DNA of 48,439 bases, taken from positions 1 to 48,439 of the forward strand of contig QHSR01000019.1 in the NCBI GenBank assembly GCA_003221635.1, read 5' to 3'. A program made the translations under genes and the position numbers. Below are positions 1 to 48,439 of this stretch, piece after piece. Each line of letters opens with the position of its first letter. Within the stretch, counting starts at the first letter, position 1. The notes under the pieces are model-generated. The model worked only from the letters and a program-made list of their open reading frames with translations, ran no database searches and was not told where the DNA came from. The DNA is from Candidatus Rokuibacteriota bacterium. GTDB taxonomy: Bacteria; Methylomirabilota; Methylomirabilia; Rokubacteriales; CSP1-6.

Positions 1-529
1 ACTTCATCTGATAGAACGTGTTGCCGCTCGGCGGCAGGCCACGGGCCGAGCCGTCGATGAAGTTCAGGTAGCCGAAGATATAGCTCATCGCCTGCCCCGC
101 GCCGACGGCGGTCGCCTTCTTGCCGATCACGAGCGCCACCTCGGCCTCACCCTCGAAGATCGTCGCGGGCACGTCGGGCAGCACCATGGTGTCGCCGTCG
201 CCGATGACGGAGTTGGGGGACTTGTGGAACGCGTTGATGGGCGCCGGCTCCGCGCGGGTGCCGTCTTCCATGTAATTCACGGCCATGGCGACGATGTTGT
301 ACGGCTTCGGGAGGGGGGGCCTGATCCGGACCTGACTGACGGGCTTGCCCTGACCTCGGGTCGCCGCGCCTTCCAGGCGTCCCTTGTAGTCGGCGAACCG
401 CTCGATCAGCCCGCTGATCAGGTTGTGCGGCCCGGTATGCGGTATGTCCTTCACCGCGTCCGACACGTCGACCACGGCGTCGCCCTTCAGCACACCCAGC
501 TTGAAGTCGTCGAAGAACAGAAGCTTCAT
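1..529 (-). CDS. Fumarylacetoacetate hydrolase family protein (C-terminus off window)
   Basis: The visible N-terminal ~176 residues match the FAH superfamily: an N-terminal cap, then the catalytic-fold entry with PYNIVAMAVNYMEDG near residue 80, a KSPNSVIGDGD stretch and the metal-site segment FEGEAEVALVIGK near residue 125. Family members hydrolyse C-C bonds of acylpyruvates or isomerise and decarboxylate catabolic intermediates, using a divalent metal in the cytoplasm. Start ATG at 529 is chosen because GGAGGGGAAC lies directly upstream on the minus strand. Gentisate catabolism normally ends with an FAH-family fumarylpyruvate hydrolase, so a link to the gentisate-dioxygenase-like cupin at 18.8 kb is possible, but the genes are far apart. 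Substrate cannot be assigned. Confidence 0.85.
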   Translation of the reverse strand, partial: MKLLFFDDFKLGVLKGDAVVDVSDAVKDIPHTGPHNLISGLIERFADYKGRLEGAATRGQGKPVSQVRIRPPLPKPYNIVAMAVNYMEDGTRAEPAPINAFHKSPNSVIGDGDTMVLPDVPATIFEGEAEVALVIGKKATAVGAGQAMSYIFGYLNFIDGSARGLPPSGNTFYQMK

Positions 530-637
530 GGTTCCCCTCCTGCGGGTTGGTCTGACGCCAGACTATAGCACTGCTAGAACCGGTAGCGGAGGCCGGCGGG
601 GCAGGACTCGGTGCCGCGGCGCATCGTGGAGCGCGGC

Positions 638-723
638 TGGACAAGCTGGAGCCCAGACCCTATTCTCCCCGGACGAGGAGGTGCCGCATGGCGGGACGTG
701 TCGCGGTGCTCAAGGCCCGTTGA
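638..723 (+). promoter_or_regulatory. Putative promoter, RBS and 11-residue ORF in a gene-free stretch
   Basis: The 329 bases between 529 and 859 hold no convincing gene. Within them, TGGACA (638-643) and TATTCT (661-666) are spaced exactly 17 bases, followed by GAGGAGG (675-681) and ATG at 688. The reading frame closes after 11 residues (MAGRVAVLKAR). This could be a leader peptide for the downstream LLM gene, or the stub of a truncated gene. No start signal of comparable quality is otherwise visible upstream of 859. Confidence 0.35.
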
Positions 724-858
724 CGCGGATCACCGAAGCATTCCAGCAAGCGGACTGGATGCAGCGCGGCGGCGACGGCCTGCGGATCTCTCGCGCCGCC
801 CTGTCGATGGCCGAGTGATCCGCCTGCGCTGAGGCGATTGGAGAGAGGAGCCGACCTC

Positions 859-1908
859 ATGGCCCGACCCGTTCAAGTCTCGCTCCGGATTCCGGGGACG
901 TCACCGATGCCGGAGCTGATCCGGCTGATCGAGGACGTCGAGGCCGCCGGCTTCGACGGCGCGGGGATCCTCGACAGTCAACTCCTGTGCCGCGACACGT
1001 TCGTCACGCTCGGGCAGGCGGCTACCCGCACGTCGCGGCTGGCGCTGTTTCCGGCGGTGACCAACCCGTTCTCGCGGCACGTCTCCGTCCTGGCCGGCGC
1101 GATCCAGACCGTCGCCGAGCTGGCGCCGGGGCGCACGAAGGTCGTCATGGGCACGGGTTACACGTCGGCGAGCACGATCGGCCGAAAGCCGGCCACGCTC
1201 GCCGAGATGCGCACGTGCATCACGGCCCTGCGCAAGCTGCTGGCGGGCGAAGCCGTGGACTTTCAGGGCACGCCGGGGCGTCTCGCCTACGCCGCGGGCC
1301 GGCCGGTATCCCTCCTGATGGCGGCCTCGGGGCCGAAGGCCATCGAGCTCGCCGGCGAGATCGCCGACGGCGTCATGCTCCTGGTCGGATTTCACCGCGG
1401 GATCGTGGACGCGGTGCTGACGCACCTGGAGAGAGGAGCGCGGCGGAGCGGGCGGCGCCTCGAGGATCTCGAGATCGTCTGGGCGGTCCGCACGGGCATC
1501 GCGGCGACGATGGCCGAGGCACGGCGGCAGGCGCGCCCCACCGTCGTGCATCAGGGCATCATGCGAGTCCATTCGCGATGGCTCGAGCACACCGGGCTGT
1601 CCATCCCGCACTTCGACATCCCCGCGAGCGTGCTCAACATCTACCCCGACCTCTCGCACGCGCAGGATTGGGAGCAGGCGATCGCCGCCACGTCGTTCGT
1701 GCCCGACGAGATCATCGCCGAGCTCTGCGATGCCCTGGGCCTGGTCGGCACGCCGGAGCACTGCGCCCGGCGCATCATCGAGATGACGGCCGCCGGGGTC
1801 CGGAGCCTCTACGTCATGGCCTTCCAGACCTTCGTCGGGCCGGCCCAGGAGATCCGGACGTTTCGCGACGAGGTGTTTCCCCGGCTGAAGACCGCCGGGT
1901 ATCGCTGA
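859..1908 (+). CDS. LLM-class flavin-dependent oxidoreductase
   Basis: A 349-residue TIM-barrel protein of the bacterial luciferase / methylene-tetrahydromethanopterin reductase superfamily (F420 or FMN dependent). Visible hallmarks are the opening beta-strand segment followed by PMPELIRLIEDVEAAGFDG, the central VVMGTGYTSAST region (residues ~97-108) that contacts the cofactor phosphate, and the closing GTPEHCARRIIEM segment (about residue 302). The frame is open from a TTG at 838, but ATG 859 has the GAGAGGAG ribosome site just upstream. Ten bases separate its stop from the next SDR gene, so the two are probably cotranscribed. The substrate is unknown; such enzymes reduce or monooxygenate small organic compounds. 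Confidence 0.88.
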   Translation: MARPVQVSLRIPGTSPMPELIRLIEDVEAAGFDGAGILDSQLLCRDTFVTLGQAATRTSRLALFPAVTNPFSRHVSVLAGAIQTVAELAPGRTKVVMGTGYTSASTIGRKPATLAEMRTCITALRKLLAGEAVDFQGTPGRLAYAAGRPVSLLMAASGPKAIELAGEIADGVMLLVGFHRGIVDAVLTHLERGARRSGRRLEDLEIVWAVRTGIAATMAEARRQARPTVVHQGIMRVHSRWLEHTGLSIPHFDIPASVLNIYPDLSHAQDWEQAIAATSFVPDEIIAELCDALGLVGTPEHCARRIIEMTAAGVRSLYVMAFQTFVGPAQEIRTFRDEVFPRLKTAGYR

Positions 1909-1917
1909 GGAGAGGCC

Positions 1918-2694
1918 ATGAGTGATCCGAAGCTCCAGGGAAGGACGGCGCTGGTCACCGGCGCCAGCCGCAACATCGGCCGCGCCATCGCGCTGGCGTT
2001 CGCCGCCGAGGGAGCGGACCTCGTGCTGAACACGCGCGCCAACGTCGAGGAGCTGGAGGCCGTCGCCGCCGAGTGCCGCAAGGCGGGCGTGCGCGTCGTC
2101 CCGGTGCTCGCCGACGTCGCCGATGCGGCCGCCTGCGAGGCGATGGTCCAGCGGGGGCTGGCCGAGCTCGGGGCCATCGACGTTCTCGTCTGCAACGCGG
2201 CGATCCGGCCGCACCGAGCCGTCAGCGAGACGCCGGTCGCCGAGTGGGACCGGGTGCTCGCGGTCGATCTCAGCTCCGCCTTCTACCTCGCGCGGGCCGT
2301 CGTGCCCGCCATGAAGGAGCGCCGGCGGGGGAGCATCATCGCCATCGGCGGACAGTCCAGCGTGACGAGCCGGCCCAACACGGCGGCGGTGACCGCGGCC
2401 AAGACGGGCTTGCTCGGCCTGGTGCGGGCGCTCGCGGCGGAGCTGGGTCCCTTCGGGATCCGCGCGAACATGGTGATGCCCGGCTTCATGGACACCGAGC
2501 GGCGCTACGCCGAGTGGTATCCGGAGTTCAGCCAGTCGCCGCCGGGTTCGGCGGACGAGCTCGCGAAGATCCCGCTCCGCCGGCTCGGCCGGCCCGAGGA
2601 GATCGCCGACGGGCGGCCGCGTCATCGGCTGACGCGACGAGAGGCCGGGCCGGCCACCAACGAGGGCGCCATCAGCGCCCCGTCAGCGCGGTGA
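1918..2694 (+). CDS. SDR-family oxidoreductase with altered active site and damaged C-terminus
   Basis: A classical Rossmann-fold SDR for most of its length: TGASRNIG (residues 14-21) binds NAD(P), NAA is at 93-95, and the active-site serine region GGQSS is near 145. Two defects stand out. The catalytic Tyr-x-x-x-Lys is Val158-T-A-A-Lys162, so the proton-donor tyrosine is missing (codon GTG). After RPEEIAD (around base 2610) the usual FLASD...TGQ...NGG tail is replaced by arginine-rich unrelated sequence, with SDR-like traces in another frame (SSADATRG), indicating a frameshift or short deletion. It overlaps the convergent EamA gene by 23 bases. It may be inactive; cotranscription with the LLM gene upstream is likely. 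Confidence 0.75.
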   Translation: MSDPKLQGRTALVTGASRNIGRAIALAFAAEGADLVLNTRANVEELEAVAAECRKAGVRVVPVLADVADAAACEAMVQRGLAELGAIDVLVCNAAIRPHRAVSETPVAEWDRVLAVDLSSAFYLARAVVPAMKERRRGSIIAIGGQSSVTSRPNTAAVTAAKTGLLGLVRALAAELGPFGIRANMVMPGFMDTERRYAEWYPEFSQSPPGSADELAKIPLRRLGRPEEIADGRPRHRLTRREAGPATNEGAISAPSAR

Positions 2695-3544
2695 TCAGAT
2701 AGACGTCGAGGACGATCAGGAGCGTTCCTGCGACCATGCGAAGCCGGAGCGTCTCGACATCGCGTAGGAAAAACGGCGCCAGGAACAGGACGAAGATCGG
2801 CGCCGTGCCGTAGAGGGGCGTCACGACGCTCACCGTGCCCAGGCTGAGCGCGACGACGTTCATGAACACCCCGACGTTCTCCGCGAGGCCCGCGGCCACG
2901 AAGTAGGCGAGGCTCCGGCCCCGACAGACCATGACCTCCGACCGCCCGGAGGCCAGCAGGAACGCGGTGTAGGCGACGAGGGCCGTCGTCACGTTGATCG
3001 CCGAGCCCATGACCGCTCCCATGTCGCTCAGGCCGCGCTTCCTCAGGACCGCCACCACGCCGAAACACGTGGCCGACAGCACGGGGAGCGCGAGTTGCCC
3101 CGGCCGGAAGCCGAGGCGCTTACCACCGACGGACAAGAGCGTGGTGCCCGCCACGATGACGGCCGTGCCCACCACGATCGGCAGCGTGATGTGTTCACCG
3201 AGCAGCACGATGGCCAGCGCGGAGGCCACGAACGGATTGAGGTTGATGAGGGCGGCGCTGATCGAGGCGCCGACCTTCTCGATCGCGACGAATCTGAGAA
3301 GCCGCCCGCCAACGGTGCCGATCAGGCCGGCGAGGACGAAGAAGAGGGCTCCCTTGACGGACACGTGGCCCGGCCCGCCGGTGACGATGACGACGGCCCA
3401 GAGGCTGGCGGTCCCGACGACGACGTTGATCCAGAACCCTGTGTACGGATCGCCGCCGCGGAGCCCTTGCCGGATGAAGATCGTCGCGGCCGCCGAGCAG
3501 AGGGCCCCGGCCAGCGCGAGGATGTGCATGGTCTGTGGCATCAT
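2672..3544 (-). CDS. EamA / DMT-superfamily transporter
   Basis: A 290-residue integral membrane protein with about ten hydrophobic segments arranged as two EamA repeats. The first repeat carries the typical ALINLNPFVASALAIVLLGE (residues ~100-119). The second ends in YGTAPIFVLFLAPFFLRD and a final helix. DMT proteins export or import small metabolites across the inner membrane; the substrate cannot be read from sequence. The start codon at 3544 lies only 31 bases from the divergent solute-binding gene at 3576, so each promoter must reach into the other gene. ATG 3541 is an equally possible start; no strong ribosome site is seen for either. Confidence 0.85.
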   Translation of the reverse strand: MMPQTMHILALAGALCSAAATIFIRQGLRGGDPYTGFWINVVVGTASLWAVVIVTGGPGHVSVKGALFFVLAGLIGTVGGRLLRFVAIEKVGASISAALINLNPFVASALAIVLLGEHITLPIVVGTAVIVAGTTLLSVGGKRLGFRPGQLALPVLSATCFGVVAVLRKRGLSDMGAVMGSAINVTTALVAYTAFLLASGRSEVMVCRGRSLAYFVAAGLAENVGVFMNVVALSLGTVSVVTPLYGTAPIFVLFLAPFFLRDVETLRLRMVAGTLLIVLDVYLITALTGR

Positions 3545-3575
3545 GGGGCGACGTCCATCCTACTTGGAGGTACTC

Positions 3576-5120
3576 ATGAGAGGCTCGATCATTCGACTTG
3601 GCATCGTCGTCGTGACCTGCCTGGTCCTGCTCGGAATTTCACGACCGGCGGCGGCCGCGCCCGAAGGCACGGTGACCTGGGGAGTCCACATCACGCTGGC
3701 CTCGCGGTGGCTCGACCCGGCCGAGACCGAGGGCATCATCACGCCGTTCATGATGCTCTACGCGCTGCACGATGCGCTGGTGAAGCCGATGCCGGCCGGG
3801 TGGAACACGCCGAGCCTCGCCGAGTCGTGGAGCCAATCGAAGGACGGGATGACGTATGAGTTCGTCCTCCGCAAGGGAGCGAAGTTCCACAACGGCGAGC
3901 CGGTGACGGCGGAGGACGTGAAGTTCTCGTTCGAGCGCTACCGCGGCTCGGGGGCCAAGCTCCTCAAAGAGAGGGTGCGCGAGGTCCAGATCGTGGACGG
4001 GGGGCGTGTGCGGTTCCTGCTCAAGGAGCCGTGGCCCGACTTCATGACCTTCTACGGCACCTCAGCGACCGGAAGCGGCTGGATCGTTCCGAAGAAATAC
4101 GTCGAGAAGGTGGGCGACGATGGCTTCAAGAGGGCGCCGGTGGGCGCGGGCCCCTACCGCTTCGTGAGCTTCAACCCGGGCATCGAACTGGTGCTGGAGG
4201 CCTACGAGGGCTACTGGCGCAAGACGCCCAGCGTCAAACGGCTCGTGCTCCGCAGCCTGCCCGAGGAGACCACGCGCGCTGCCGCCCTCAAGAAGGGTGA
4301 GGTGGACATCGCGTATCTGCTGACCGGTCCCGTTGCCGAAGACATTCAAAGAACGCCGGGGCTCAAGCTCACGGCGCCGAGCCAGTCGAGCGGCGTCTTC
4401 TGGCTCGACCTCCCCGACCAGTGGGATCCGAAGTCGCCGTGGCACGACCGGCGCGTGCGGCTGGCCGCCAGTCACGCCATCGATCGGAAGTCGCTCAACC
4501 AGGCCGAGACGCTCGGATTTTCGAAGCCGACCGGCGGCATCATCCCTCGCGCGTTCGAGTTCTCGAAGTCCTTCGAGCCGCCGGCCTTCGATCCGGCGCG
4601 GGCGAAGCAGCTCCTGGCCGAAGCCGGCTATCCCAGCGGCTTCGACGCCGGCGACTTCCACCCTTGGCCGCCCTACACCTCGATGGGCGAGGCGCTCGCG
4701 TCCTACCTTCAGGCCGTCGGCATCAAGTCGCGTATCCGGACCATGGAGCGGGCCACCCTCACCACGGCGTGGCGCGAGAAGAAGCTCAAGGGCGTGATCG
4801 TGGGCATCACCGGGGCAGGCGGCAACGCGGCGACGCGGCTCGAAGCGTACGTCAGCAAGGACGGTGTCTACACCGCGGGCGTCATTCCCGAGGTCGAGGA
4901 TCTGTTCCAGCGTCAGGCGCGCGAGATCGACGTGAAGAAGCGCGAGACCTTGATCCACCAGATCCAGCAGATCCTCCACGATCGGGTGACGCACGTCCCG
5001 ATCTACGAGCTGGCGTTCACCTGGGGCATCGGTCCACGGCTCGAGGAGCCGGGCATCAGTCTGATCCGGGGCTACGCGTATTCGGCGCCGTACGAGGATC
5101 TGAAGCTGAAGCGACCCTGA
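3576..5120 (+). CDS. ABC transporter substrate-binding protein, family 5 (peptide/nickel type)
   Basis: A 514-residue secreted binding protein. The N-terminus has an Arg-rich start, a hydrophobic core (LGIVVVTCLVLLGI) and an AAAA cleavage region around residue 27. The mature part carries the family-5 signature: PSLAESWSQSKDGMTYEF, then LRKGAKFHNGEPVTAEDVKF (about residue 100), and a late GYPSGFD. ATG 3576 is chosen because GGAGG (3566-3570) and the signal peptide follow directly; the frame is open far upstream but is not coding there. It would capture an oligopeptide-like or other small ligand for import, but no matching permease or ATPase genes are adjacent, so it is an orphan here. Confidence 0.92.
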   Translation: MRGSIIRLGIVVVTCLVLLGISRPAAAAPEGTVTWGVHITLASRWLDPAETEGIITPFMMLYALHDALVKPMPAGWNTPSLAESWSQSKDGMTYEFVLRKGAKFHNGEPVTAEDVKFSFERYRGSGAKLLKERVREVQIVDGGRVRFLLKEPWPDFMTFYGTSATGSGWIVPKKYVEKVGDDGFKRAPVGAGPYRFVSFNPGIELVLEAYEGYWRKTPSVKRLVLRSLPEETTRAAALKKGEVDIAYLLTGPVAEDIQRTPGLKLTAPSQSSGVFWLDLPDQWDPKSPWHDRRVRLAASHAIDRKSLNQAETLGFSKPTGGIIPRAFEFSKSFEPPAFDPARAKQLLAEAGYPSGFDAGDFHPWPPYTSMGEALASYLQAVGIKSRIRTMERATLTTAWREKKLKGVIVGITGAGGNAATRLEAYVSKDGVYTAGVIPEVEDLFQRQAREIDVKKRETLIHQIQQILHDRVTHVPIYELAFTWGIGPRLEEPGISLIRGYAYSAPYEDLKLKRP

Positions 5121-5134
5121 TACGGTCGAGTCGG

Positions 5135-5950
5135 TCAGAACTCGAGGAAGTCCCTGAGCGCGGCGAGGACCGCGTCGGGGTTGTCCTCGTGCAGCGTGTG
5201 CACGGCCCGCGGAATCTCGACGAAGCGGCCGCGCGGCAGCTCCTTGGCCATCCGCTCGGCGACGTCGCGGTCCAGCACGGTGCTGCTCTCGCCACGCAGC
5301 ACCAGGGTCGGCGGCGTGATGGCCCGCAGGACGGCCCACCAGTCGATGTCGAGCTGGGACCGGCGCTCCTTGACGCTGGGATGCCAGGCCCAGACCAGCA
5401 AGCCGTCGGGGCGCTGGCGGAGGCTCGCCGACACGACCCAGCGATAGTAGTGGATCCCGGGATTCGGGTTCCCGCGATATAGATGCTGCGCCGCCTGCTC
5501 GATGCTCTCCCATGTGTCCGGTTCGGCAGGGCCGGCGGGGGCCAGCGCGGCCCGCTTACTGACCTCCGGGCCAATGTCGACGATGACCAGCTTCTGGATG
5601 AGCTCCGGCCGCTTTGACGTGAAGTAGATTGCGTTTCGGCCGCCCATCGAGAGTCCGATCAGAACCAGCGAGGTCAGGCCGAGCTGCTCGATGACGCCGC
5701 CGATGTCGTCGAAGGCCGCGATGGCGTTGTAGACGTCGGCCGGGTCGCTGTCACCGTGCCCGCGCTGGTCGAGGGCATAGACGTGGAAGTGAGGCTGGAG
5801 CGCGATGCTGAGCGTGTCCCACGCGTGCGCGTGGCCCGTGAAGCCGTGGAGCAGCAGGAGGGGCGTGCGACCTGCGCCACCCCAGTCGAGGACGTGAAGC
5901 CGCAACCCGTTGACGGAGAAGTGCCGATCGAGCGGACGCAGGAGATTCAT
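5135..5950 (-). CDS. Alpha/beta-fold hydrolase
   Basis: A 271-residue serine hydrolase. HGFTGHAHAWD (residues 35-45) forms the oxyanion-hole loop, DQRGHGDSD (61-69) is the standard strand-4 motif, and GLSMGG places the nucleophile at Ser101. The late AVHTLHEDNP segment supplies the catalytic histidine (His251). The acid position is less clear, because the usual Gly-x-x-Asp motif reads RGESST. Likely an esterase, or a C-C hydrolase of the meta-cleavage type, in the cytoplasm; no signal peptide is present. It converges on the binding-protein gene, whose stop is only 14 bases away, and is itself followed by no gene on the same strand. Confidence 0.88.
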   Translation of the reverse strand: MNLLRPLDRHFSVNGLRLHVLDWGGAGRTPLLLLHGFTGHAHAWDTLSIALQPHFHVYALDQRGHGDSDPADVYNAIAAFDDIGGVIEQLGLTSLVLIGLSMGGRNAIYFTSKRPELIQKLVIVDIGPEVSKRAALAPAGPAEPDTWESIEQAAQHLYRGNPNPGIHYYRWVVSASLRQRPDGLLVWAWHPSVKERRSQLDIDWWAVLRAITPPTLVLRGESSTVLDRDVAERMAKELPRGRFVEIPRAVHTLHEDNPDAVLAALRDFLEF

Positions 5951-6036
5951 CGCGGTTGGGCCCTCAGGCGGCGAGTCGAGTTGGTGTAGGACACGGCGGT
6001 ACTCTTATCGCGCGCTTCGGGATGAGAATCAAGTAT

Positions 6037-6069
6037 CCGGGCGGCGGAGCCGGAGGTTCCGCCGCCCGG
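6037..6069 (-). terminator. Rho-independent-like terminator after the small secreted protein gene
   Basis: A perfect 12-base-pair inverted repeat (CCGGGCGGCGGA at 6037-6048 and its complement at 6058-6069) with a 9-base loop lies 18 bases beyond the stop codon at 6087. On the minus strand it is followed by ATACTTGATTCTC, which is only moderately T-rich. It would separate this gene from the hydrolase downstream. Confidence 0.6.
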
Positions 6070-6086
6070 TGAGGGAACGCCCCGAG

Positions 6087-6368
6087 CTACCTCGCCGTCG
6101 GCGGCAACACCGCGAACGACTTCGCGATCTTCTGACCGTCCCTCTCCTCGTAGCTCGCCTTGACGTTGGCCCCAGGCTGCAGCGCCTGGCGCTCGACGGT
6201 CAACGTGGGCGGGAGCGTGATCTGGGTTCCATCGTCGAGGGTGACCATCCGTCCGCTCGGATCGACGTTCTTGATCTTGCCCTGGATGTCGGCGGCCCAG
6301 GCGAGCGGCGTCAGCACCATGACGATCGCGACGGCGGCCAGGACCAGAACGCTGCATACTCTCTTCAT
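6087..6368 (-). CDS. Small secreted protein, DUF1344-like
   Basis: A 93-residue exported protein. Lys-Arg, a long hydrophobic stretch (VLVLAAVAIVMVLTPLAWA) and an AWA-A cleavage site at about residue 25 make a clear signal peptide. The mature domain (IKNVDPSGRMVTLDDGTQIT) resembles DUF1344-type periplasmic small beta-barrel proteins, whose role is unknown. GGAGGAAG precedes ATG 6368. It is transcribed divergently from the protease at 6566, sharing a ~200-base intergenic region with an A/T-rich patch near 6392. A strong hairpin follows its stop codon. The family assignment is from the pattern of the repeated strand motif and is moderate. Confidence 0.75.
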   Translation of the reverse strand: MKRVCSVLVLAAVAIVMVLTPLAWAADIQGKIKNVDPSGRMVTLDDGTQITLPPTLTVERQALQPGANVKASYEERDGQKIAKSFAVLPPTAR

Positions 6369-6565
6369 CGGACTTCCTCCTCAGTCGCTAATTTTTTCCA
6401 CGCGGGGGCCGTGCGACGATACGCTGCACGGCGTACCCGCCTGGCCATAGAGCAATGCGCGTGCCCCGACCGTGGCGAAAGAAATGGGTGCGTAAACTGC
6501 CGAGAGTTAACATGATCGAGAGCGAGCGCCGGCCGTGGCTTGAAATTGACCGTCAGCAGGGGAAC

Positions 6566-7348
6566 ATGCCGGTAACTTTTACATTGCAACGGACGATGTC
6601 GGTGCTACTCGCCGGTGCTCTCGTCCTCGTCGGGGCGGGTTGTGTGACCGCGCGGCCGCCAAGCCGTGAGGAGGTGCTCCAGAAGATCCTGCCTTCCGCG
6701 GTGCAGATCGTCGTCGAACAGCGCGAGGGGCGGCGCATCAAGAGCGGGTCCGGCGTGGCCATCGCCTCGCGCCGAACCGGTGAGGGCGTCTCCTGTTTCG
6801 TTCTCACCAGCGGGCACACTTTCTCGGGGCTCGCCGGCAAGACGGAGATCTACGCGGTCTTCGGTCGGCATCTCGGCCCCGGCCAGAAGGCACGCGCGCT
6901 GCTCGTTGCCTCCCGCAACGACAGCATCGACCTGGCGCTCCTTCGCGCCGAGAGCGATCAGTGCGACACCGCGTCGCCGGCCCCCACTCCGGTCCTCGGC
7001 GAGCCCATCTGGGTCATCGGGTTCCCGCTAGGGCGCCACATCATGTTGTCGAGTGGCATCGTGAGCCAGGTCGGTCTCGAGAGCGCCGCCGATCCGGCCA
7101 TCTCCGCCCGCCTCATCGTCGACGCACCCGTGAGCTATGGCGTGAGCGGTGGGGGTGTTTTCGACGCGCGCACCGGGCGACTGATCGGTCTGGTCGAGGG
7201 CTTCAGCACCGCTCGCTTGATGGCCCAGGGCCCGCCGCCGGCGTGGTACATCGACGTGCCCGTCCCGGGCCAGACGCTCGTCATTCCCCTCGCCGACATC
7301 CGGCGGTTCCTCGGCGAATTCGAGCAGGCCGATCTCCTGCCGCCCTGA
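6566..7348 (+). CDS. Lipoprotein trypsin-like serine protease
   Basis: A 260-residue protease with an intact catalytic triad: His84 in LTSGHTF, Asp122 in NDSIDLALL, and Ser194 in YGVSGGGVFD. This arrangement matches the trypsin-like/HtrA (S1C-like) domain, with no PDZ domain after it. The N-terminus has a hydrophobic core ending in LVGAGC, a lipobox with Cys26, so the enzyme is probably membrane-anchored on the periplasmic side. ATG 6566 is preceded by AGGGGA; the frame is open from 6455 but that part is Arg-rich and outside a sensible signal peptide. ATG 6596 is an alternative. It may act in envelope protein quality control, which is inference. Confidence 0.85.
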   Translation: MPVTFTLQRTMSVLLAGALVLVGAGCVTARPPSREEVLQKILPSAVQIVVEQREGRRIKSGSGVAIASRRTGEGVSCFVLTSGHTFSGLAGKTEIYAVFGRHLGPGQKARALLVASRNDSIDLALLRAESDQCDTASPAPTPVLGEPIWVIGFPLGRHIMLSSGIVSQVGLESAADPAISARLIVDAPVSYGVSGGGVFDARTGRLIGLVEGFSTARLMAQGPPPAWYIDVPVPGQTLVIPLADIRRFLGEFEQADLLPP

Positions 7349-7441
7349 CGGGTCGGCGTGATTGTCCTGGCTTTTTGGCCGTCCCTGGCGTAACCTGCCA
7401 GCACGGACCGAGCCGGAACCATCCGCCACAGGAGAGACGCC

Positions 7442-7870
7442 ATGCCGAAGATCAAGCACATCGCCCTCTCGACCCAGGACGTCGACAAGACCGCCAAGTT
7501 CTACATCGAGGTGTTCGGCATGAAGGAGATCGCGAAGATCGACAGCCCGGGCGCCAGAGGCTACTACCTGAGCGACGGCGACCTCAACCTGGCGATCCTG
7601 AACTTCAAGAACGACGCGGTCGCGGGCGTCGAGCGCGGCAAGGGCTGGAGCGGCATCCATCACATCGGCTTTCAAGTGGAGAGCCTGGAAGCGATCACCG
7701 AGAGGCTGAAGGCCGCCGGTTCTTCGCCCCGAGACGACATCAATCAGGCCCTCGGGGTCGGCCACGCCGGCCATCGGTATGGCAACGTCGAGGTGAAGTA
7801 CACGGGCCCCGACGGGGTAACCGTCGACGTCTCCGAGACCGGCTGGGTCGGCACCTCCGGGCTAGAGTAG
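7442..7870 (+). CDS. VOC family (glyoxalase/bleomycin-resistance) protein
   Basis: A 142-residue single-module VOC protein. It opens with KIKHIALSTQDVDKTAKFY, which supplies the first metal-ligand histidine (His6), and contains HHIGFQVESLEAITERLKAAG near residue 75 with the second histidine. It ends with a GPDGVTVDVSE segment containing an acidic strand typical of the last ligand. Such proteins bind a divalent metal and act as lyases, isomerases or dioxygenases. CAGGAGAG lies upstream of ATG 7442. The gene stands alone between the protease and a cluster of hairpins, so no pathway can be assigned. Confidence 0.85.
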   Translation: MPKIKHIALSTQDVDKTAKFYIEVFGMKEIAKIDSPGARGYYLSDGDLNLAILNFKNDAVAGVERGKGWSGIHHIGFQVESLEAITERLKAAGSSPRDDINQALGVGHAGHRYGNVEVKYTGPDGVTVDVSETGWVGTSGLE

Positions 7871-7877
7871 CCTTACC

Positions 7878-7950
7878 GGGGGCCATTTCCGCCCCCAACA
7901 TTTCTCGCCTGCAGGCGACGAGGAGCGCCCTGGGAAACCGTGGCGCTCCT
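7878..7950 (+). terminator. Hairpin cluster after the VOC gene
   Basis: Three hairpins occur in tandem: GGGGGC/GCCCCC (7878-7883 and 7891-7896), the perfect palindrome TCGCCTGCAGGCGA (7904-7917), and AGGAGCGCC/GGCGCTCCT (7921-7929 and 7942-7950). The last is followed by TGATTTT and is the best terminator candidate for the VOC gene. Confidence 0.55.
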
Positions 7951-8147
7951 TGATTTTCCACCGTAGCCCCAACAAGCGCCTGATGGAGGAGGTGCAGGCC
8001 TCGGGCGCGGCCTTCCTCACCCAGGCCACGCTCCGCGGCCGCTTCGCGCTGCGGGCCTGCGTGCTCCACTACGCGACGACGGAGGCGGACATCGCGGCGC
8101 TGGTCGACGCCGTGCGCGACACCGGCGCGCGTCTCGTCGGGGGCTGA
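7950..8147 (+). pseudogene. C-terminal remnant of a PLP-dependent (aromatic-L-amino-acid type) decarboxylase
   Basis: The 65 codons end with NKRLMEEVQASGAAFLTQAT, then LRGRFALRACVLHYATTEAD, which is the characteristic last segment of group II PLP decarboxylases (the small-domain beta-strands before the final helix). The PLP-lysine, histidine and the other ~400 residues are absent, and sequence immediately upstream is the hairpin cluster. The opening TTG has no ribosome site. This is a decayed relic or a deletion product rather than a functional gene. Family recognition is from the C-terminal motif alone. Confidence 0.55.
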
Positions 8148-8158
8148 GGCGGAAGATT

Positions 8159-9649
8159 CTACGCCCGGGACATTTCTATATCCCTCCGGAGCATGGGAAA
8201 CAGGAGCAGGAAGCCCGAGACCAGCAGGAAGCCGGCCGAGATGGGTCGTGAGACGAAGATGGCAAAGCTGCCGGTCGACAGGATGAGCGACTGGCGAAGG
8301 GCTTCCTCCATCATCGGCCCGATCACCATGGCCAGGATCAAGGGCGCGCCCTCGTAGTCGAATTTCTTCAGCAGATACCCGACGATCCCGAAGACCCACA
8401 TCACGATGCCGTCGCCGATGTTGTTGCCGACGCTATAGGCGCCGATGAGACAGAACAGGAGGATGAGCGGATACATGACGGTGTACGGCACGCGCAGGAG
8501 CCGAGCCCACATCGGGATGAGCGGGAGATTCAACACGAGCAACATGGCGTTGCCGATGTACATGCTGGTGATGATGCCCCAGAAGACGTCGGGAGCTTGC
8601 TTGACGAGGAGCGGGCCGGGCTGGAGCCCATGGATCATCAGCGCACCCAGGAGAATCGCCATGACCGCGTTGGCCGGAATGCCCAGCGTGAGAAGCGGGA
8701 TGAACGCGCCGCCGGCCGCGGCGTTGTTCGCCGCCTCGGGGCCGGCGACGCCTTCGATCGCCCCGGCGCCGAACCGCTCCGGGTGCCGGGACGCGCGCTT
8801 CTCGACCGCATAGGACGCGAACGAGGCGATGATGGCGCCGGCGCCGGGCAGGATGCCGAGAAAGAACCCCAGCACCGAGCCGCGCAGGATCGGCATAGTC
8901 GACGCGCGCCAGTCCTCGCGCGTGGGAAGTAGCCCTTTCGTCGGTGGGGCGAAGATCTCCTTCGGCTGTTGGCGCTGCTCGAGGTTCAGGAGCACCTCGG
9001 AGATTCCGAAGAGCCCCATGATGAGGGGGACCAGTCCGAGGCCGTCCTCGAGCGTGCGAATCCCGAACGCGAACCGGAACCGGCCGCTGATCGTGTCCTG
9101 ACCGACGGTGCCGCAGAGGAGGCCGACGGCCGCCATCATGAGCGCCTTCACCGTCGACTCGCGCGCGAAGTAGGTGAGCAGCGTCAGCCCGAGGACCATG
9201 AGCGCGAAGTATTCCGGCGGGCCGAATCTCAACGTGACCCGGGCCAGGAACGGCGCCAGGAACGTCAGGGCGACGACGCTCAGCGTCCCGGCGATGAACG
9301 ACCCGAACGCGGCAATGCCCAACGCCGCGCCGGCTCGTCCTTGCCGGGCCATGGCGTGGCCGTCGAGGCACGTGACGACCGACGCCGCCTCGCCGGGAAT
9401 GTTCACGAGGATCGACGTGGTCGAGCCGCCGTACATCGCGCCGTAATAGATCCCGGCCAGCATGATGATGGCGGAGACGGGCGAGGCCGCGAACGTGGAG
9501 GGCAGCAGGAGCGCGATGGCCGCCGCCGGGCCCAACCCGGGAAGGACCCCGACCAGGGTTCCGATGAAGACGCCCACGAAGCAGTAGAGAAGGTTGATCG
9601 GCTGGAGCGCCACCTGGAAGCCGTAGAGAACGCCGTGAAAGATCTCCAC
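8159..9649 (-). CDS. tctA: Tripartite tricarboxylate transporter, large permease TctA
   Basis: A 496-residue membrane protein of the TctA family. It opens with a hydrophobic helix and the conserved GVLPGLGPAAAIALLLP (residues ~34-50), then MYGGSTTSILVNIPGEAASV (about 72-91). A second half has LGILPGAGAIIASF and the diagnostic GPEAANNAAAGGAFIPLLTL. TctA forms the solute channel energised by ion gradients, working with TctB and a periplasmic TctC. The start is GTG 9649, two bases after the tctB stop, so translation is coupled. The order tctC-tctB-tctA on the minus strand is a standard operon. The substrate (tri- or dicarboxylate or an aromatic acid) is not deducible. Confidence 0.95.
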   Translation of the reverse strand: MEIFHGVLYGFQVALQPINLLYCFVGVFIGTLVGVLPGLGPAAAIALLLPSTFAASPVSAIIMLAGIYYGAMYGGSTTSILVNIPGEAASVVTCLDGHAMARQGRAGAALGIAAFGSFIAGTLSVVALTFLAPFLARVTLRFGPPEYFALMVLGLTLLTYFARESTVKALMMAAVGLLCGTVGQDTISGRFRFAFGIRTLEDGLGLVPLIMGLFGISEVLLNLEQRQQPKEIFAPPTKGLLPTREDWRASTMPILRGSVLGFFLGILPGAGAIIASFASYAVEKRASRHPERFGAGAIEGVAGPEAANNAAAGGAFIPLLTLGIPANAVMAILLGALMIHGLQPGPLLVKQAPDVFWGIITSMYIGNAMLLVLNLPLIPMWARLLRVPYTVMYPLILLFCLIGAYSVGNNIGDGIVMWVFGIVGYLLKKFDYEGAPLILAMVIGPMMEEALRQSLILSTGSFAIFVSRPISAGFLLVSGFLLLFPMLRRDIEMSRA

Positions 9650-9651
9650 GC

Positions 9652-10092
9652 TCAGAACCCGAGCGGGCCCGTCGGGAGCTGGGTCTTCAGCCAGAGCTGG
9701 AACAGCACGTAGGACACGAACGCTCCCGCCGCCGCCGAGACGATGCTGAACGCCCAGCCTCGCCGCTCCAGGCGAAACAGGAAGAGCAGGAAGGAAAACG
9801 TGACGGCCACGAAGCCGAGCGTCTCCAGCAGCAGGAGGTAGCCGAGGAGTGCCCCGACCACGACGAGGGGCTTCGCCGATTCGGGCCGGAGCGGGGAGCC
9901 TCCGGTCGCGCCTCGCCGGAGTGAGCTGACGACGAGGACGATCGAGAGCAGCCCCAGCACGACTCCGCCCCAGAACGGGAAGAATCCGGGCCCGGGCCGA
10001 TTGAGGCTGCCGAGCTTGAGCGCGAGTCCCTGAGCGGCGGCGAAGAGCGCAACGGCCAGCCAGAACACACCGCTGACCAGATCGCGCGGCAT
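9652..10092 (-). CDS. tctB: Tripartite tricarboxylate transporter, small permease TctB
   Basis: A 146-residue protein with four hydrophobic segments, which is the TctB size and topology. The first helix (residues ~8-26) is followed by LNRPGPGFFPFWGGVVLGLL, the family hallmark, where Pro-Gly-Phe-Phe-Pro precedes helix 2. The last segment, SYVLFQLWLKTQLPTGPLGF, also fits: the family typically ends with a W/L-x-LP-x-G motif. The stop codon of tctC (TAG) is part of the ribosome site TAGGAGG before ATG 10092, giving tight coupling. It is the small inner-membrane subunit of the importer. Confidence 0.93.
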   Translation of the reverse strand: MPRDLVSGVFWLAVALFAAAQGLALKLGSLNRPGPGFFPFWGGVVLGLLSIVLVVSSLRRGATGGSPLRPESAKPLVVVGALLGYLLLLETLGFVAVTFSFLLFLFRLERRGWAFSIVSAAAGAFVSYVLFQLWLKTQLPTGPLGF

Positions 10093-10098
10093 GGCCTC

Positions 10099-11064
10099 CT
10101 ACTTCACCAGCCCGGCCTTCTTGGCGAGCTCCTCGACCGTCCGATGCTCTTCCCGGATCTCCGCGACGAGCTTCTCGGGGGGCGCGTAGTCTTGAAGAAT
10201 GCCGAAGCTCACGAGCTTCGCGGCGACCGCCGGGTCCTTCGCGACCTTTTCGATGGCGGCAACCAGCGTCTTCGTCACGTCCGCCGGCACGCCGGCGGGC
10301 GCGAAAAAGGCGGCCCAGACGCCGAGCAGGTTCTGGCGATAGCCGAGCCTGGGCAGAGTGGGAATGTCCGGAAAGCCGGGGAACGAGTGCGAGACGACCA
10401 TCCCCCTCACCGCTCCACTTTTCACATGGCTGCTCAGGGACCCGAGCGAGAACGCTCCGCCCTCCACGTGCCCGCCCAGGAGCGCGGTGATCCCGGGCGC
10501 CCCTCCCTTGAACGGCACCATGGTCAGGCCCGCGCCCGTGAGCGAGTTGATCATCTCGACGTTGAGATGCCCCACCGAGCCGGTCCCGACCGTGCCCACG
10601 CGGACCTTCCCGGCGTTCCTCTTGGCGAACTCGATCATCTCCGGAAAGCTCCGGTAGGGCGCATCCTCCCGGACCGCGACCAGTATCGGAGTCCGTGTGG
10701 TCAACCCGAGGGGCGTCAGATCCTTCAAGGGATCGTAGGTCACCGACTCGGGATTCAGAATTCTGGCCGAGACGACCGCGGCGTTCGGGGTTAGCAGGAT
10801 GGTGTAGCCGTCTTTCTTGGCCTTGACCACGCTGTCCGTTCCGATCGCCATCCCGGCGCCGGGGCGATTCAGGGGGACGACCGGCACCTTGAGAAGCTTC
10901 GCCAGCTCCTCGGCCATGGTGCGGCCAGCGACATCGGTGGCGTCCCCCGGCGCCAGGGGGATCACCAGACTGATGGGACCGCTGGGGTAGCTCTGCGCGG
11001 CGGCGTGCGGCGTGGCGCTCGAGACCAAGACGACGGTTGCCAGGAGACGCAGTAGAGATCGCAT
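10099..11064 (-). CDS. tctC: Tripartite tricarboxylate transporter substrate-binding protein (Bug/TctC)
   Basis: A 321-residue periplasmic binding protein. The signal peptide (MRSLLRLLATVVLVSSATPHAAAQ) is cut near residue 23. The mature protein has IPLAPGDATDVAGRTMAEEL and NRPGAGMAIGTDSV, the ligand-carboxylate loop of Bug proteins, and GHLNVEMINSLTG with VPFKGGAPGITALLGGHVEG. ATG 11064 is chosen for the signal peptide; the open frame extends 58 codons upstream but is not coding there, and no strong ribosome site is visible. It delivers an organic-acid ligand to TctAB encoded directly downstream. Confidence 0.92.
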   Translation of the reverse strand: MRSLLRLLATVVLVSSATPHAAAQSYPSGPISLVIPLAPGDATDVAGRTMAEELAKLLKVPVVPLNRPGAGMAIGTDSVVKAKKDGYTILLTPNAAVVSARILNPESVTYDPLKDLTPLGLTTRTPILVAVREDAPYRSFPEMIEFAKRNAGKVRVGTVGTGSVGHLNVEMINSLTGAGLTMVPFKGGAPGITALLGGHVEGGAFSLGSLSSHVKSGAVRGMVVSHSFPGFPDIPTLPRLGYRQNLLGVWAAFFAPAGVPADVTKTLVAAIEKVAKDPAVAAKLVSFGILQDYAPPEKLVAEIREEHRTVEELAKKAGLVK

Positions 11065-11104
11065 AGTGAAACGCAAGCTAGCGTACGTCTCCCCGGCGGG
11101 CAAG

Positions 11105-11473
11105 TCATGTCTGCCACCAGCGGGCGATCTCGGCCCCGAGCGCGGCCGGATCCGGGTAACGGCGCTCGACCTCGCGAATGAAGCTCTCGGCCTCAGCCTC
11201 GGCCGGCACGAGGTCACGGGCCGCGACCGCGAAATCATAGACCGACAGCGTCTCGGTCGGCAGGATCACGTCGTGGGCCAGGGTCTCGGCGTTCCGGTGG
11301 CGCAGCATTCTCTGGAAGAGGCGCGCGTAGACGACTGGATCGTAGGGCATCGAGCCATCGTCGACGATGCGGTCCGGCGCGTCGCTCTCCCCGGCTCGCT
11401 CGGCCCGCGGCGGCGCGGGCACCTCGAGCCGGTGGGCAATGCCCGCGAGGTCACGCCAGAGGTCACGCAGCAC
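11105..11473 (-). CDS. Protein of unknown function, possibly a fragment
   Basis: The 122-residue frame has coding-like composition and ends in a conserved-looking acidic/aromatic tail (ESFIREVERRYPDPAALGAE). I do not recognise a family. Start GTG 11473 lacks a ribosome site and lies inside the end of the tctA fragment. The frame is open further upstream (PREREDAPPHVLRDLW), so the real beginning may lie in the fragment's region or have been lost. It could be the surviving C-terminal part of a longer protein fused by deletion to the tctA remnant. No signal peptide or membrane segment is present. Confidence 0.4.
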   Translation of the reverse strand: MLRDLWRDLAGIAHRLEVPAPPRAERAGESDAPDRIVDDGSMPYDPVVYARLFQRMLRHRNAETLAHDVILPTETLSVYDFAVAARDLVPAEAEAESFIREVERRYPDPAALGAEIARWWQT

Positions 11474-12224
11474 GTGCGGCGGCGCGTCCTCGCGCTCGCG
11501 CGGATGGAGACAGGGACGCCGCGAAGAGGATCACGAGGCACAGGCTGAACGCCGTCGCGCCGTCGAGGCGCCAACCCCGCGCCGGTGCGTCGGCGGTGGC
11601 CGCGTGTTGCGCGCGCCGGCGCGGGAACTGGCGCACGATCGGAACGACGAGACCGATCGCGATGACGCCCGAGATGATCAGCACGCCCGGGCGGAGGAGC
11701 CAGCCGGCGCCGTAGTTGTCGGTCGAGAGGAACAGGCGGTTCTCGGCCAGCGGCCCCAGCACGAGGCCGAGGAGCAGCGGCGGCCGCGGCCAGTCGAGCT
11801 TCGACATGACCCAGCCGAGGGCGCCGAATGCCAGCACGACGCCGAGATCTTCGAAGACGTTCTTCTCGGCGAAGGCGCCGACGTAGACCAGGATCATGAT
11901 GAACGGCACCAGCAGTGTGCCGCGGATCTGGGTGATCCGAGCCAGCGGACCCATGAAGAGGAGGCAGACGGCCACGGTGATGATGTTGGAGATCACGATG
12001 GTCCACACCATCGCCAGCGTCACCGCCAGGTGCCCCTTCGGCGCCGGGGTCAGCATCGCCGGCCCCGGCACCAGACCCTGGACGAAGAAGGCACCCATGA
12101 GGATCGCGGTGGCCACGCTCGCCGGCACGCCGAACGCCACCGTCGTGACCAGGCTGCCCCCGAGCGAAGAATTGTTGGCCGCGCCGGGCCCGAGCACGCC
12201 CTCCACCGCGCGCCCGCTTGACAA
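11463..12224 (-). pseudogene. C-terminal half of a second TctA permease (5' truncated)
   Basis: The 253-residue frame begins at GRAVEGVLGPGAANNSSLGG, which aligns with the middle of intact TctA (VEGVAGPEAANNAAAGG in the neighbouring gene), so about the first 300 residues are missing. It continues through the TctA C-terminal helices (ISNIITVAVCLLFMGPLARI, AENRLFLSTDNYG) and adds a later helix (WRLDGATAFSLCLVILFA) like a TctB fusion, then runs into non-homologous Arg/Ala-rich sequence. Its first codon is a TTG overlapping the -35 box of the divergent tetR promoter; there is no ribosome site and no promoter of its own. It is a relic, and not the permease of the complete operon next to it. Confidence 0.8.
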
Positions 12225-12256
12225 GCGGCGGCGCGGCGGTTACATAACGAACGTTA
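12218..12256 (+). promoter_or_regulatory. Sigma-70 promoter with overlapping operator for tetR
   Basis: TTGACA (12218-12223) and TACATA (12241-12246) are separated by exactly 17 bases, close to the sigma-70 consensus. An inverted repeat TAACG-AA-CGTTA (12245-12256) overlaps the -10 box and initiation region. Its position and form fit a TetR-family operator, so the regulator encoded eight bases downstream probably represses its own operon. The promoter is inferred from sequence only. Confidence 0.7.
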
Positions 12257-12263
12257 GATAGGT

Positions 12264-12881
12264 ATGGCCGCCACGATCGTCGCCACGCCCGAGCGCGCCG
12301 CCGCCGCCGAGCGGATTCTTCGGGCGGCCATGGCCCTCTTCCGCGAGCGCGGCTATCACGGCAGCTCGATGCGCACGCTGGCGCGCGGGCTTCGCATGGA
12401 GGCGGCGAGCCTCTACTATCACTTCGCGTCCAAGCAGGACATCCTCTTCGCGATTCTCGACCGAACGCTCGACGATCTCCTCCACGGCGTGGGACGTGCG
12501 GTGGCGGCGGCCGAGGGTCCCGAGGCGCGGCTGCGGGCGGCCGTGCGCTTCCACGTGCTGTTCCACACGGACAGCCAGCACGAGGCCTTCGTGAGTCACA
12601 GCGAGCTGCGCTCGCTGACCCAGGCCAACTTGCGCCTCGCCCTCGCCCGGCGCGACGAGTACGAGCGCGTGTTTCGCGGGCTGCTCAGCGTCGGCGTCCG
12701 GGCCGGCGTCTTCCAAGTGGCCGACGTGAGGCTGACGGCCATGGCGATCCTCACCATGTGTACGGGGGTGGCGACGTGGTTTTCCGCCCGCGGCCGGCTC
12801 GCCCCCGAATCCATCGCCGACCGCTACGTCGAGATGATCTTGCGCAGTGTCAAACGTTGCCCGAAGGGGTCCCCGTCATGA
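12264..12881 (+). CDS. TetR/AcrR-family transcriptional regulator
   Basis: A 205-residue repressor. The N-terminal helix-turn-helix is typical: RILRAAMALFRERGYHGSSM (19-36), LARGLRMEAASLYYHFASKQ (39-58), followed by the ligand-binding helices. The SHSELRSLTQANL segment (about residue 112) resembles the KstR2-like C-terminal domain, whose members often sense CoA thioesters; that point is family knowledge and moderate. It is preceded by a near-consensus promoter with a palindromic operator, suggesting autorepression. Its stop codon overlaps the start of the PaaA-like gene as ATGA, so regulator and oxygenase are translated together and most likely respond to the same aromatic or acyl-CoA ligand. 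Confidence 0.92.
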   Translation: MAATIVATPERAAAAERILRAAMALFRERGYHGSSMRTLARGLRMEAASLYYHFASKQDILFAILDRTLDDLLHGVGRAVAAAEGPEARLRAAVRFHVLFHTDSQHEAFVSHSELRSLTQANLRLALARRDEYERVFRGLLSVGVRAGVFQVADVRLTAMAILTMCTGVATWFSARGRLAPESIADRYVEMILRSVKRCPKGSPS

Positions 12882-13606
12882 CCGTGGACGAGCCGTTCAG
12901 CGACAAGGTCGAGGCCCGTGATGCGCCCAAGATGCCGGCCGAATATCAGGCGCTGCTCAAGCGCGTGCTCCGGATCCAGGCCGACTGCGAGATCGGCGGC
13001 CCGCACCTCTACGTGAACGAGTGGCTCCTGACGGCGCCGTCGGCTGACGACCAGTGGATGCTCGCCAAGGTCGCGGGCGAGGAGATCGACCATTTCCGCA
13101 AGATCAACCGGCTCCTCAACGAGCTGGGCGAGGACGCCTCGGAGCTGATGTACGTCGAGAAGTCCCGGCGCGACCTCGAGGCGTTCCGGCAGGCGATGCC
13201 GACGTGGGCGGACGTCGCCGCGTTCGGCTTTCTCATCGATCGCGTGGGCCAGTACCAGCTCGAGGAGTTCGTGGGCTGCTCCTACGTGCCGCTCGAGCGC
13301 GCGCTCCCCAGGATTATCCAGGAAGAGAGGACCCACGTCGGCTACGGCCACGTGAAGCTCCGCGACATGGTGCGGACCGAGGAGGGGCGCGCTCAGGCCC
13401 AGGCGGCGGTGGACCGGTGGTATCCGCGCGGGCTCGACATGTTCGGGCTCGCGAACTCCAAGCGCGCGGCCTGCTATCTGCACTGGGGGCTGAAGCGTCG
13501 GTCGAACGAAGGCGCCCGGGCGGAGTACATGGCCGAGGTGGCGCCGCTCATCGAGGGTCTCGGGCTGGTCGTGCCTGACGCGACGTCAGACCGCCACTTC
13601 CGCTGA
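12878..13606 (+). CDS. Phenylacetyl-CoA epoxidase (PaaA/PaaC)-like di-iron protein
   Basis: A 242-residue four-helix-bundle protein with a di-iron carboxylate ligand set: Glu38 (DCEIGGPHLY), Glu69-x-x-His72 (GEEIDHF), Glu129/130 (QLEEF), and Glu150-x-x-His153 (EERTHVGYGH). This is the phenylacetic-acid-catabolic (PF05138) pattern of ring 1,2-epoxidases. The start is ATG 12878 inside the tetR stop (ATGA); the longer frame upstream is not used. PaaB, PaaC, PaaD and the PaaE reductase are not adjacent, so it is either an orphan oxygenase or needs partners elsewhere. Its exact substrate is unknown. The first residues (MTVDEPFSDK) are unlike PaaA of classical operons as I recall them. Confidence 0.85.
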   Translation: MTVDEPFSDKVEARDAPKMPAEYQALLKRVLRIQADCEIGGPHLYVNEWLLTAPSADDQWMLAKVAGEEIDHFRKINRLLNELGEDASELMYVEKSRRDLEAFRQAMPTWADVAAFGFLIDRVGQYQLEEFVGCSYVPLERALPRIIQEERTHVGYGHVKLRDMVRTEEGRAQAQAAVDRWYPRGLDMFGLANSKRAACYLHWGLKRRSNEGARAEYMAEVAPLIEGLGLVVPDATSDRHFR

Positions 13607-13643
13607 GCGGGCAACGCGTCGTCGGCGAGGGAGCAGTGATGTC

Positions 13644-14381
13644 ATGACCCAGACCGTGCTCGAGAAAGCCTTCCGTGACGTGGTCATCGCCAACCGCATC
13701 CTCGCGCACGAGGGCGTGGTCGACGCCTACGGGCACGTCAGCGTGCGCCATCCGCTCGACCCCACACGCTACCTGCTGTCGCGCTCGCGCGCCCCGGAGC
13801 TCGTCGAGCGCGGCGACATCGTCGAGTTCGACCTCGGGGGCAAGGCGGTGGGCGGCGACACGCGCGCGCCGTACCTCGAGCGGTTCATTCACGGGGCCAT
13901 CTACGAGGCGCGAGCCGAGGTCCAGGCGGTGGTGCACGCCCACGCCGAAGCGGTTCTGCCGTTCACCGTCTCGACGACGCCGCTCCGGCCCGTCATGCAC
14001 ATGGCGAGCTTCATCGGAGCGCACATCCCCGTGTGGGACATGCGGGACAACTTCGGCGACACGAATCTCCTCGTGGTGAACATGGCGCAGGGCCGCGATC
14101 TGGCGCGCGGTCTCGGCGCCGCGCGCGTGGCCTTGATGCGAGGGCACGGGTTCGTGGCGGCCGGGCGCTCGCTCCCCGAGGCCATCAGGATCGGTGTCTA
14201 CATGCCGGTCAACGCCCGGGTGCTTCTGGAGGCGATGCGCCTCGGCGAGGTCAAGGCGCTCTCGCGGGGAGAGATCGAGGCGCACGCATCGATGAAGCCC
14301 GACGACCCGGCCATGGTGCGGTCCTGGGAGTACTGGGCCGTGCGCGCGGGCTGCGCCGATTTGCTCAGCGGCCGGACCTGA
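13644..14381 (+). CDS. Class II aldolase/adducin family protein
   Basis: A 245-residue zinc-dependent aldolase-fold protein. Glu79 (YLERFIHG), His98 and His100 (VVHAHAE) and His168 (MRGHGFV) form the expected Zn site and catalytic acid of the L-fuculose-phosphate aldolase family. Members catalyse retro-aldol cleavage, or decarboxylation of small hydroxy acids, in the cytoplasm. It lies 37 bases after the PaaA-like gene, with GGGAG as a modest ribosome site, so one transcript with tetR and the oxygenase is likely. Its last 17 bases overlap the convergent amidohydrolase. A ring-opened oxygenation product is one possible substrate, but this is inference from position only. Confidence 0.88.
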   Translation: MTQTVLEKAFRDVVIANRILAHEGVVDAYGHVSVRHPLDPTRYLLSRSRAPELVERGDIVEFDLGGKAVGGDTRAPYLERFIHGAIYEARAEVQAVVHAHAEAVLPFTVSTTPLRPVMHMASFIGAHIPVWDMRDNFGDTNLLVVNMAQGRDLARGLGAARVALMRGHGFVAAGRSLPEAIRIGVYMPVNARVLLEAMRLGEVKALSRGEIEAHASMKPDDPAMVRSWEYWAVRAGCADLLSGRT

Positions 14382-15423
14382 TCTGGCTGAGGGGCGCCAG
14401 CTCGTAGAGCCGCCGGGTGTTCGCGTGGAGAATCTTGCGCTTCGACTCTACGCTCAGGTCCTCGCGGGTGGCGAGCTCGTGGATGTTGCCGGGAAAGTCG
14501 TGGTCCCAGTGCGGCACGTCGCTCGCGTAGAAGATGATGTCGTTCCCCAGCCGCCGGACGACCTCGGGCACGGACTTCTCGTCCCCCTCGGCGGCGAAGA
14601 AGAGCTGTCCGGATCGGAGATAGTCGCTGGGTTTCTTCCGGCACAGCGGCGCCTCGACGGCGCGCTTGGCCCACTCCTCGTCCATGCGGTCCATCCAGAA
14701 CGGAAGCCAGGAGCAGCCCGCCTCCATGAAGCCGATCCGGAGGCTCGGATACTTCTCCGGCACGCCCTCGAAGATCATGCCGGTGAGCTGGATCATCTGG
14801 GCCACGGGATGCGACAACGTGTGCACCTCGATGAACTTGTCGAACCCGTCGGCGCCGAAGAAGTGCGGGCCCCGTACGGTGGCGTGGCTGGCCACCATCG
14901 ATCCGAGCCGCTCCGCCTCCGCGTAGATCGGGTGAAAGTCCGGGTGTCCGAGCGGCAACCGGAGCCCCACCGCCGGCGCGAAGGCCCCGCACATTCCAAG
15001 CTCGGTGACCGCCCGGCGCAGCTCCTTCACCGCCTCGGTCACGTCCTGGAACGGGAGCAGCGCCACGGCTTTCAAGCGCGGGCTCACGCTCAGGAACTCC
15101 TGGTGCAGGAAGTTGTTGTACGCGCGACAGAGCGCCACCGCGAAGTCGGGCTCGCGCACCCACCCGATGGCGAGCCCGCCCGTCGGATAGAGGACGGTCG
15201 ACTCCACGCCGCCTTCGTCCATGATCCTGAGCCAGGACTTCGCGTCGTTCACGCTGCTCCCCAGCTGCCCGCCGAGGGAACGGTCCCACCCGTCCTCCGG
15301 GTAATAGGAGCGGCGACTCGCCCAAGCACCACGTTCGCCCTGCTTTCCCTCGAAGTACGGGCGGAGCTGCTCGGTCGTCTCGGTGATGTGGCCGTCGGCA
15401 TCGTTCACAGTGAACTCGACCAT
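14365..15423 (-). CDS. Amidohydrolase-fold metalloenzyme (ACMSD / OHCU-decarboxylase like)
   Basis: A 352-residue TIM-barrel enzyme of the amidohydrolase-2 family. DADGHITE (residues 8-15) gives the first Asp/His metal pair, followed by VASHATVRGP, LSHPVAQMI and the late YASDVPHWDHD with the catalytic Asp. Members decarboxylate or hydrolyse aromatic and heterocyclic acids. ATG 15423 has the GGAGG ribosome site directly upstream; the 17 extra codons upstream are repeat sequence and excluded. It runs convergent to the aldolase gene and overlaps it by 17 bases. The upstream region is a GC-rich repeat cluster with hairpin potential, which may affect its expression. Confidence 0.87.
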   Translation of the reverse strand: MVEFTVNDADGHITETTEQLRPYFEGKQGERGAWASRRSYYPEDGWDRSLGGQLGSSVNDAKSWLRIMDEGGVESTVLYPTGGLAIGWVREPDFAVALCRAYNNFLHQEFLSVSPRLKAVALLPFQDVTEAVKELRRAVTELGMCGAFAPAVGLRLPLGHPDFHPIYAEAERLGSMVASHATVRGPHFFGADGFDKFIEVHTLSHPVAQMIQLTGMIFEGVPEKYPSLRIGFMEAGCSWLPFWMDRMDEEWAKRAVEAPLCRKKPSDYLRSGQLFFAAEGDEKSVPEVVRRLGNDIIFYASDVPHWDHDFPGNIHELATREDLSVESKRKILHANTRRLYELAPLSQIRSGR

Positions 15424-15443
15424 CGCGGCCTCCTCGTGGGCCT

Positions 15444-15502
15444 CCGGGGCACCCCTCGGGTGCCTCCGAGGCACCCCTCGGGGGCGCCTTCGAGGCGCAC
15501 CC
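15444..15502. repeat. Three imperfect direct repeats with hairpins upstream of the amidohydrolase
   Basis: A 17-base unit CCGRGGCACCCCTCGGG occurs at 15444-15460 and 15466-15482 (one mismatch, 22-base period), with a third degenerate copy (GAGGCGCACCCCTTG, 15492-15506). The first copy forms GGCACCC/GGGTGCC with a three-base loop (15448-15464), and GCGCC/GGCGC pairs around 15484-15497. It sits in the 5' region of the amidohydrolase transcript and before the promoter-like site at 15504. Confidence 0.75.
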
Positions 15503-15503
15503 C

Positions 15504-15533
15504 TTGACAGCTCAGTACCGCCCTCGGTATCAA
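15504..15533 (+). promoter_or_regulatory. Putative promoter for the 2-hydroxyacid dehydrogenase gene
   Basis: A perfect TTGACA (15504-15509) is followed after 18 bases by TATCAA (15528-15533). The pair lies about 100 bases before the AGGAGG and ATG at 15631. The -35 is strong, the -10 weaker. Confidence 0.4.
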
Positions 15534-15630
15534 GCGGTCAGCCCTTCGGTGCCCCAGGGCGGGACCATCCGGATTCTGGCCGACGTGACGGGCAATGGCA
15601 AGCTGCGCTGACCCCAGGAGGAACCGTGTG

Positions 15631-16695
15631 ATGAGTGCCGCGACGGTGTTCATTTTCGCCCCGGTCGATGAAGCGCGAGACAGCCACAAGCGACTCGAGG
15701 CGGAGGGGTGCGAGCTGCGCCTGGGGAAGGCCTCCTGGGACACGCCCCAAGGAAACAGCGAGCCCGAGCTGATCCGCATGGCGCAGGGCGCCCACGCGCT
15801 CATGGGGACGTCCATCCGGAACGTGCCCATCAGCCGTAAGATCATGGAGAGCTCGCCCGAGCTCCGGGTCGTCGCCAAGTACACGATCGGCGTGGACGAC
15901 GTGGACGTCGAGGCGGCGACCGACATGGGGATCCTGGTCTGCCACGGACCGACCGAATCGAACTGGGGCGGCGTCGCCGAAGGCACGATCACGGCCATGC
16001 TCACCATGCTGAAGAAGGTTCGCGAGCGCGACCGGCATCTCAAAGACCGCGGCACCTGGCGGGATCAGCAGCTCCAGGGAACCTATCTGGGCGCCCGCGC
16101 CGACGGCTACGCGGGCATCACCCTCGGCCTGATCGGTCTCGGCCGGATCGGGAGTCGCATCGCCACGCTGTTGCGGCCGTGGCGGATGAAGATCCTGGCC
16201 ACCGACCCGTACGTGCCCGAGAGCAGGTTCACGGAGCACGGCGTGACCCGGGTGGACCTGCCGACGCTGCTCCGCGAGTCGGACGTGGTGAGCCTGCACG
16301 TGGTGCTGACCCGCGAGACCCGGCACATGATCGGGGCCGAGCAGCTGGCGCTGATGAAGCGCAGGGCGATTCTCATCAACACCTCGCGCGGCCCGTGCGT
16401 GCAGGAGCCGGCGCTCATCGAGGCGCTGCTCAAGGGACAGATCGGCGGCGCCGCGCTGGACGTGTTCGAGGAGGAGCCGCTGGCGCTCGACAGCCAGCTG
16501 CGCAATCTCGGCGACACGGTCCTGCTCTCGCCCCACATGGTCTCGTCCAACGTGGGGAGCGGGCTGGGTCCGGGCATCGCGTGGGCGACCGAGTCGGTCC
16601 TGCGTGCGCTGCGCGGTGAAGTTCCCGACAACGTCTACAACAAAGAGGTGATCCCGCGCTGGGAGCGTCGCTTCGGCGGCAAGAGCGTGTGGTAA
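15631..16695 (+). CDS. D-isomer specific 2-hydroxyacid dehydrogenase
   Basis: A 354-residue NAD-dependent dehydrogenase. GLGRIG (169-174) is the Rossmann glycine motif, Arg253 lies in NTSRG, Glu282 in DVFEEEP, and His302 in LSPHM, giving the complete Arg-Glu-His catalytic set. The family reduces 2-keto acids or oxidises D-2-hydroxy acids. The start ATG 15631 follows AGGAGG (15616-15621); GTG 15628 is an alternative. The stop is just before a broken MaoC hydratase, which had probably been the next gene of the operon. The catalytic residues are intact, so this member is expected to be active; substrate unknown. Confidence 0.9.
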   Translation: MSAATVFIFAPVDEARDSHKRLEAEGCELRLGKASWDTPQGNSEPELIRMAQGAHALMGTSIRNVPISRKIMESSPELRVVAKYTIGVDDVDVEAATDMGILVCHGPTESNWGGVAEGTITAMLTMLKKVRERDRHLKDRGTWRDQQLQGTYLGARADGYAGITLGLIGLGRIGSRIATLLRPWRMKILATDPYVPESRFTEHGVTRVDLPTLLRESDVVSLHVVLTRETRHMIGAEQLALMKRRAILINTSRGPCVQEPALIEALLKGQIGGAALDVFEEEPLALDSQLRNLGDTVLLSPHMVSSNVGSGLGPGIAWATESVLRALRGEVPDNVYNKEVIPRWERRFGGKSVW

Positions 16696-16704
16696 CGGCG
16701 CTGC

Positions 16705-17057
16705 GAGGAGAGCTTTGCCCGGCGGACCGAGTTCGGGAAGTGCCTGATCAACAGCACGCTCACCCTCGCGTCGTGACCGGGATGGGTGTCGCCGACGTCA
16801 GCGAGAACGGCGTCGCGCTCGGCTGGGACGAGGTGAAGCTACCGCATCCGCTCTTCGCCGGCGACACCCTCTGTTCCGAGTCGCGCGTGTTGGACAAGCG
16901 CGAGTCCCGGTCGAACCCGCAACGGGGCATCGTCAAGGTGCGCACGCGCGGGATTCAGCAGGAGGGCAAGGTCGTCATCGATTACGTGCGGAGCGTGCTC
17001 GTGTGGAAGAAGGCCCACGCCCCCACCCGCGGCCTCTTCCCGGAGGTCAGCGAATGA
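16705..17057 (+). pseudogene. MaoC-family enoyl-CoA hydratase remnant
   Basis: Two reading frames together give a MaoC hot-dog domain. First, from 16714 in one frame, FARRTEFGKCLINSTLTLA, the hydratase segment with the Asn-Ser-Thr motif, then a stop (TGA about 16772). The continuation VVTGMGVADVSENGVALGWD to the C-terminus (VRSVLVWKK) follows in the next frame, up to 17057. So a one-base loss occurred near 16770, and the first ~50-60 residues (including the conserved Asp-His active-site segment) are also missing after the dehydrogenase stop codon at 16695. Family members hydrate enoyl-CoA esters. It is inactive as written, unless both lesions are assembly errors. Confidence 0.7.
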
Positions 17058-17093
17058 GCCCCGCGCATCACGTCGATCCGATCGCCGGGCGTT

Positions 17094-17564
17094 TCAGGAG
17101 CCGGCCAGGACCTTCTTGACGTTGTCCAGGGTCTTCACACAGGCGACGGCCGCCTCTGCGCCCTTCACCTTGAAATGCTCATGGAAAAACTTTTGGTGCG
17201 CGTCGTCGTGTTCGTGGAAATTCTGAGGGGTGAGAACGAGCGAGATGATGGGCACTTCGGTCTCGAGCTGCACCCTCATGAGGGCGTCAAGGACGGTCTG
17301 GGCCACGAACTCGTGCCGATAGATACCGCCGTTGACGACGAACCCGGCGGCGACGATGGTTGAATATGCTTCCGTTTTGGCCAGGAGCTTGGCTTGCAGT
17401 GGAATCTCGAGACTTCCGGGCACCTCGTACATGTCGATCTGATCGGCGGACACGCCGTGTCTCTCGATTTCGGCGACGAAGGAGTCGCGGCCCTCATCGA
17501 CGACCTCCCGGTGCCAGCACGCTTGAACAAACGCGATTCGCTTCGTGGTGGTGGAGCGTTCCAT
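17094..17564 (-). CDS. ribH: 6,7-dimethyl-8-ribityllumazine synthase, RibH2-like
   Basis: A 156-residue lumazine synthase: it condenses 5-amino-6-ribitylaminouracil with 3,4-dihydroxy-2-butanone 4-phosphate, the penultimate step of riboflavin synthesis. VPGSLEIPLQAKLL (48-61) and the NGGIYRHEFVAQTVLDALM region (79-97) bind substrate, and LTPQNFHEHDDAHQKFFHEH (111-130) holds the catalytic histidine segment. The IYRHEFVA and TPQNFHEHD wording is that of the RibH2 type known from rhizobia and Brucella rather than ordinary RibH. ATG 17564 is preceded by AGGAGGA; the longer upstream frame is not coding. It follows two flavin-dependent LLM oxidoreductases, consistent with local flavin supply. No other rib gene and no FMN riboswitch fold is visible nearby. 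Confidence 0.92.
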   Translation of the reverse strand: MERSTTTKRIAFVQACWHREVVDEGRDSFVAEIERHGVSADQIDMYEVPGSLEIPLQAKLLAKTEAYSTIVAAGFVVNGGIYRHEFVAQTVLDALMRVQLETEVPIISLVLTPQNFHEHDDAHQKFFHEHFKVKGAEAAVACVKTLDNVKKVLAGS

Positions 17565-17695
17565 GGTGTTCAGTCCTCCTCGCGTACGGCTACCAATCTT
17601 CCGCGGAAATAGTTCGGGCCGCAAGGACCTGCCGCCAATTCTCGGTTTCCAGCCCCACGGCCAGGTCGTTCGTCGAGATCGTTCACCGGCGAACG

Positions 17696-18754
17696 CTATG
17701 AGAGGAACGTGGGCATGACCCCGCTGGCGAAGAGCTCCAGGGTTCGCAGCGCGTCCTGGACGCTGATCCCGCCGAAGTTGATCTGCAGCGAGGGCTCGAA
17801 CTCGCCGAAGACGTCGACGTGGTACCGGAGCTGCTCGATCACTTCCTCGGGCGTCCCGATCAGCGCCTGACGCTCCTCCAGCATCGACTCGATGGTCGTC
17901 CGGGCGATGGACTCGACCAGCTTGCCGTAGCTCGCGTACTGCGGGGATTGATGGGTCGCCCACGAGCTCACGGCTTCGCTGAAGACCTCGATGTAGCGCT
18001 CGATGCGGGGCTTCGCGCCCTCGATCGCCTCCCGGTGCGTCTCGGCCACGTAGCAGTGAAGCGAGCTCTGGACCTGCTCCTTGCCCGGCGGATGCCCGGC
18101 CTCACGCCAGGCCTGGCGGTAGGCGCGGACCATATCCCGTACCTTTCCGATGCTCCCGGCGTAGGGCACGATCATCACGTGGTAGCCGCGCCGGGCCGCC
18201 CAGATGAACGACTCCACCGACGCGACCGAGGCGACCCAGATGGGCGGGTGAGGCTTCTGGAGGGGACGCGGCTTCAGGTGGACATCGCGAAACCGGTGGA
18301 ACTTGCCGTCGTAGGACACGCGGTCCTCGGTCCAGAGCCGGGTGATGATGTCGATGCCTTCCTCGAAGCGGGCGCGGCTCTCCTCCATGCTCACGCCGAA
18401 CACCTCGAACTCCTTCGGGATGAACGCGCGGCCGAAGCCCACGTCGAGGCGACCGTTGCTGATGTTGTCCAGCGCCGCCAGCTCGGCCGCGAGCTTGACG
18501 GGATGGTTGAAGGCCGGGATGACCGCGCCGGTGATCGGGCGGATCCGCTGCGTGCGCGCCGCGACGGCCGCGAGGAAGACGAGGGGATTCGGCGAGTGAC
18601 CGCCGTAGTCATAGAAGTAATGTTCGACGGTCTTGACGGAGTTGAATCCGAGCTGGTCGGCGCGCTCGGCCAGGCGCAGGGACTGGGCGAAGTACTCCGC
18701 GGTCGAATAGTCGCTCGCCCGGAACGACGGGAAGAAGTTGAGACCGAACTTCAT
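17696..18754 (-). CDS. LLM-class flavin-dependent oxidoreductase (operon, distal)
   Basis: A 352-residue luciferase-superfamily oxidoreductase or monooxygenase. It starts MKFGLNFFPSF, has VKTVEHYFYDYGGHSPNP (residues ~44-61), the AVIPAFNHPVKLAAELAALD and NGRLDVGFGRAF cofactor-binding segments, and KPRPLQKPHPPIWVA (about residue 165). The FMN or F420 pocket motifs are intact. The start ATG overlaps the gentisate-dioxygenase-like stop as ATGA, so translation is coupled. The enzyme probably acts with reduced FMN from a separate reductase, which is not encoded here. The cluster context suggests hydroxylation or N-oxidation of an aromatic or heterocyclic compound (inference). No hairpin of note follows apart from a 5-bp stem at 17680-17695. 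Confidence 0.92.
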   Translation of the reverse strand: MKFGLNFFPSFRASDYSTAEYFAQSLRLAERADQLGFNSVKTVEHYFYDYGGHSPNPLVFLAAVAARTQRIRPITGAVIPAFNHPVKLAAELAALDNISNGRLDVGFGRAFIPKEFEVFGVSMEESRARFEEGIDIITRLWTEDRVSYDGKFHRFRDVHLKPRPLQKPHPPIWVASVASVESFIWAARRGYHVMIVPYAGSIGKVRDMVRAYRQAWREAGHPPGKEQVQSSLHCYVAETHREAIEGAKPRIERYIEVFSEAVSSWATHQSPQYASYGKLVESIARTTIESMLEERQALIGTPEEVIEQLRYHVDVFGEFEPSLQINFGGISVQDALRTLELFASGVMPTFLS

Positions 18755-19827
18755 CGCGCGGGGTCCGGGGCGCGCTCCTCCCGATAGATGCCGAACGCCT
18801 CGAGGATCGGCGTGTCGGTCGAGCTGAAGAGGAACGCGGGCTCGGTGGCCGACCGGTTCTCGTGCTGCACCCACGTCCAGTGCGGAATGGCCAGGCAGTC
18901 GCCCCTCTCCCACTCGAGCTTCTGATCGCCGACGATCGTGCGGCCTCGACCCCGGACGACGTGAACGACGGCGCTCGCGTTCGTCCGGCGCGCCCGAGTC
19001 ACGCCGCCCGGCCGGAGCCGGTGGGCGTAGCAGGCGATCGTCGGCAGCACCGGGCCGCCCGTCACGGGGTTGTTGTACTCGACGATCACGCCGCCGTCGC
19101 TCGTGTCGAGCTCGGCCAGCTCGGCGAGCGCCGCCTCGGCTCGATCCCATGGGTAGATCAGGAGCGGAGAGGGGCCGTCGTGGAGGCGCGGACCGACCGG
19201 CCGGACGATGCCGGCGCCGAACCGTTTGAGGTTTCCGCCCGGAGGCCGCGACCGCGGCTGGACCTCGTCGGGGAACGGCTCCCAGAACCACTGGTTGATT
19301 CCCATGATGAAGGGCACGTCGAGGACGTCGAGCCAGATCACGGGGTGGTCGGTCTCGTTGGCGTGGTCGTGCCAGCACCACTGCGGCGTCAGGATCAGGC
19401 TCGCCGGATCCATGGAGCAGGGCTCGCCGTCGACGACCGTCGCGGCCCCGCGCCCCTCGATCATGAACCGGAGCGCCCCCGCGGTGTGGCGGTGCGCCGG
19501 CGCGATCTCGCCCGGCAAAACGCCCTGGACGGCGGCGATCAGCGTCTGCGTCGTCGCGGCGCGCTTGAGGCCGGGATTGGACATGATCAGGTTGCGCCGC
19601 TCGGCCTTGACCGGATCGACGACATCGTAGGCCTTCACCATCATCGGCCGGAGCACTTCGCGCCAGCTCCAGCGGTACGCCTGCTCGGCCGGGATCGGCG
19701 CGTCCGCTACGCCGCCCTGGAACTCCCAGCCCGGCATCAGCGCGTGGCGGTGCGCGGCCTCGCTGAACGCGAGCAGCGCTGGATCGCTACCGACCTGGGC
19801 GACGGGGCGGCTCGGACCGGTATTCAT
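18751..19827 (-). CDS. Gentisate 1,2-dioxygenase-like bicupin
   Basis: A 358-residue bicupin. The first cupin has EIAPAHRHTAGALRFMIEG with His112 and His114, then WCWHDHANETDH with His153, the ferrous iron ligands of gentisate/salicylate/1-hydroxy-2-naphthoate dioxygenases. DPASLILTPQ before it is also family-typical. The second cupin (about 250-330) keeps the fold (VVHVVRGRGRTIVG, WTWVQHEN) but fewer ligands. Such enzymes cleave the ring between the carboxyl- and hydroxyl-bearing carbons. ATG 19827 overlaps the stop of the upstream LLM gene, and its stop overlaps the next LLM gene, both as ATGA. The substrate could be gentisate, a salicylate or a related hydroxy-aryl acid. Confidence 0.88.
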   Translation of the reverse strand: MNTGPSRPVAQVGSDPALLAFSEAAHRHALMPGWEFQGGVADAPIPAEQAYRWSWREVLRPMMVKAYDVVDPVKAERRNLIMSNPGLKRAATTQTLIAAVQGVLPGEIAPAHRHTAGALRFMIEGRGAATVVDGEPCSMDPASLILTPQWCWHDHANETDHPVIWLDVLDVPFIMGINQWFWEPFPDEVQPRSRPPGGNLKRFGAGIVRPVGPRLHDGPSPLLIYPWDRAEAALAELAELDTSDGGVIVEYNNPVTGGPVLPTIACYAHRLRPGGVTRARRTNASAVVHVVRGRGRTIVGDQKLEWERGDCLAIPHWTWVQHENRSATEPAFLFSSTDTPILEAFGIYREERAPDPAR

Positions 19828-20915
19828 GACGTCCGCCCCGCGACGACGGTCTCGTGCTTCTCGGCGAAATGGGGCATCACTTCCTTGGCGAAGCGCTCCA
19901 TCGCCGCGAGCGTGTCGCGGTGGCTCAGCTCGCCGAAGTTGAAGTACAGGATGACCTCGGAGAGGCCGCCCTCCTCGCACCGCTTCAGCACCTCGATGCA
20001 GTGCTCGACGTCGCCGGTGACGATGCTCCGATCGCCCAGCTGGCTCGGCTGCATCGCCTTGAGCCGCTCGACGATGTCCACGAAGTACGCGATGTGGGGC
20101 GGAGCCGTGCTCCGGTCGCCCGGAAGCACGGGCAGGATGCTGTGAAGGTAATGCAGCAGACGCTCGCGCGCGCGATCGGCCTCGGCCGAGCTGTGGGCGA
20201 CGGCCAGGAAGTAGCTACACATGACTTTCGGGTCGGGATGGCCGGCCTCGATGGCCATGCGCTTGCTCTCGCGCGCCGCCTCCTGGACCGAGCCGAACAG
20301 CATCGCGGCGGCGAACGGCGCGAAGATCGTGTTGACCCGCAGCCGAGCCGCCAGCTCGATCGACGGCTTCGAGAAGCACGCCACGTACACCTCGGGGTGC
20401 GGCTGCTGCAGGGGCCGCGGCACCACCGTGAGCGGCTCCGGCGTCGAGTAGTACCGGCCGTGAAACTCGAACGGCGACTGCCGCCACGCCGCCATCATGT
20501 ATTCCATCTGCTCGTCGAACACGGCGCGGCTGTCGTCGAACGACGCGCCGAACGGCGTGTACTCGCCCTGGTCGTACCCGCGTCCCGCCGAGAACACGGC
20601 GCGCCCGTCGCTCAAGAGGTCCAGCAGGTTGAACTCTTCCACCATCCGCAAGGGGTGGTTGATGGGCAACACGACCGTGGCGGGCCCGAGCTTGAGCGTC
20701 CGGGTGCGGCTGGCGATGTGGGTCAGGAACATGGTCGGCGAGGGGAGCACGCCGAAGCGACCGAAGTGGTGCTCCGGGACCCAGGCGCTGTGGTACCCCA
20801 TCGCCTCGGCCTCGACACATTCCTCGACGACCTCGAGGAGGAACCGATTCGGATCGCGCCGGCCCGGACCGTAGGCCGGTGGATTGTCGGTCAGCGTGAA
20901 ATAGCCGAACTTCAT
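19824..20915 (-). CDS. LLM-class flavin-dependent oxidoreductase (operon, proximal)
   Basis: A 363-residue luciferase-superfamily enzyme, distinct from the downstream paralogue. MKFGYFTLTDNPPAYGPGRR opens strand 1; AWVPEHHFGRFGVLPSP (about residues 44-60) is the luciferase alpha-like active-site segment with the catalytic-region EHHF motif; GPATVVLPINHPLRMVEEFN and FSAGRGYDQGEYTPFG follow. EHHF plus GRGY is typical of FMN-dependent monooxygenases of the luxA-like branch. Its stop overlaps the cupin start (ATGA) and the VOC dioxygenase gene lies 9 bases upstream. The two LLM genes flank the cupin, arguing for sequential use of two flavin oxygenases in the same route. Confidence 0.92.
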   Translation of the reverse strand: MKFGYFTLTDNPPAYGPGRRDPNRFLLEVVEECVEAEAMGYHSAWVPEHHFGRFGVLPSPTMFLTHIASRTRTLKLGPATVVLPINHPLRMVEEFNLLDLLSDGRAVFSAGRGYDQGEYTPFGASFDDSRAVFDEQMEYMMAAWRQSPFEFHGRYYSTPEPLTVVPRPLQQPHPEVYVACFSKPSIELAARLRVNTIFAPFAAAMLFGSVQEAARESKRMAIEAGHPDPKVMCSYFLAVAHSSAEADRARERLLHYLHSILPVLPGDRSTAPPHIAYFVDIVERLKAMQPSQLGDRSIVTGDVEHCIEVLKRCEEGGLSEVILYFNFGELSHRDTLAAMERFAKEVMPHFAEKHETVVAGRTS

Positions 20916-20924
20916 CTCCGCCTC

Positions 20925-22145
20925 CTAGCCGAGCGGCCCCTGGAAGACCTGATCGACGTAGGTATCCGAGAGGGGCTCCAGCGTCTCTGGCCACGCCGAC
21001 GGCACGGCGCGCCGCTGGCTGGCCGGCCGCACCTTCCCATCCCAACCGACCTGCTCCATGTAGTAGTAGAGCTGGACGCAGTGGCCGTCCGGGTCCAGCG
21101 CGAACGCCGAGTAGTCGATGCCGGGATAGAGCTCCGGCGGTATCGAGTCGACGAGCGTCACCCCGTGCGATTTCAAGAAGGCGACGGCCTCGCGCAGCTG
21201 GGTATAGCTCCCGACCTCGACCCCGAAGGACATGCAGCTCGTGTGCTCGGAGAGGCCGAGCGCGCGCCGGAGCTCCTTGGGGAAGAGCCCCACGCTGTGA
21301 TGCTCCGCGCCCGCGCGCAGGAACACACAGCGCGAGCCGCGATAGGTGACCTCCTCGCTCTTCACGAAGCCGAGGTGACCACAGTAGAACGCCTCGGCGC
21401 GCGCCACGTCGGCCACGAACAGGCTCACCGGGCCGATCTTGGTGATCTTGAACGGCCGCGGCAGCAGCACCCCTTCCACCTCGTAGGTCTCGGCGAGAGA
21501 CTCCCGCGTACGGTTGCCGGAGAGGACGTCGATGCCCTTGTCGAACGCCTCGGCCACCTCGGCGATCTCGGACACCTGAGGCAGCGAGGGCTTCTCGCGA
21601 AAGCCGCGATAGTACATCTCGGTGGGCTTGCTCAGCTGGTTCCAGCCGATCTGCTCGATGCCGTAGTAGAGCTCGATGGTGTGGCCGTCGGGGTCGTACA
21701 CGTACACGTGCCAGTTGCTCCCGGGCATGTCACGTCCCACCCGCTGGATGGGGATCCCACGGTTCTGAAAGTAGGCGTGGGCGTCCATGATCTCCTTGAG
21801 GCTGCCGCACTGCCAGGTGATCTGGTTGACCGTCACCTCGGGCGCGAACTTCCGATCCGGCCGGTGGTCCAGCACCCGCTTGTTGAAGAGCACGAACGCG
21901 TGGTGGTCCGTTCCGTAGCGCATGAAGTAGCCGCGCGTGTCGCCGAGGTCGGCGCCCTTGGGCGCCCACGGCATCTTGCCGAAGTCCAGGATGTCCGAGT
22001 GCTTGAAGCCGAGCAGCCCCCCGTAGAAGTCGCGCGACTGGTCCATCTTGACCGCGTTGAAGCCGAAGTGGCCCAGCCGCCGGATCTTGAAGGGTCGCGG
22101 TAGGAGCACGCCACCGACGTTGTAGCGATCACCGTTCGACGCCAT
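20925..22145 (-). CDS. Tandem VOC-domain extradiol dioxygenase-like protein
   Basis: A 406-residue protein with two similar halves, each starting VLLPRPFKI (residues 14-22 and 227-235). Each half has a VOC module: LGHFGFNAVKMDQSRDFY then HVYVYDPDGHTIELYY in the first; GPVSLFVADVARAEAFY then SAFALDPDGHCVQLYYY in the second. The His/Glu ligand pattern of type-I extradiol (catechol 2,3-dioxygenase-like) enzymes is recognisable: His in GHFGF and the Glu in ELYYG, plus HHAF. Internal duplication of ~210 residues is obvious. The gene begins ATG 22145 behind GGAGGGA. It most likely cleaves a diol or modifies the product of the flavin oxygenases; exact chemistry unknown. Confidence 0.85.
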   Translation of the reverse strand: MASNGDRYNVGGVLLPRPFKIRRLGHFGFNAVKMDQSRDFYGGLLGFKHSDILDFGKMPWAPKGADLGDTRGYFMRYGTDHHAFVLFNKRVLDHRPDRKFAPEVTVNQITWQCGSLKEIMDAHAYFQNRGIPIQRVGRDMPGSNWHVYVYDPDGHTIELYYGIEQIGWNQLSKPTEMYYRGFREKPSLPQVSEIAEVAEAFDKGIDVLSGNRTRESLAETYEVEGVLLPRPFKITKIGPVSLFVADVARAEAFYCGHLGFVKSEEVTYRGSRCVFLRAGAEHHSVGLFPKELRRALGLSEHTSCMSFGVEVGSYTQLREAVAFLKSHGVTLVDSIPPELYPGIDYSAFALDPDGHCVQLYYYMEQVGWDGKVRPASQRRAVPSAWPETLEPLSDTYVDQVFQGPLG

Positions 22146-22182
22146 CGTTCGCTCCCTCCTCGAGTGCGAGTGTCCGATCGTC

Positions 22183-23151
22183 CTACGACGCCAGGGCCCT
22201 GAACAGGGCCAGGCGTCTCATCCGCGGAGACTTCAGCAGCCCCTCCGGGATCACCAGGGCCACCGCCAGCAAGGTAAGCCCGAAGAAGAGCATAGACGGA
22301 ACCGGCAGCCGCAGGTAGTGGAAGAAAACGGTCTCGACGATCCGGATGATCGCGGTGCCGAAGACCGGCCCGAGGACGGTGCCGGTGCCGCCCATGAGCG
22401 CCATCAGAGCTGGCAGGAGGCTTCGTTCCACCCCCAGGGCGATATTCGGATCGATGAACCCGGAATTCAGGGCGAAGAGCACGCCGGCCGCCGCGCTGGG
22501 AAGGCTGCTGAGCACGATGGCGATGCTCTTGTACTTCATGAGGCTGAGCCCGATCGCCTGAGCCGCGCCCTCGTCCTCCTTGATGCAGCGGAAGGCCAGG
22601 CCCAGGGTACTCCGGGACAGGTAACAGTTGAGGGCCACCGATACGATCGCCACGACGAGCGCCAGATAGTAGGCCACGAACGTGCTCATGAAGAACGCCG
22701 GGGGCACGTAGAGGCCGTAGGATCCACCCGTCAGCGGCCCGAGGTTCAGCGCGAGCACCTGGAGGAGAAAGATCAGGATCAGGGTCCCGATGGCGAAGTA
22801 GAGACCCTTGAGTCGAAAGAGAGGGAATGCCATCACGGCCGCGAAGAGCGCGGCGGCGGCGAGCGCGGACACGGTGATGACCACGTGCGTGAGCGCGCCC
22901 AACTGCTGAACGCTCGGGATATTCAGCAGCATGGTGGCCACGTACGCCCCGAGTCCGAAAAAGGCACCCTGACCCAGGTTGATGTGGCCGAGAAAGCCAT
23001 CCAGCACGTCGTAATTCGCCGTCAGGATCAGCCACACGAAGCTCAGGAACATCACCACGAGCCAGGTCGACGAGAGGAAGAGCGGGAGCGCGCCCAGCGC
23101 CGCGATGACGCCTGCCGCGGCGGTGGTGGCGCGCGCGCGCGTCGGTCTCAA
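22183..23151 (-). CDS. livM: Branched-chain amino acid-type ABC permease LivM
   Basis: A 322-residue inner-membrane permease with about nine hydrophobic segments. Hallmarks include GHINLGQGAFFGLGAYVATM (residues ~53-72), the cytoplasmic EAA-like loop GLAFRCIKEDEGAAQAIGLS, and SGFIDPNIALGVERSLLPAL with MALMGGTGTVLGPVFG. The start is TTG 23151, overlapping the livH stop as TTGA, with GGAAAGGG inside livH as ribosome site. Reading the frame further upstream produces Arg-rich nonsense from the livH region. Together with LivH, G, F and the LivK-type binding protein it forms a HAAT-family importer; in catabolic operons such importers often carry aromatic or other organic acids. Confidence 0.93.
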   Translation of the reverse strand: MRPTRARATTAAAGVIAALGALPLFLSSTWLVVMFLSFVWLILTANYDVLDGFLGHINLGQGAFFGLGAYVATMLLNIPSVQQLGALTHVVITVSALAAAALFAAVMAFPLFRLKGLYFAIGTLILIFLLQVLALNLGPLTGGSYGLYVPPAFFMSTFVAYYLALVVAIVSVALNCYLSRSTLGLAFRCIKEDEGAAQAIGLSLMKYKSIAIVLSSLPSAAAGVLFALNSGFIDPNIALGVERSLLPALMALMGGTGTVLGPVFGTAIIRIVETVFFHYLRLPVPSMLFFGLTLLAVALVIPEGLLKSPRMRRLALFRALAS

Positions 23152-24009
23152 TAGACGCCCTTTCCGAACAAGCCGGTGGGCTTGAACGAGAGAACCAGGA
23201 ACAGCATGGTCAGGCTCACGGCCGGCGCCCAGACCGTGCCGAGGAGCTGACTCGTGATGACCTCCGCGAGGCCCAGCACGGTCCCCGCCACGAGGGTGGC
23301 CGGCAAATTTCCCACGCCCGCCAGGATCACGACCGTGAACGCCTTGAGGGTCAGCGGCAGTCCTTCGTAGGGATTCAGGGGCTATGGCCGTGGCGACGAT
23401 GGCCAGCGTGAACAGGATCATCGAGAGCCGGTAGGGATTGAGCCCGATCACGACAAACCCGTCGAAGTTCTGGGCCATCGCGCGTGCCCCCTTGCCCAGG
23501 AACGTCTTGTGGAGGAAGAGGTGAAAGCCCGAGACCATCAGGAGGACGAACGCGAGGATGACGAGCCGGCTCCCCGAGAGCGAGACCCCGCCCAGGGTCA
23601 GGGGGAACATCGCGAGGGACGACGAGAAGACGGGATAGGGATCGACGAAGGTGACCCACGAATATCCGAGCGCGCTCTCCATCGAGAGGCCCAACCCGAA
23701 CGTCGCCATGATGCTACCCGTCAGCAGCAGGTGAACGCTTCGCCCCAGCAGGGAGCGCACGATGCCCCACTCGAACAGCAGGGCGAAACCGAAGAAGAGC
23801 ACCGTGAGGATCAGCAGTGCCAGCGCCGGATGGAGGTTGAGACGCTGGGAGAGGATCACGAAGAAGGCGCCGCCCCAGACGAAGAAGACCCCGTGGGCGA
23901 CGTTCAGCACGCGGGTCGTGCTGATGGTCAGGGACATGGCGAACGCGAGCAGGGCGTAGATACCACCCAGGGACAACCCGCTGACGATCAACTCCAGCAC
24001 GCGCGCCAT
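23148..24009 (-). pseudogene. livH: Branched-chain amino acid-type ABC permease LivH with one-base frameshift
   Basis: The first ~210 residues are a normal LivH: GGIYALLAFAMSLTISTTRV (16-35), VLNVAHGVFFVWGGAFF, and GKGARAMAQNFDGFVVIGLN. After IVATAIA the frame turns Arg-rich, and the true continuation, NPYEGLPLTLKAFTVVILAG then VGNLPATLVAGTVLGLAEVI, is in the -1/+1 neighbouring frame to the stop at 23148. The shift maps to a run of four G (23378-23381, CCCC on the coding strand). The span is 862 bases, one more than a multiple of three, so removing one base restores a 286-residue protein. Probably a homopolymer consensus error; if real, the importer would lack a subunit. Confidence 0.85.
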
Positions 24010-24027
24010 GATCCGAGCGAGCGCCCG

Positions 24028-25281
24028 CTACTGGCGCGGGCGGTACTTGGCGGTGGCGACCTCGGGCGGCCAGATCACTTCGATCTTTCCGTTCTGCCAC
24101 TGCGCCGGATAGACGACCTTGTTGCCGACTCCGTCGACTTTCTTTCCGGCCACCTCCGCGCCGAAGCTGAACGCGAGCTGGCCGTGCAGGGTCTCGTACT
24201 TGAGATCTCGGAGGGCCGCCATCACCCTGGCCCGGTCCAGGCTGCCGGCCCGCTCGATGGCCTTCGTCAGCGCCTCGAGCGCGATGAAGCGAAGCGACGT
24301 CCACCCCGCATCGAACCCGCTCAGGCCGACCCGCTTGCGCAGGGCGAAGTACGCGTCCTTGTCGCCCTTTCTGAAGTGCGCCTCGTGCGTGGTCCCGGTG
24401 ATGCCTTCGCCGATGGTGGCGCCGACCATCGAGTAGTACTTCTCGGTGATGGTGCTGTGGGGAATGTGGAGCTCCCTCGGCTTCAGGCCGAGCTCGAACG
24501 CCTGCTTGGCGAAGGCGGCCCCGGTGCCGGCCCAGGTCGCCACATAGATCAGGTCGGGGTTCAACGCCTTCAGCTTGCCGATGATCGCCGAGAAGTCAGT
24601 CGCGCTCGGCGGCACCGTCTCGGTCGCCACCACCGTCAGGCCGGCGATGTTCGCCCGGTTGATGCCGCCCCATCCCACGTCCATCGTGTGCGGCGTGTTC
24701 TCCTGGATGACGGCCACCGTCTTGAGCCGCGGCATGGTCCCCGCGTCCATGAGCGCCGTGACCATCGCGTAGTAGTCTTCCGCCCACTGCGGCGCCGGCC
24801 GGTCCGCGCCGACCAGCCACTTGAAGCCGCGCGCGAAGATCGCCGGGCTGTTGGCCTCCGCGGTGACCATGGGGATGCCGTACTTCTCGGCGATGGTCGA
24901 GGCCTTGATCGTGATGGGGCTGGTCGCGGGGCCCGTGAAGAAGTCCACCTTGTCGGTGGTGGCCAGCCGCTCGTAGAGCTCCACCGCGCGATCGGCGCTG
25001 CTCCCGTCGTCGTAGAGGATGAGCTTGATCGGGAGCTTGGCGTTCGCCTCCTTCACGAAGATGCCCCCACGCTCGTTCATCATCGTGGCCCACGCCTCCA
25101 TGAAATTCTTGGCGGTGGGCCCCCACTCGACGGAAAAGGTGCCGGTGACCGCCATCGTGCCCCCGATCTTGATTTCTCGGGCCTGGGCGCGAGCGTCGGG
25201 GGCGAAGACATGGGAGCCGGCGAAGAGCGCGCTCACCACCACCATCAGTCCGAGACCGAGTACGTGAGACCTCATTCCCAT
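24028..25281 (-). CDS. Branched-chain amino acid-type ABC substrate-binding protein (LivK-like)
   Basis: A 417-residue periplasmic binding protein of the Leu/Ile/Val type-I fold. A signal peptide (hydrophobic residues 7-24, ARAQA cleavage near 34) precedes IKIGGTMAVTGTFSVEWGP, the first ligand-loop signature. FFTGPATSPITIKASTIAEK and NPDLIYVATWAGTGAAFAKQ are typical of HAAT binding proteins for aromatic or other organic ligands rather than leucine specifically. The gene lies between livF and livH in the same operon, 18 bases before livH. ATG 25281 or 25275 are both possible starts. It defines what the importer carries, presumably the substrate of the downstream oxygenases. Confidence 0.92.
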   Translation of the reverse strand: MGMRSHVLGLGLMVVVSALFAGSHVFAPDARAQAREIKIGGTMAVTGTFSVEWGPTAKNFMEAWATMMNERGGIFVKEANAKLPIKLILYDDGSSADRAVELYERLATTDKVDFFTGPATSPITIKASTIAEKYGIPMVTAEANSPAIFARGFKWLVGADRPAPQWAEDYYAMVTALMDAGTMPRLKTVAVIQENTPHTMDVGWGGINRANIAGLTVVATETVPPSATDFSAIIGKLKALNPDLIYVATWAGTGAAFAKQAFELGLKPRELHIPHSTITEKYYSMVGATIGEGITGTTHEAHFRKGDKDAYFALRKRVGLSGFDAGWTSLRFIALEALTKAIERAGSLDRARVMAALRDLKYETLHGQLAFSFGAEVAGKKVDGVGNKVVYPAQWQNGKIEVIWPPEVATAKYRPRQ

Positions 25282-25312
25282 GTCCGTGCCTCCTTCACAG
25301 GGCCGCTCTCGA

Positions 25313-26017
25313 TCAGATTCCCAGGTAGGACTTCCGGATGCTCTCGGAGCTCCCGAGCTCCGCGCTCGTGCCCTGCATGACGATCGTCCCCGATTCCAGC
25401 AGGTAGGCCCGGTCCGAGATCTTCAGGGCCTGCATGACGTTCTGCTCCACCAGCAGGATGCTCAGCCCCTGCTCGTTGAGCGTCTTCAGGACCCGAAACA
25501 GCTCCTGCACCAGGAGGGGCGAGAGCCCCAGTGAGGGCTCGTCCAGGATCAACAGCTCGGGCTTCGCCATCAGCGCGCGGCCGATGGCCACCATCTGCTG
25601 CTCTCCACCGCTGAGCGTGCCGGCGGGCTGGCCGCGCCGCGCCTGCAGGCGAGGAAAGAGCGAATAGACCCACTCCTGCGCGGCGCGCTTCTGGGCGCGC
25701 GCTCGCGGAGGCGAAGCTCCCAGCTCGAGATTTTCCTCGACCGACATGTCCGGGAAGAGCAGCCGGCCCTCGGGTGCGAGGCTCACGCCCAGGCCGACCG
25801 TGCGGTGCGGGGGCCAGCCGGTGATGTCCGTGCCGTTCAGAGAAATCCGGCCGGTCCGCGGCGTGAGCAGGCCGATGATGGCCCTGACGGTCGTGGTCTT
25901 CCCCGCGCCGTTCGGCCCCAGCAGGCACACCGTCTCGCCGGCCTGGACCTCGAGGCGCACTGCGTGGAGCGCGGGGATCGGGCCATAGAAGACGTCGATG
26001 TCCTGGACGCTAAGCAC
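25313..26017 (-). CDS. livF: Branched-chain amino acid-type ABC ATPase LivF
   Basis: A 234-residue ATPase. GPNGAGKTT (34-42) is Walker A, LSGGEQQ (about 138) the ABC signature, LLILDEPSLG (about 158-167) Walker B, and LVEQN the H-loop-side motif, where Gln replaces the usual switch His as is normal in LivF. The ~234-residue length and VSLAPEGRLLFPDMSVEENL are diagnostic of LivF. The start is GTG 26017, overlapping livG by 8 bases. It pairs with LivG to power the LivH/LivM channel. Confidence 0.95.
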   Translation of the reverse strand: MLSVQDIDVFYGPIPALHAVRLEVQAGETVCLLGPNGAGKTTTVRAIIGLLTPRTGRISLNGTDITGWPPHRTVGLGVSLAPEGRLLFPDMSVEENLELGASPPRARAQKRAAQEWVYSLFPRLQARRGQPAGTLSGGEQQMVAIGRALMAKPELLILDEPSLGLSPLLVQELFRVLKTLNEQGLSILLVEQNVMQALKISDRAYLLESGTIVMQGTSAELGSSESIRKSYLGI

Positions 26018-26747
26018 TCGCCACTCCGAGATAGGCGTCGATGACCGCCCGGTGGCCGGCGACCATCTCGGGCGTGCCTTCGGCGAGCTTCTCGCCGTGA
26101 TCGAGCACGACGATGCGATTGCACATCGTCATCACCACCTTCATGACGTGCTCGATGACGAGCAGGGTGAGCGACAGCTCTCGCCTGAGCGAGCCCAAGA
26201 TCTCGACCATCTCCTGCGCCTCGCCGACGGTCAGCCCAGCCATGACCTCGTCGAGCAGCAGGAGCTCGGGACCGGTCGCCAGGGCCCGGGCCAGCTCGAG
26301 CCGGCGACGCTCGGAGAACTGGAGCTCTCGTGCCCGCGTCTCCTTGCGCCGATCGAGCTTGACCGAAGTCAGGACGAGATCGGCCGTTCTCCGTGCGTCG
26401 TCCAGACCGGTGACGCGTCGGGGATTCCGGCCGAACAGCACGGCCGCGGCGATGTTGTCCTGAACGGTCAGCTCGGCGAACGGGCGGGTGAGCTGGAAGG
26501 TGCGCGCGATCCCGCGCCGGCAGATCTGATTCGGCGGGAGGCCGGTAATGTCCGCCCCCTTGAACAGAACGCGTCCCGCCGTGGGTCTGAGGCCGCAGAT
26601 GACGTTGAACAGCGTGGTCTTCCCGGCGCCGTTCGGGCCGATGAGGCCCAGCACGTCTCCGCCGTTCACCGAGAGCTCGACGCGGTCGAGGGCCTGAACC
26701 CCGCCGAAGCTCCGACTGATCTCCCGCGCCTGCAGCAGTGGGCCCAC
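26010..26747 (-). CDS. livG: Branched-chain amino acid-type ABC ATPase LivG
   Basis: A 245-residue ATPase. GPNGAGKTT (37-45) is Walker A, LLLLDEVMAGL Walker B, and IEHVMKVVMTMCNRIVVLDH the H-loop segment. The signature motif reads LQFSERRRLELARAL instead of the canonical LSGGQ; LivG proteins often have an altered form such as LPYGDQRRLE. ICRRGIARTFQLTRPFAELT is a strong LivG hallmark. Start GTG 26747. It is the first gene of the importer cluster in transcription order, 26 bases after doxX, so the operon may begin with or before doxX. Confidence 0.95.
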   Translation of the reverse strand: MGPLLQAREISRSFGGVQALDRVELSVNGGDVLGLIGPNGAGKTTLFNVICGLRPTAGRVLFKGADITGLPPNQICRRGIARTFQLTRPFAELTVQDNIAAAVLFGRNPRRVTGLDDARRTADLVLTSVKLDRRKETRARELQFSERRRLELARALATGPELLLLDEVMAGLTVGEAQEMVEILGSLRRELSLTLLVIEHVMKVVMTMCNRIVVLDHGEKLAEGTPEMVAGHRAVIDAYLGVASA

Positions 26748-26773
26748 CGGCGTTCCCTGTCCTCGCGCGTGGC

Positions 26774-27211
26774 TCAGGTCGCGCGCTTCTCGATCCCGAT
26801 GGCCCGGTCCATCGACATGGAGCCGGGCCCCGTCATCAGCAGCACCAGGGCGATGATCCCGAGGGTGAGCACGAACTCGAAGCCGCCCTTGGTCCAGAAG
26901 AAGCCGTTGACCAGATGCACCTTGACCACCGCAACCGTCATGTCGATCACGAGTCCCGCCGCCCAGAAGCGGGTCAGGAACCCGAACAAGATGCAGATGC
27001 CGCCGACGAACTCGGTGATGGCCACGACCCAGGCCCAGAGGACGTGCGGCTCGATTCCGTACTTCGCGAGCAGGCCGGCGAAGCCCGCGATACCGCTGCC
27101 GCCGAACGCGCCCAGGAGCTTCTGAGAGCCGTGCATCACGAAGACGACGCCCAGGAAGAGACGCAAGATCAGCAAGGCCAACCGCTCCAACCCCTCGAGC
27201 CGCTGCGACAC
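26774..27211 (-). CDS. DoxX family membrane protein
   Basis: A 145-residue protein with four hydrophobic helices. LFLGVVFVMHGSQKLLGAFG (residues ~18-37) is the DoxX hallmark, followed by AITEFVGGICILFGFLTRF and the conserved NGFFWTKGGFEF. DoxX proteins are inner-membrane components, best studied as a quinone-linked subunit; most bacterial members have no defined role, and some act in redox or thiosulfate-related processes. Start GTG 27211. The following livG gene begins 26 bases downstream on the same strand, so it may be cotranscribed with the importer/catabolic operon. Confidence 0.9.
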   Translation of the reverse strand: MSQRLEGLERLALLILRLFLGVVFVMHGSQKLLGAFGGSGIAGFAGLLAKYGIEPHVLWAWVVAITEFVGGICILFGFLTRFWAAGLVIDMTVAVVKVHLVNGFFWTKGGFEFVLTLGIIALVLLMTGPGSMSMDRAIGIEKRAT

Positions 27212-27252
27212 AGGTGTCCTCGCTTTCTCTCGGGCCGGTCAGGCCCGAGCCC

Positions 27253-27355
27253 TCAGGGCTTGTGGTGCTCTACGGCGATCCGCACGGCCCCGAGGATGCC
27301 TGCGTCGGGGCCCTCGCCGCAAACTTAATCTGGGGGATGATGGCGTGGTCGTGAA
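27253..27355 (-). pseudogene. Possible C-terminal fragment of a ROK-family sugar kinase
   Basis: In the gap between the hydrolase at 27384 and doxX, the minus strand reads VHDHAIIPQIKFAA and, after a one-base shift, GEGPDAGILGAVRIAVEHHK then a stop at 27253. The last part resembles the ending of ROK kinases (typically LGxDAGxxGAxxLA). The rest of the gene is absent. Resemblance is limited to about 30 residues, so this is tentative. Confidence 0.35.
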
Positions 27356-27383
27356 CGGGCGAGGGCTGGTGGGGATCGAGGTT

Positions 27384-28268
27384 TCAGCCGCTCGCTAGAA
27401 AGCTCCGGATGATTTTCAGGAAGTCGTCGAGGCGGTCGTGATGGAGCCAGTGGCCGGCGCCGTCGACGCCGACCACCTTCGCATGGCGAAAATGCCGGGC
27501 CCGGCCATCTTCGGCCGGATTGCCCGCCCGGCTCTCCTTGCCGTACATCAGGAGCGTCGGGCAATCGATCCGCGACCAGAGAAGCTGGATGTCACGGCCC
27601 CGCATGTCGTAGGGCGGCCAGGCACGCACGTAGTTGTCGAACTTCCAGCTGTACGTCCCGTCCTCGTTCTGGTTGACGCCGTGCACGGTCAGGTGCCGGG
27701 CCTGCTCGGCCGTGAGGTGCGGGTTCTCCTCCTGCATGCGCCGGAAGGCGTCCTCGATGGAGGCGTAGCGACGGGGGAGTCGGCCGGCGAGGTTGCGTTG
27801 CTCGGCGACCCATTCCTGCACGCGCTCGACGATCGTCGTCGAGGCAGTTCGTACGAGCCATGCCGGTGGCGGGCCGAGCCCCTCGATGGCGACGAGCCTG
27901 GCGACCGTGTCGGGATAGATGCCGGCGTAGCGGAGGGCGACCTGACCGCCCAGCGAGTGGGCGATGATCGTGACCGGCGCCAGGCGCTGCTGATGGACGA
28001 GCTGGGCCAGGTCGTAGATGTAGCCGGCCAGGGTGTAGCTGCCGTCGGTCGACCACTGGCTGTCGCCGTGCCCCCGGAGATCGGGCGCGAGAACGTGCCA
28101 GTCGTCCCGCCACGCCGCGGCGGCCCAGTCCCAGTTCCGGCAGTGGTCGCGCCCGCCGTGCAGGAGCACCAGCGGTGGCTTCGTCGGATTACCCCAGTCG
28201 ACATAGTGGAGGCGTAGACGCTGCGAGAAGAACGTGTGGGACGTCGGTCCCGGCATGCGGCCGGTCAT
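27384..28268 (-). CDS. Alpha/beta-fold hydrolase
   Basis: A 294-residue serine hydrolase. HGGRDHCRNWD (residues 37-47) gives the oxyanion hole, APDLRGHGDSQW (61-72) follows, and IIAHSLGG places the nucleophile at Ser105. The C-terminal GAGHWLHHDRLDDF carries the catalytic His. It looks like a typical epoxide hydrolase/haloalkane dehalogenase/esterase-type enzyme, but with no distinguishing second active-site residues that I could assign. Start ATG 28268, or ATG 28256 four codons later. It is divergent from the cupin gene at 28326. Unrelated in sequence to the hydrolase at 5135 beyond the fold motifs. Confidence 0.88.
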   Translation of the reverse strand: MTGRMPGPTSHTFFSQRLRLHYVDWGNPTKPPLVLLHGGRDHCRNWDWAAAAWRDDWHVLAPDLRGHGDSQWSTDGSYTLAGYIYDLAQLVHQQRLAPVTIIAHSLGGQVALRYAGIYPDTVARLVAIEGLGPPPAWLVRTASTTIVERVQEWVAEQRNLAGRLPRRYASIEDAFRRMQEENPHLTAEQARHLTVHGVNQNEDGTYSWKFDNYVRAWPPYDMRGRDIQLLWSRIDCPTLLMYGKESRAGNPAEDGRARHFRHAKVVGVDGAGHWLHHDRLDDFLKIIRSFLASG

Positions 28269-28325
28269 CGGTGGACATCTATGCTAGCATCCCCTCCGTT
28301 CCGACAACGAAGACGGGAGGACGCG

Positions 28326-28661
28326 ATGGGCACGTTCCGGCTCTACGCAGGCACTGACGGGCAGGCGCACATCGAGAAAATCGAGCTCAAGGCGAAGCCC
28401 GACTGGCTGAAGGGCCTTCCGGCGAATCAGATCACGTTCCGGGAGTGGCCGGCGGGCCGGTTCCTCGACTGGCATCCGGCCCCCCGCCGCCAGTTCGTCA
28501 TCATTCTCTCCGGGCAGCTCGAAATCGGTCTGGGCGACGGCTCGAAGCACGTGTTCGGACCGGGTGACGCCCGACTCGTCGAGGACACGACGGGCAAGGG
28601 GCACACCACGCGCGTTCTCGGTGATCAGATCTGCGTGACGGCGACCGTGCCCCTGGCCTAA
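28326..28661 (+). CDS. Small cupin-domain protein
   Basis: A 111-residue single cupin. Hallmarks are WHPAPRRQFVIILSGQLEIG (residues ~44-63) with the first His, and FGPGDARLVEDTTGKGHTTR (79-98) with the second-motif His. Histidine replaces only part of the canonical ligand set, so metal binding is uncertain. The ATG at 28326 has GGGAGG upstream; the same frame is open from 28236 but with no better start. It begins an operon with a 2-hydroxyacid dehydrogenase 31 bases downstream and an SDR. Function is unknown; cupins of this size include metal-dependent isomerases and sensors. Confidence 0.82.
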   Translation: MGTFRLYAGTDGQAHIEKIELKAKPDWLKGLPANQITFREWPAGRFLDWHPAPRRQFVIILSGQLEIGLGDGSKHVFGPGDARLVEDTTGKGHTTRVLGDQICVTATVPLA

Positions 28662-28692
28662 CCGCCTCATCACACCTCAAAAGGAGCCGGAC

Positions 28693-29676
28693 ATGGCGAC
28701 CAAGATCGTCTTCATCCCCAAACAACCCGACGCGATCCTCGACATCGCGAAATCGCTGACGCCTCCCGGCTTCGAGCTCGTGGTGGTCGACCAGGACACC
28801 CCGGCGTTCTACGACGCGGTGAAGGACGCGGAGTACGTCATGGGGCTCGGCCGCCCGATCGGCGGAGAGTTCTTCCGGTCGGCGCCCAAGCTGAAGCTGG
28901 TCCAGCTCCTCAGCGCCGGCTACGACCGTGTCGACATCGAGTCGGCGAGGAAGGCGAAGGTGTCGGTCGCCAACAACGGGGGCGCCAACGCGATCGCCGT
29001 CTCGGAGCACACGATCATGCTGATGCTCTCGGTCCTGAAGCGACTGGTCGTGTTCCACAACGACGTGGTCGCCGGTAAGTGGCGGGTGGGCAACCATGTG
29101 GACTCGCGGGTGTTCGAGCTCCACGGTAAGACGCTCGGCATCGTCGGTCTCGGCAACATCGGCAAGAAGGTCGCCCGGCTCGCGCACGCGTTCGACATGA
29201 CCATCCAGTACTACGACGTCGCGCGCCTCACCGAGGACCAGGAGGACGCCCTCGGCGTCCGCTTCGTCCTGTTCACCGAGCTCTTGCGCACGTCGGACAT
29301 CGTGACGCTGCACGTGCCGCTCGACGACAGCACGCGGAATCTGATCGGCGCGCGCGAGCTCGCGATGATGCAGAAGAGCGCCATCCTGGTCAACACGTGC
29401 CGCGGCCCCGTCGTGGACGAGAACGCCCTTTACCGGGCGCTGACGGAGGGCCAGATCCTGGCGGCCGGGCTCGACGTGCTGGTCGAGGAGCCGGCGAAGC
29501 CGAATCACCCGCTGTTCTCGCTGAAGAACGTCACGCTCACGCCGCACTCGGCCGGACCCACCTGGGAGAACTGGAGGGCGCGGTTCCGCAACGGCTTCGA
29601 CAACATCCAGCGCGTCGCCGCGGGCCGCCCGGCCAAGTGGGTGATCCCCGAGCTCCTGACCCCGCCCGGAGCCTAG
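28693..29676 (+). CDS. D-isomer specific 2-hydroxyacid dehydrogenase
   Basis: A 327-residue NAD-dependent dehydrogenase. GLGNIG (152-157) is the dinucleotide motif, Arg237 lies in NTCRG, Glu266 in LVEEPAKP, and His285 in LTPHSAG, forming a complete catalytic triad. AAGG to AAGGAG precedes ATG 28693. It lies in a cupin-dehydrogenase-SDR operon; the SDR starts 2 bases after its stop, so the two act together, perhaps interconverting a hydroxy or keto acid. It differs in length and detail from the paralogue at 15631. Phosphoglycerate, glyoxylate and C1-acid dehydrogenases share this fold; the precise substrate is unknown. Confidence 0.93.
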   Translation: MATKIVFIPKQPDAILDIAKSLTPPGFELVVVDQDTPAFYDAVKDAEYVMGLGRPIGGEFFRSAPKLKLVQLLSAGYDRVDIESARKAKVSVANNGGANAIAVSEHTIMLMLSVLKRLVVFHNDVVAGKWRVGNHVDSRVFELHGKTLGIVGLGNIGKKVARLAHAFDMTIQYYDVARLTEDQEDALGVRFVLFTELLRTSDIVTLHVPLDDSTRNLIGARELAMMQKSAILVNTCRGPVVDENALYRALTEGQILAAGLDVLVEEPAKPNHPLFSLKNVTLTPHSAGPTWENWRARFRNGFDNIQRVAAGRPAKWVIPELLTPPGA

Positions 29677-29678
29677 CG

Positions 29679-30473
29679 ATGGCCGACGCCGGCCAGTCGC
29701 TCGCCGATCGAGTCGCGATCGTCACCGGCGCCGCGCGCGGCATCGGCCGCGCGACGGCGCTGGCGATGGCGCGGAGCGGCGCGCATGTCGTCGCCGTCGA
29801 CGTCGACGAAGAGGCCGTCAAGGCGACGGCCGACGCCGTGAGCGCGCTCGGGCGCAAGGGCCTGGCCCTCGGCGCCGATGTCGGCGACCTCAAGAGCATC
29901 GACACGATGACCCGCCGGGTCGTCGACACGCTCGGGCCGATCGACATCCTCGTGAACAACGCCGGCGTCACGCGCCGTGCCTACATCACGGATCTCACCG
30001 AAGAGGACTGGGATCGCATCATGCGGGTCAACGGTAAAGGGGTATTCTTCTGCCTGCAGCGGGTGGCGCGCGAGATGATCCCGCGGCGCAGCGGCGTCAT
30101 CGTCAACATCGCGTCGATCGCCGGCAAGGGCTTCGCCGGCGCCTCGAACGTGATCTATGCCGGCAGCAAGGGCGCCGTCATCAGCATGACGCGCATGGCG
30201 GCGCTCCAGCTCGCCCCCCACAACATCAACGTCAACGCCATCTGCCCGGGCACCACGCTCAGCGCGCTGTCGGAGGCGAACCTGCGGGTGCGCGCCGCCT
30301 CCGAGGGCCTGACGGTCGAGGAGATGGAGCGGCGCCGCAACGCGGCCATCCCGCTGGGGCGGCCGAACGAGCCCGACGACGTCGCCGCCGTCGCCGTCTT
30401 CCTCGCGTCGTCGGGCGCGCGCAACATTACCGGGCAGTCGTTCAACGTGGACGGCGGCATCATCTTCGACTGA
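29679..30473 (+). CDS. SDR-family NAD(P)-dependent oxidoreductase
   Basis: A 264-residue classical SDR with all elements intact: TGAARGIG (16-23) for cofactor, NNAG (93-96), Ser146, Tyr160 and Lys164 (YAGSK) of the active site, and the C-terminal FLASSGARNITGQSFNVDGG. This contrasts with the damaged SDR at 1918. Asp41 (VAVDVD) after the second strand suggests NAD rather than NADP. ATG 29679 begins just 2 bases after the dehydrogenase stop, so the pair is translationally linked. The family oxidises or reduces secondary alcohols/ketones; substrate unknown. It converges on the fusion gene, with 38 bases between the stops. Confidence 0.93.
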   Translation: MADAGQSLADRVAIVTGAARGIGRATALAMARSGAHVVAVDVDEEAVKATADAVSALGRKGLALGADVGDLKSIDTMTRRVVDTLGPIDILVNNAGVTRRAYITDLTEEDWDRIMRVNGKGVFFCLQRVAREMIPRRSGVIVNIASIAGKGFAGASNVIYAGSKGAVISMTRMAALQLAPHNINVNAICPGTTLSALSEANLRVRAASEGLTVEEMERRRNAAIPLGRPNEPDDVAAVAVFLASSGARNITGQSFNVDGGIIFD

Positions 30474-30511
30474 GTGGCATGATGGCCGACCCGCCCGCCG
30501 CGCTCTCTTCC

Positions 30512-32491
30512 TCAGAGCAGAGCAATCACACGGGCAAGCTCGGGGTACGCCTGCCGAGCCTCGGCGACATCCTCTTTGAGCAGCTTGAGCGCCTCGGGGA
30601 CGTGCTTGAGGAAGTACTTCTTCCCCTTCACCTCGGCGAGAAAGCCGTATGCGCCCAGGGCCTGCATGTGGCGCTGGAGGCGGCAGGCGACGAGGCTCTC
30701 CAGGAAGGTCGTTTCATCGAAGGTCGGGCGCCGATGGGCGTGCATCTCGCCCAGATAGTAGGCGAGCAGCCGCTCGCGGACTCGGTCGTCGAGGCGATAG
30801 TAGGGATCCCACAGAATCGAGGCGATGTCGTAGGCCGGCGGCGCCATGCGGGCGCCCTGGTAGTCGATGATCCGGGGCACGCCGGCGTGGATCATGATGT
30901 TTTGGCACTGGAAGTCGCGATGGATGACGCCTTTGGGCTCGGCATCGGCTCGTTGCGCGAGACGATGGAGCCCTTCGTCGAGGGCGGCCCTGTTCTCGAC
31001 CTCGAGCTTGCAGAGCCCGGCGACGAATCGGTCGAGGAAATAGGTCGTCTCCCACCTGAAATAGTCGTAGTCGAAGATCCGGGCCGCCAGGAGCGGGCAC
31101 TCGTGGACGTGATCGGTGGCCCTCCCGTGGATCGTCACGAGGCTCCGAAGCACGCTGCGGTAGACCTGCTCGATGCTTTGGTCGTCGTGCGGAAGCTTGA
31201 GATACGCGTAGAGCGAGGCATCGCCCAGGTCTTCGAACAGGGCACGTTTGTTCGCCTTGTCCGCCCAGAACAGCGCAGGCACCGGGACGGTGTGACGAGC
31301 AAAGAAACCGGTGTACGCGAGATGCCGTTCGAAGTCCGGATCTTCCGGGTGGCATTCCATCAGCACCGCGGTCCGGCGGTCGTGCTGCACGCGGAAGTAA
31401 CGCCGGTCCGAGCCGCCGAGCCCGACGAGGATCGCATCGGACCAGAGTGGAGAATCTGGAGCCGGCGTCGACCCGCGTTCAGTCGCGGCGTGAATCCCGA
31501 AATGCCGCGCGAAGAGGGGATCGCTCAGCGGGACCCGCTTCTTCTCGGCAGCGTGGAGCGACGGCTGCATGTCGGATTCGGAGAGGGAAATCACGTAGTC
31601 GGGTCCGATGATCCGGTTCTCATGGCTGCCCGAGGCGACGGCTCCAGGCAGGAGAATGCAGTTTCTGAGTCGCGATCCGTCCCGGACCTCGCTGCTGGAT
31701 TCCAGGACGACATAGCCGTCGATCTCCAGACGTCCGCAGCGTGAGGCGGGAGAGAGGTAGACCGTCTCACCGCGTTCCCTGAGCGCGTCCAGGACGCCTC
31801 TCGCGTAGGTCGCGGGATCTCCCACATCGTTCCAGTACGCGCCGGTGACGTCCATCGCGCGAACCCTGCGCCCGGCCTTGGATGCGGCGATCCAGGCGAC
31901 GGTGGCATGGGAGACCCCCGCGGGCAGGAACGAGAGGATCTCCGGCGAGTAGGCGGCGATGCCCGTATAGGCGACCTTGTCGGCGACGCGTGACGGGTCC
32001 GGCCTCGAAGCGCCCGGGTTCTCGACATCCAGCACCTGGCCGTTCGCGTCGATGACGACGTTGCTCAAATGGGGCAGCCGATGACAGACCAGCGTCGCGA
32101 TATTGCCCGAGGAGAGGTGCTCCTCGATGAGGCGAGAGAAATCGATCTCCAACAGGATATCCGAGTTGTGGACGATGAAGGGCCGTCTGGAGAGAAGGGA
32201 TGCCGCGTTCTTGAGCGCGCCGCCGGTGCCGAGGATCGGATCTTCGGGAAAGAAGACGATTCGGTCTTGCCAGGGCGCCGCCGCCGCCCAGGCGCGCAGC
32301 AGGTCGGCTTTCCAGTGCAGGTTGATCCCGATCTTGCCGTCGCAGACCGCGGTGAGCTTGTTCAGGATGCCCTCGATGATCGGCGTACCGAGGATTGGCA
32401 GCAGCGGCTTGGGCAGATGATTCGTGGCGGGTCTCAACCGTTCGCCGAACCCGGCCGCCGGGAGGAAGATATCAAGCGGATGCATCCGCAT
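30512..32491 (-). CDS. MurU-like nucleotidyltransferase fused to an AmgK-like sugar kinase
   Basis: A 659-residue fusion. Residues ~1-240 are a sugar-1-phosphate nucleotidyltransferase: GFGERLRP (14-21), LPKPLLPILG, NSD (109-111) and GDP (224-226) with NDVGDP. Residues ~245-300 look like short left-handed beta-helix turns (VVLESSSEVRDGSRLRNCIL). Residues ~345-659 are a phosphotransferase: GLGGSDRRYFRV, catalytic HRDFQCQN (524-531) and Mg-binding DYQGARMAPP (543-552). In Pseudomonas, AmgK phosphorylates MurNAc at the anomeric position and a separate MurU makes UDP-MurNAc, salvaging cell-wall fragments; here both activities appear in one chain. No signal peptide. Neighbouring lytic transglycosylase at 34939 fits a wall-recycling theme. 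The substrate could instead be another sugar. Confidence 0.85.
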   Translation of the reverse strand: MRMHPLDIFLPAAGFGERLRPATNHLPKPLLPILGTPIIEGILNKLTAVCDGKIGINLHWKADLLRAWAAAAPWQDRIVFFPEDPILGTGGALKNAASLLSRRPFIVHNSDILLEIDFSRLIEEHLSSGNIATLVCHRLPHLSNVVIDANGQVLDVENPGASRPDPSRVADKVAYTGIAAYSPEILSFLPAGVSHATVAWIAASKAGRRVRAMDVTGAYWNDVGDPATYARGVLDALRERGETVYLSPASRCGRLEIDGYVVLESSSEVRDGSRLRNCILLPGAVASGSHENRIIGPDYVISLSESDMQPSLHAAEKKRVPLSDPLFARHFGIHAATERGSTPAPDSPLWSDAILVGLGGSDRRYFRVQHDRRTAVLMECHPEDPDFERHLAYTGFFARHTVPVPALFWADKANKRALFEDLGDASLYAYLKLPHDDQSIEQVYRSVLRSLVTIHGRATDHVHECPLLAARIFDYDYFRWETTYFLDRFVAGLCKLEVENRAALDEGLHRLAQRADAEPKGVIHRDFQCQNIMIHAGVPRIIDYQGARMAPPAYDIASILWDPYYRLDDRVRERLLAYYLGEMHAHRRPTFDETTFLESLVACRLQRHMQALGAYGFLAEVKGKKYFLKHVPEALKLLKEDVAEARQAYPELARVIALL

Positions 32492-32584
32492 CTCTACGAG
32501 CTTAGCGCTCGCCGATGCTCAAGACACAGGAAAGAAGTGTGGCCCAAGCGCGGTCTCATCGCCGCCACTCAGCCGTGGACTCGT

Positions 32585-34903
32585 CTAGACGAGGGATCGT
32601 CGCTCCAGCGCTGGCGGATCGTACGCGCGAATCGGCGGCAGCGGCTCCGTCCAGCGCTCGACTTCCACGAGAGCATGCTGGCCCGAGCAGCCCTGGGCGA
32701 GCTTCGAGGTGCCGCGGTCGAAGGTGAGCACGTTCGGGTTGCCGTGCACGCACATGGCGTCGAGGTCGGCTGGGTCGAGCGGGTCGTACCAAGCGCCGGT
32801 CGAGAGCTGCACCACGCGCGGGCGCACGGTGTCGGTGAGCACGGCGCCGGCGAGGCAGCTCCCGCGGTCGTTGAACACGCGCACCACGTCACCGCTGCGG
32901 ATGCCGCGCGCGGCGGCGTCGGCGGGGTGGATGCGGATCGGCTCGCGCCCTCGCACCTTGGTCGATTGGCTGAAGGCGCCGACGTCGAGCTGGCTGTGCA
33001 GGCGCGACGTCGGGTTGTTCGCGACGAGGTGGAGCGGGTAGCGCCGGGCGAGCGGCGCGCCGAGCCACTCGGTGGGCTCGAGCCAGGTCGGATGCCCCGG
33101 GCAGTCCGCGTAGCCGAACCCGTCGATGGTCGCCGAGAAGATTTCGATCTTGCCGCTCGGCGTGCCGAGGGGCGTGCGCTCGGGGTCGGCGCGGAACTGC
33201 TTGAACAGCACCAGGTCGTCGTCGACGCCGGGCACTTCGAGGAACCCGTTCGCCCAGAACTCATCGAACGGCGGCGCCGAGCCGCCGTCGTCCGCGACGC
33301 GAGAGCGCCAGGCGTCGTACAGGTGTCGTAGCCACGCGATCTCGCCTCGGCCTTCGCCGAAGCGCTCGTCGACACCGAGCGCGGCCGCGAGGTCGGCGAA
33401 GATCGCGAAGTCGCTCCGGGCCTCGCCCCAGGGCGCAACCGCCTGACGCATGGCGATCAGGCACGCGTCGTTCGGAGAGCCGCCGATGTCGTTTCGCTCG
33501 AGCGTCATTGATGCCGGCAGCACGATGTCGGCGTGCCGGGCCATGGGGGTCCAGAACGACTCGTGCACGACGATCGTCTGCGGCCGGGCCAGCGCGCGGC
33601 GCAAGCGCGCAAGATGCTGGTGATGGTGGAAAGGGTTTCCCCCGGCCCAGTAGACCAGACGAATCTCGGGATAGGTCAGCCGCTGGCCGTCGAAATCGAA
33701 CGGCTCGCCCGGCTGCAGCAGCATGTCCGCCAGCCGCGCGAAAGGAATGAAGGCGCCGACCGGGTTGCGCCCCTGCGGCAACGTGGGCGGGCTGACGCGC
33801 AGGGGCGCCCGGCCGACGTAGCCGAGCGAGCCATAGCCCTGGCCGAAGCCGCCGCCCGGGAGCCCGATCTGGCCGAGCATCGCCGCCAGCGTCACGGCGA
33901 GCCACGGCGCCTGCTCGCCGTGCTCGACGCGCTGGAGCGCGTAGTTCACGTTGATGAGGGTCCGCTTCGCGGCCATGCGCCGGGCCAGCGCGCGGATGCT
34001 CGCCGCGGGAATCTCGGACAGCCGCTCGGCCCACTCGGGCGTCTTCGGGCAAGCGTCCGTCCGACCGCGCAGATAGCTCTCGAAGCGGTCGAACCCGACC
34101 GTGTAGCGCTCGAGGAACGTGCGGTCGTGCAGGCGTTCGTGGACGAGCGTGTGCGCGAGCGCGAGCATGACGGCGACGTCGCTCCCCGGCACGATCGGGA
34201 GCCACTGGCCGCCGACGAATCCCGGCAGGTCGTCGCGCAGCGGGCTCACCAGCACGAACTCGGCGCCGCGCTCTCGCGCCGCGCGCAGGTGGTCGCGCGC
34301 CGGGTGTCGGCTGGCGCCGCCGGGGCTCACCATCGTGTTCTTGATCGGGATGCCGCCGAAGCAGACGAAAAGCTCCGTGTGCCGCTCGAGCACCGACCAG
34401 GCCGTCGCCCGGTCCAGGAACTCGCGCATCGACCCGACGACGCGCGGCATGATGACGGACTGGGCGCCGTTACTGTAGCTGTGCTCGCCGCGCACGTAGC
34501 CGCCGAGACAGTTGAGGAAGCGGTGGAGCTGGCTCTGCGCGTGGTGGAAGCGGCCCGCGCTGCTCCAGCCGTACGAGCCGCCGTAGACGCCCGGCCCCCC
34601 GTACTGATCGTAGACGCGCCGCAGCTCCCGGCCCAGCAGGCGCATGGCCACCGTCCAGCTGACCGGCACGAACGGCTCAGCGCCGCGGCGCTGGTCCGCG
34701 CCCGGGCCCCGGTCGAGCCAGCCGGCACGGATCATTGGCTGCGCGATCCGGGCCGGGTGCCGGAGGCTGTCGACGATGTTGCCGAGGAGCGGCGAGGGAT
34801 CGGGGTCGTGCCGATACGGGTGGATCGCGACGACCGTGCCATCCGCGACCTCGGCCTCGAAGGCGCCCCAGTGCGAAGAATGCGGCACGAGCTCGCGCGC
34901 CAT
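32585..34903 (-). CDS. Biotin sulfoxide reductase/DMSO reductase-family molybdoenzyme (BisC-like)
   Basis: A 772-residue bis-MGD molybdoenzyme. GGSYGWSSAGRFHHAQSQLH (109-128) places the molybdenum-ligand Ser at 115. The MGD-binding segments FGGIPIKNTM, YTVGFDRFESYLRG and NPFHHHQHLARL, and the C-terminal NPTSRLHSQLDVG follow in order. There is no twin-arginine signal and no N-terminal Cys [4Fe-4S] motif, which matches the cytoplasmic BisC/TorZ branch, reducing S- or N-oxides such as biotin or methionine sulfoxide. It is flanked by genes unrelated to molybdenum. Sulfoxide repair or N-oxide reduction is a reasonable guess; an N-oxide could come from the flavin oxygenases, but that is speculation. 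Confidence 0.9.
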   Translation of the reverse strand: MARELVPHSSHWGAFEAEVADGTVVAIHPYRHDPDPSPLLGNIVDSLRHPARIAQPMIRAGWLDRGPGADQRRGAEPFVPVSWTVAMRLLGRELRRVYDQYGGPGVYGGSYGWSSAGRFHHAQSQLHRFLNCLGGYVRGEHSYSNGAQSVIMPRVVGSMREFLDRATAWSVLERHTELFVCFGGIPIKNTMVSPGGASRHPARDHLRAARERGAEFVLVSPLRDDLPGFVGGQWLPIVPGSDVAVMLALAHTLVHERLHDRTFLERYTVGFDRFESYLRGRTDACPKTPEWAERLSEIPAASIRALARRMAAKRTLINVNYALQRVEHGEQAPWLAVTLAAMLGQIGLPGGGFGQGYGSLGYVGRAPLRVSPPTLPQGRNPVGAFIPFARLADMLLQPGEPFDFDGQRLTYPEIRLVYWAGGNPFHHHQHLARLRRALARPQTIVVHESFWTPMARHADIVLPASMTLERNDIGGSPNDACLIAMRQAVAPWGEARSDFAIFADLAAALGVDERFGEGRGEIAWLRHLYDAWRSRVADDGGSAPPFDEFWANGFLEVPGVDDDLVLFKQFRADPERTPLGTPSGKIEIFSATIDGFGYADCPGHPTWLEPTEWLGAPLARRYPLHLVANNPTSRLHSQLDVGAFSQSTKVRGREPIRIHPADAAARGIRSGDVVRVFNDRGSCLAGAVLTDTVRPRVVQLSTGAWYDPLDPADLDAMCVHGNPNVLTFDRGTSKLAQGCSGQHALVEVERWTEPLPPIRAYDPPALERRSLV

Positions 34904-34938
34904 ACGCGTCAGAATATCAAAACGAGGGGAGCAGAGGA

Positions 34939-35553
34939 CTAGAGGCGAACTGCCGAGGTGTCGCGGTTGAGCTTCCTCATGATGCGCTTTACGTACGCGC
35001 GCGTCTCACGATAGGGCGGGACTCCACGATGCTTGATGACCGCGACCTCGCCGGCGTTGTAGGCGGCGAGCACGAGCGGCAGGTTGTTCCCAAAGCGATC
35101 CATGAGGGCGCGAAGATGCCGGACGCCGGCCTCGATGTTCGCGCGCGGATCGAAGGGATCGTCGACACCCAGGGTTGCCGCGGTTGCCGGCATGAGCTGC
35201 ATGAGCCCCCGCGCGCCCCGGCGGGAAACGGCGCGCGGGTTGAACTCGGACTCGGCTTCGATGACCGCGGCGACGAGGTCCGCCGACACCCCGTAGCGGG
35301 CGGCGACCTCTCGGATGTGAGCGTCGATTCCGATCTCGGGCTCGGTGCCCGTATCGGCTGATGCGTTCTCGGCTCGCGCGCTCTCAGCGCGCAGTGCCGC
35401 ATGCTCGCTCGGCAGTGCCTCGCGCCCATCTGAGAGACAGGACAGCGTGTACCCCGTGATCGCTGTCAAAACCAGAACACCCAGACCGAGCAGATGGCGT
35501 TCGATGATCCGATCCTGGCCTTGGACCCTGGTGCCTCGCCCAACGTTTTCCAT
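34939..35553 (-). CDS. Membrane-anchored lytic transglycosylase (Slt-type)
   Basis: A 204-residue protein with one N-terminal hydrophobic segment (LLGLGVLVLTAITGYTL, about 21-37), probably a signal anchor or lipoprotein-like signal (TLSC at 36-39). The domain after a Ala/Glu-rich linker is a goose-lysozyme-like Slt fold: catalytic Glu101 in VIEAESEF, then SRRGARGLMQLMPATA (110-125), GVDDPFDPRANIEAGVRHL and AAYNAGE. It cleaves the MurNAc-GlcNAc bond with formation of 1,6-anhydro ends. ATG 35553 is chosen from the hydrophobic segment; the frame extends upstream through a degraded sensor gene. The region upstream (35554-35790) contains nothing I recognise. It may feed the recycling enzyme at 30512. 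Confidence 0.88.
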   Translation of the reverse strand: MENVGRGTRVQGQDRIIERHLLGLGVLVLTAITGYTLSCLSDGREALPSEHAALRAESARAENASADTGTEPEIGIDAHIREVAARYGVSADLVAAVIEAESEFNPRAVSRRGARGLMQLMPATAATLGVDDPFDPRANIEAGVRHLRALMDRFGNNLPLVLAAYNAGEVAVIKHRGVPPYRETRAYVKRIMRKLNRDTSAVRL

Positions 35554-35787
35554 GCCAGACCATAGGGGCAAATCCCATACCGAGTTTTGAATCTTCAAAT
35601 TGATCGGGAGCTTATGGTGCCCTTGGCCAGGATCGGGCCGGTCAATCACTGGCCGAAAAGGCCCCGATCGGACCACCATTTCCGGAAAGTGGTCAGGACT
35701 CACAACGGCCTGGAGGGCAGTGACCTCATTCGCGCGAGCTTCCCTGCGTTCCCTTGCCAGAGTCGGGAGGCCGCGGCGCGCGTCACT

Positions 35788-36208
35788 CCGACTTGAGCGA
35801 CACGACGAACGGCACCTGCGGAGGCTCGCCGGCGGCAGCGCTCCGATCCGCTGGCGCTGGTTCGCGAGGACGGAGCGCGTGGTCTCTTGAGCCGAGGTCG
35901 CCGCCGCCGTCTTCAGCGCGAAGTCGCCCGAGAGCAGCCGGGTGGCGGCGACCAGCTGCTTGGCTACGCGATTCGAGCTGACGCAGGAACAGGGTGCCGG
36001 CGAGCCGCAGCTCCTCGTTGATCTCGTCGCGCGCTCGCGCGTACGGCGACCGCGACCACCGAGGAAGCACGTGGCCAGGATGACGGCGAACAGCCCGACG
36101 AAGACCGCCACGAGCCGGCCGCGGAAGCTCCGGAAGTTGGCAAAATAAGAGCCCGGACGGGGAGGAAACGTGCCACACTGTGCGGGTCTGGCCCCGGTGT
36201 CGGTTCAT
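35788..36208 (-). pseudogene. Decayed N-terminus of a Cache-domain membrane sensor
   Basis: Alternating frames spell an N-terminal transmembrane segment and the start of a periplasmic Cache-type sensor: FANFRSFRGRLVAVFVGLFA, then (other frame) ARDEINEELRLAGTLFLRQL, then KQLVAATRLLSGDFALKTAA, then FVVSLKSE before a stop near 35789. At least three frame changes occur within 420 bases and everything after the first part of the sensor (the catalytic or signalling domain) is gone. An ATG at 36208 has GGAGGAGG upstream, so this was once a gene. Its output domain is unknown. It lies head-to-head with the RRM gene. Confidence 0.55.
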
Positions 36209-36301
36209 CGCGGACCTCCTCCTACCAGACCACGACTTGGCGCCGTCTTCCGCGTACCAGGGAGTGCCGTCAACTGCGGGAGATCGATTCAGAGGTGCGC
36301 C

Positions 36302-36616
36302 ATGGCACAGAAGCTCTTCATCGGCGGTCTGGCCTTCTCTACGTCTAACGAGCGGCTGCGCGAGGTCTTCGCCCAGGTCGGCGCCGTCGAGTCGGCCGCG
36401 GTCGTCATGGACCGTGACACCGGGCGCTCGCGCGGATTCGGCTTCGTGGAGATGGCGACGGCCGAGGAGGCCGATGCGGCCGTCAAGAAGTTCAACGGCC
36501 AGGAACTCGACGGGCGCACGCTGAAGGTCGAGATCGCCAAGCCCGCGGGCCTGGGCGGCGGCGCTCGAAGCGGCGGCGGATCGCGGAGCGGCGGATTCAG
36601 TCGGAGCCGCTGGTAG
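36302..36616 (+). CDS. RRM-domain RNA-binding protein
   Basis: A 104-residue protein with one RNA-recognition motif: RNP2 is LFIGGL (5-10) and RNP1 is RGFGFVEM (44-51). A Gly/Ser/Arg-rich tail (GGGARSGGGSRSGGF) follows. Such small single-RRM proteins are known in cyanobacteria and other bacteria, often cold-induced, and bind single-stranded RNA in the cytoplasm. Start ATG 36302 is likely; AGAGGTG lies just upstream. It is followed by a 71-residue unknown and rpsU in the same direction, suggesting a translation-related transcription unit. Confidence 0.93.
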   Translation: MAQKLFIGGLAFSTSNERLREVFAQVGAVESAAVVMDRDTGRSRGFGFVEMATAEEADAAVKKFNGQELDGRTLKVEIAKPAGLGGGARSGGGSRSGGFSRSRW

Positions 36617-36629
36617 GCGCGAGCACCCC

Positions 36630-36845
36630 ATGCAAGTCGCAGCGTTCTCGACCCCGCAGGATCCCCGCTGGCGCTGGCGCATCGTCAACTACGCGGGCGA
36701 GCTCGTCGAGGAGTCACACGACACCTTCCCGACGATCGCCGGCGCGCTGGAGCAAGGATCGAAGCGGCTCCGGGTGATGGACGTCGTGGACACCTCGGTA
36801 CCGTTCCATCCCCATCGATCGACTCGACACCTGAGGGTTCCCTAA
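36630..36845 (+). CDS. Small conserved-looking protein of unknown function
   Basis: A 71-residue protein between an RRM protein and S21. RWRWRIVNYAGELVEESHDT is a compact motif with alternating aromatic and charged residues that suggests a small beta-strand domain. I do not recognise the family. The ATG lies 13 bases after the RRM stop codon, with GAGCACC upstream as only a weak ribosome site. Its stop (TAA) is directly followed by the GTG of rpsU. Role unknown; cotranscription with rpsU suggests a link to RNA or translation. Confidence 0.6.
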   Translation: MQVAAFSTPQDPRWRWRIVNYAGELVEESHDTFPTIAGALEQGSKRLRVMDVVDTSVPFHPHRSTRHLRVP

Positions 36846-37067
36846 GTGAAGGGGGCTCTCGGACTGAAGATCGAGGTCTTCGACAACCAGATCGAAGGCG
36901 CCCTGAAGGCCCTGAAGAAGCAGATGCTCAAGGAAGGCCTCTTTCAGGAGATGAAGCGGCGCGCCCACTACGAGAAGCCGTCGGTCAAGAAGAAGCGCAA
37001 GGCGGCTCAGGCGCGAAAGAAGCGGCGCAAGGCCCTCAAGCGGATGCAGCAGAACGAGTTCGACTGA
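36846..37067 (+). CDS. rpsU: 30S ribosomal protein S21
   Basis: A 73-residue basic protein with the S21 core: EGALKALKKQMLKEGLFQEM (residues 17-36), then KRRAHYEKPSVKKKRKAAQA (37-56), where HYEKPS is the diagnostic motif. The GTG at 36846 follows the TAA of the upstream gene with no spacer; GAGGG (about 36832) is the ribosome site. S21 binds the 30S platform and helps initiation. A tail of Lys/Arg residues extends it slightly beyond usual length. A strong hairpin follows at 37072. Confidence 0.92.
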   Translation: MKGALGLKIEVFDNQIEGALKALKKQMLKEGLFQEMKRRAHYEKPSVKKKRKAAQARKKRRKALKRMQQNEFD

Positions 37068-37071
37068 GCGC

Positions 37072-37100
37072 GCGGCCGGCCCAGATCGATGGCCGGCCGC
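37072..37100 (+). terminator. Terminator-like hairpin after rpsU
   Basis: A perfect 10-base-pair inverted repeat (GCGGCCGGCC at 37072-37081 and GGCCGGCCGC at 37091-37100) with a 9-base loop begins 4 bases after the rpsU stop. It is followed by GTATTGACC, which is not a true T-tract, so termination may be partial. Confidence 0.6.
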
Positions 37101-37142
37101 GTATTGACCCGCCCGCGCTCCTTCGGCTAGCGTCGTCGCCAC

Positions 37143-38219
37143 ATGCGGATCATCGCGCATGTGGACATGGACGCCTACTACGCGTCGGTCGAGGCGCGCT
37201 ACAACCCCGCCCTGCGTGACAAGCCCGTCGTGGTTGGCGCCGACCCCAAGGAGGGCCACGGCCGCGGCGTCGTAGAGGCCGCCAGCTACGCCGCCCGGCG
37301 CTACGGCATCCGCTCGGCCATGCCCATCTCGCGGGCCTGGAAGCTGGCCGAGGCCGCCCGCCGCCAGGGTGAGCCCGAGGTCGTCTTCGTCCACGGCAAT
37401 CGCAAGCTCTACTCGGAAGTCTCCGAGCGGGTCATGGCGATCCTGGCGGCTGGTGGGGACGCCTTCGAGGAGGCGAGCATCGACGAGGCATATCTCGATC
37501 TTTCATCTCTCGCAAGCTTCGAGGCGGCGGTGGATCGCGCGCGGACGCTCAAGCGCGAGATCGCCGAGCGCGAGGGGCTCACGTGCTCGGTCGGCCTCGG
37601 GCCCAACAAGCTCGTCGCGAAGATCGCGTCTGATTTCAAGAAGCCCGACGGCATGACGGTCGTCGCCCCCGAGGACGTCCAGGCCTTCCTCGATCCGATG
37701 GGTATCCGCGTCATCCCTGGCATCGGCCCCAAGACGGAGGCCGAACTTCACGAGCGAGGCATTCGCACCGTCCGCGACCTGCGCGCGCTCGAGCGTGCCC
37801 AGCTCGCCGACTGGTTCGGCCGCTGGGGCGAGGATCTCCACGCCAAGGCACGCGGCCTCTCCGACAGTCCGGTCTCGAACGAGTGGGAGCCGAAGTCCGT
37901 TGGCGAGCAGGAGACCTTCGAGGTGAACACGCTGGACGCCCCCTTCATTCTCGAGCGCGTGCGCGCGCTCGCGGGGGAGGTCTTCACGCGTTTGCGGCGC
38001 CAGGGCTTCCGCGCCTGTCGCACCGTCACCATCACCGTCCGCTTCGCGCACTTCCGCACGTTGACCCGGTCGCACACATCGCGAGAGGAGATGACGAGCG
38101 AGGAAGCCTTGCATACGGGCGCCGTTCGGCTCTTCGTGCCGTTTCTCGACCAGCGCGAGAATCCACGGGGGACGAAGATTCGGCTGATCGGGGTGAGGGC
38201 GGAGAAACTGCTGCGGTGA
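37143..38219 (+). CDS. dinB: DNA polymerase IV
   Basis: A 358-residue Y-family polymerase. DMD (residues 8-10) and SIDEAYLD (112-119) carry the catalytic carboxylates (Asp8, Asp114, Glu115); Tyr13 in DAYYASVE is the steric gate. The palm contains LTCSVGLGPNKLVAKIASDF, and PGIGPKTEAELHERGIRTV is the helix-hairpin-helix thumb segment. The little-finger domain follows. No C-terminal clamp-binding motif in canonical form is obvious. The protein copies damaged DNA at low fidelity. ATG 37143 directly follows a 75-base intergenic stretch with the rpsU hairpin; no LexA box is evident. Confidence 0.94.
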   Translation: MRIIAHVDMDAYYASVEARYNPALRDKPVVVGADPKEGHGRGVVEAASYAARRYGIRSAMPISRAWKLAEAARRQGEPEVVFVHGNRKLYSEVSERVMAILAAGGDAFEEASIDEAYLDLSSLASFEAAVDRARTLKREIAEREGLTCSVGLGPNKLVAKIASDFKKPDGMTVVAPEDVQAFLDPMGIRVIPGIGPKTEAELHERGIRTVRDLRALERAQLADWFGRWGEDLHAKARGLSDSPVSNEWEPKSVGEQETFEVNTLDAPFILERVRALAGEVFTRLRRQGFRACRTVTITVRFAHFRTLTRSHTSREEMTSEEALHTGAVRLFVPFLDQRENPRGTKIRLIGVRAEKLLR

Positions 38220-38233
38220 GGCGCCCGGATGGG

Positions 38234-39046
38234 CTACAGACCCATCAGCGCCTGCCAGGTAGCGACCCGGCGGCCGTGCCACGTCGGTCCCTCACGGACG
38301 AACGTCCACTCCGGGTTCTTGGCAACGTCGCGCAGGCTCGCGCAGACGCGATGGAAGGTCGCGACGTCGCCGTCGGCACACTCGAAGTACGTGACGAAGT
38401 CGTAGCTCCCCTCGGGTGCGGGCTCGATCGGGTACTTGTAAGTACGCCGGAGTAGACAGGAGATGCCGGCCGCGGCCGCGAGCGCGTGTCCCTCGCTCGT
38501 CATGCGGCCGGCGTCGTCGTACCGGGACAGGAAGTAGGTATGGCGCTCCATCCAGTCCTTGGCCCACCACGCGGCCGTCTTGCTCAGGGGAACGAGGAAA
38601 GCGTTCGGCATGGCGGCCCCGGGCTGCTGCGCGACCGCGTGCGCATAGGCGAAGTTGTTCATCGCCGCGCCGGTGTACACCCTGGGCCGGACGACGCCAC
38701 CCAGGACGCGGACGCGGGCCAGGGGGCCGAGCACGCGGGTCGCCTCGACGCAGAAATCGCGCACGGGCTCCGCCTTCGGCGAGGCGACGTGCACGATCGC
38801 GTCGGCGTGGAGCAGATCGTCATCGGCGATGTCGGCGGGCGTCGCGCCGATCCGACGGAGGAAGGCGATCGATTCGGACGGCGCCGCCGGTCGCGGGCCG
38901 AACTCGTTCTCCAGACCGAGCTTCTCCGCGAGCGCGGGAATGGCGACGGCGGCGAGGGCTCGGGCGTCGGCGCCGTTCGCGAGCCGCAGGCAGACGTACG
39001 CTCCGTGCCGGATGATCTCACCGGCGAGGACCGAATTGTCGAGCAT
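38234..39046 (-). CDS. Protein of unknown function with a chlorite-dismutase-like C-terminal region
   Basis: A 270-residue cytoplasmic protein. I do not recognise the N-terminal half. The C-terminal third (YDFVTYFECADGDVATFHRV, then FVREGPTWHGRRVATW) resembles the ferredoxin-like fold of chlorite-dismutase-like proteins, with a YFE strand followed by a GP-x-x-x-GRR closing motif; that resemblance is my inference and weak. A heme-ligand histidine cannot be fixed. ATG 39046 gives the most sensible start, with GGAGAAACGCC upstream; an Arg-rich extension to 39175 is not coding. It runs convergent with dinB, 14 bases apart. Confidence 0.65.
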   Translation of the reverse strand: MLDNSVLAGEIIRHGAYVCLRLANGADARALAAVAIPALAEKLGLENEFGPRPAAPSESIAFLRRIGATPADIADDDLLHADAIVHVASPKAEPVRDFCVEATRVLGPLARVRVLGGVVRPRVYTGAAMNNFAYAHAVAQQPGAAMPNAFLVPLSKTAAWWAKDWMERHTYFLSRYDDAGRMTSEGHALAAAAGISCLLRRTYKYPIEPAPEGSYDFVTYFECADGDVATFHRVCASLRDVAKNPEWTFVREGPTWHGRRVATWQALMGL

Positions 39047-39243
39047 GGCGTTTCTCCTTGATGTCTCGTCGCGCCTCGGCCGGCGGGACCCAGCCCCGCG
39101 GCGGCCTGCCGCACAACGGTCCGGCCCGACGACACGGCCGATCGCCGGCGGTGAAGGGCCCACGGGTCCCATCATAGGGCGCGTTCCGCGTGGTGCGTGG
39201 CCGAGGGGTTCTGTGCCGAGGATCCGGGTTACACTACGTCTCG

Positions 39244-39549
39244 ATGCCCTCCGACGGTCCCAAGAGCGCGTACGAGCTGGCGATGGAGCGCCTCCGGCAG
39301 AAGGATCGTGAGGCCGGGCTCGAGGAGCGTCCGCTCAGCGACCAGCAGAAGGCGGCGATCGCCGAGGCGCGGCAGGTCTATCAGGCGAGAATGGCCGAGC
39401 GCGAGATCCTGCACCGGGACGCACTGCACAAGGCCCAGAGCCGGGAGGAGGTCGGGAAGCTCGAGAGCGAGCTGGCGATCGACCGCGACCGCCTGGCGAG
39501 CGATCGGGACCGCAAGATCGCCGAGATCAAGCAGCAGTCAGCGAAGTAG
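39244..39549 (+). CDS. Small coiled-coil protein of unknown function
   Basis: A 101-residue, charged, almost entirely helical protein. Heptad-like spacing is visible in REILHRDALHKAQSREEVG and ELAIDRDRLASDRDRKIAEI, which predicts coiled coil. There is no hydrophobic segment and no catalytic motif. ATG 39244 begins MPSDGPKSAYELAMERLRQK, a compact start after a poor ribosome site; the 18 codons upstream seem non-coding. Its stop is 14 bases from the convergent unknown gene. Family unknown. Confidence 0.65.
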   Translation: MPSDGPKSAYELAMERLRQKDREAGLEERPLSDQQKAAIAEARQVYQARMAEREILHRDALHKAQSREEVGKLESELAIDRDRLASDRDRKIAEIKQQSAK

Positions 39550-39563
39550 TCGATCTCCGGCGC

Positions 39564-41126
39564 TCAGCGCCCGTCCAGCCCCATCGCCTCCGCGAAGCGC
39601 CGATACGCCTCCAGGGGATCGCCGTACTTCCGATGTCCCGCCGTGTGCTGGGCGCTCGCCAAGAGCAGCCGATCGCGGTCGTGCGCCTTGGTGTGGAGGT
39701 AGTCCTCGAGCGTGCAGAGCCCGAGCTCCTGGTTGTGCGGGTCGTTCCCGAGCTTGCACGCGGCGGTGGCGAGGGTCCGCACCAGCGGCGCGCGCTCGTA
39801 GCCACCCTTCAGGTACGCGGCGGTCAGGTCCACCGACTCCTCGGCGCGGAGGGCGAGGAGCGCCTGCTCCAGCTTCTCGAGGAGCTGGCGCGACGACCAT
39901 GCTTCTGAGCCCGCCGGCGGCGCGATAGTCCGCCGGCCGTTGCCCGGCGTGTTGGCCTGGTGCTCGGAGCCGCGGTTGATGAAGAGCGCGGCCACGAAGA
40001 GGAGCTTCAGGCGGTGCGGGTGCTCGAAGGTGTCGTAGAACCAGCCGACGGTGTTGCAGTACTCGTAGCCGTGCTGCGCCATCGAGTAGTTGTTCGGCTC
40101 GCCCGTCTCGAGAATGACCTGCGCCGCGGCGATCTGGATGGCGTCGAGGATGCTGCGCGCGCTGCGCCCGGCCTTGAGGAGCGCCACCAGCGCCTCGATG
40201 ACCGAAAACTCGCGCTGGCGCGTGACGACGTCGACCAGCATCGCCTCTTCGGCCGGCGTGAGCGGCGTGTCCTGGCGGAGCAGCTCCTGGTCGCGGCCGT
40301 CGAGCACGTTCTGGACGATGTTGCAGCCCATCTCGTAGCTGGAATACCAGCGCGGGCCGACCGCGATGTCGGGCACGCCGGCGTAGAGCACGTGGTGGGC
40401 CTGGTCCCAGCCGATCGCCTCGCCGAGCTCGACGGTGGCGCGCGCGCGATAGCCCTTGTGGCCGGTCGTGTACGAACGGTTGTGCCACATGCGGTCCTGC
40501 ACGTCGATGAGGCCGGCGAACGCGAGGTGCGCCAGGACGTGCCGCCGGTTCGGCACGTCCTGCATGAGGCCGAGGAAGACGCGGTACGACGGCAGCACGT
40601 CGCCGCGTTGCACGAGCGTGAGCCAGTGGTTGAGGCGCTCGCGCAGCGTGCCCTCGACGTGGAGCGGTTCCTGGTCCGGCCAGTGCTGCTCGGGCATCGG
40701 CGGCGTCGTGTTCACCGTGATGTCGTAGAGACGTGTGTAGTGGCCCGGGGCCTTGCCGATCAGCTGATTCCACGGATCGAGCCCGGTGGGCATGTACCAG
40801 ACGGTCTGGGCCATCGGCAGCCAGGAGAGCTCGGGCCGGATCATCGACGCGAGCGGCAGGCCGACCCGCTCGCTCAAGAAGCAATGGTCATTGTTCACGA
40901 ACTTCACGATCCCGTCGTCGAGCCGCTGGTGGTAGGGGACGTGCGTGTACGGCGCGTGGATGCGCACGGTCTCGCGCGTGATCTCGGTGACGGGCCGGCC
41001 CTGCTTCATGAGCCGGTAGAGCACGTCACTGGCGCCCGTCTGGTCGTGCGCGAGGATGCGCTCTTCCAGGCGCGCGTATTCGGCGGTGGGCACCGACTCG
41101 TTCAGAACCGCGGCCGTCGTCGCCAT
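39564..41126 (-). CDS. 520-residue protein of unknown function
   Basis: A long soluble protein that I cannot place in a family. It has no signal peptide, no transmembrane segment and no nucleotide-binding loop. Conserved-looking, His/Trp/Tyr-rich blocks include HAPYTHVPYHQRLDDGI (about 57-73), NDHCFLSERVG, MWHNRSYTTGHKGYRARATV (about 214-233), HHVLYAGVPDIAVGPRWYSS and NNYSMAQHGYEYCNTVGWFY. Several His pairs within helices suggest a metal or cofactor site. It starts ATG 41126, 39 bases after the stop of the FMN-dependent 2-hydroxyacid oxidase, so the two are likely coexpressed. A role in oxidising or processing a 2-hydroxy acid is speculation. Confidence 0.75.
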   Translation of the reverse strand: MATTAAVLNESVPTAEYARLEERILAHDQTGASDVLYRLMKQGRPVTEITRETVRIHAPYTHVPYHQRLDDGIVKFVNNDHCFLSERVGLPLASMIRPELSWLPMAQTVWYMPTGLDPWNQLIGKAPGHYTRLYDITVNTTPPMPEQHWPDQEPLHVEGTLRERLNHWLTLVQRGDVLPSYRVFLGLMQDVPNRRHVLAHLAFAGLIDVQDRMWHNRSYTTGHKGYRARATVELGEAIGWDQAHHVLYAGVPDIAVGPRWYSSYEMGCNIVQNVLDGRDQELLRQDTPLTPAEEAMLVDVVTRQREFSVIEALVALLKAGRSARSILDAIQIAAAQVILETGEPNNYSMAQHGYEYCNTVGWFYDTFEHPHRLKLLFVAALFINRGSEHQANTPGNGRRTIAPPAGSEAWSSRQLLEKLEQALLALRAEESVDLTAAYLKGGYERAPLVRTLATAACKLGNDPHNQELGLCTLEDYLHTKAHDRDRLLLASAQHTAGHRKYGDPLEAYRRFAEAMGLDGR

Positions 41127-41165
41127 GGACTCCTCAGGCCTTCTTCACGACCTTCTTGTGCACCT

Positions 41166-42218
<1,053 letters not shown>

Positions 42219-42226
42219 GGCGCAGT

Positions 42227-42232
42227 ACTATA
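42227..42232 (-). promoter_or_regulatory. Possible -10 box giving a leaderless mRNA
   Basis: TATAGT on the minus strand (42232 to 42227) is a good -10 match that ends 8 bases before ATG 42218. Initiation would fall at or within two bases of the start codon, and there is no Shine-Dalgarno sequence in that space. A clear -35 box is not seen. Confidence 0.3.
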
Positions 42233-42326
42233 CGCCAGTCCGGCCCGCGGAGTCTTGGTACACTGCGGCGGCGAGCACGATTGCGCCGGCGTGCACCCGA
42301 CGTGAGCCGAGCCGAGAGAGGACCTG

Positions 42327-43226
42327 ATGATGGAGATCGGCTGTCATCTCCCGACGACCCAAGCGCCCGAGGCGATGGGCGATGCGCTGGTCACGTTCGC
42401 GCGCGAGGCCGAGCGGCACAACATTGCCTCGCTCTGGGTGAGTGATCACGTGGTCATTCCCAAGGTGAGCACCGGCTACGGGCGCGGGGGACGCTTCCCG
42501 CACCCTCCGGAGCGCCCGTACCTCGAGGCCGTGACCGCTCTCGCGGCCGCCGCCGTCTGCACGACGCGCGCGCGGCTCGGCTCGTCGGTGTTCATCCTGG
42601 GCCATCGCCAGCCCGTGCTCATGGCCAAGATGCTGGCGAGCATCGACGCGCTGTCGAAGGGCCGTCTCATCTGTGGGTTCGGCGTGGGGTGGTGGAAGGA
42701 GGAGCTCGAGATCCTGGGCGCGCCCTTCCATGCCCGGGGTCGCCAGGCCGACGAGGCCTTGCGCGTCTTCAAGGAGCTGTGGACGTCAGACTCGCCGCGC
42801 TTCGAGGGCGAGTTCTTCCGGTTCCGTGACCTCGGCTTCGCGCCGAAGCCCGTCCAGAAGCCCCATCCCCCGATCTGGGTCGGGGGCGCGAGCCCGGCCG
42901 CGTTTCGGCGGGTCGTCACCCTCGGCGACGGCTGGCACGCGTCGCCGAGAAGCGTGACCGAGTTTCGGGACGGCCTCGCCCTACTCCGCAAGGCGGCCGA
43001 CGCGCACGGCCGCTCGTGGGAGACGCTCGAGATCTCGATGCGCTTCGGCTTGAGCGACGAGCTTCTCGCCCAGGGCCAGCAAGCCGTCGTCGATCAACTC
43101 TGCGAGTACAAGCGCCTGGGCGTGCGCCACGCCCTCGTCGAGTTCCGCCGGCCGGATCTCGGGCGGATGCTGGAGCTTCTCGGGCTGGTCGCCGGGACCA
43201 TTCGCCCGGCCGTCACCGCGGCCTGA
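42327..43226 (+). CDS. LLM-class F420/FMN-dependent oxidoreductase (TIGR03619-like)
   Basis: A 299-residue luciferase-superfamily enzyme of the shorter, probably F420-dependent type. MMEIGCHLPTTQAPEAMGD opens it; LWVSDHVVIPKVS (about residues 36-48) is the TIGR03619-type motif, then SIDALSKGRLICGFGVGWWK (105-124), and KPHPPIWVGGASPAAFRRV (about 176-194). The 200 bases at 42640-42839 recur exactly in the next gene at 44309-44508. The gene itself is complete, so this copy is probably the source. ATG at 42327 or 42330. It is followed by the LVIVD-repeat gene 70 bases on. Confidence 0.92.
   Translation: MMEIGCHLPTTQAPEAMGDALVTFAREAERHNIASLWVSDHVVIPKVSTGYGRGGRFPHPPERPYLEAVTALAAAAVCTTRARLGSSVFILGHRQPVLMAKMLASIDALSKGRLICGFGVGWWKEELEILGAPFHARGRQADEALRVFKELWTSDSPRFEGEFFRFRDLGFAPKPVQKPHPPIWVGGASPAAFRRVVTLGDGWHASPRSVTEFRDGLALLRKAADAHGRSWETLEISMRFGLSDELLAQGQQAVVDQLCEYKRLGVRHALVEFRRPDLGRMLELLGLVAGTIRPAVTAA
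42640..42839 (+). repeat. 200-bp exact direct repeat, copy 1 (inside LLM gene)
   Basis: Bases 42640-42839 are identical, with no mismatch, to 44309-44508, 1669 bases downstream in the same orientation. Flanking bases differ immediately on both sides. This copy is within an intact LLM oxidoreductase gene and encodes residues ~105-171, so it is likely the original. Confidence 0.97.
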
Positions 43227-43296
43227 GAATGGGACGCGACCTGAGGTCGTCCGGAGGCGAGCGACGAGGCGGCTGCCAGGGGGGAGGAGACGCGAC

Positions 43297-44310
43297 ATGA
43301 GCGGTAACGGCGCGAGCGCCAGAGGCGTGAAGCAGGTCGGATACTTCGATTGCCCCGGCGGCGGGCAGGTGGTCGTCGACGGGCGCGTGGCCTTCATCGC
43401 GCACATGAAGGCGCCTCACGGCACGACGCTGGTCGACGTCAGCGACCCGGCGAGGCCACGACAGCTCGCATCGATCGAGGTGCCGCCCGGCACGCACTCG
43501 CACAAGGTGCGTGCGGCCAACGGCCTGATGCTCGTGAACCGTGAGGCCCACGGCGGGCAGCCGTCGTCGCCGAACCCGCCCCGGGGGCTCGGCATCTACG
43601 ACGTGACGAGAGGGAGCCGGCCGCGCGAGATCACGCTCTGGCGCAGCGGCGGCACCGGCGTCCACCGCTTCACCTTCGACGGCCGCTACGCCTACATCTC
43701 GCCCGAGATGGACGGCTACGTCGGCAACATCATGATGATCCTCGACCTGCAGGACCCGAGCCGCCCGCAAGAGGTCGGCCGCTGGTGGATGCCCGGGCAG
43801 TGGACGGCGGGCGGCGAGACGCCCACGTGGAACCGCCTCTACGTCAGCTACTGGCACGGTGGCTTCGTCATCCTCGACGTGGAAGACCTCGCGAAGCCTC
43901 GCTTCGTCTCGGGGCTCGACTGGAGCCCGCCGTTCCTGACGCCGACGCACACGGCGCTGCCCGTGCCGTTTCCGCTGCATGGACGGCGCGTCATGCTGGT
44001 GGCCGACGAGGACGTGGCGAAGCTCGAGCCCGGGCCGCCGGCGTTTCTCTGGCTGGTCGACATCACGCACGAGCAGCGGCCCGTGCCCTTCGCGAGCTTC
44101 CAGGTGGACGCCGACGGAAAGCCCCAGCCGGACATGACCGGCTGCCATCAGCCCTGCGAAACCATCACCGGCACGGAGATTCCCGTGGCGTGGTTCGCCC
44201 ACGGCCTGCGCATCGTGGACATCGCCAACCCGCACGCGCCGCGCGAGGTCGGGCACTTCCTGCCGCCTGTGCCGGAGGGCTCGACGCGCGTGTGCAGCAA
44301 CGACGTGTGC
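43297..44310 (+). CDS. LVIVD-repeat beta-propeller protein, C-terminally truncated
   Basis: The 338 genuine residues contain repeated LVIVD-like blades: GTTLVDVSDPARPRQLASIE, GLGIYDVTRGSRPREITL, MMILDLQDPSRPQEVGRWWM, FVILDVEDLAKPRFVSGLDW and LRIVDIANPHAPREVGHFLP. These proteins form a propeller and are usually secreted; no signal peptide is visible here. The family normally ends with a segment like NDVYVDDRGLIYLIDR, but the frame switches at SNDVC into the 200-bp copy of the LLM gene. About 20-30 residues are therefore lost. After the copy, the frame runs on into Arg/Ser-rich antisense nonsense to 44877; none of that is real. Confidence 0.8.
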
Positions 44311-44508
44311 ATCGACGCGCTGTCGAAGGGCCGTCTCATCTGTGGGTTCGGCGTGGGGTGGTGGAAGGAGGAGCTCGAGATCCTGGGCGCGCCCTTCCAT
44401 GCCCGGGGTCGCCAGGCCGACGAGGCCTTGCGCGTCTTCAAGGAGCTGTGGACGTCAGACTCGCCGCGCTTCGAGGGCGAGTTCTTCCGGTTCCGTGACC
44501 TCGGCTTC
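44309..44508 (+). repeat. 200-bp exact direct repeat, copy 2 (at a gene-gene junction)
   Basis: This copy lies exactly between two truncated genes: the LVIVD protein has lost its end and the MetE/UROD-like gene has lost its start. At the left joint, the native LVIVD coding sequence would be expected to read something like GTCGACGCG, similar to ATCGACGCG of the copy, so microhomology may have guided the joint. No inverted ends, target duplication or transposase are present, so it is not an insertion sequence. Confidence 0.95.
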
Positions 44509-44513
44509 CCACG

Positions 44514-48349
<3,836 letters not shown>

Positions 48350-48377
48350 GCGGCGAACGCGGGCGACGGCAGTCGCC

Positions 48378-48439
48378 TCAGCAGCCGCCGGAGGCGCCGG
48401 ATTTGCGCGGCTCGATCAGCTCGACCCTGACGTCGTCGG
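48378..48439 (-). CDS. C-terminal end of an unidentified protein
   Basis: Only the last 19 residues (DDVRVELIEPRKSGASGGC) are inside the window, with TGA at 48378-48380. The Gly/Ser-rich tail ending in Cys is reminiscent of small metal- or cluster-handling proteins, but this is too little to name. It is 29 bases upstream of the MBL-fold gene on the same strand and may be cotranscribed. Confidence 0.55.
   Translation of the reverse strand, partial: DDVRVELIEPRKSGASGGC

Follow-up and report, generated by a model that had tools for sequence, protein, structure and literature searches.

What is the function of a tightly packed gene array that combines importer genes of the HAAT type with two luciferase-like monooxygenases (LLM1 and LLM2) and two families of ring-cleavage enzymes? 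The array lies in a 48,439-nucleotide stretch of DNA (the window), taken from the Rokubacteria draft genome G000 of an uncultured soil bacterium. A sequence-only reading had described it as a complete route encoded by ten genes. We retain from this a ring-opening array with an importer, LLMs and a cupin, but not the single "complete" route, which is unsupported because RibH is not conserved, the importer and the cupin are missing from most genomes of the genus, and livH is broken.

We infer, with a probability of about 55%, that the array is a mosaic operon for the aerobic opening of an aromatic ring in an aromatic or N-heteroaromatic substrate. The importer would take up an aromatic or aryl-acid compound, which the LLM monooxygenases, presumably dependent on FMNH2, would oxygenate on the way to a substrate for ring cleavage. 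The VOC protein, holding Fe(II) or Mn(II) in its N-terminal domain, would then cleave a catechol-type ring, and the alpha/beta-hydrolase would split the product. Where present, the cupin may also open a hydroxylated acid of the gentisate or salicylate type, with LLM2 supplying or modifying its substrate; RibH would have no part in the route. If true, this would outline how aromatics might be degraded in an uncultured soil lineage with abundant LLM and Liv genes, by a route open to testing. We found no close relative whose substrate has been tested, and no operon of this composition was recognised among the literature matches listed (titles and abstract starts, mostly from outside subscription papers), which is weak evidence of absence.

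The layout previously described was confirmed in part. ORF calls bear out the minus strand and the order of all ten genes that had been named, from livG to RibH, and Pfam backs the identities of LivG, LivK, LivM, VOC, LLM1, cupin, LLM2 and RibH. The ATGA overlaps at LLM1-cupin and cupin-LLM2 are present, as is the TTGA overlap between the livH stop and the livM TTG start; LivG and LivF overlap by 8 nt. The array is real, but it begins further upstream than had been proposed, with genes for a DoxX-family protein and an alpha/beta-hydrolase that run in the same direction and share synteny with VOC among related genomes. Ten co-directional genes (DoxX, LivG, F, K, H, M, tandem VOC, LLM1, cupin and LLM2) form a tight run, with overlaps or gaps of at most 37 nt throughout. 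A consensus scan of positions 16900-28800 found no sigma-70-like promoter and two terminator-like sites, compared to a mean of 4.5 in shuffles; by this crude test, nothing splits the array.

Table 1. Genes of the array and the adjoining lumazine synthase gene (positions in the window)
Feature	Position	Strand	Evidence
Alpha/beta-hydrolase, proposed hydrolase of ring-cleavage product	27384..28268	-	Pfam Abhydrolase_1 1.7e-23; 172 nt upstream of DoxX
DoxX-family membrane protein	26774..27211	-	Pfam DoxX 1.2e-21; 26 nt before LivG
LivG, HAAT importer ATPase	26010..26747	-	Pfam ABC_tran and BCA_ABC_TP_C
LivF, HAAT importer ATPase	25313..26017	-	ORF and 88% identity to G008 copy; outside Pfam scan
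LivK-like substrate-binding protein	24028..25281	-	Pfam Peripla_BP_6 8.2e-43
livH permease gene, frame broken	23148..24009	-	PF02653 matches in two frames, 23190-23369 and 23380-23988
LivM permease, TTG start	22183..23151	-	Pfam BPD_transp_2 1.5e-32
Tandem-VOC protein, proposed type I extradiol dioxygenase	20925..22145	-	Pfam VOC; triad alignment
LLM1, luciferase-like monooxygenase	19824..20915	-	Pfam Bac_luciferase 3.6e-57
Gentisate-1,2-dioxygenase-type bicupin	18751..19827	-	TIGR02272 1e-84, 284.4 bits (below cut-off)
LLM2, luciferase-like monooxygenase	17696..18754	-	Pfam 2.8e-69; best solved match 7bip (RslO1)
RibH2-type lumazine synthase, adjoining, probably outside array	17094..17564	-	NF009084 235.9 bits

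The tandem-VOC protein carries a metal triad, H26, H81 or H82, and E158, in its N-terminal domain. All four residues are invariant in the ten aligned VOC sequences, giving the 2-His-1-Glu signature, with either H81 or H82 as a putative ligand. The equivalent positions of the C-terminal domain are degenerate, with P239 and Q358 in 10/10 sequences. According to the accessible part of PMC6880040, described two-domain type I extradiol dioxygenases hold their metal site in the C-terminal VOC domain. The protein resembles BphC and HPCD in its two VOC domains, its H-H-E triad and its hydrolase or FAH neighbours, but differs from them in carrying the triad N-terminally, with degenerate C-terminal positions. 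Some rows of a profile search followed a swapped order, aligning domain 1 of 1han, 1dhy and 9wgj with the C-terminal half of the VOC protein and domain 2 of 1f1r and other HPCD with its N-terminal half. Others were unswapped, placing domain 2 of 3vb0, 3b59, 6l3w and 1kwb on the C-terminal half and domain 1 of 1mpy, 5zsz and 5znh on the N-terminus. As the rows are mixed, we toned down the idea of a plain domain swap relative to BphC and limit the claim to the place of the triad. AlphaFold modelling of the VOC protein (three sequences) gave a mean pLDDT of 34.6.

Full-length relatives of the VOC protein (48-54%) are plasmid-borne in Rhodococcus koreensis, in Leisingera and in Sphingobium CFD-1 and CFD-2, the two Sphingobium clusters being near-identical. 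A FAH-family gene directly adjoins the VOC gene in 4/4 of these regions. The Sphingobium clusters also contain an annotated alpha/beta-hydrolase and a CoA transferase, and that of Rhodococcus an intradiol dioxygenase and an Fe-ADH. Some ORF limits in the profile scan of the Rhodococcus and G059 neighbour genes came from a codon-composition ORF picker that took wrong frames in places, but no statement on function depends on it. The Sphingobium CFD cluster might serve pesticide breakdown, but in the accessible text of the literature (including PMC12442392) the VOC gene is tied to no tested reaction. If the proposed role holds, a function would be assigned to a tandem-VOC family found also in catabolic plasmid clusters of cultured bacteria.

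Across the nine genomes of the genus, the tandem VOC and LLM2 occur in all, LLM1 and DoxX in seven each, and the cupin in three, besides which G048 carries a frameshifted copy. The alpha/beta-hydrolase lies on the same side of VOC in eight of the nine; in the other, G005, the contig ends 671 nt past DoxX. VOC and LLM2 are linked in 8/9, the ninth (G001) being split by contig ends. Part of this conservation reflects the shared neighbourhood of near relatives, since flanking genes are syntenic too. Within the phylum, LLM2 was found in 15/95 genomes searched (E 1e-90), and in 13 of these a VOC or cupin dioxygenase lies on the same strand, adjoining LLM2 or one LLM off. The remaining two are G001, cut by a contig end, and G034, with none within the 18.9 kb fetched. 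Judged by gene content and order, the core of the array is the alpha/beta-hydrolase, the VOC protein and LLM2, usually with DoxX and LLM1. As the candidate for ring cleavage, the VOC protein is found throughout the genus. By the same measure, the importer and the cupin are accessory, present in some species and absent or decaying in others.

The cupin scored 284.4 bits against the TIGR02272 equivalog, under the curated cut-off of 442.1. In alignment to 3nst, it keeps the Fe ligands and conserved second sphere of SDO (His119, His121, His160, Arg83, Gln108, Ala125, Arg127, His162, Trp172, Asp174 and Leu176). The residue list for gentisate/salicylate dioxygenases was taken from the accessible portion of PMC11264262, and the check left out Leu38. 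The ring-opening activity previously suggested for the cupin is predicted from catalytic residues that, as far as checked, are all kept. At the positions aligned with SDO 85, 104 and 106, counted on the 3nst alignment, it has N, I and A.

The cupin resembles the gentisate/salicylate 1,2-dioxygenase bicupins (TIGR02272; 2d40, 3bu7, 2phd) in these iron ligands and second-sphere residues, and also in its surroundings, as known gentisate-type cupins adjoin oxygenase or FAH genes. It differs in its sub-threshold score (284 against 442 bits), in the residues aligned with SDO 85, 104 and 106 and in having an LLM as the oxygenase neighbour. A FAD monooxygenase adjoins the cupin in three of five plasmid regions (Streptomyces atratus, Sagittula and Arthrobacter), and FAH and isomerase genes do so in the other two (Cupriavidus and Blastomonas). 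A profile search found no FAH gene beside the cupin in the window array, the nearest match being at 38-529; such a neighbour is the typical, not the strictly defining, context of gentisate 1,2-dioxygenase. Four further genomes contain the LLM2-cupin pair, without a close LivK in G011 and G013 and with one on another contig in G038. The cupins adjoining LLM2 relatives fall into two lineages, a single clade being rejected (AU p = 0.0012). We propose, tentatively and with considerable doubt, a gentisate-type route in which an LLM stands in for the FAD hydroxylase normally used. Rokubacteria would have put this pairing together at least twice, and it would here be combined with an extradiol dioxygenase family with an N-terminal metal site. 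If true, luciferase-family enzymes would act as ring-activating partners of ring-cleavage dioxygenases.

An alternative is a two-ring substrate: opening of its first ring by the VOC protein and alpha/beta-hydrolase would yield a hydroxybenzoate for LLM2 and the cupin to process. Biphenyl- or naphthalene-type routes may end in salicylate or gentisate in this way. This alternative agrees with a core of hydrolase, VOC and LLM2 and an additional cupin by which the route would be lengthened, and also with the salicylate/gentisate dioxygenase residues kept in the cupin. However, LLM2 is still found near VOC in six genomes of the genus without a cupin ortholog, and no Rieske dioxygenase was detected in the window with a one-sequence profile or among the 40 proteins scanned. 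We regard a two-ring substrate as rather unlikely.

Both LLMs exceed the PF00296 gathering score of 27.9 (194.6 bits for LLM1, 234.3 for LLM2), and LLM2 matches RslO1 (7bip) over its full length with 347.5 bits. RslO1, an FMN-dependent luciferase-like monooxygenase, belongs to rishirilide biosynthesis and is linked to the formation of a polyketide epoxide; LLM2 differs in adjoining ring-cleavage dioxygenases, and no flavin reductase family was found among the 40 window proteins (a subset of the ORFs) scanned by Pfam. Among the best 25 NCBIfam matches listed, FMN or luciferase types came first and F420 families next, none over its own cut-off; F420 genes are reported for Rokubacteria in the accessible text of PMC8498797. 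An LLM of progesterone catabolism performs a Baeyer-Villiger oxidation, according to the part of PMC12239570 available. As RslO1 points to an epoxide and the progesterone enzyme to a Baeyer-Villiger reaction, hydroxylation of the ring by an LLM is only a putative step.

The LLMs might serve natural-product-like tailoring or detoxification, with the array not used for growth on aromatics. RslO1 being the best solved match of LLM2 agrees with such a role, as do the NRPS-type genes adjoining LLM2 relatives in 2/3 Streptomyces plasmid regions. Catabolism is indicated instead by the importer, by relatives linked to FAH and by the presence of two families of ring-cleavage enzymes, and no PKS or NRPS family occurred among the 40 window proteins scanned, which makes tailoring or detoxification improbable compared to a ring-opening operon.

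The five importer genes follow the order G F K H M, as in HAAT/Liv ABC importers, but livH is broken and LivK is only distantly like any solved binding protein. As assembled, livH lacks 26 nt near 23380 relative to the intact 295-aa livH of G008/AR23, through either a real lesion or an assembly error, and the long ORF at 22183-24009 (608 aa) runs from the livH N-terminus through an out-of-frame stretch into livM. An intact five-gene importer is not found in the window; livH is intact in G008. All five genes occur in 2/9 genomes of the genus (one with broken livH), and a third has a remnant; of the importer, the sister genome G001 keeps only LivM remnants. We gave up guessing the substrate from LivK, because its solved relatives are all weak (best E 9.4e-21).

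With 90 PF00296 and 69 PF02653 matches, G000 is so rich in both families that an LLM adjoining Liv genes is by itself weak evidence, and we dropped it as an argument. This abundance would suit a chance neighbourhood, an explanation even less probable than tailoring. Against it stand the linkage of VOC and LLM2 in the genus and the four further LLM2-cupin genomes described above, and we regard the array as more than chance because its order recurs in G008 and the array genes measured show a dN/dS of about 0.10-0.20 in the comparison of G000 with G008 (for livH, the N-terminal part only; RibH was not measurable). For DoxX, the value was 0.48. The conserved synteny proposed as a check is borne out by G008 and, in part, by G048, where the liv genes and VOC share a contig, LLM1 has a second contig and the frameshifted cupin adjoins LLM2 on a third. 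G059, from another family, bears it out in a different order, LLM2-cupin-FAH-DoxX-LivKGFHM, with an FAA hydrolase (PF01557, 7.7e-58) and a DoxX 60% identical to that of the window.

RibH scored above the NF009084 cut-off of 160, with 1t13 as best solved match; we take it to be of the RibH2 type. We set it apart from the array because of a 131-nt gap to LLM2, an aberrant GC3 (0.78, against 0.87-0.95 in 11 other genes measured) and its absence from G008, where the array otherwise has the same order. It is probably a later neighbour outside the array, rather than the operon member it had been taken for. The least probable explanation is one linear pathway needing all ten genes, with RibH feeding flavin to both LLMs: genes on one strand, overlapping or nearly so as far as LLM2, would fit it, but RibH has no match of at least 90% identity in 7/9 genomes of the genus, a second PF00885 gene exists elsewhere in the genome, and most members lack importer and cupin. 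RibH as flavin supplier, a role suggested by the LLMs, was rejected for want of conservation. Elsewhere in the genus, a RibH of at least 90% identity is found only in G001 (93%), again following LLM2, about 0.9 kb downstream, a position that would also fit the linear pathway.

The array runs along the minus strand in the order alpha/beta-hydrolase, DoxX, LivG, LivF, LivK, LivH, LivM, tandem VOC, LLM1, cupin, LLM2 and RibH. It lies on contig C6 of a 5.17 Mb draft genome (completeness 88.8%, contamination 5.2%), whose near relatives are the Candidatus Rokuibacteriota MAGs AR22, AR23 and AR8. From DoxX through LLM2, all junctions are overlaps or gaps of at most 37 nt, the alpha/beta-hydrolase being located 172 nt upstream of this run and RibH 131 nt downstream. 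The genes and junctions described by the sequence-only reading agree with the window's ORFs and coordinates. Its listed genes are all found, but livH lacks 26 nt relative to the AR23 copy and the upstream edge was drawn too short, as the array reaches beyond livG to DoxX and possibly to the alpha/beta-hydrolase. Gene content, synteny and conserved catalytic residues are shown by the sequences, as is purifying selection, with dN/dS near 0.10-0.20 in the measured genes but 0.48 in DoxX. We judge the array to be real, partly conserved and of a catabolic type; the earlier claim of a complete ten-gene route was not upheld.

Across the nine genomes of the genus, including that of the window, the VOC protein (89-95% identity in the other eight) and LLM2 (cut by a contig end in AR22) are present throughout. 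LLM1 (at E 1e-60) and DoxX were each found in seven genomes, the cupin at ≥89% identity in three, and all five Liv genes in two, with livH broken in the window and intact in AR23. The alpha/beta-hydrolase adjoins the block in eight genomes, while the ninth contig stops 671 nt past DoxX. Two members, G002 and G004, have the hydrolase, VOC and LLM2 alone from the block, and AR22 has lost most of the importer. The flanks are largely syntenic too (two D-2-hydroxyacid dehydrogenases, SDR, amidohydrolase, class II aldolase, TetR and others), so part of the block's conservation reflects the shared neighbourhood of near relatives. A PaaA/PaaC-family gene belongs to this genus-wide syntenic block in several relatives. 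In AR8, from another genus, one contig carries livGFKHM-VOC and ends within VOC, LLM1 lies on a second contig, and a third holds the frameshifted cupin adjoining LLM2, whose frame is open. Elsewhere in the window, a partial TctA gene neighbouring full-length TctA and TctC may be what is left of a second copy.

Features of the window and of fetched comparison loci
Sequence	Positions	Strand	Feature
Window	8159-9649		Full-length TctA
Window	10099-11238		TctC
Window	11463-12224	-	C-terminal TctA piece (profile 281-423 of 423)
Window	12878-13606	+	PaaA/PaaC-family protein, right behind TetR regulator
Window	16689-17057	+	Match to part of PF19315 (mesaconyl-CoA hydratase)
L034 (AR23)	12223-14875		Phospholipase-D-like gene (from ORF reading) and third LLM, at RibH position
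L034 (AR23)	14880-15563		Longer ORF corresponding to PF19315 gene
L079 (AR22)	3409-3715		LivM remnants between DoxX and VOC
L090 (AR8)	10230-11260		Frameshifted cupin ortholog
L102 (Rhodococcus koreensis plasmid)	6967-12734		Unannotated run: FAH, tandem VOC, SDR, alpha/beta-hydrolase-like ORF (from ORF reading, without profile scan), Fe-ADH, intradiol dioxygenase

We read the importer and cupin as ancestral and subsequently lost in some lineages. In the phylogeny built from array plus flank proteins, the window's genome and AR22 are sisters (support 88/99), and the presence of importer and cupin needs two changes when the AR22 remnant is scored as present. A tree from three flank proteins alone groups AR23 with G002 and G004 instead, so the history of the block may have been a different one; gain or exchange is a possible alternative to the losses.

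Beyond the genus, four more genomes carry a relative of LLM2 (52-53%) immediately next to a cupin (41-44%): G011, G013, G038 and G059, which represent three genera of the same family plus a second family. G034 is a fifth genome with an LLM2 of this kind, and the 18.9 kb fetched from it contained no cupin. We surveyed 48 cupin loci (40 from the cupin match list and 8 others, the list's weaker two-piece matches being represented by L147 alone). An LLM directly adjoins the cupin on the same strand in eight (window, L079, L087, L090, L095-L098) and lies on the opposite strand within 300 nt in two more (L117, L124). An amidohydrolase adjoins it in seven, and an FAD-monooxygenase profile gave no adjoining match in any of the 48, with one weak match 0.8 kb off in L146. 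When 25 cupins were placed on a tree (three references and 22 of the surveyed loci, omitting the frameshifted AR8 copy), the LLM-paired ones split into two groups. Constraining the seven as one group was rejected (AU p = 0.0012), the tested group having been set by adjacency after the split was already visible in a quick tree, and the tree having long branches. Plasmid regions of Streptomyces atratus, Sagittula and Arthrobacter have an FAD monooxygenase next to a cupin of this family, and those of Cupriavidus and Blastomonas have FAH and isomerase genes there.

The strongest support for a putative link of uptake with ring opening is the G059 array, ordered LLM2-cupin-FAH-DoxX-LivKGFHM, whose LivK resembles that of the window more than any other in the genome does (48%, next 42%). 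Against it count G011 and G013, with no close LivK relative (best 33-34%), and G038, where a close LivK (49%) lies on a different contig from the LLM2-cupin pair.

In ten aligned VOC sequences (six from the genus, three from plasmids and one from G057, a member of a different family within the order), H26, H81, H82, H146 and E158 of domain 1 are invariant, whereas domain 2 has P239 and Q358 in all ten, which places the predicted metal triad in the N-terminal domain. In a profile search against solved structures, which bears on a possible swap of the two domains by descent, the C-terminal halves of 1han, 1dhy and 9wgj align with domain 1, and the N-terminal half in HPCD rows with domain 2. The opposite pattern was seen for 3vb0, 3b59, 6l3w and 1kwb (C-terminal halves with domain 2) and for 1mpy, 5zsz and 5znh (N-termini with domain 1). 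Among 25 plasmid records with a VOC match, four hold a full-length relative, and a fifth relative reaches 80% coverage in two pieces at 30.5% identity. An FAH-family gene directly adjoins all four full-length relatives, two of which (Sphingobium CFD-1 and CFD-2) lie in near-identical clusters. The R. koreensis plasmid run is listed in the table.

The cupin catalytic positions checked agree with gentisate/salicylate dioxygenases. Its pocket, however, has N, I and A at positions 85, 104 and 106 of salicylate 1,2-dioxygenase (manual count), where the latter differs, so its substrate may differ too. The best solved-structure match of LLM2 is RslO1 (7bip), linked to epoxide formation (PMC8093152 and PMC11354265), so LLM2 may carry out epoxidation or Baeyer-Villiger oxidation instead of hydroxylation. 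In the proposed route, the importer would take up an aromatic compound, the LLMs would oxygenate it, VOC and cupin would cleave the ring, and hydrolysis would follow.

RibH, which scores above the NF009084 cut-off, is treated as a bystander of the array and is probably a recent arrival. Its GC3 is 0.78, against 0.87-0.95 in the 11 other genes measured, and a second PF00885 gene is present elsewhere in the genome. Within the genus, RibH shows 93% identity in AR22 and 50-52% in three others, with no match at E 1e-15 in the other four. Adjoining the RibH region, the PF19315 gene seems N-terminally truncated relative to the longer AR23 ORF, a shortening that looks like a deletion or rearrangement.
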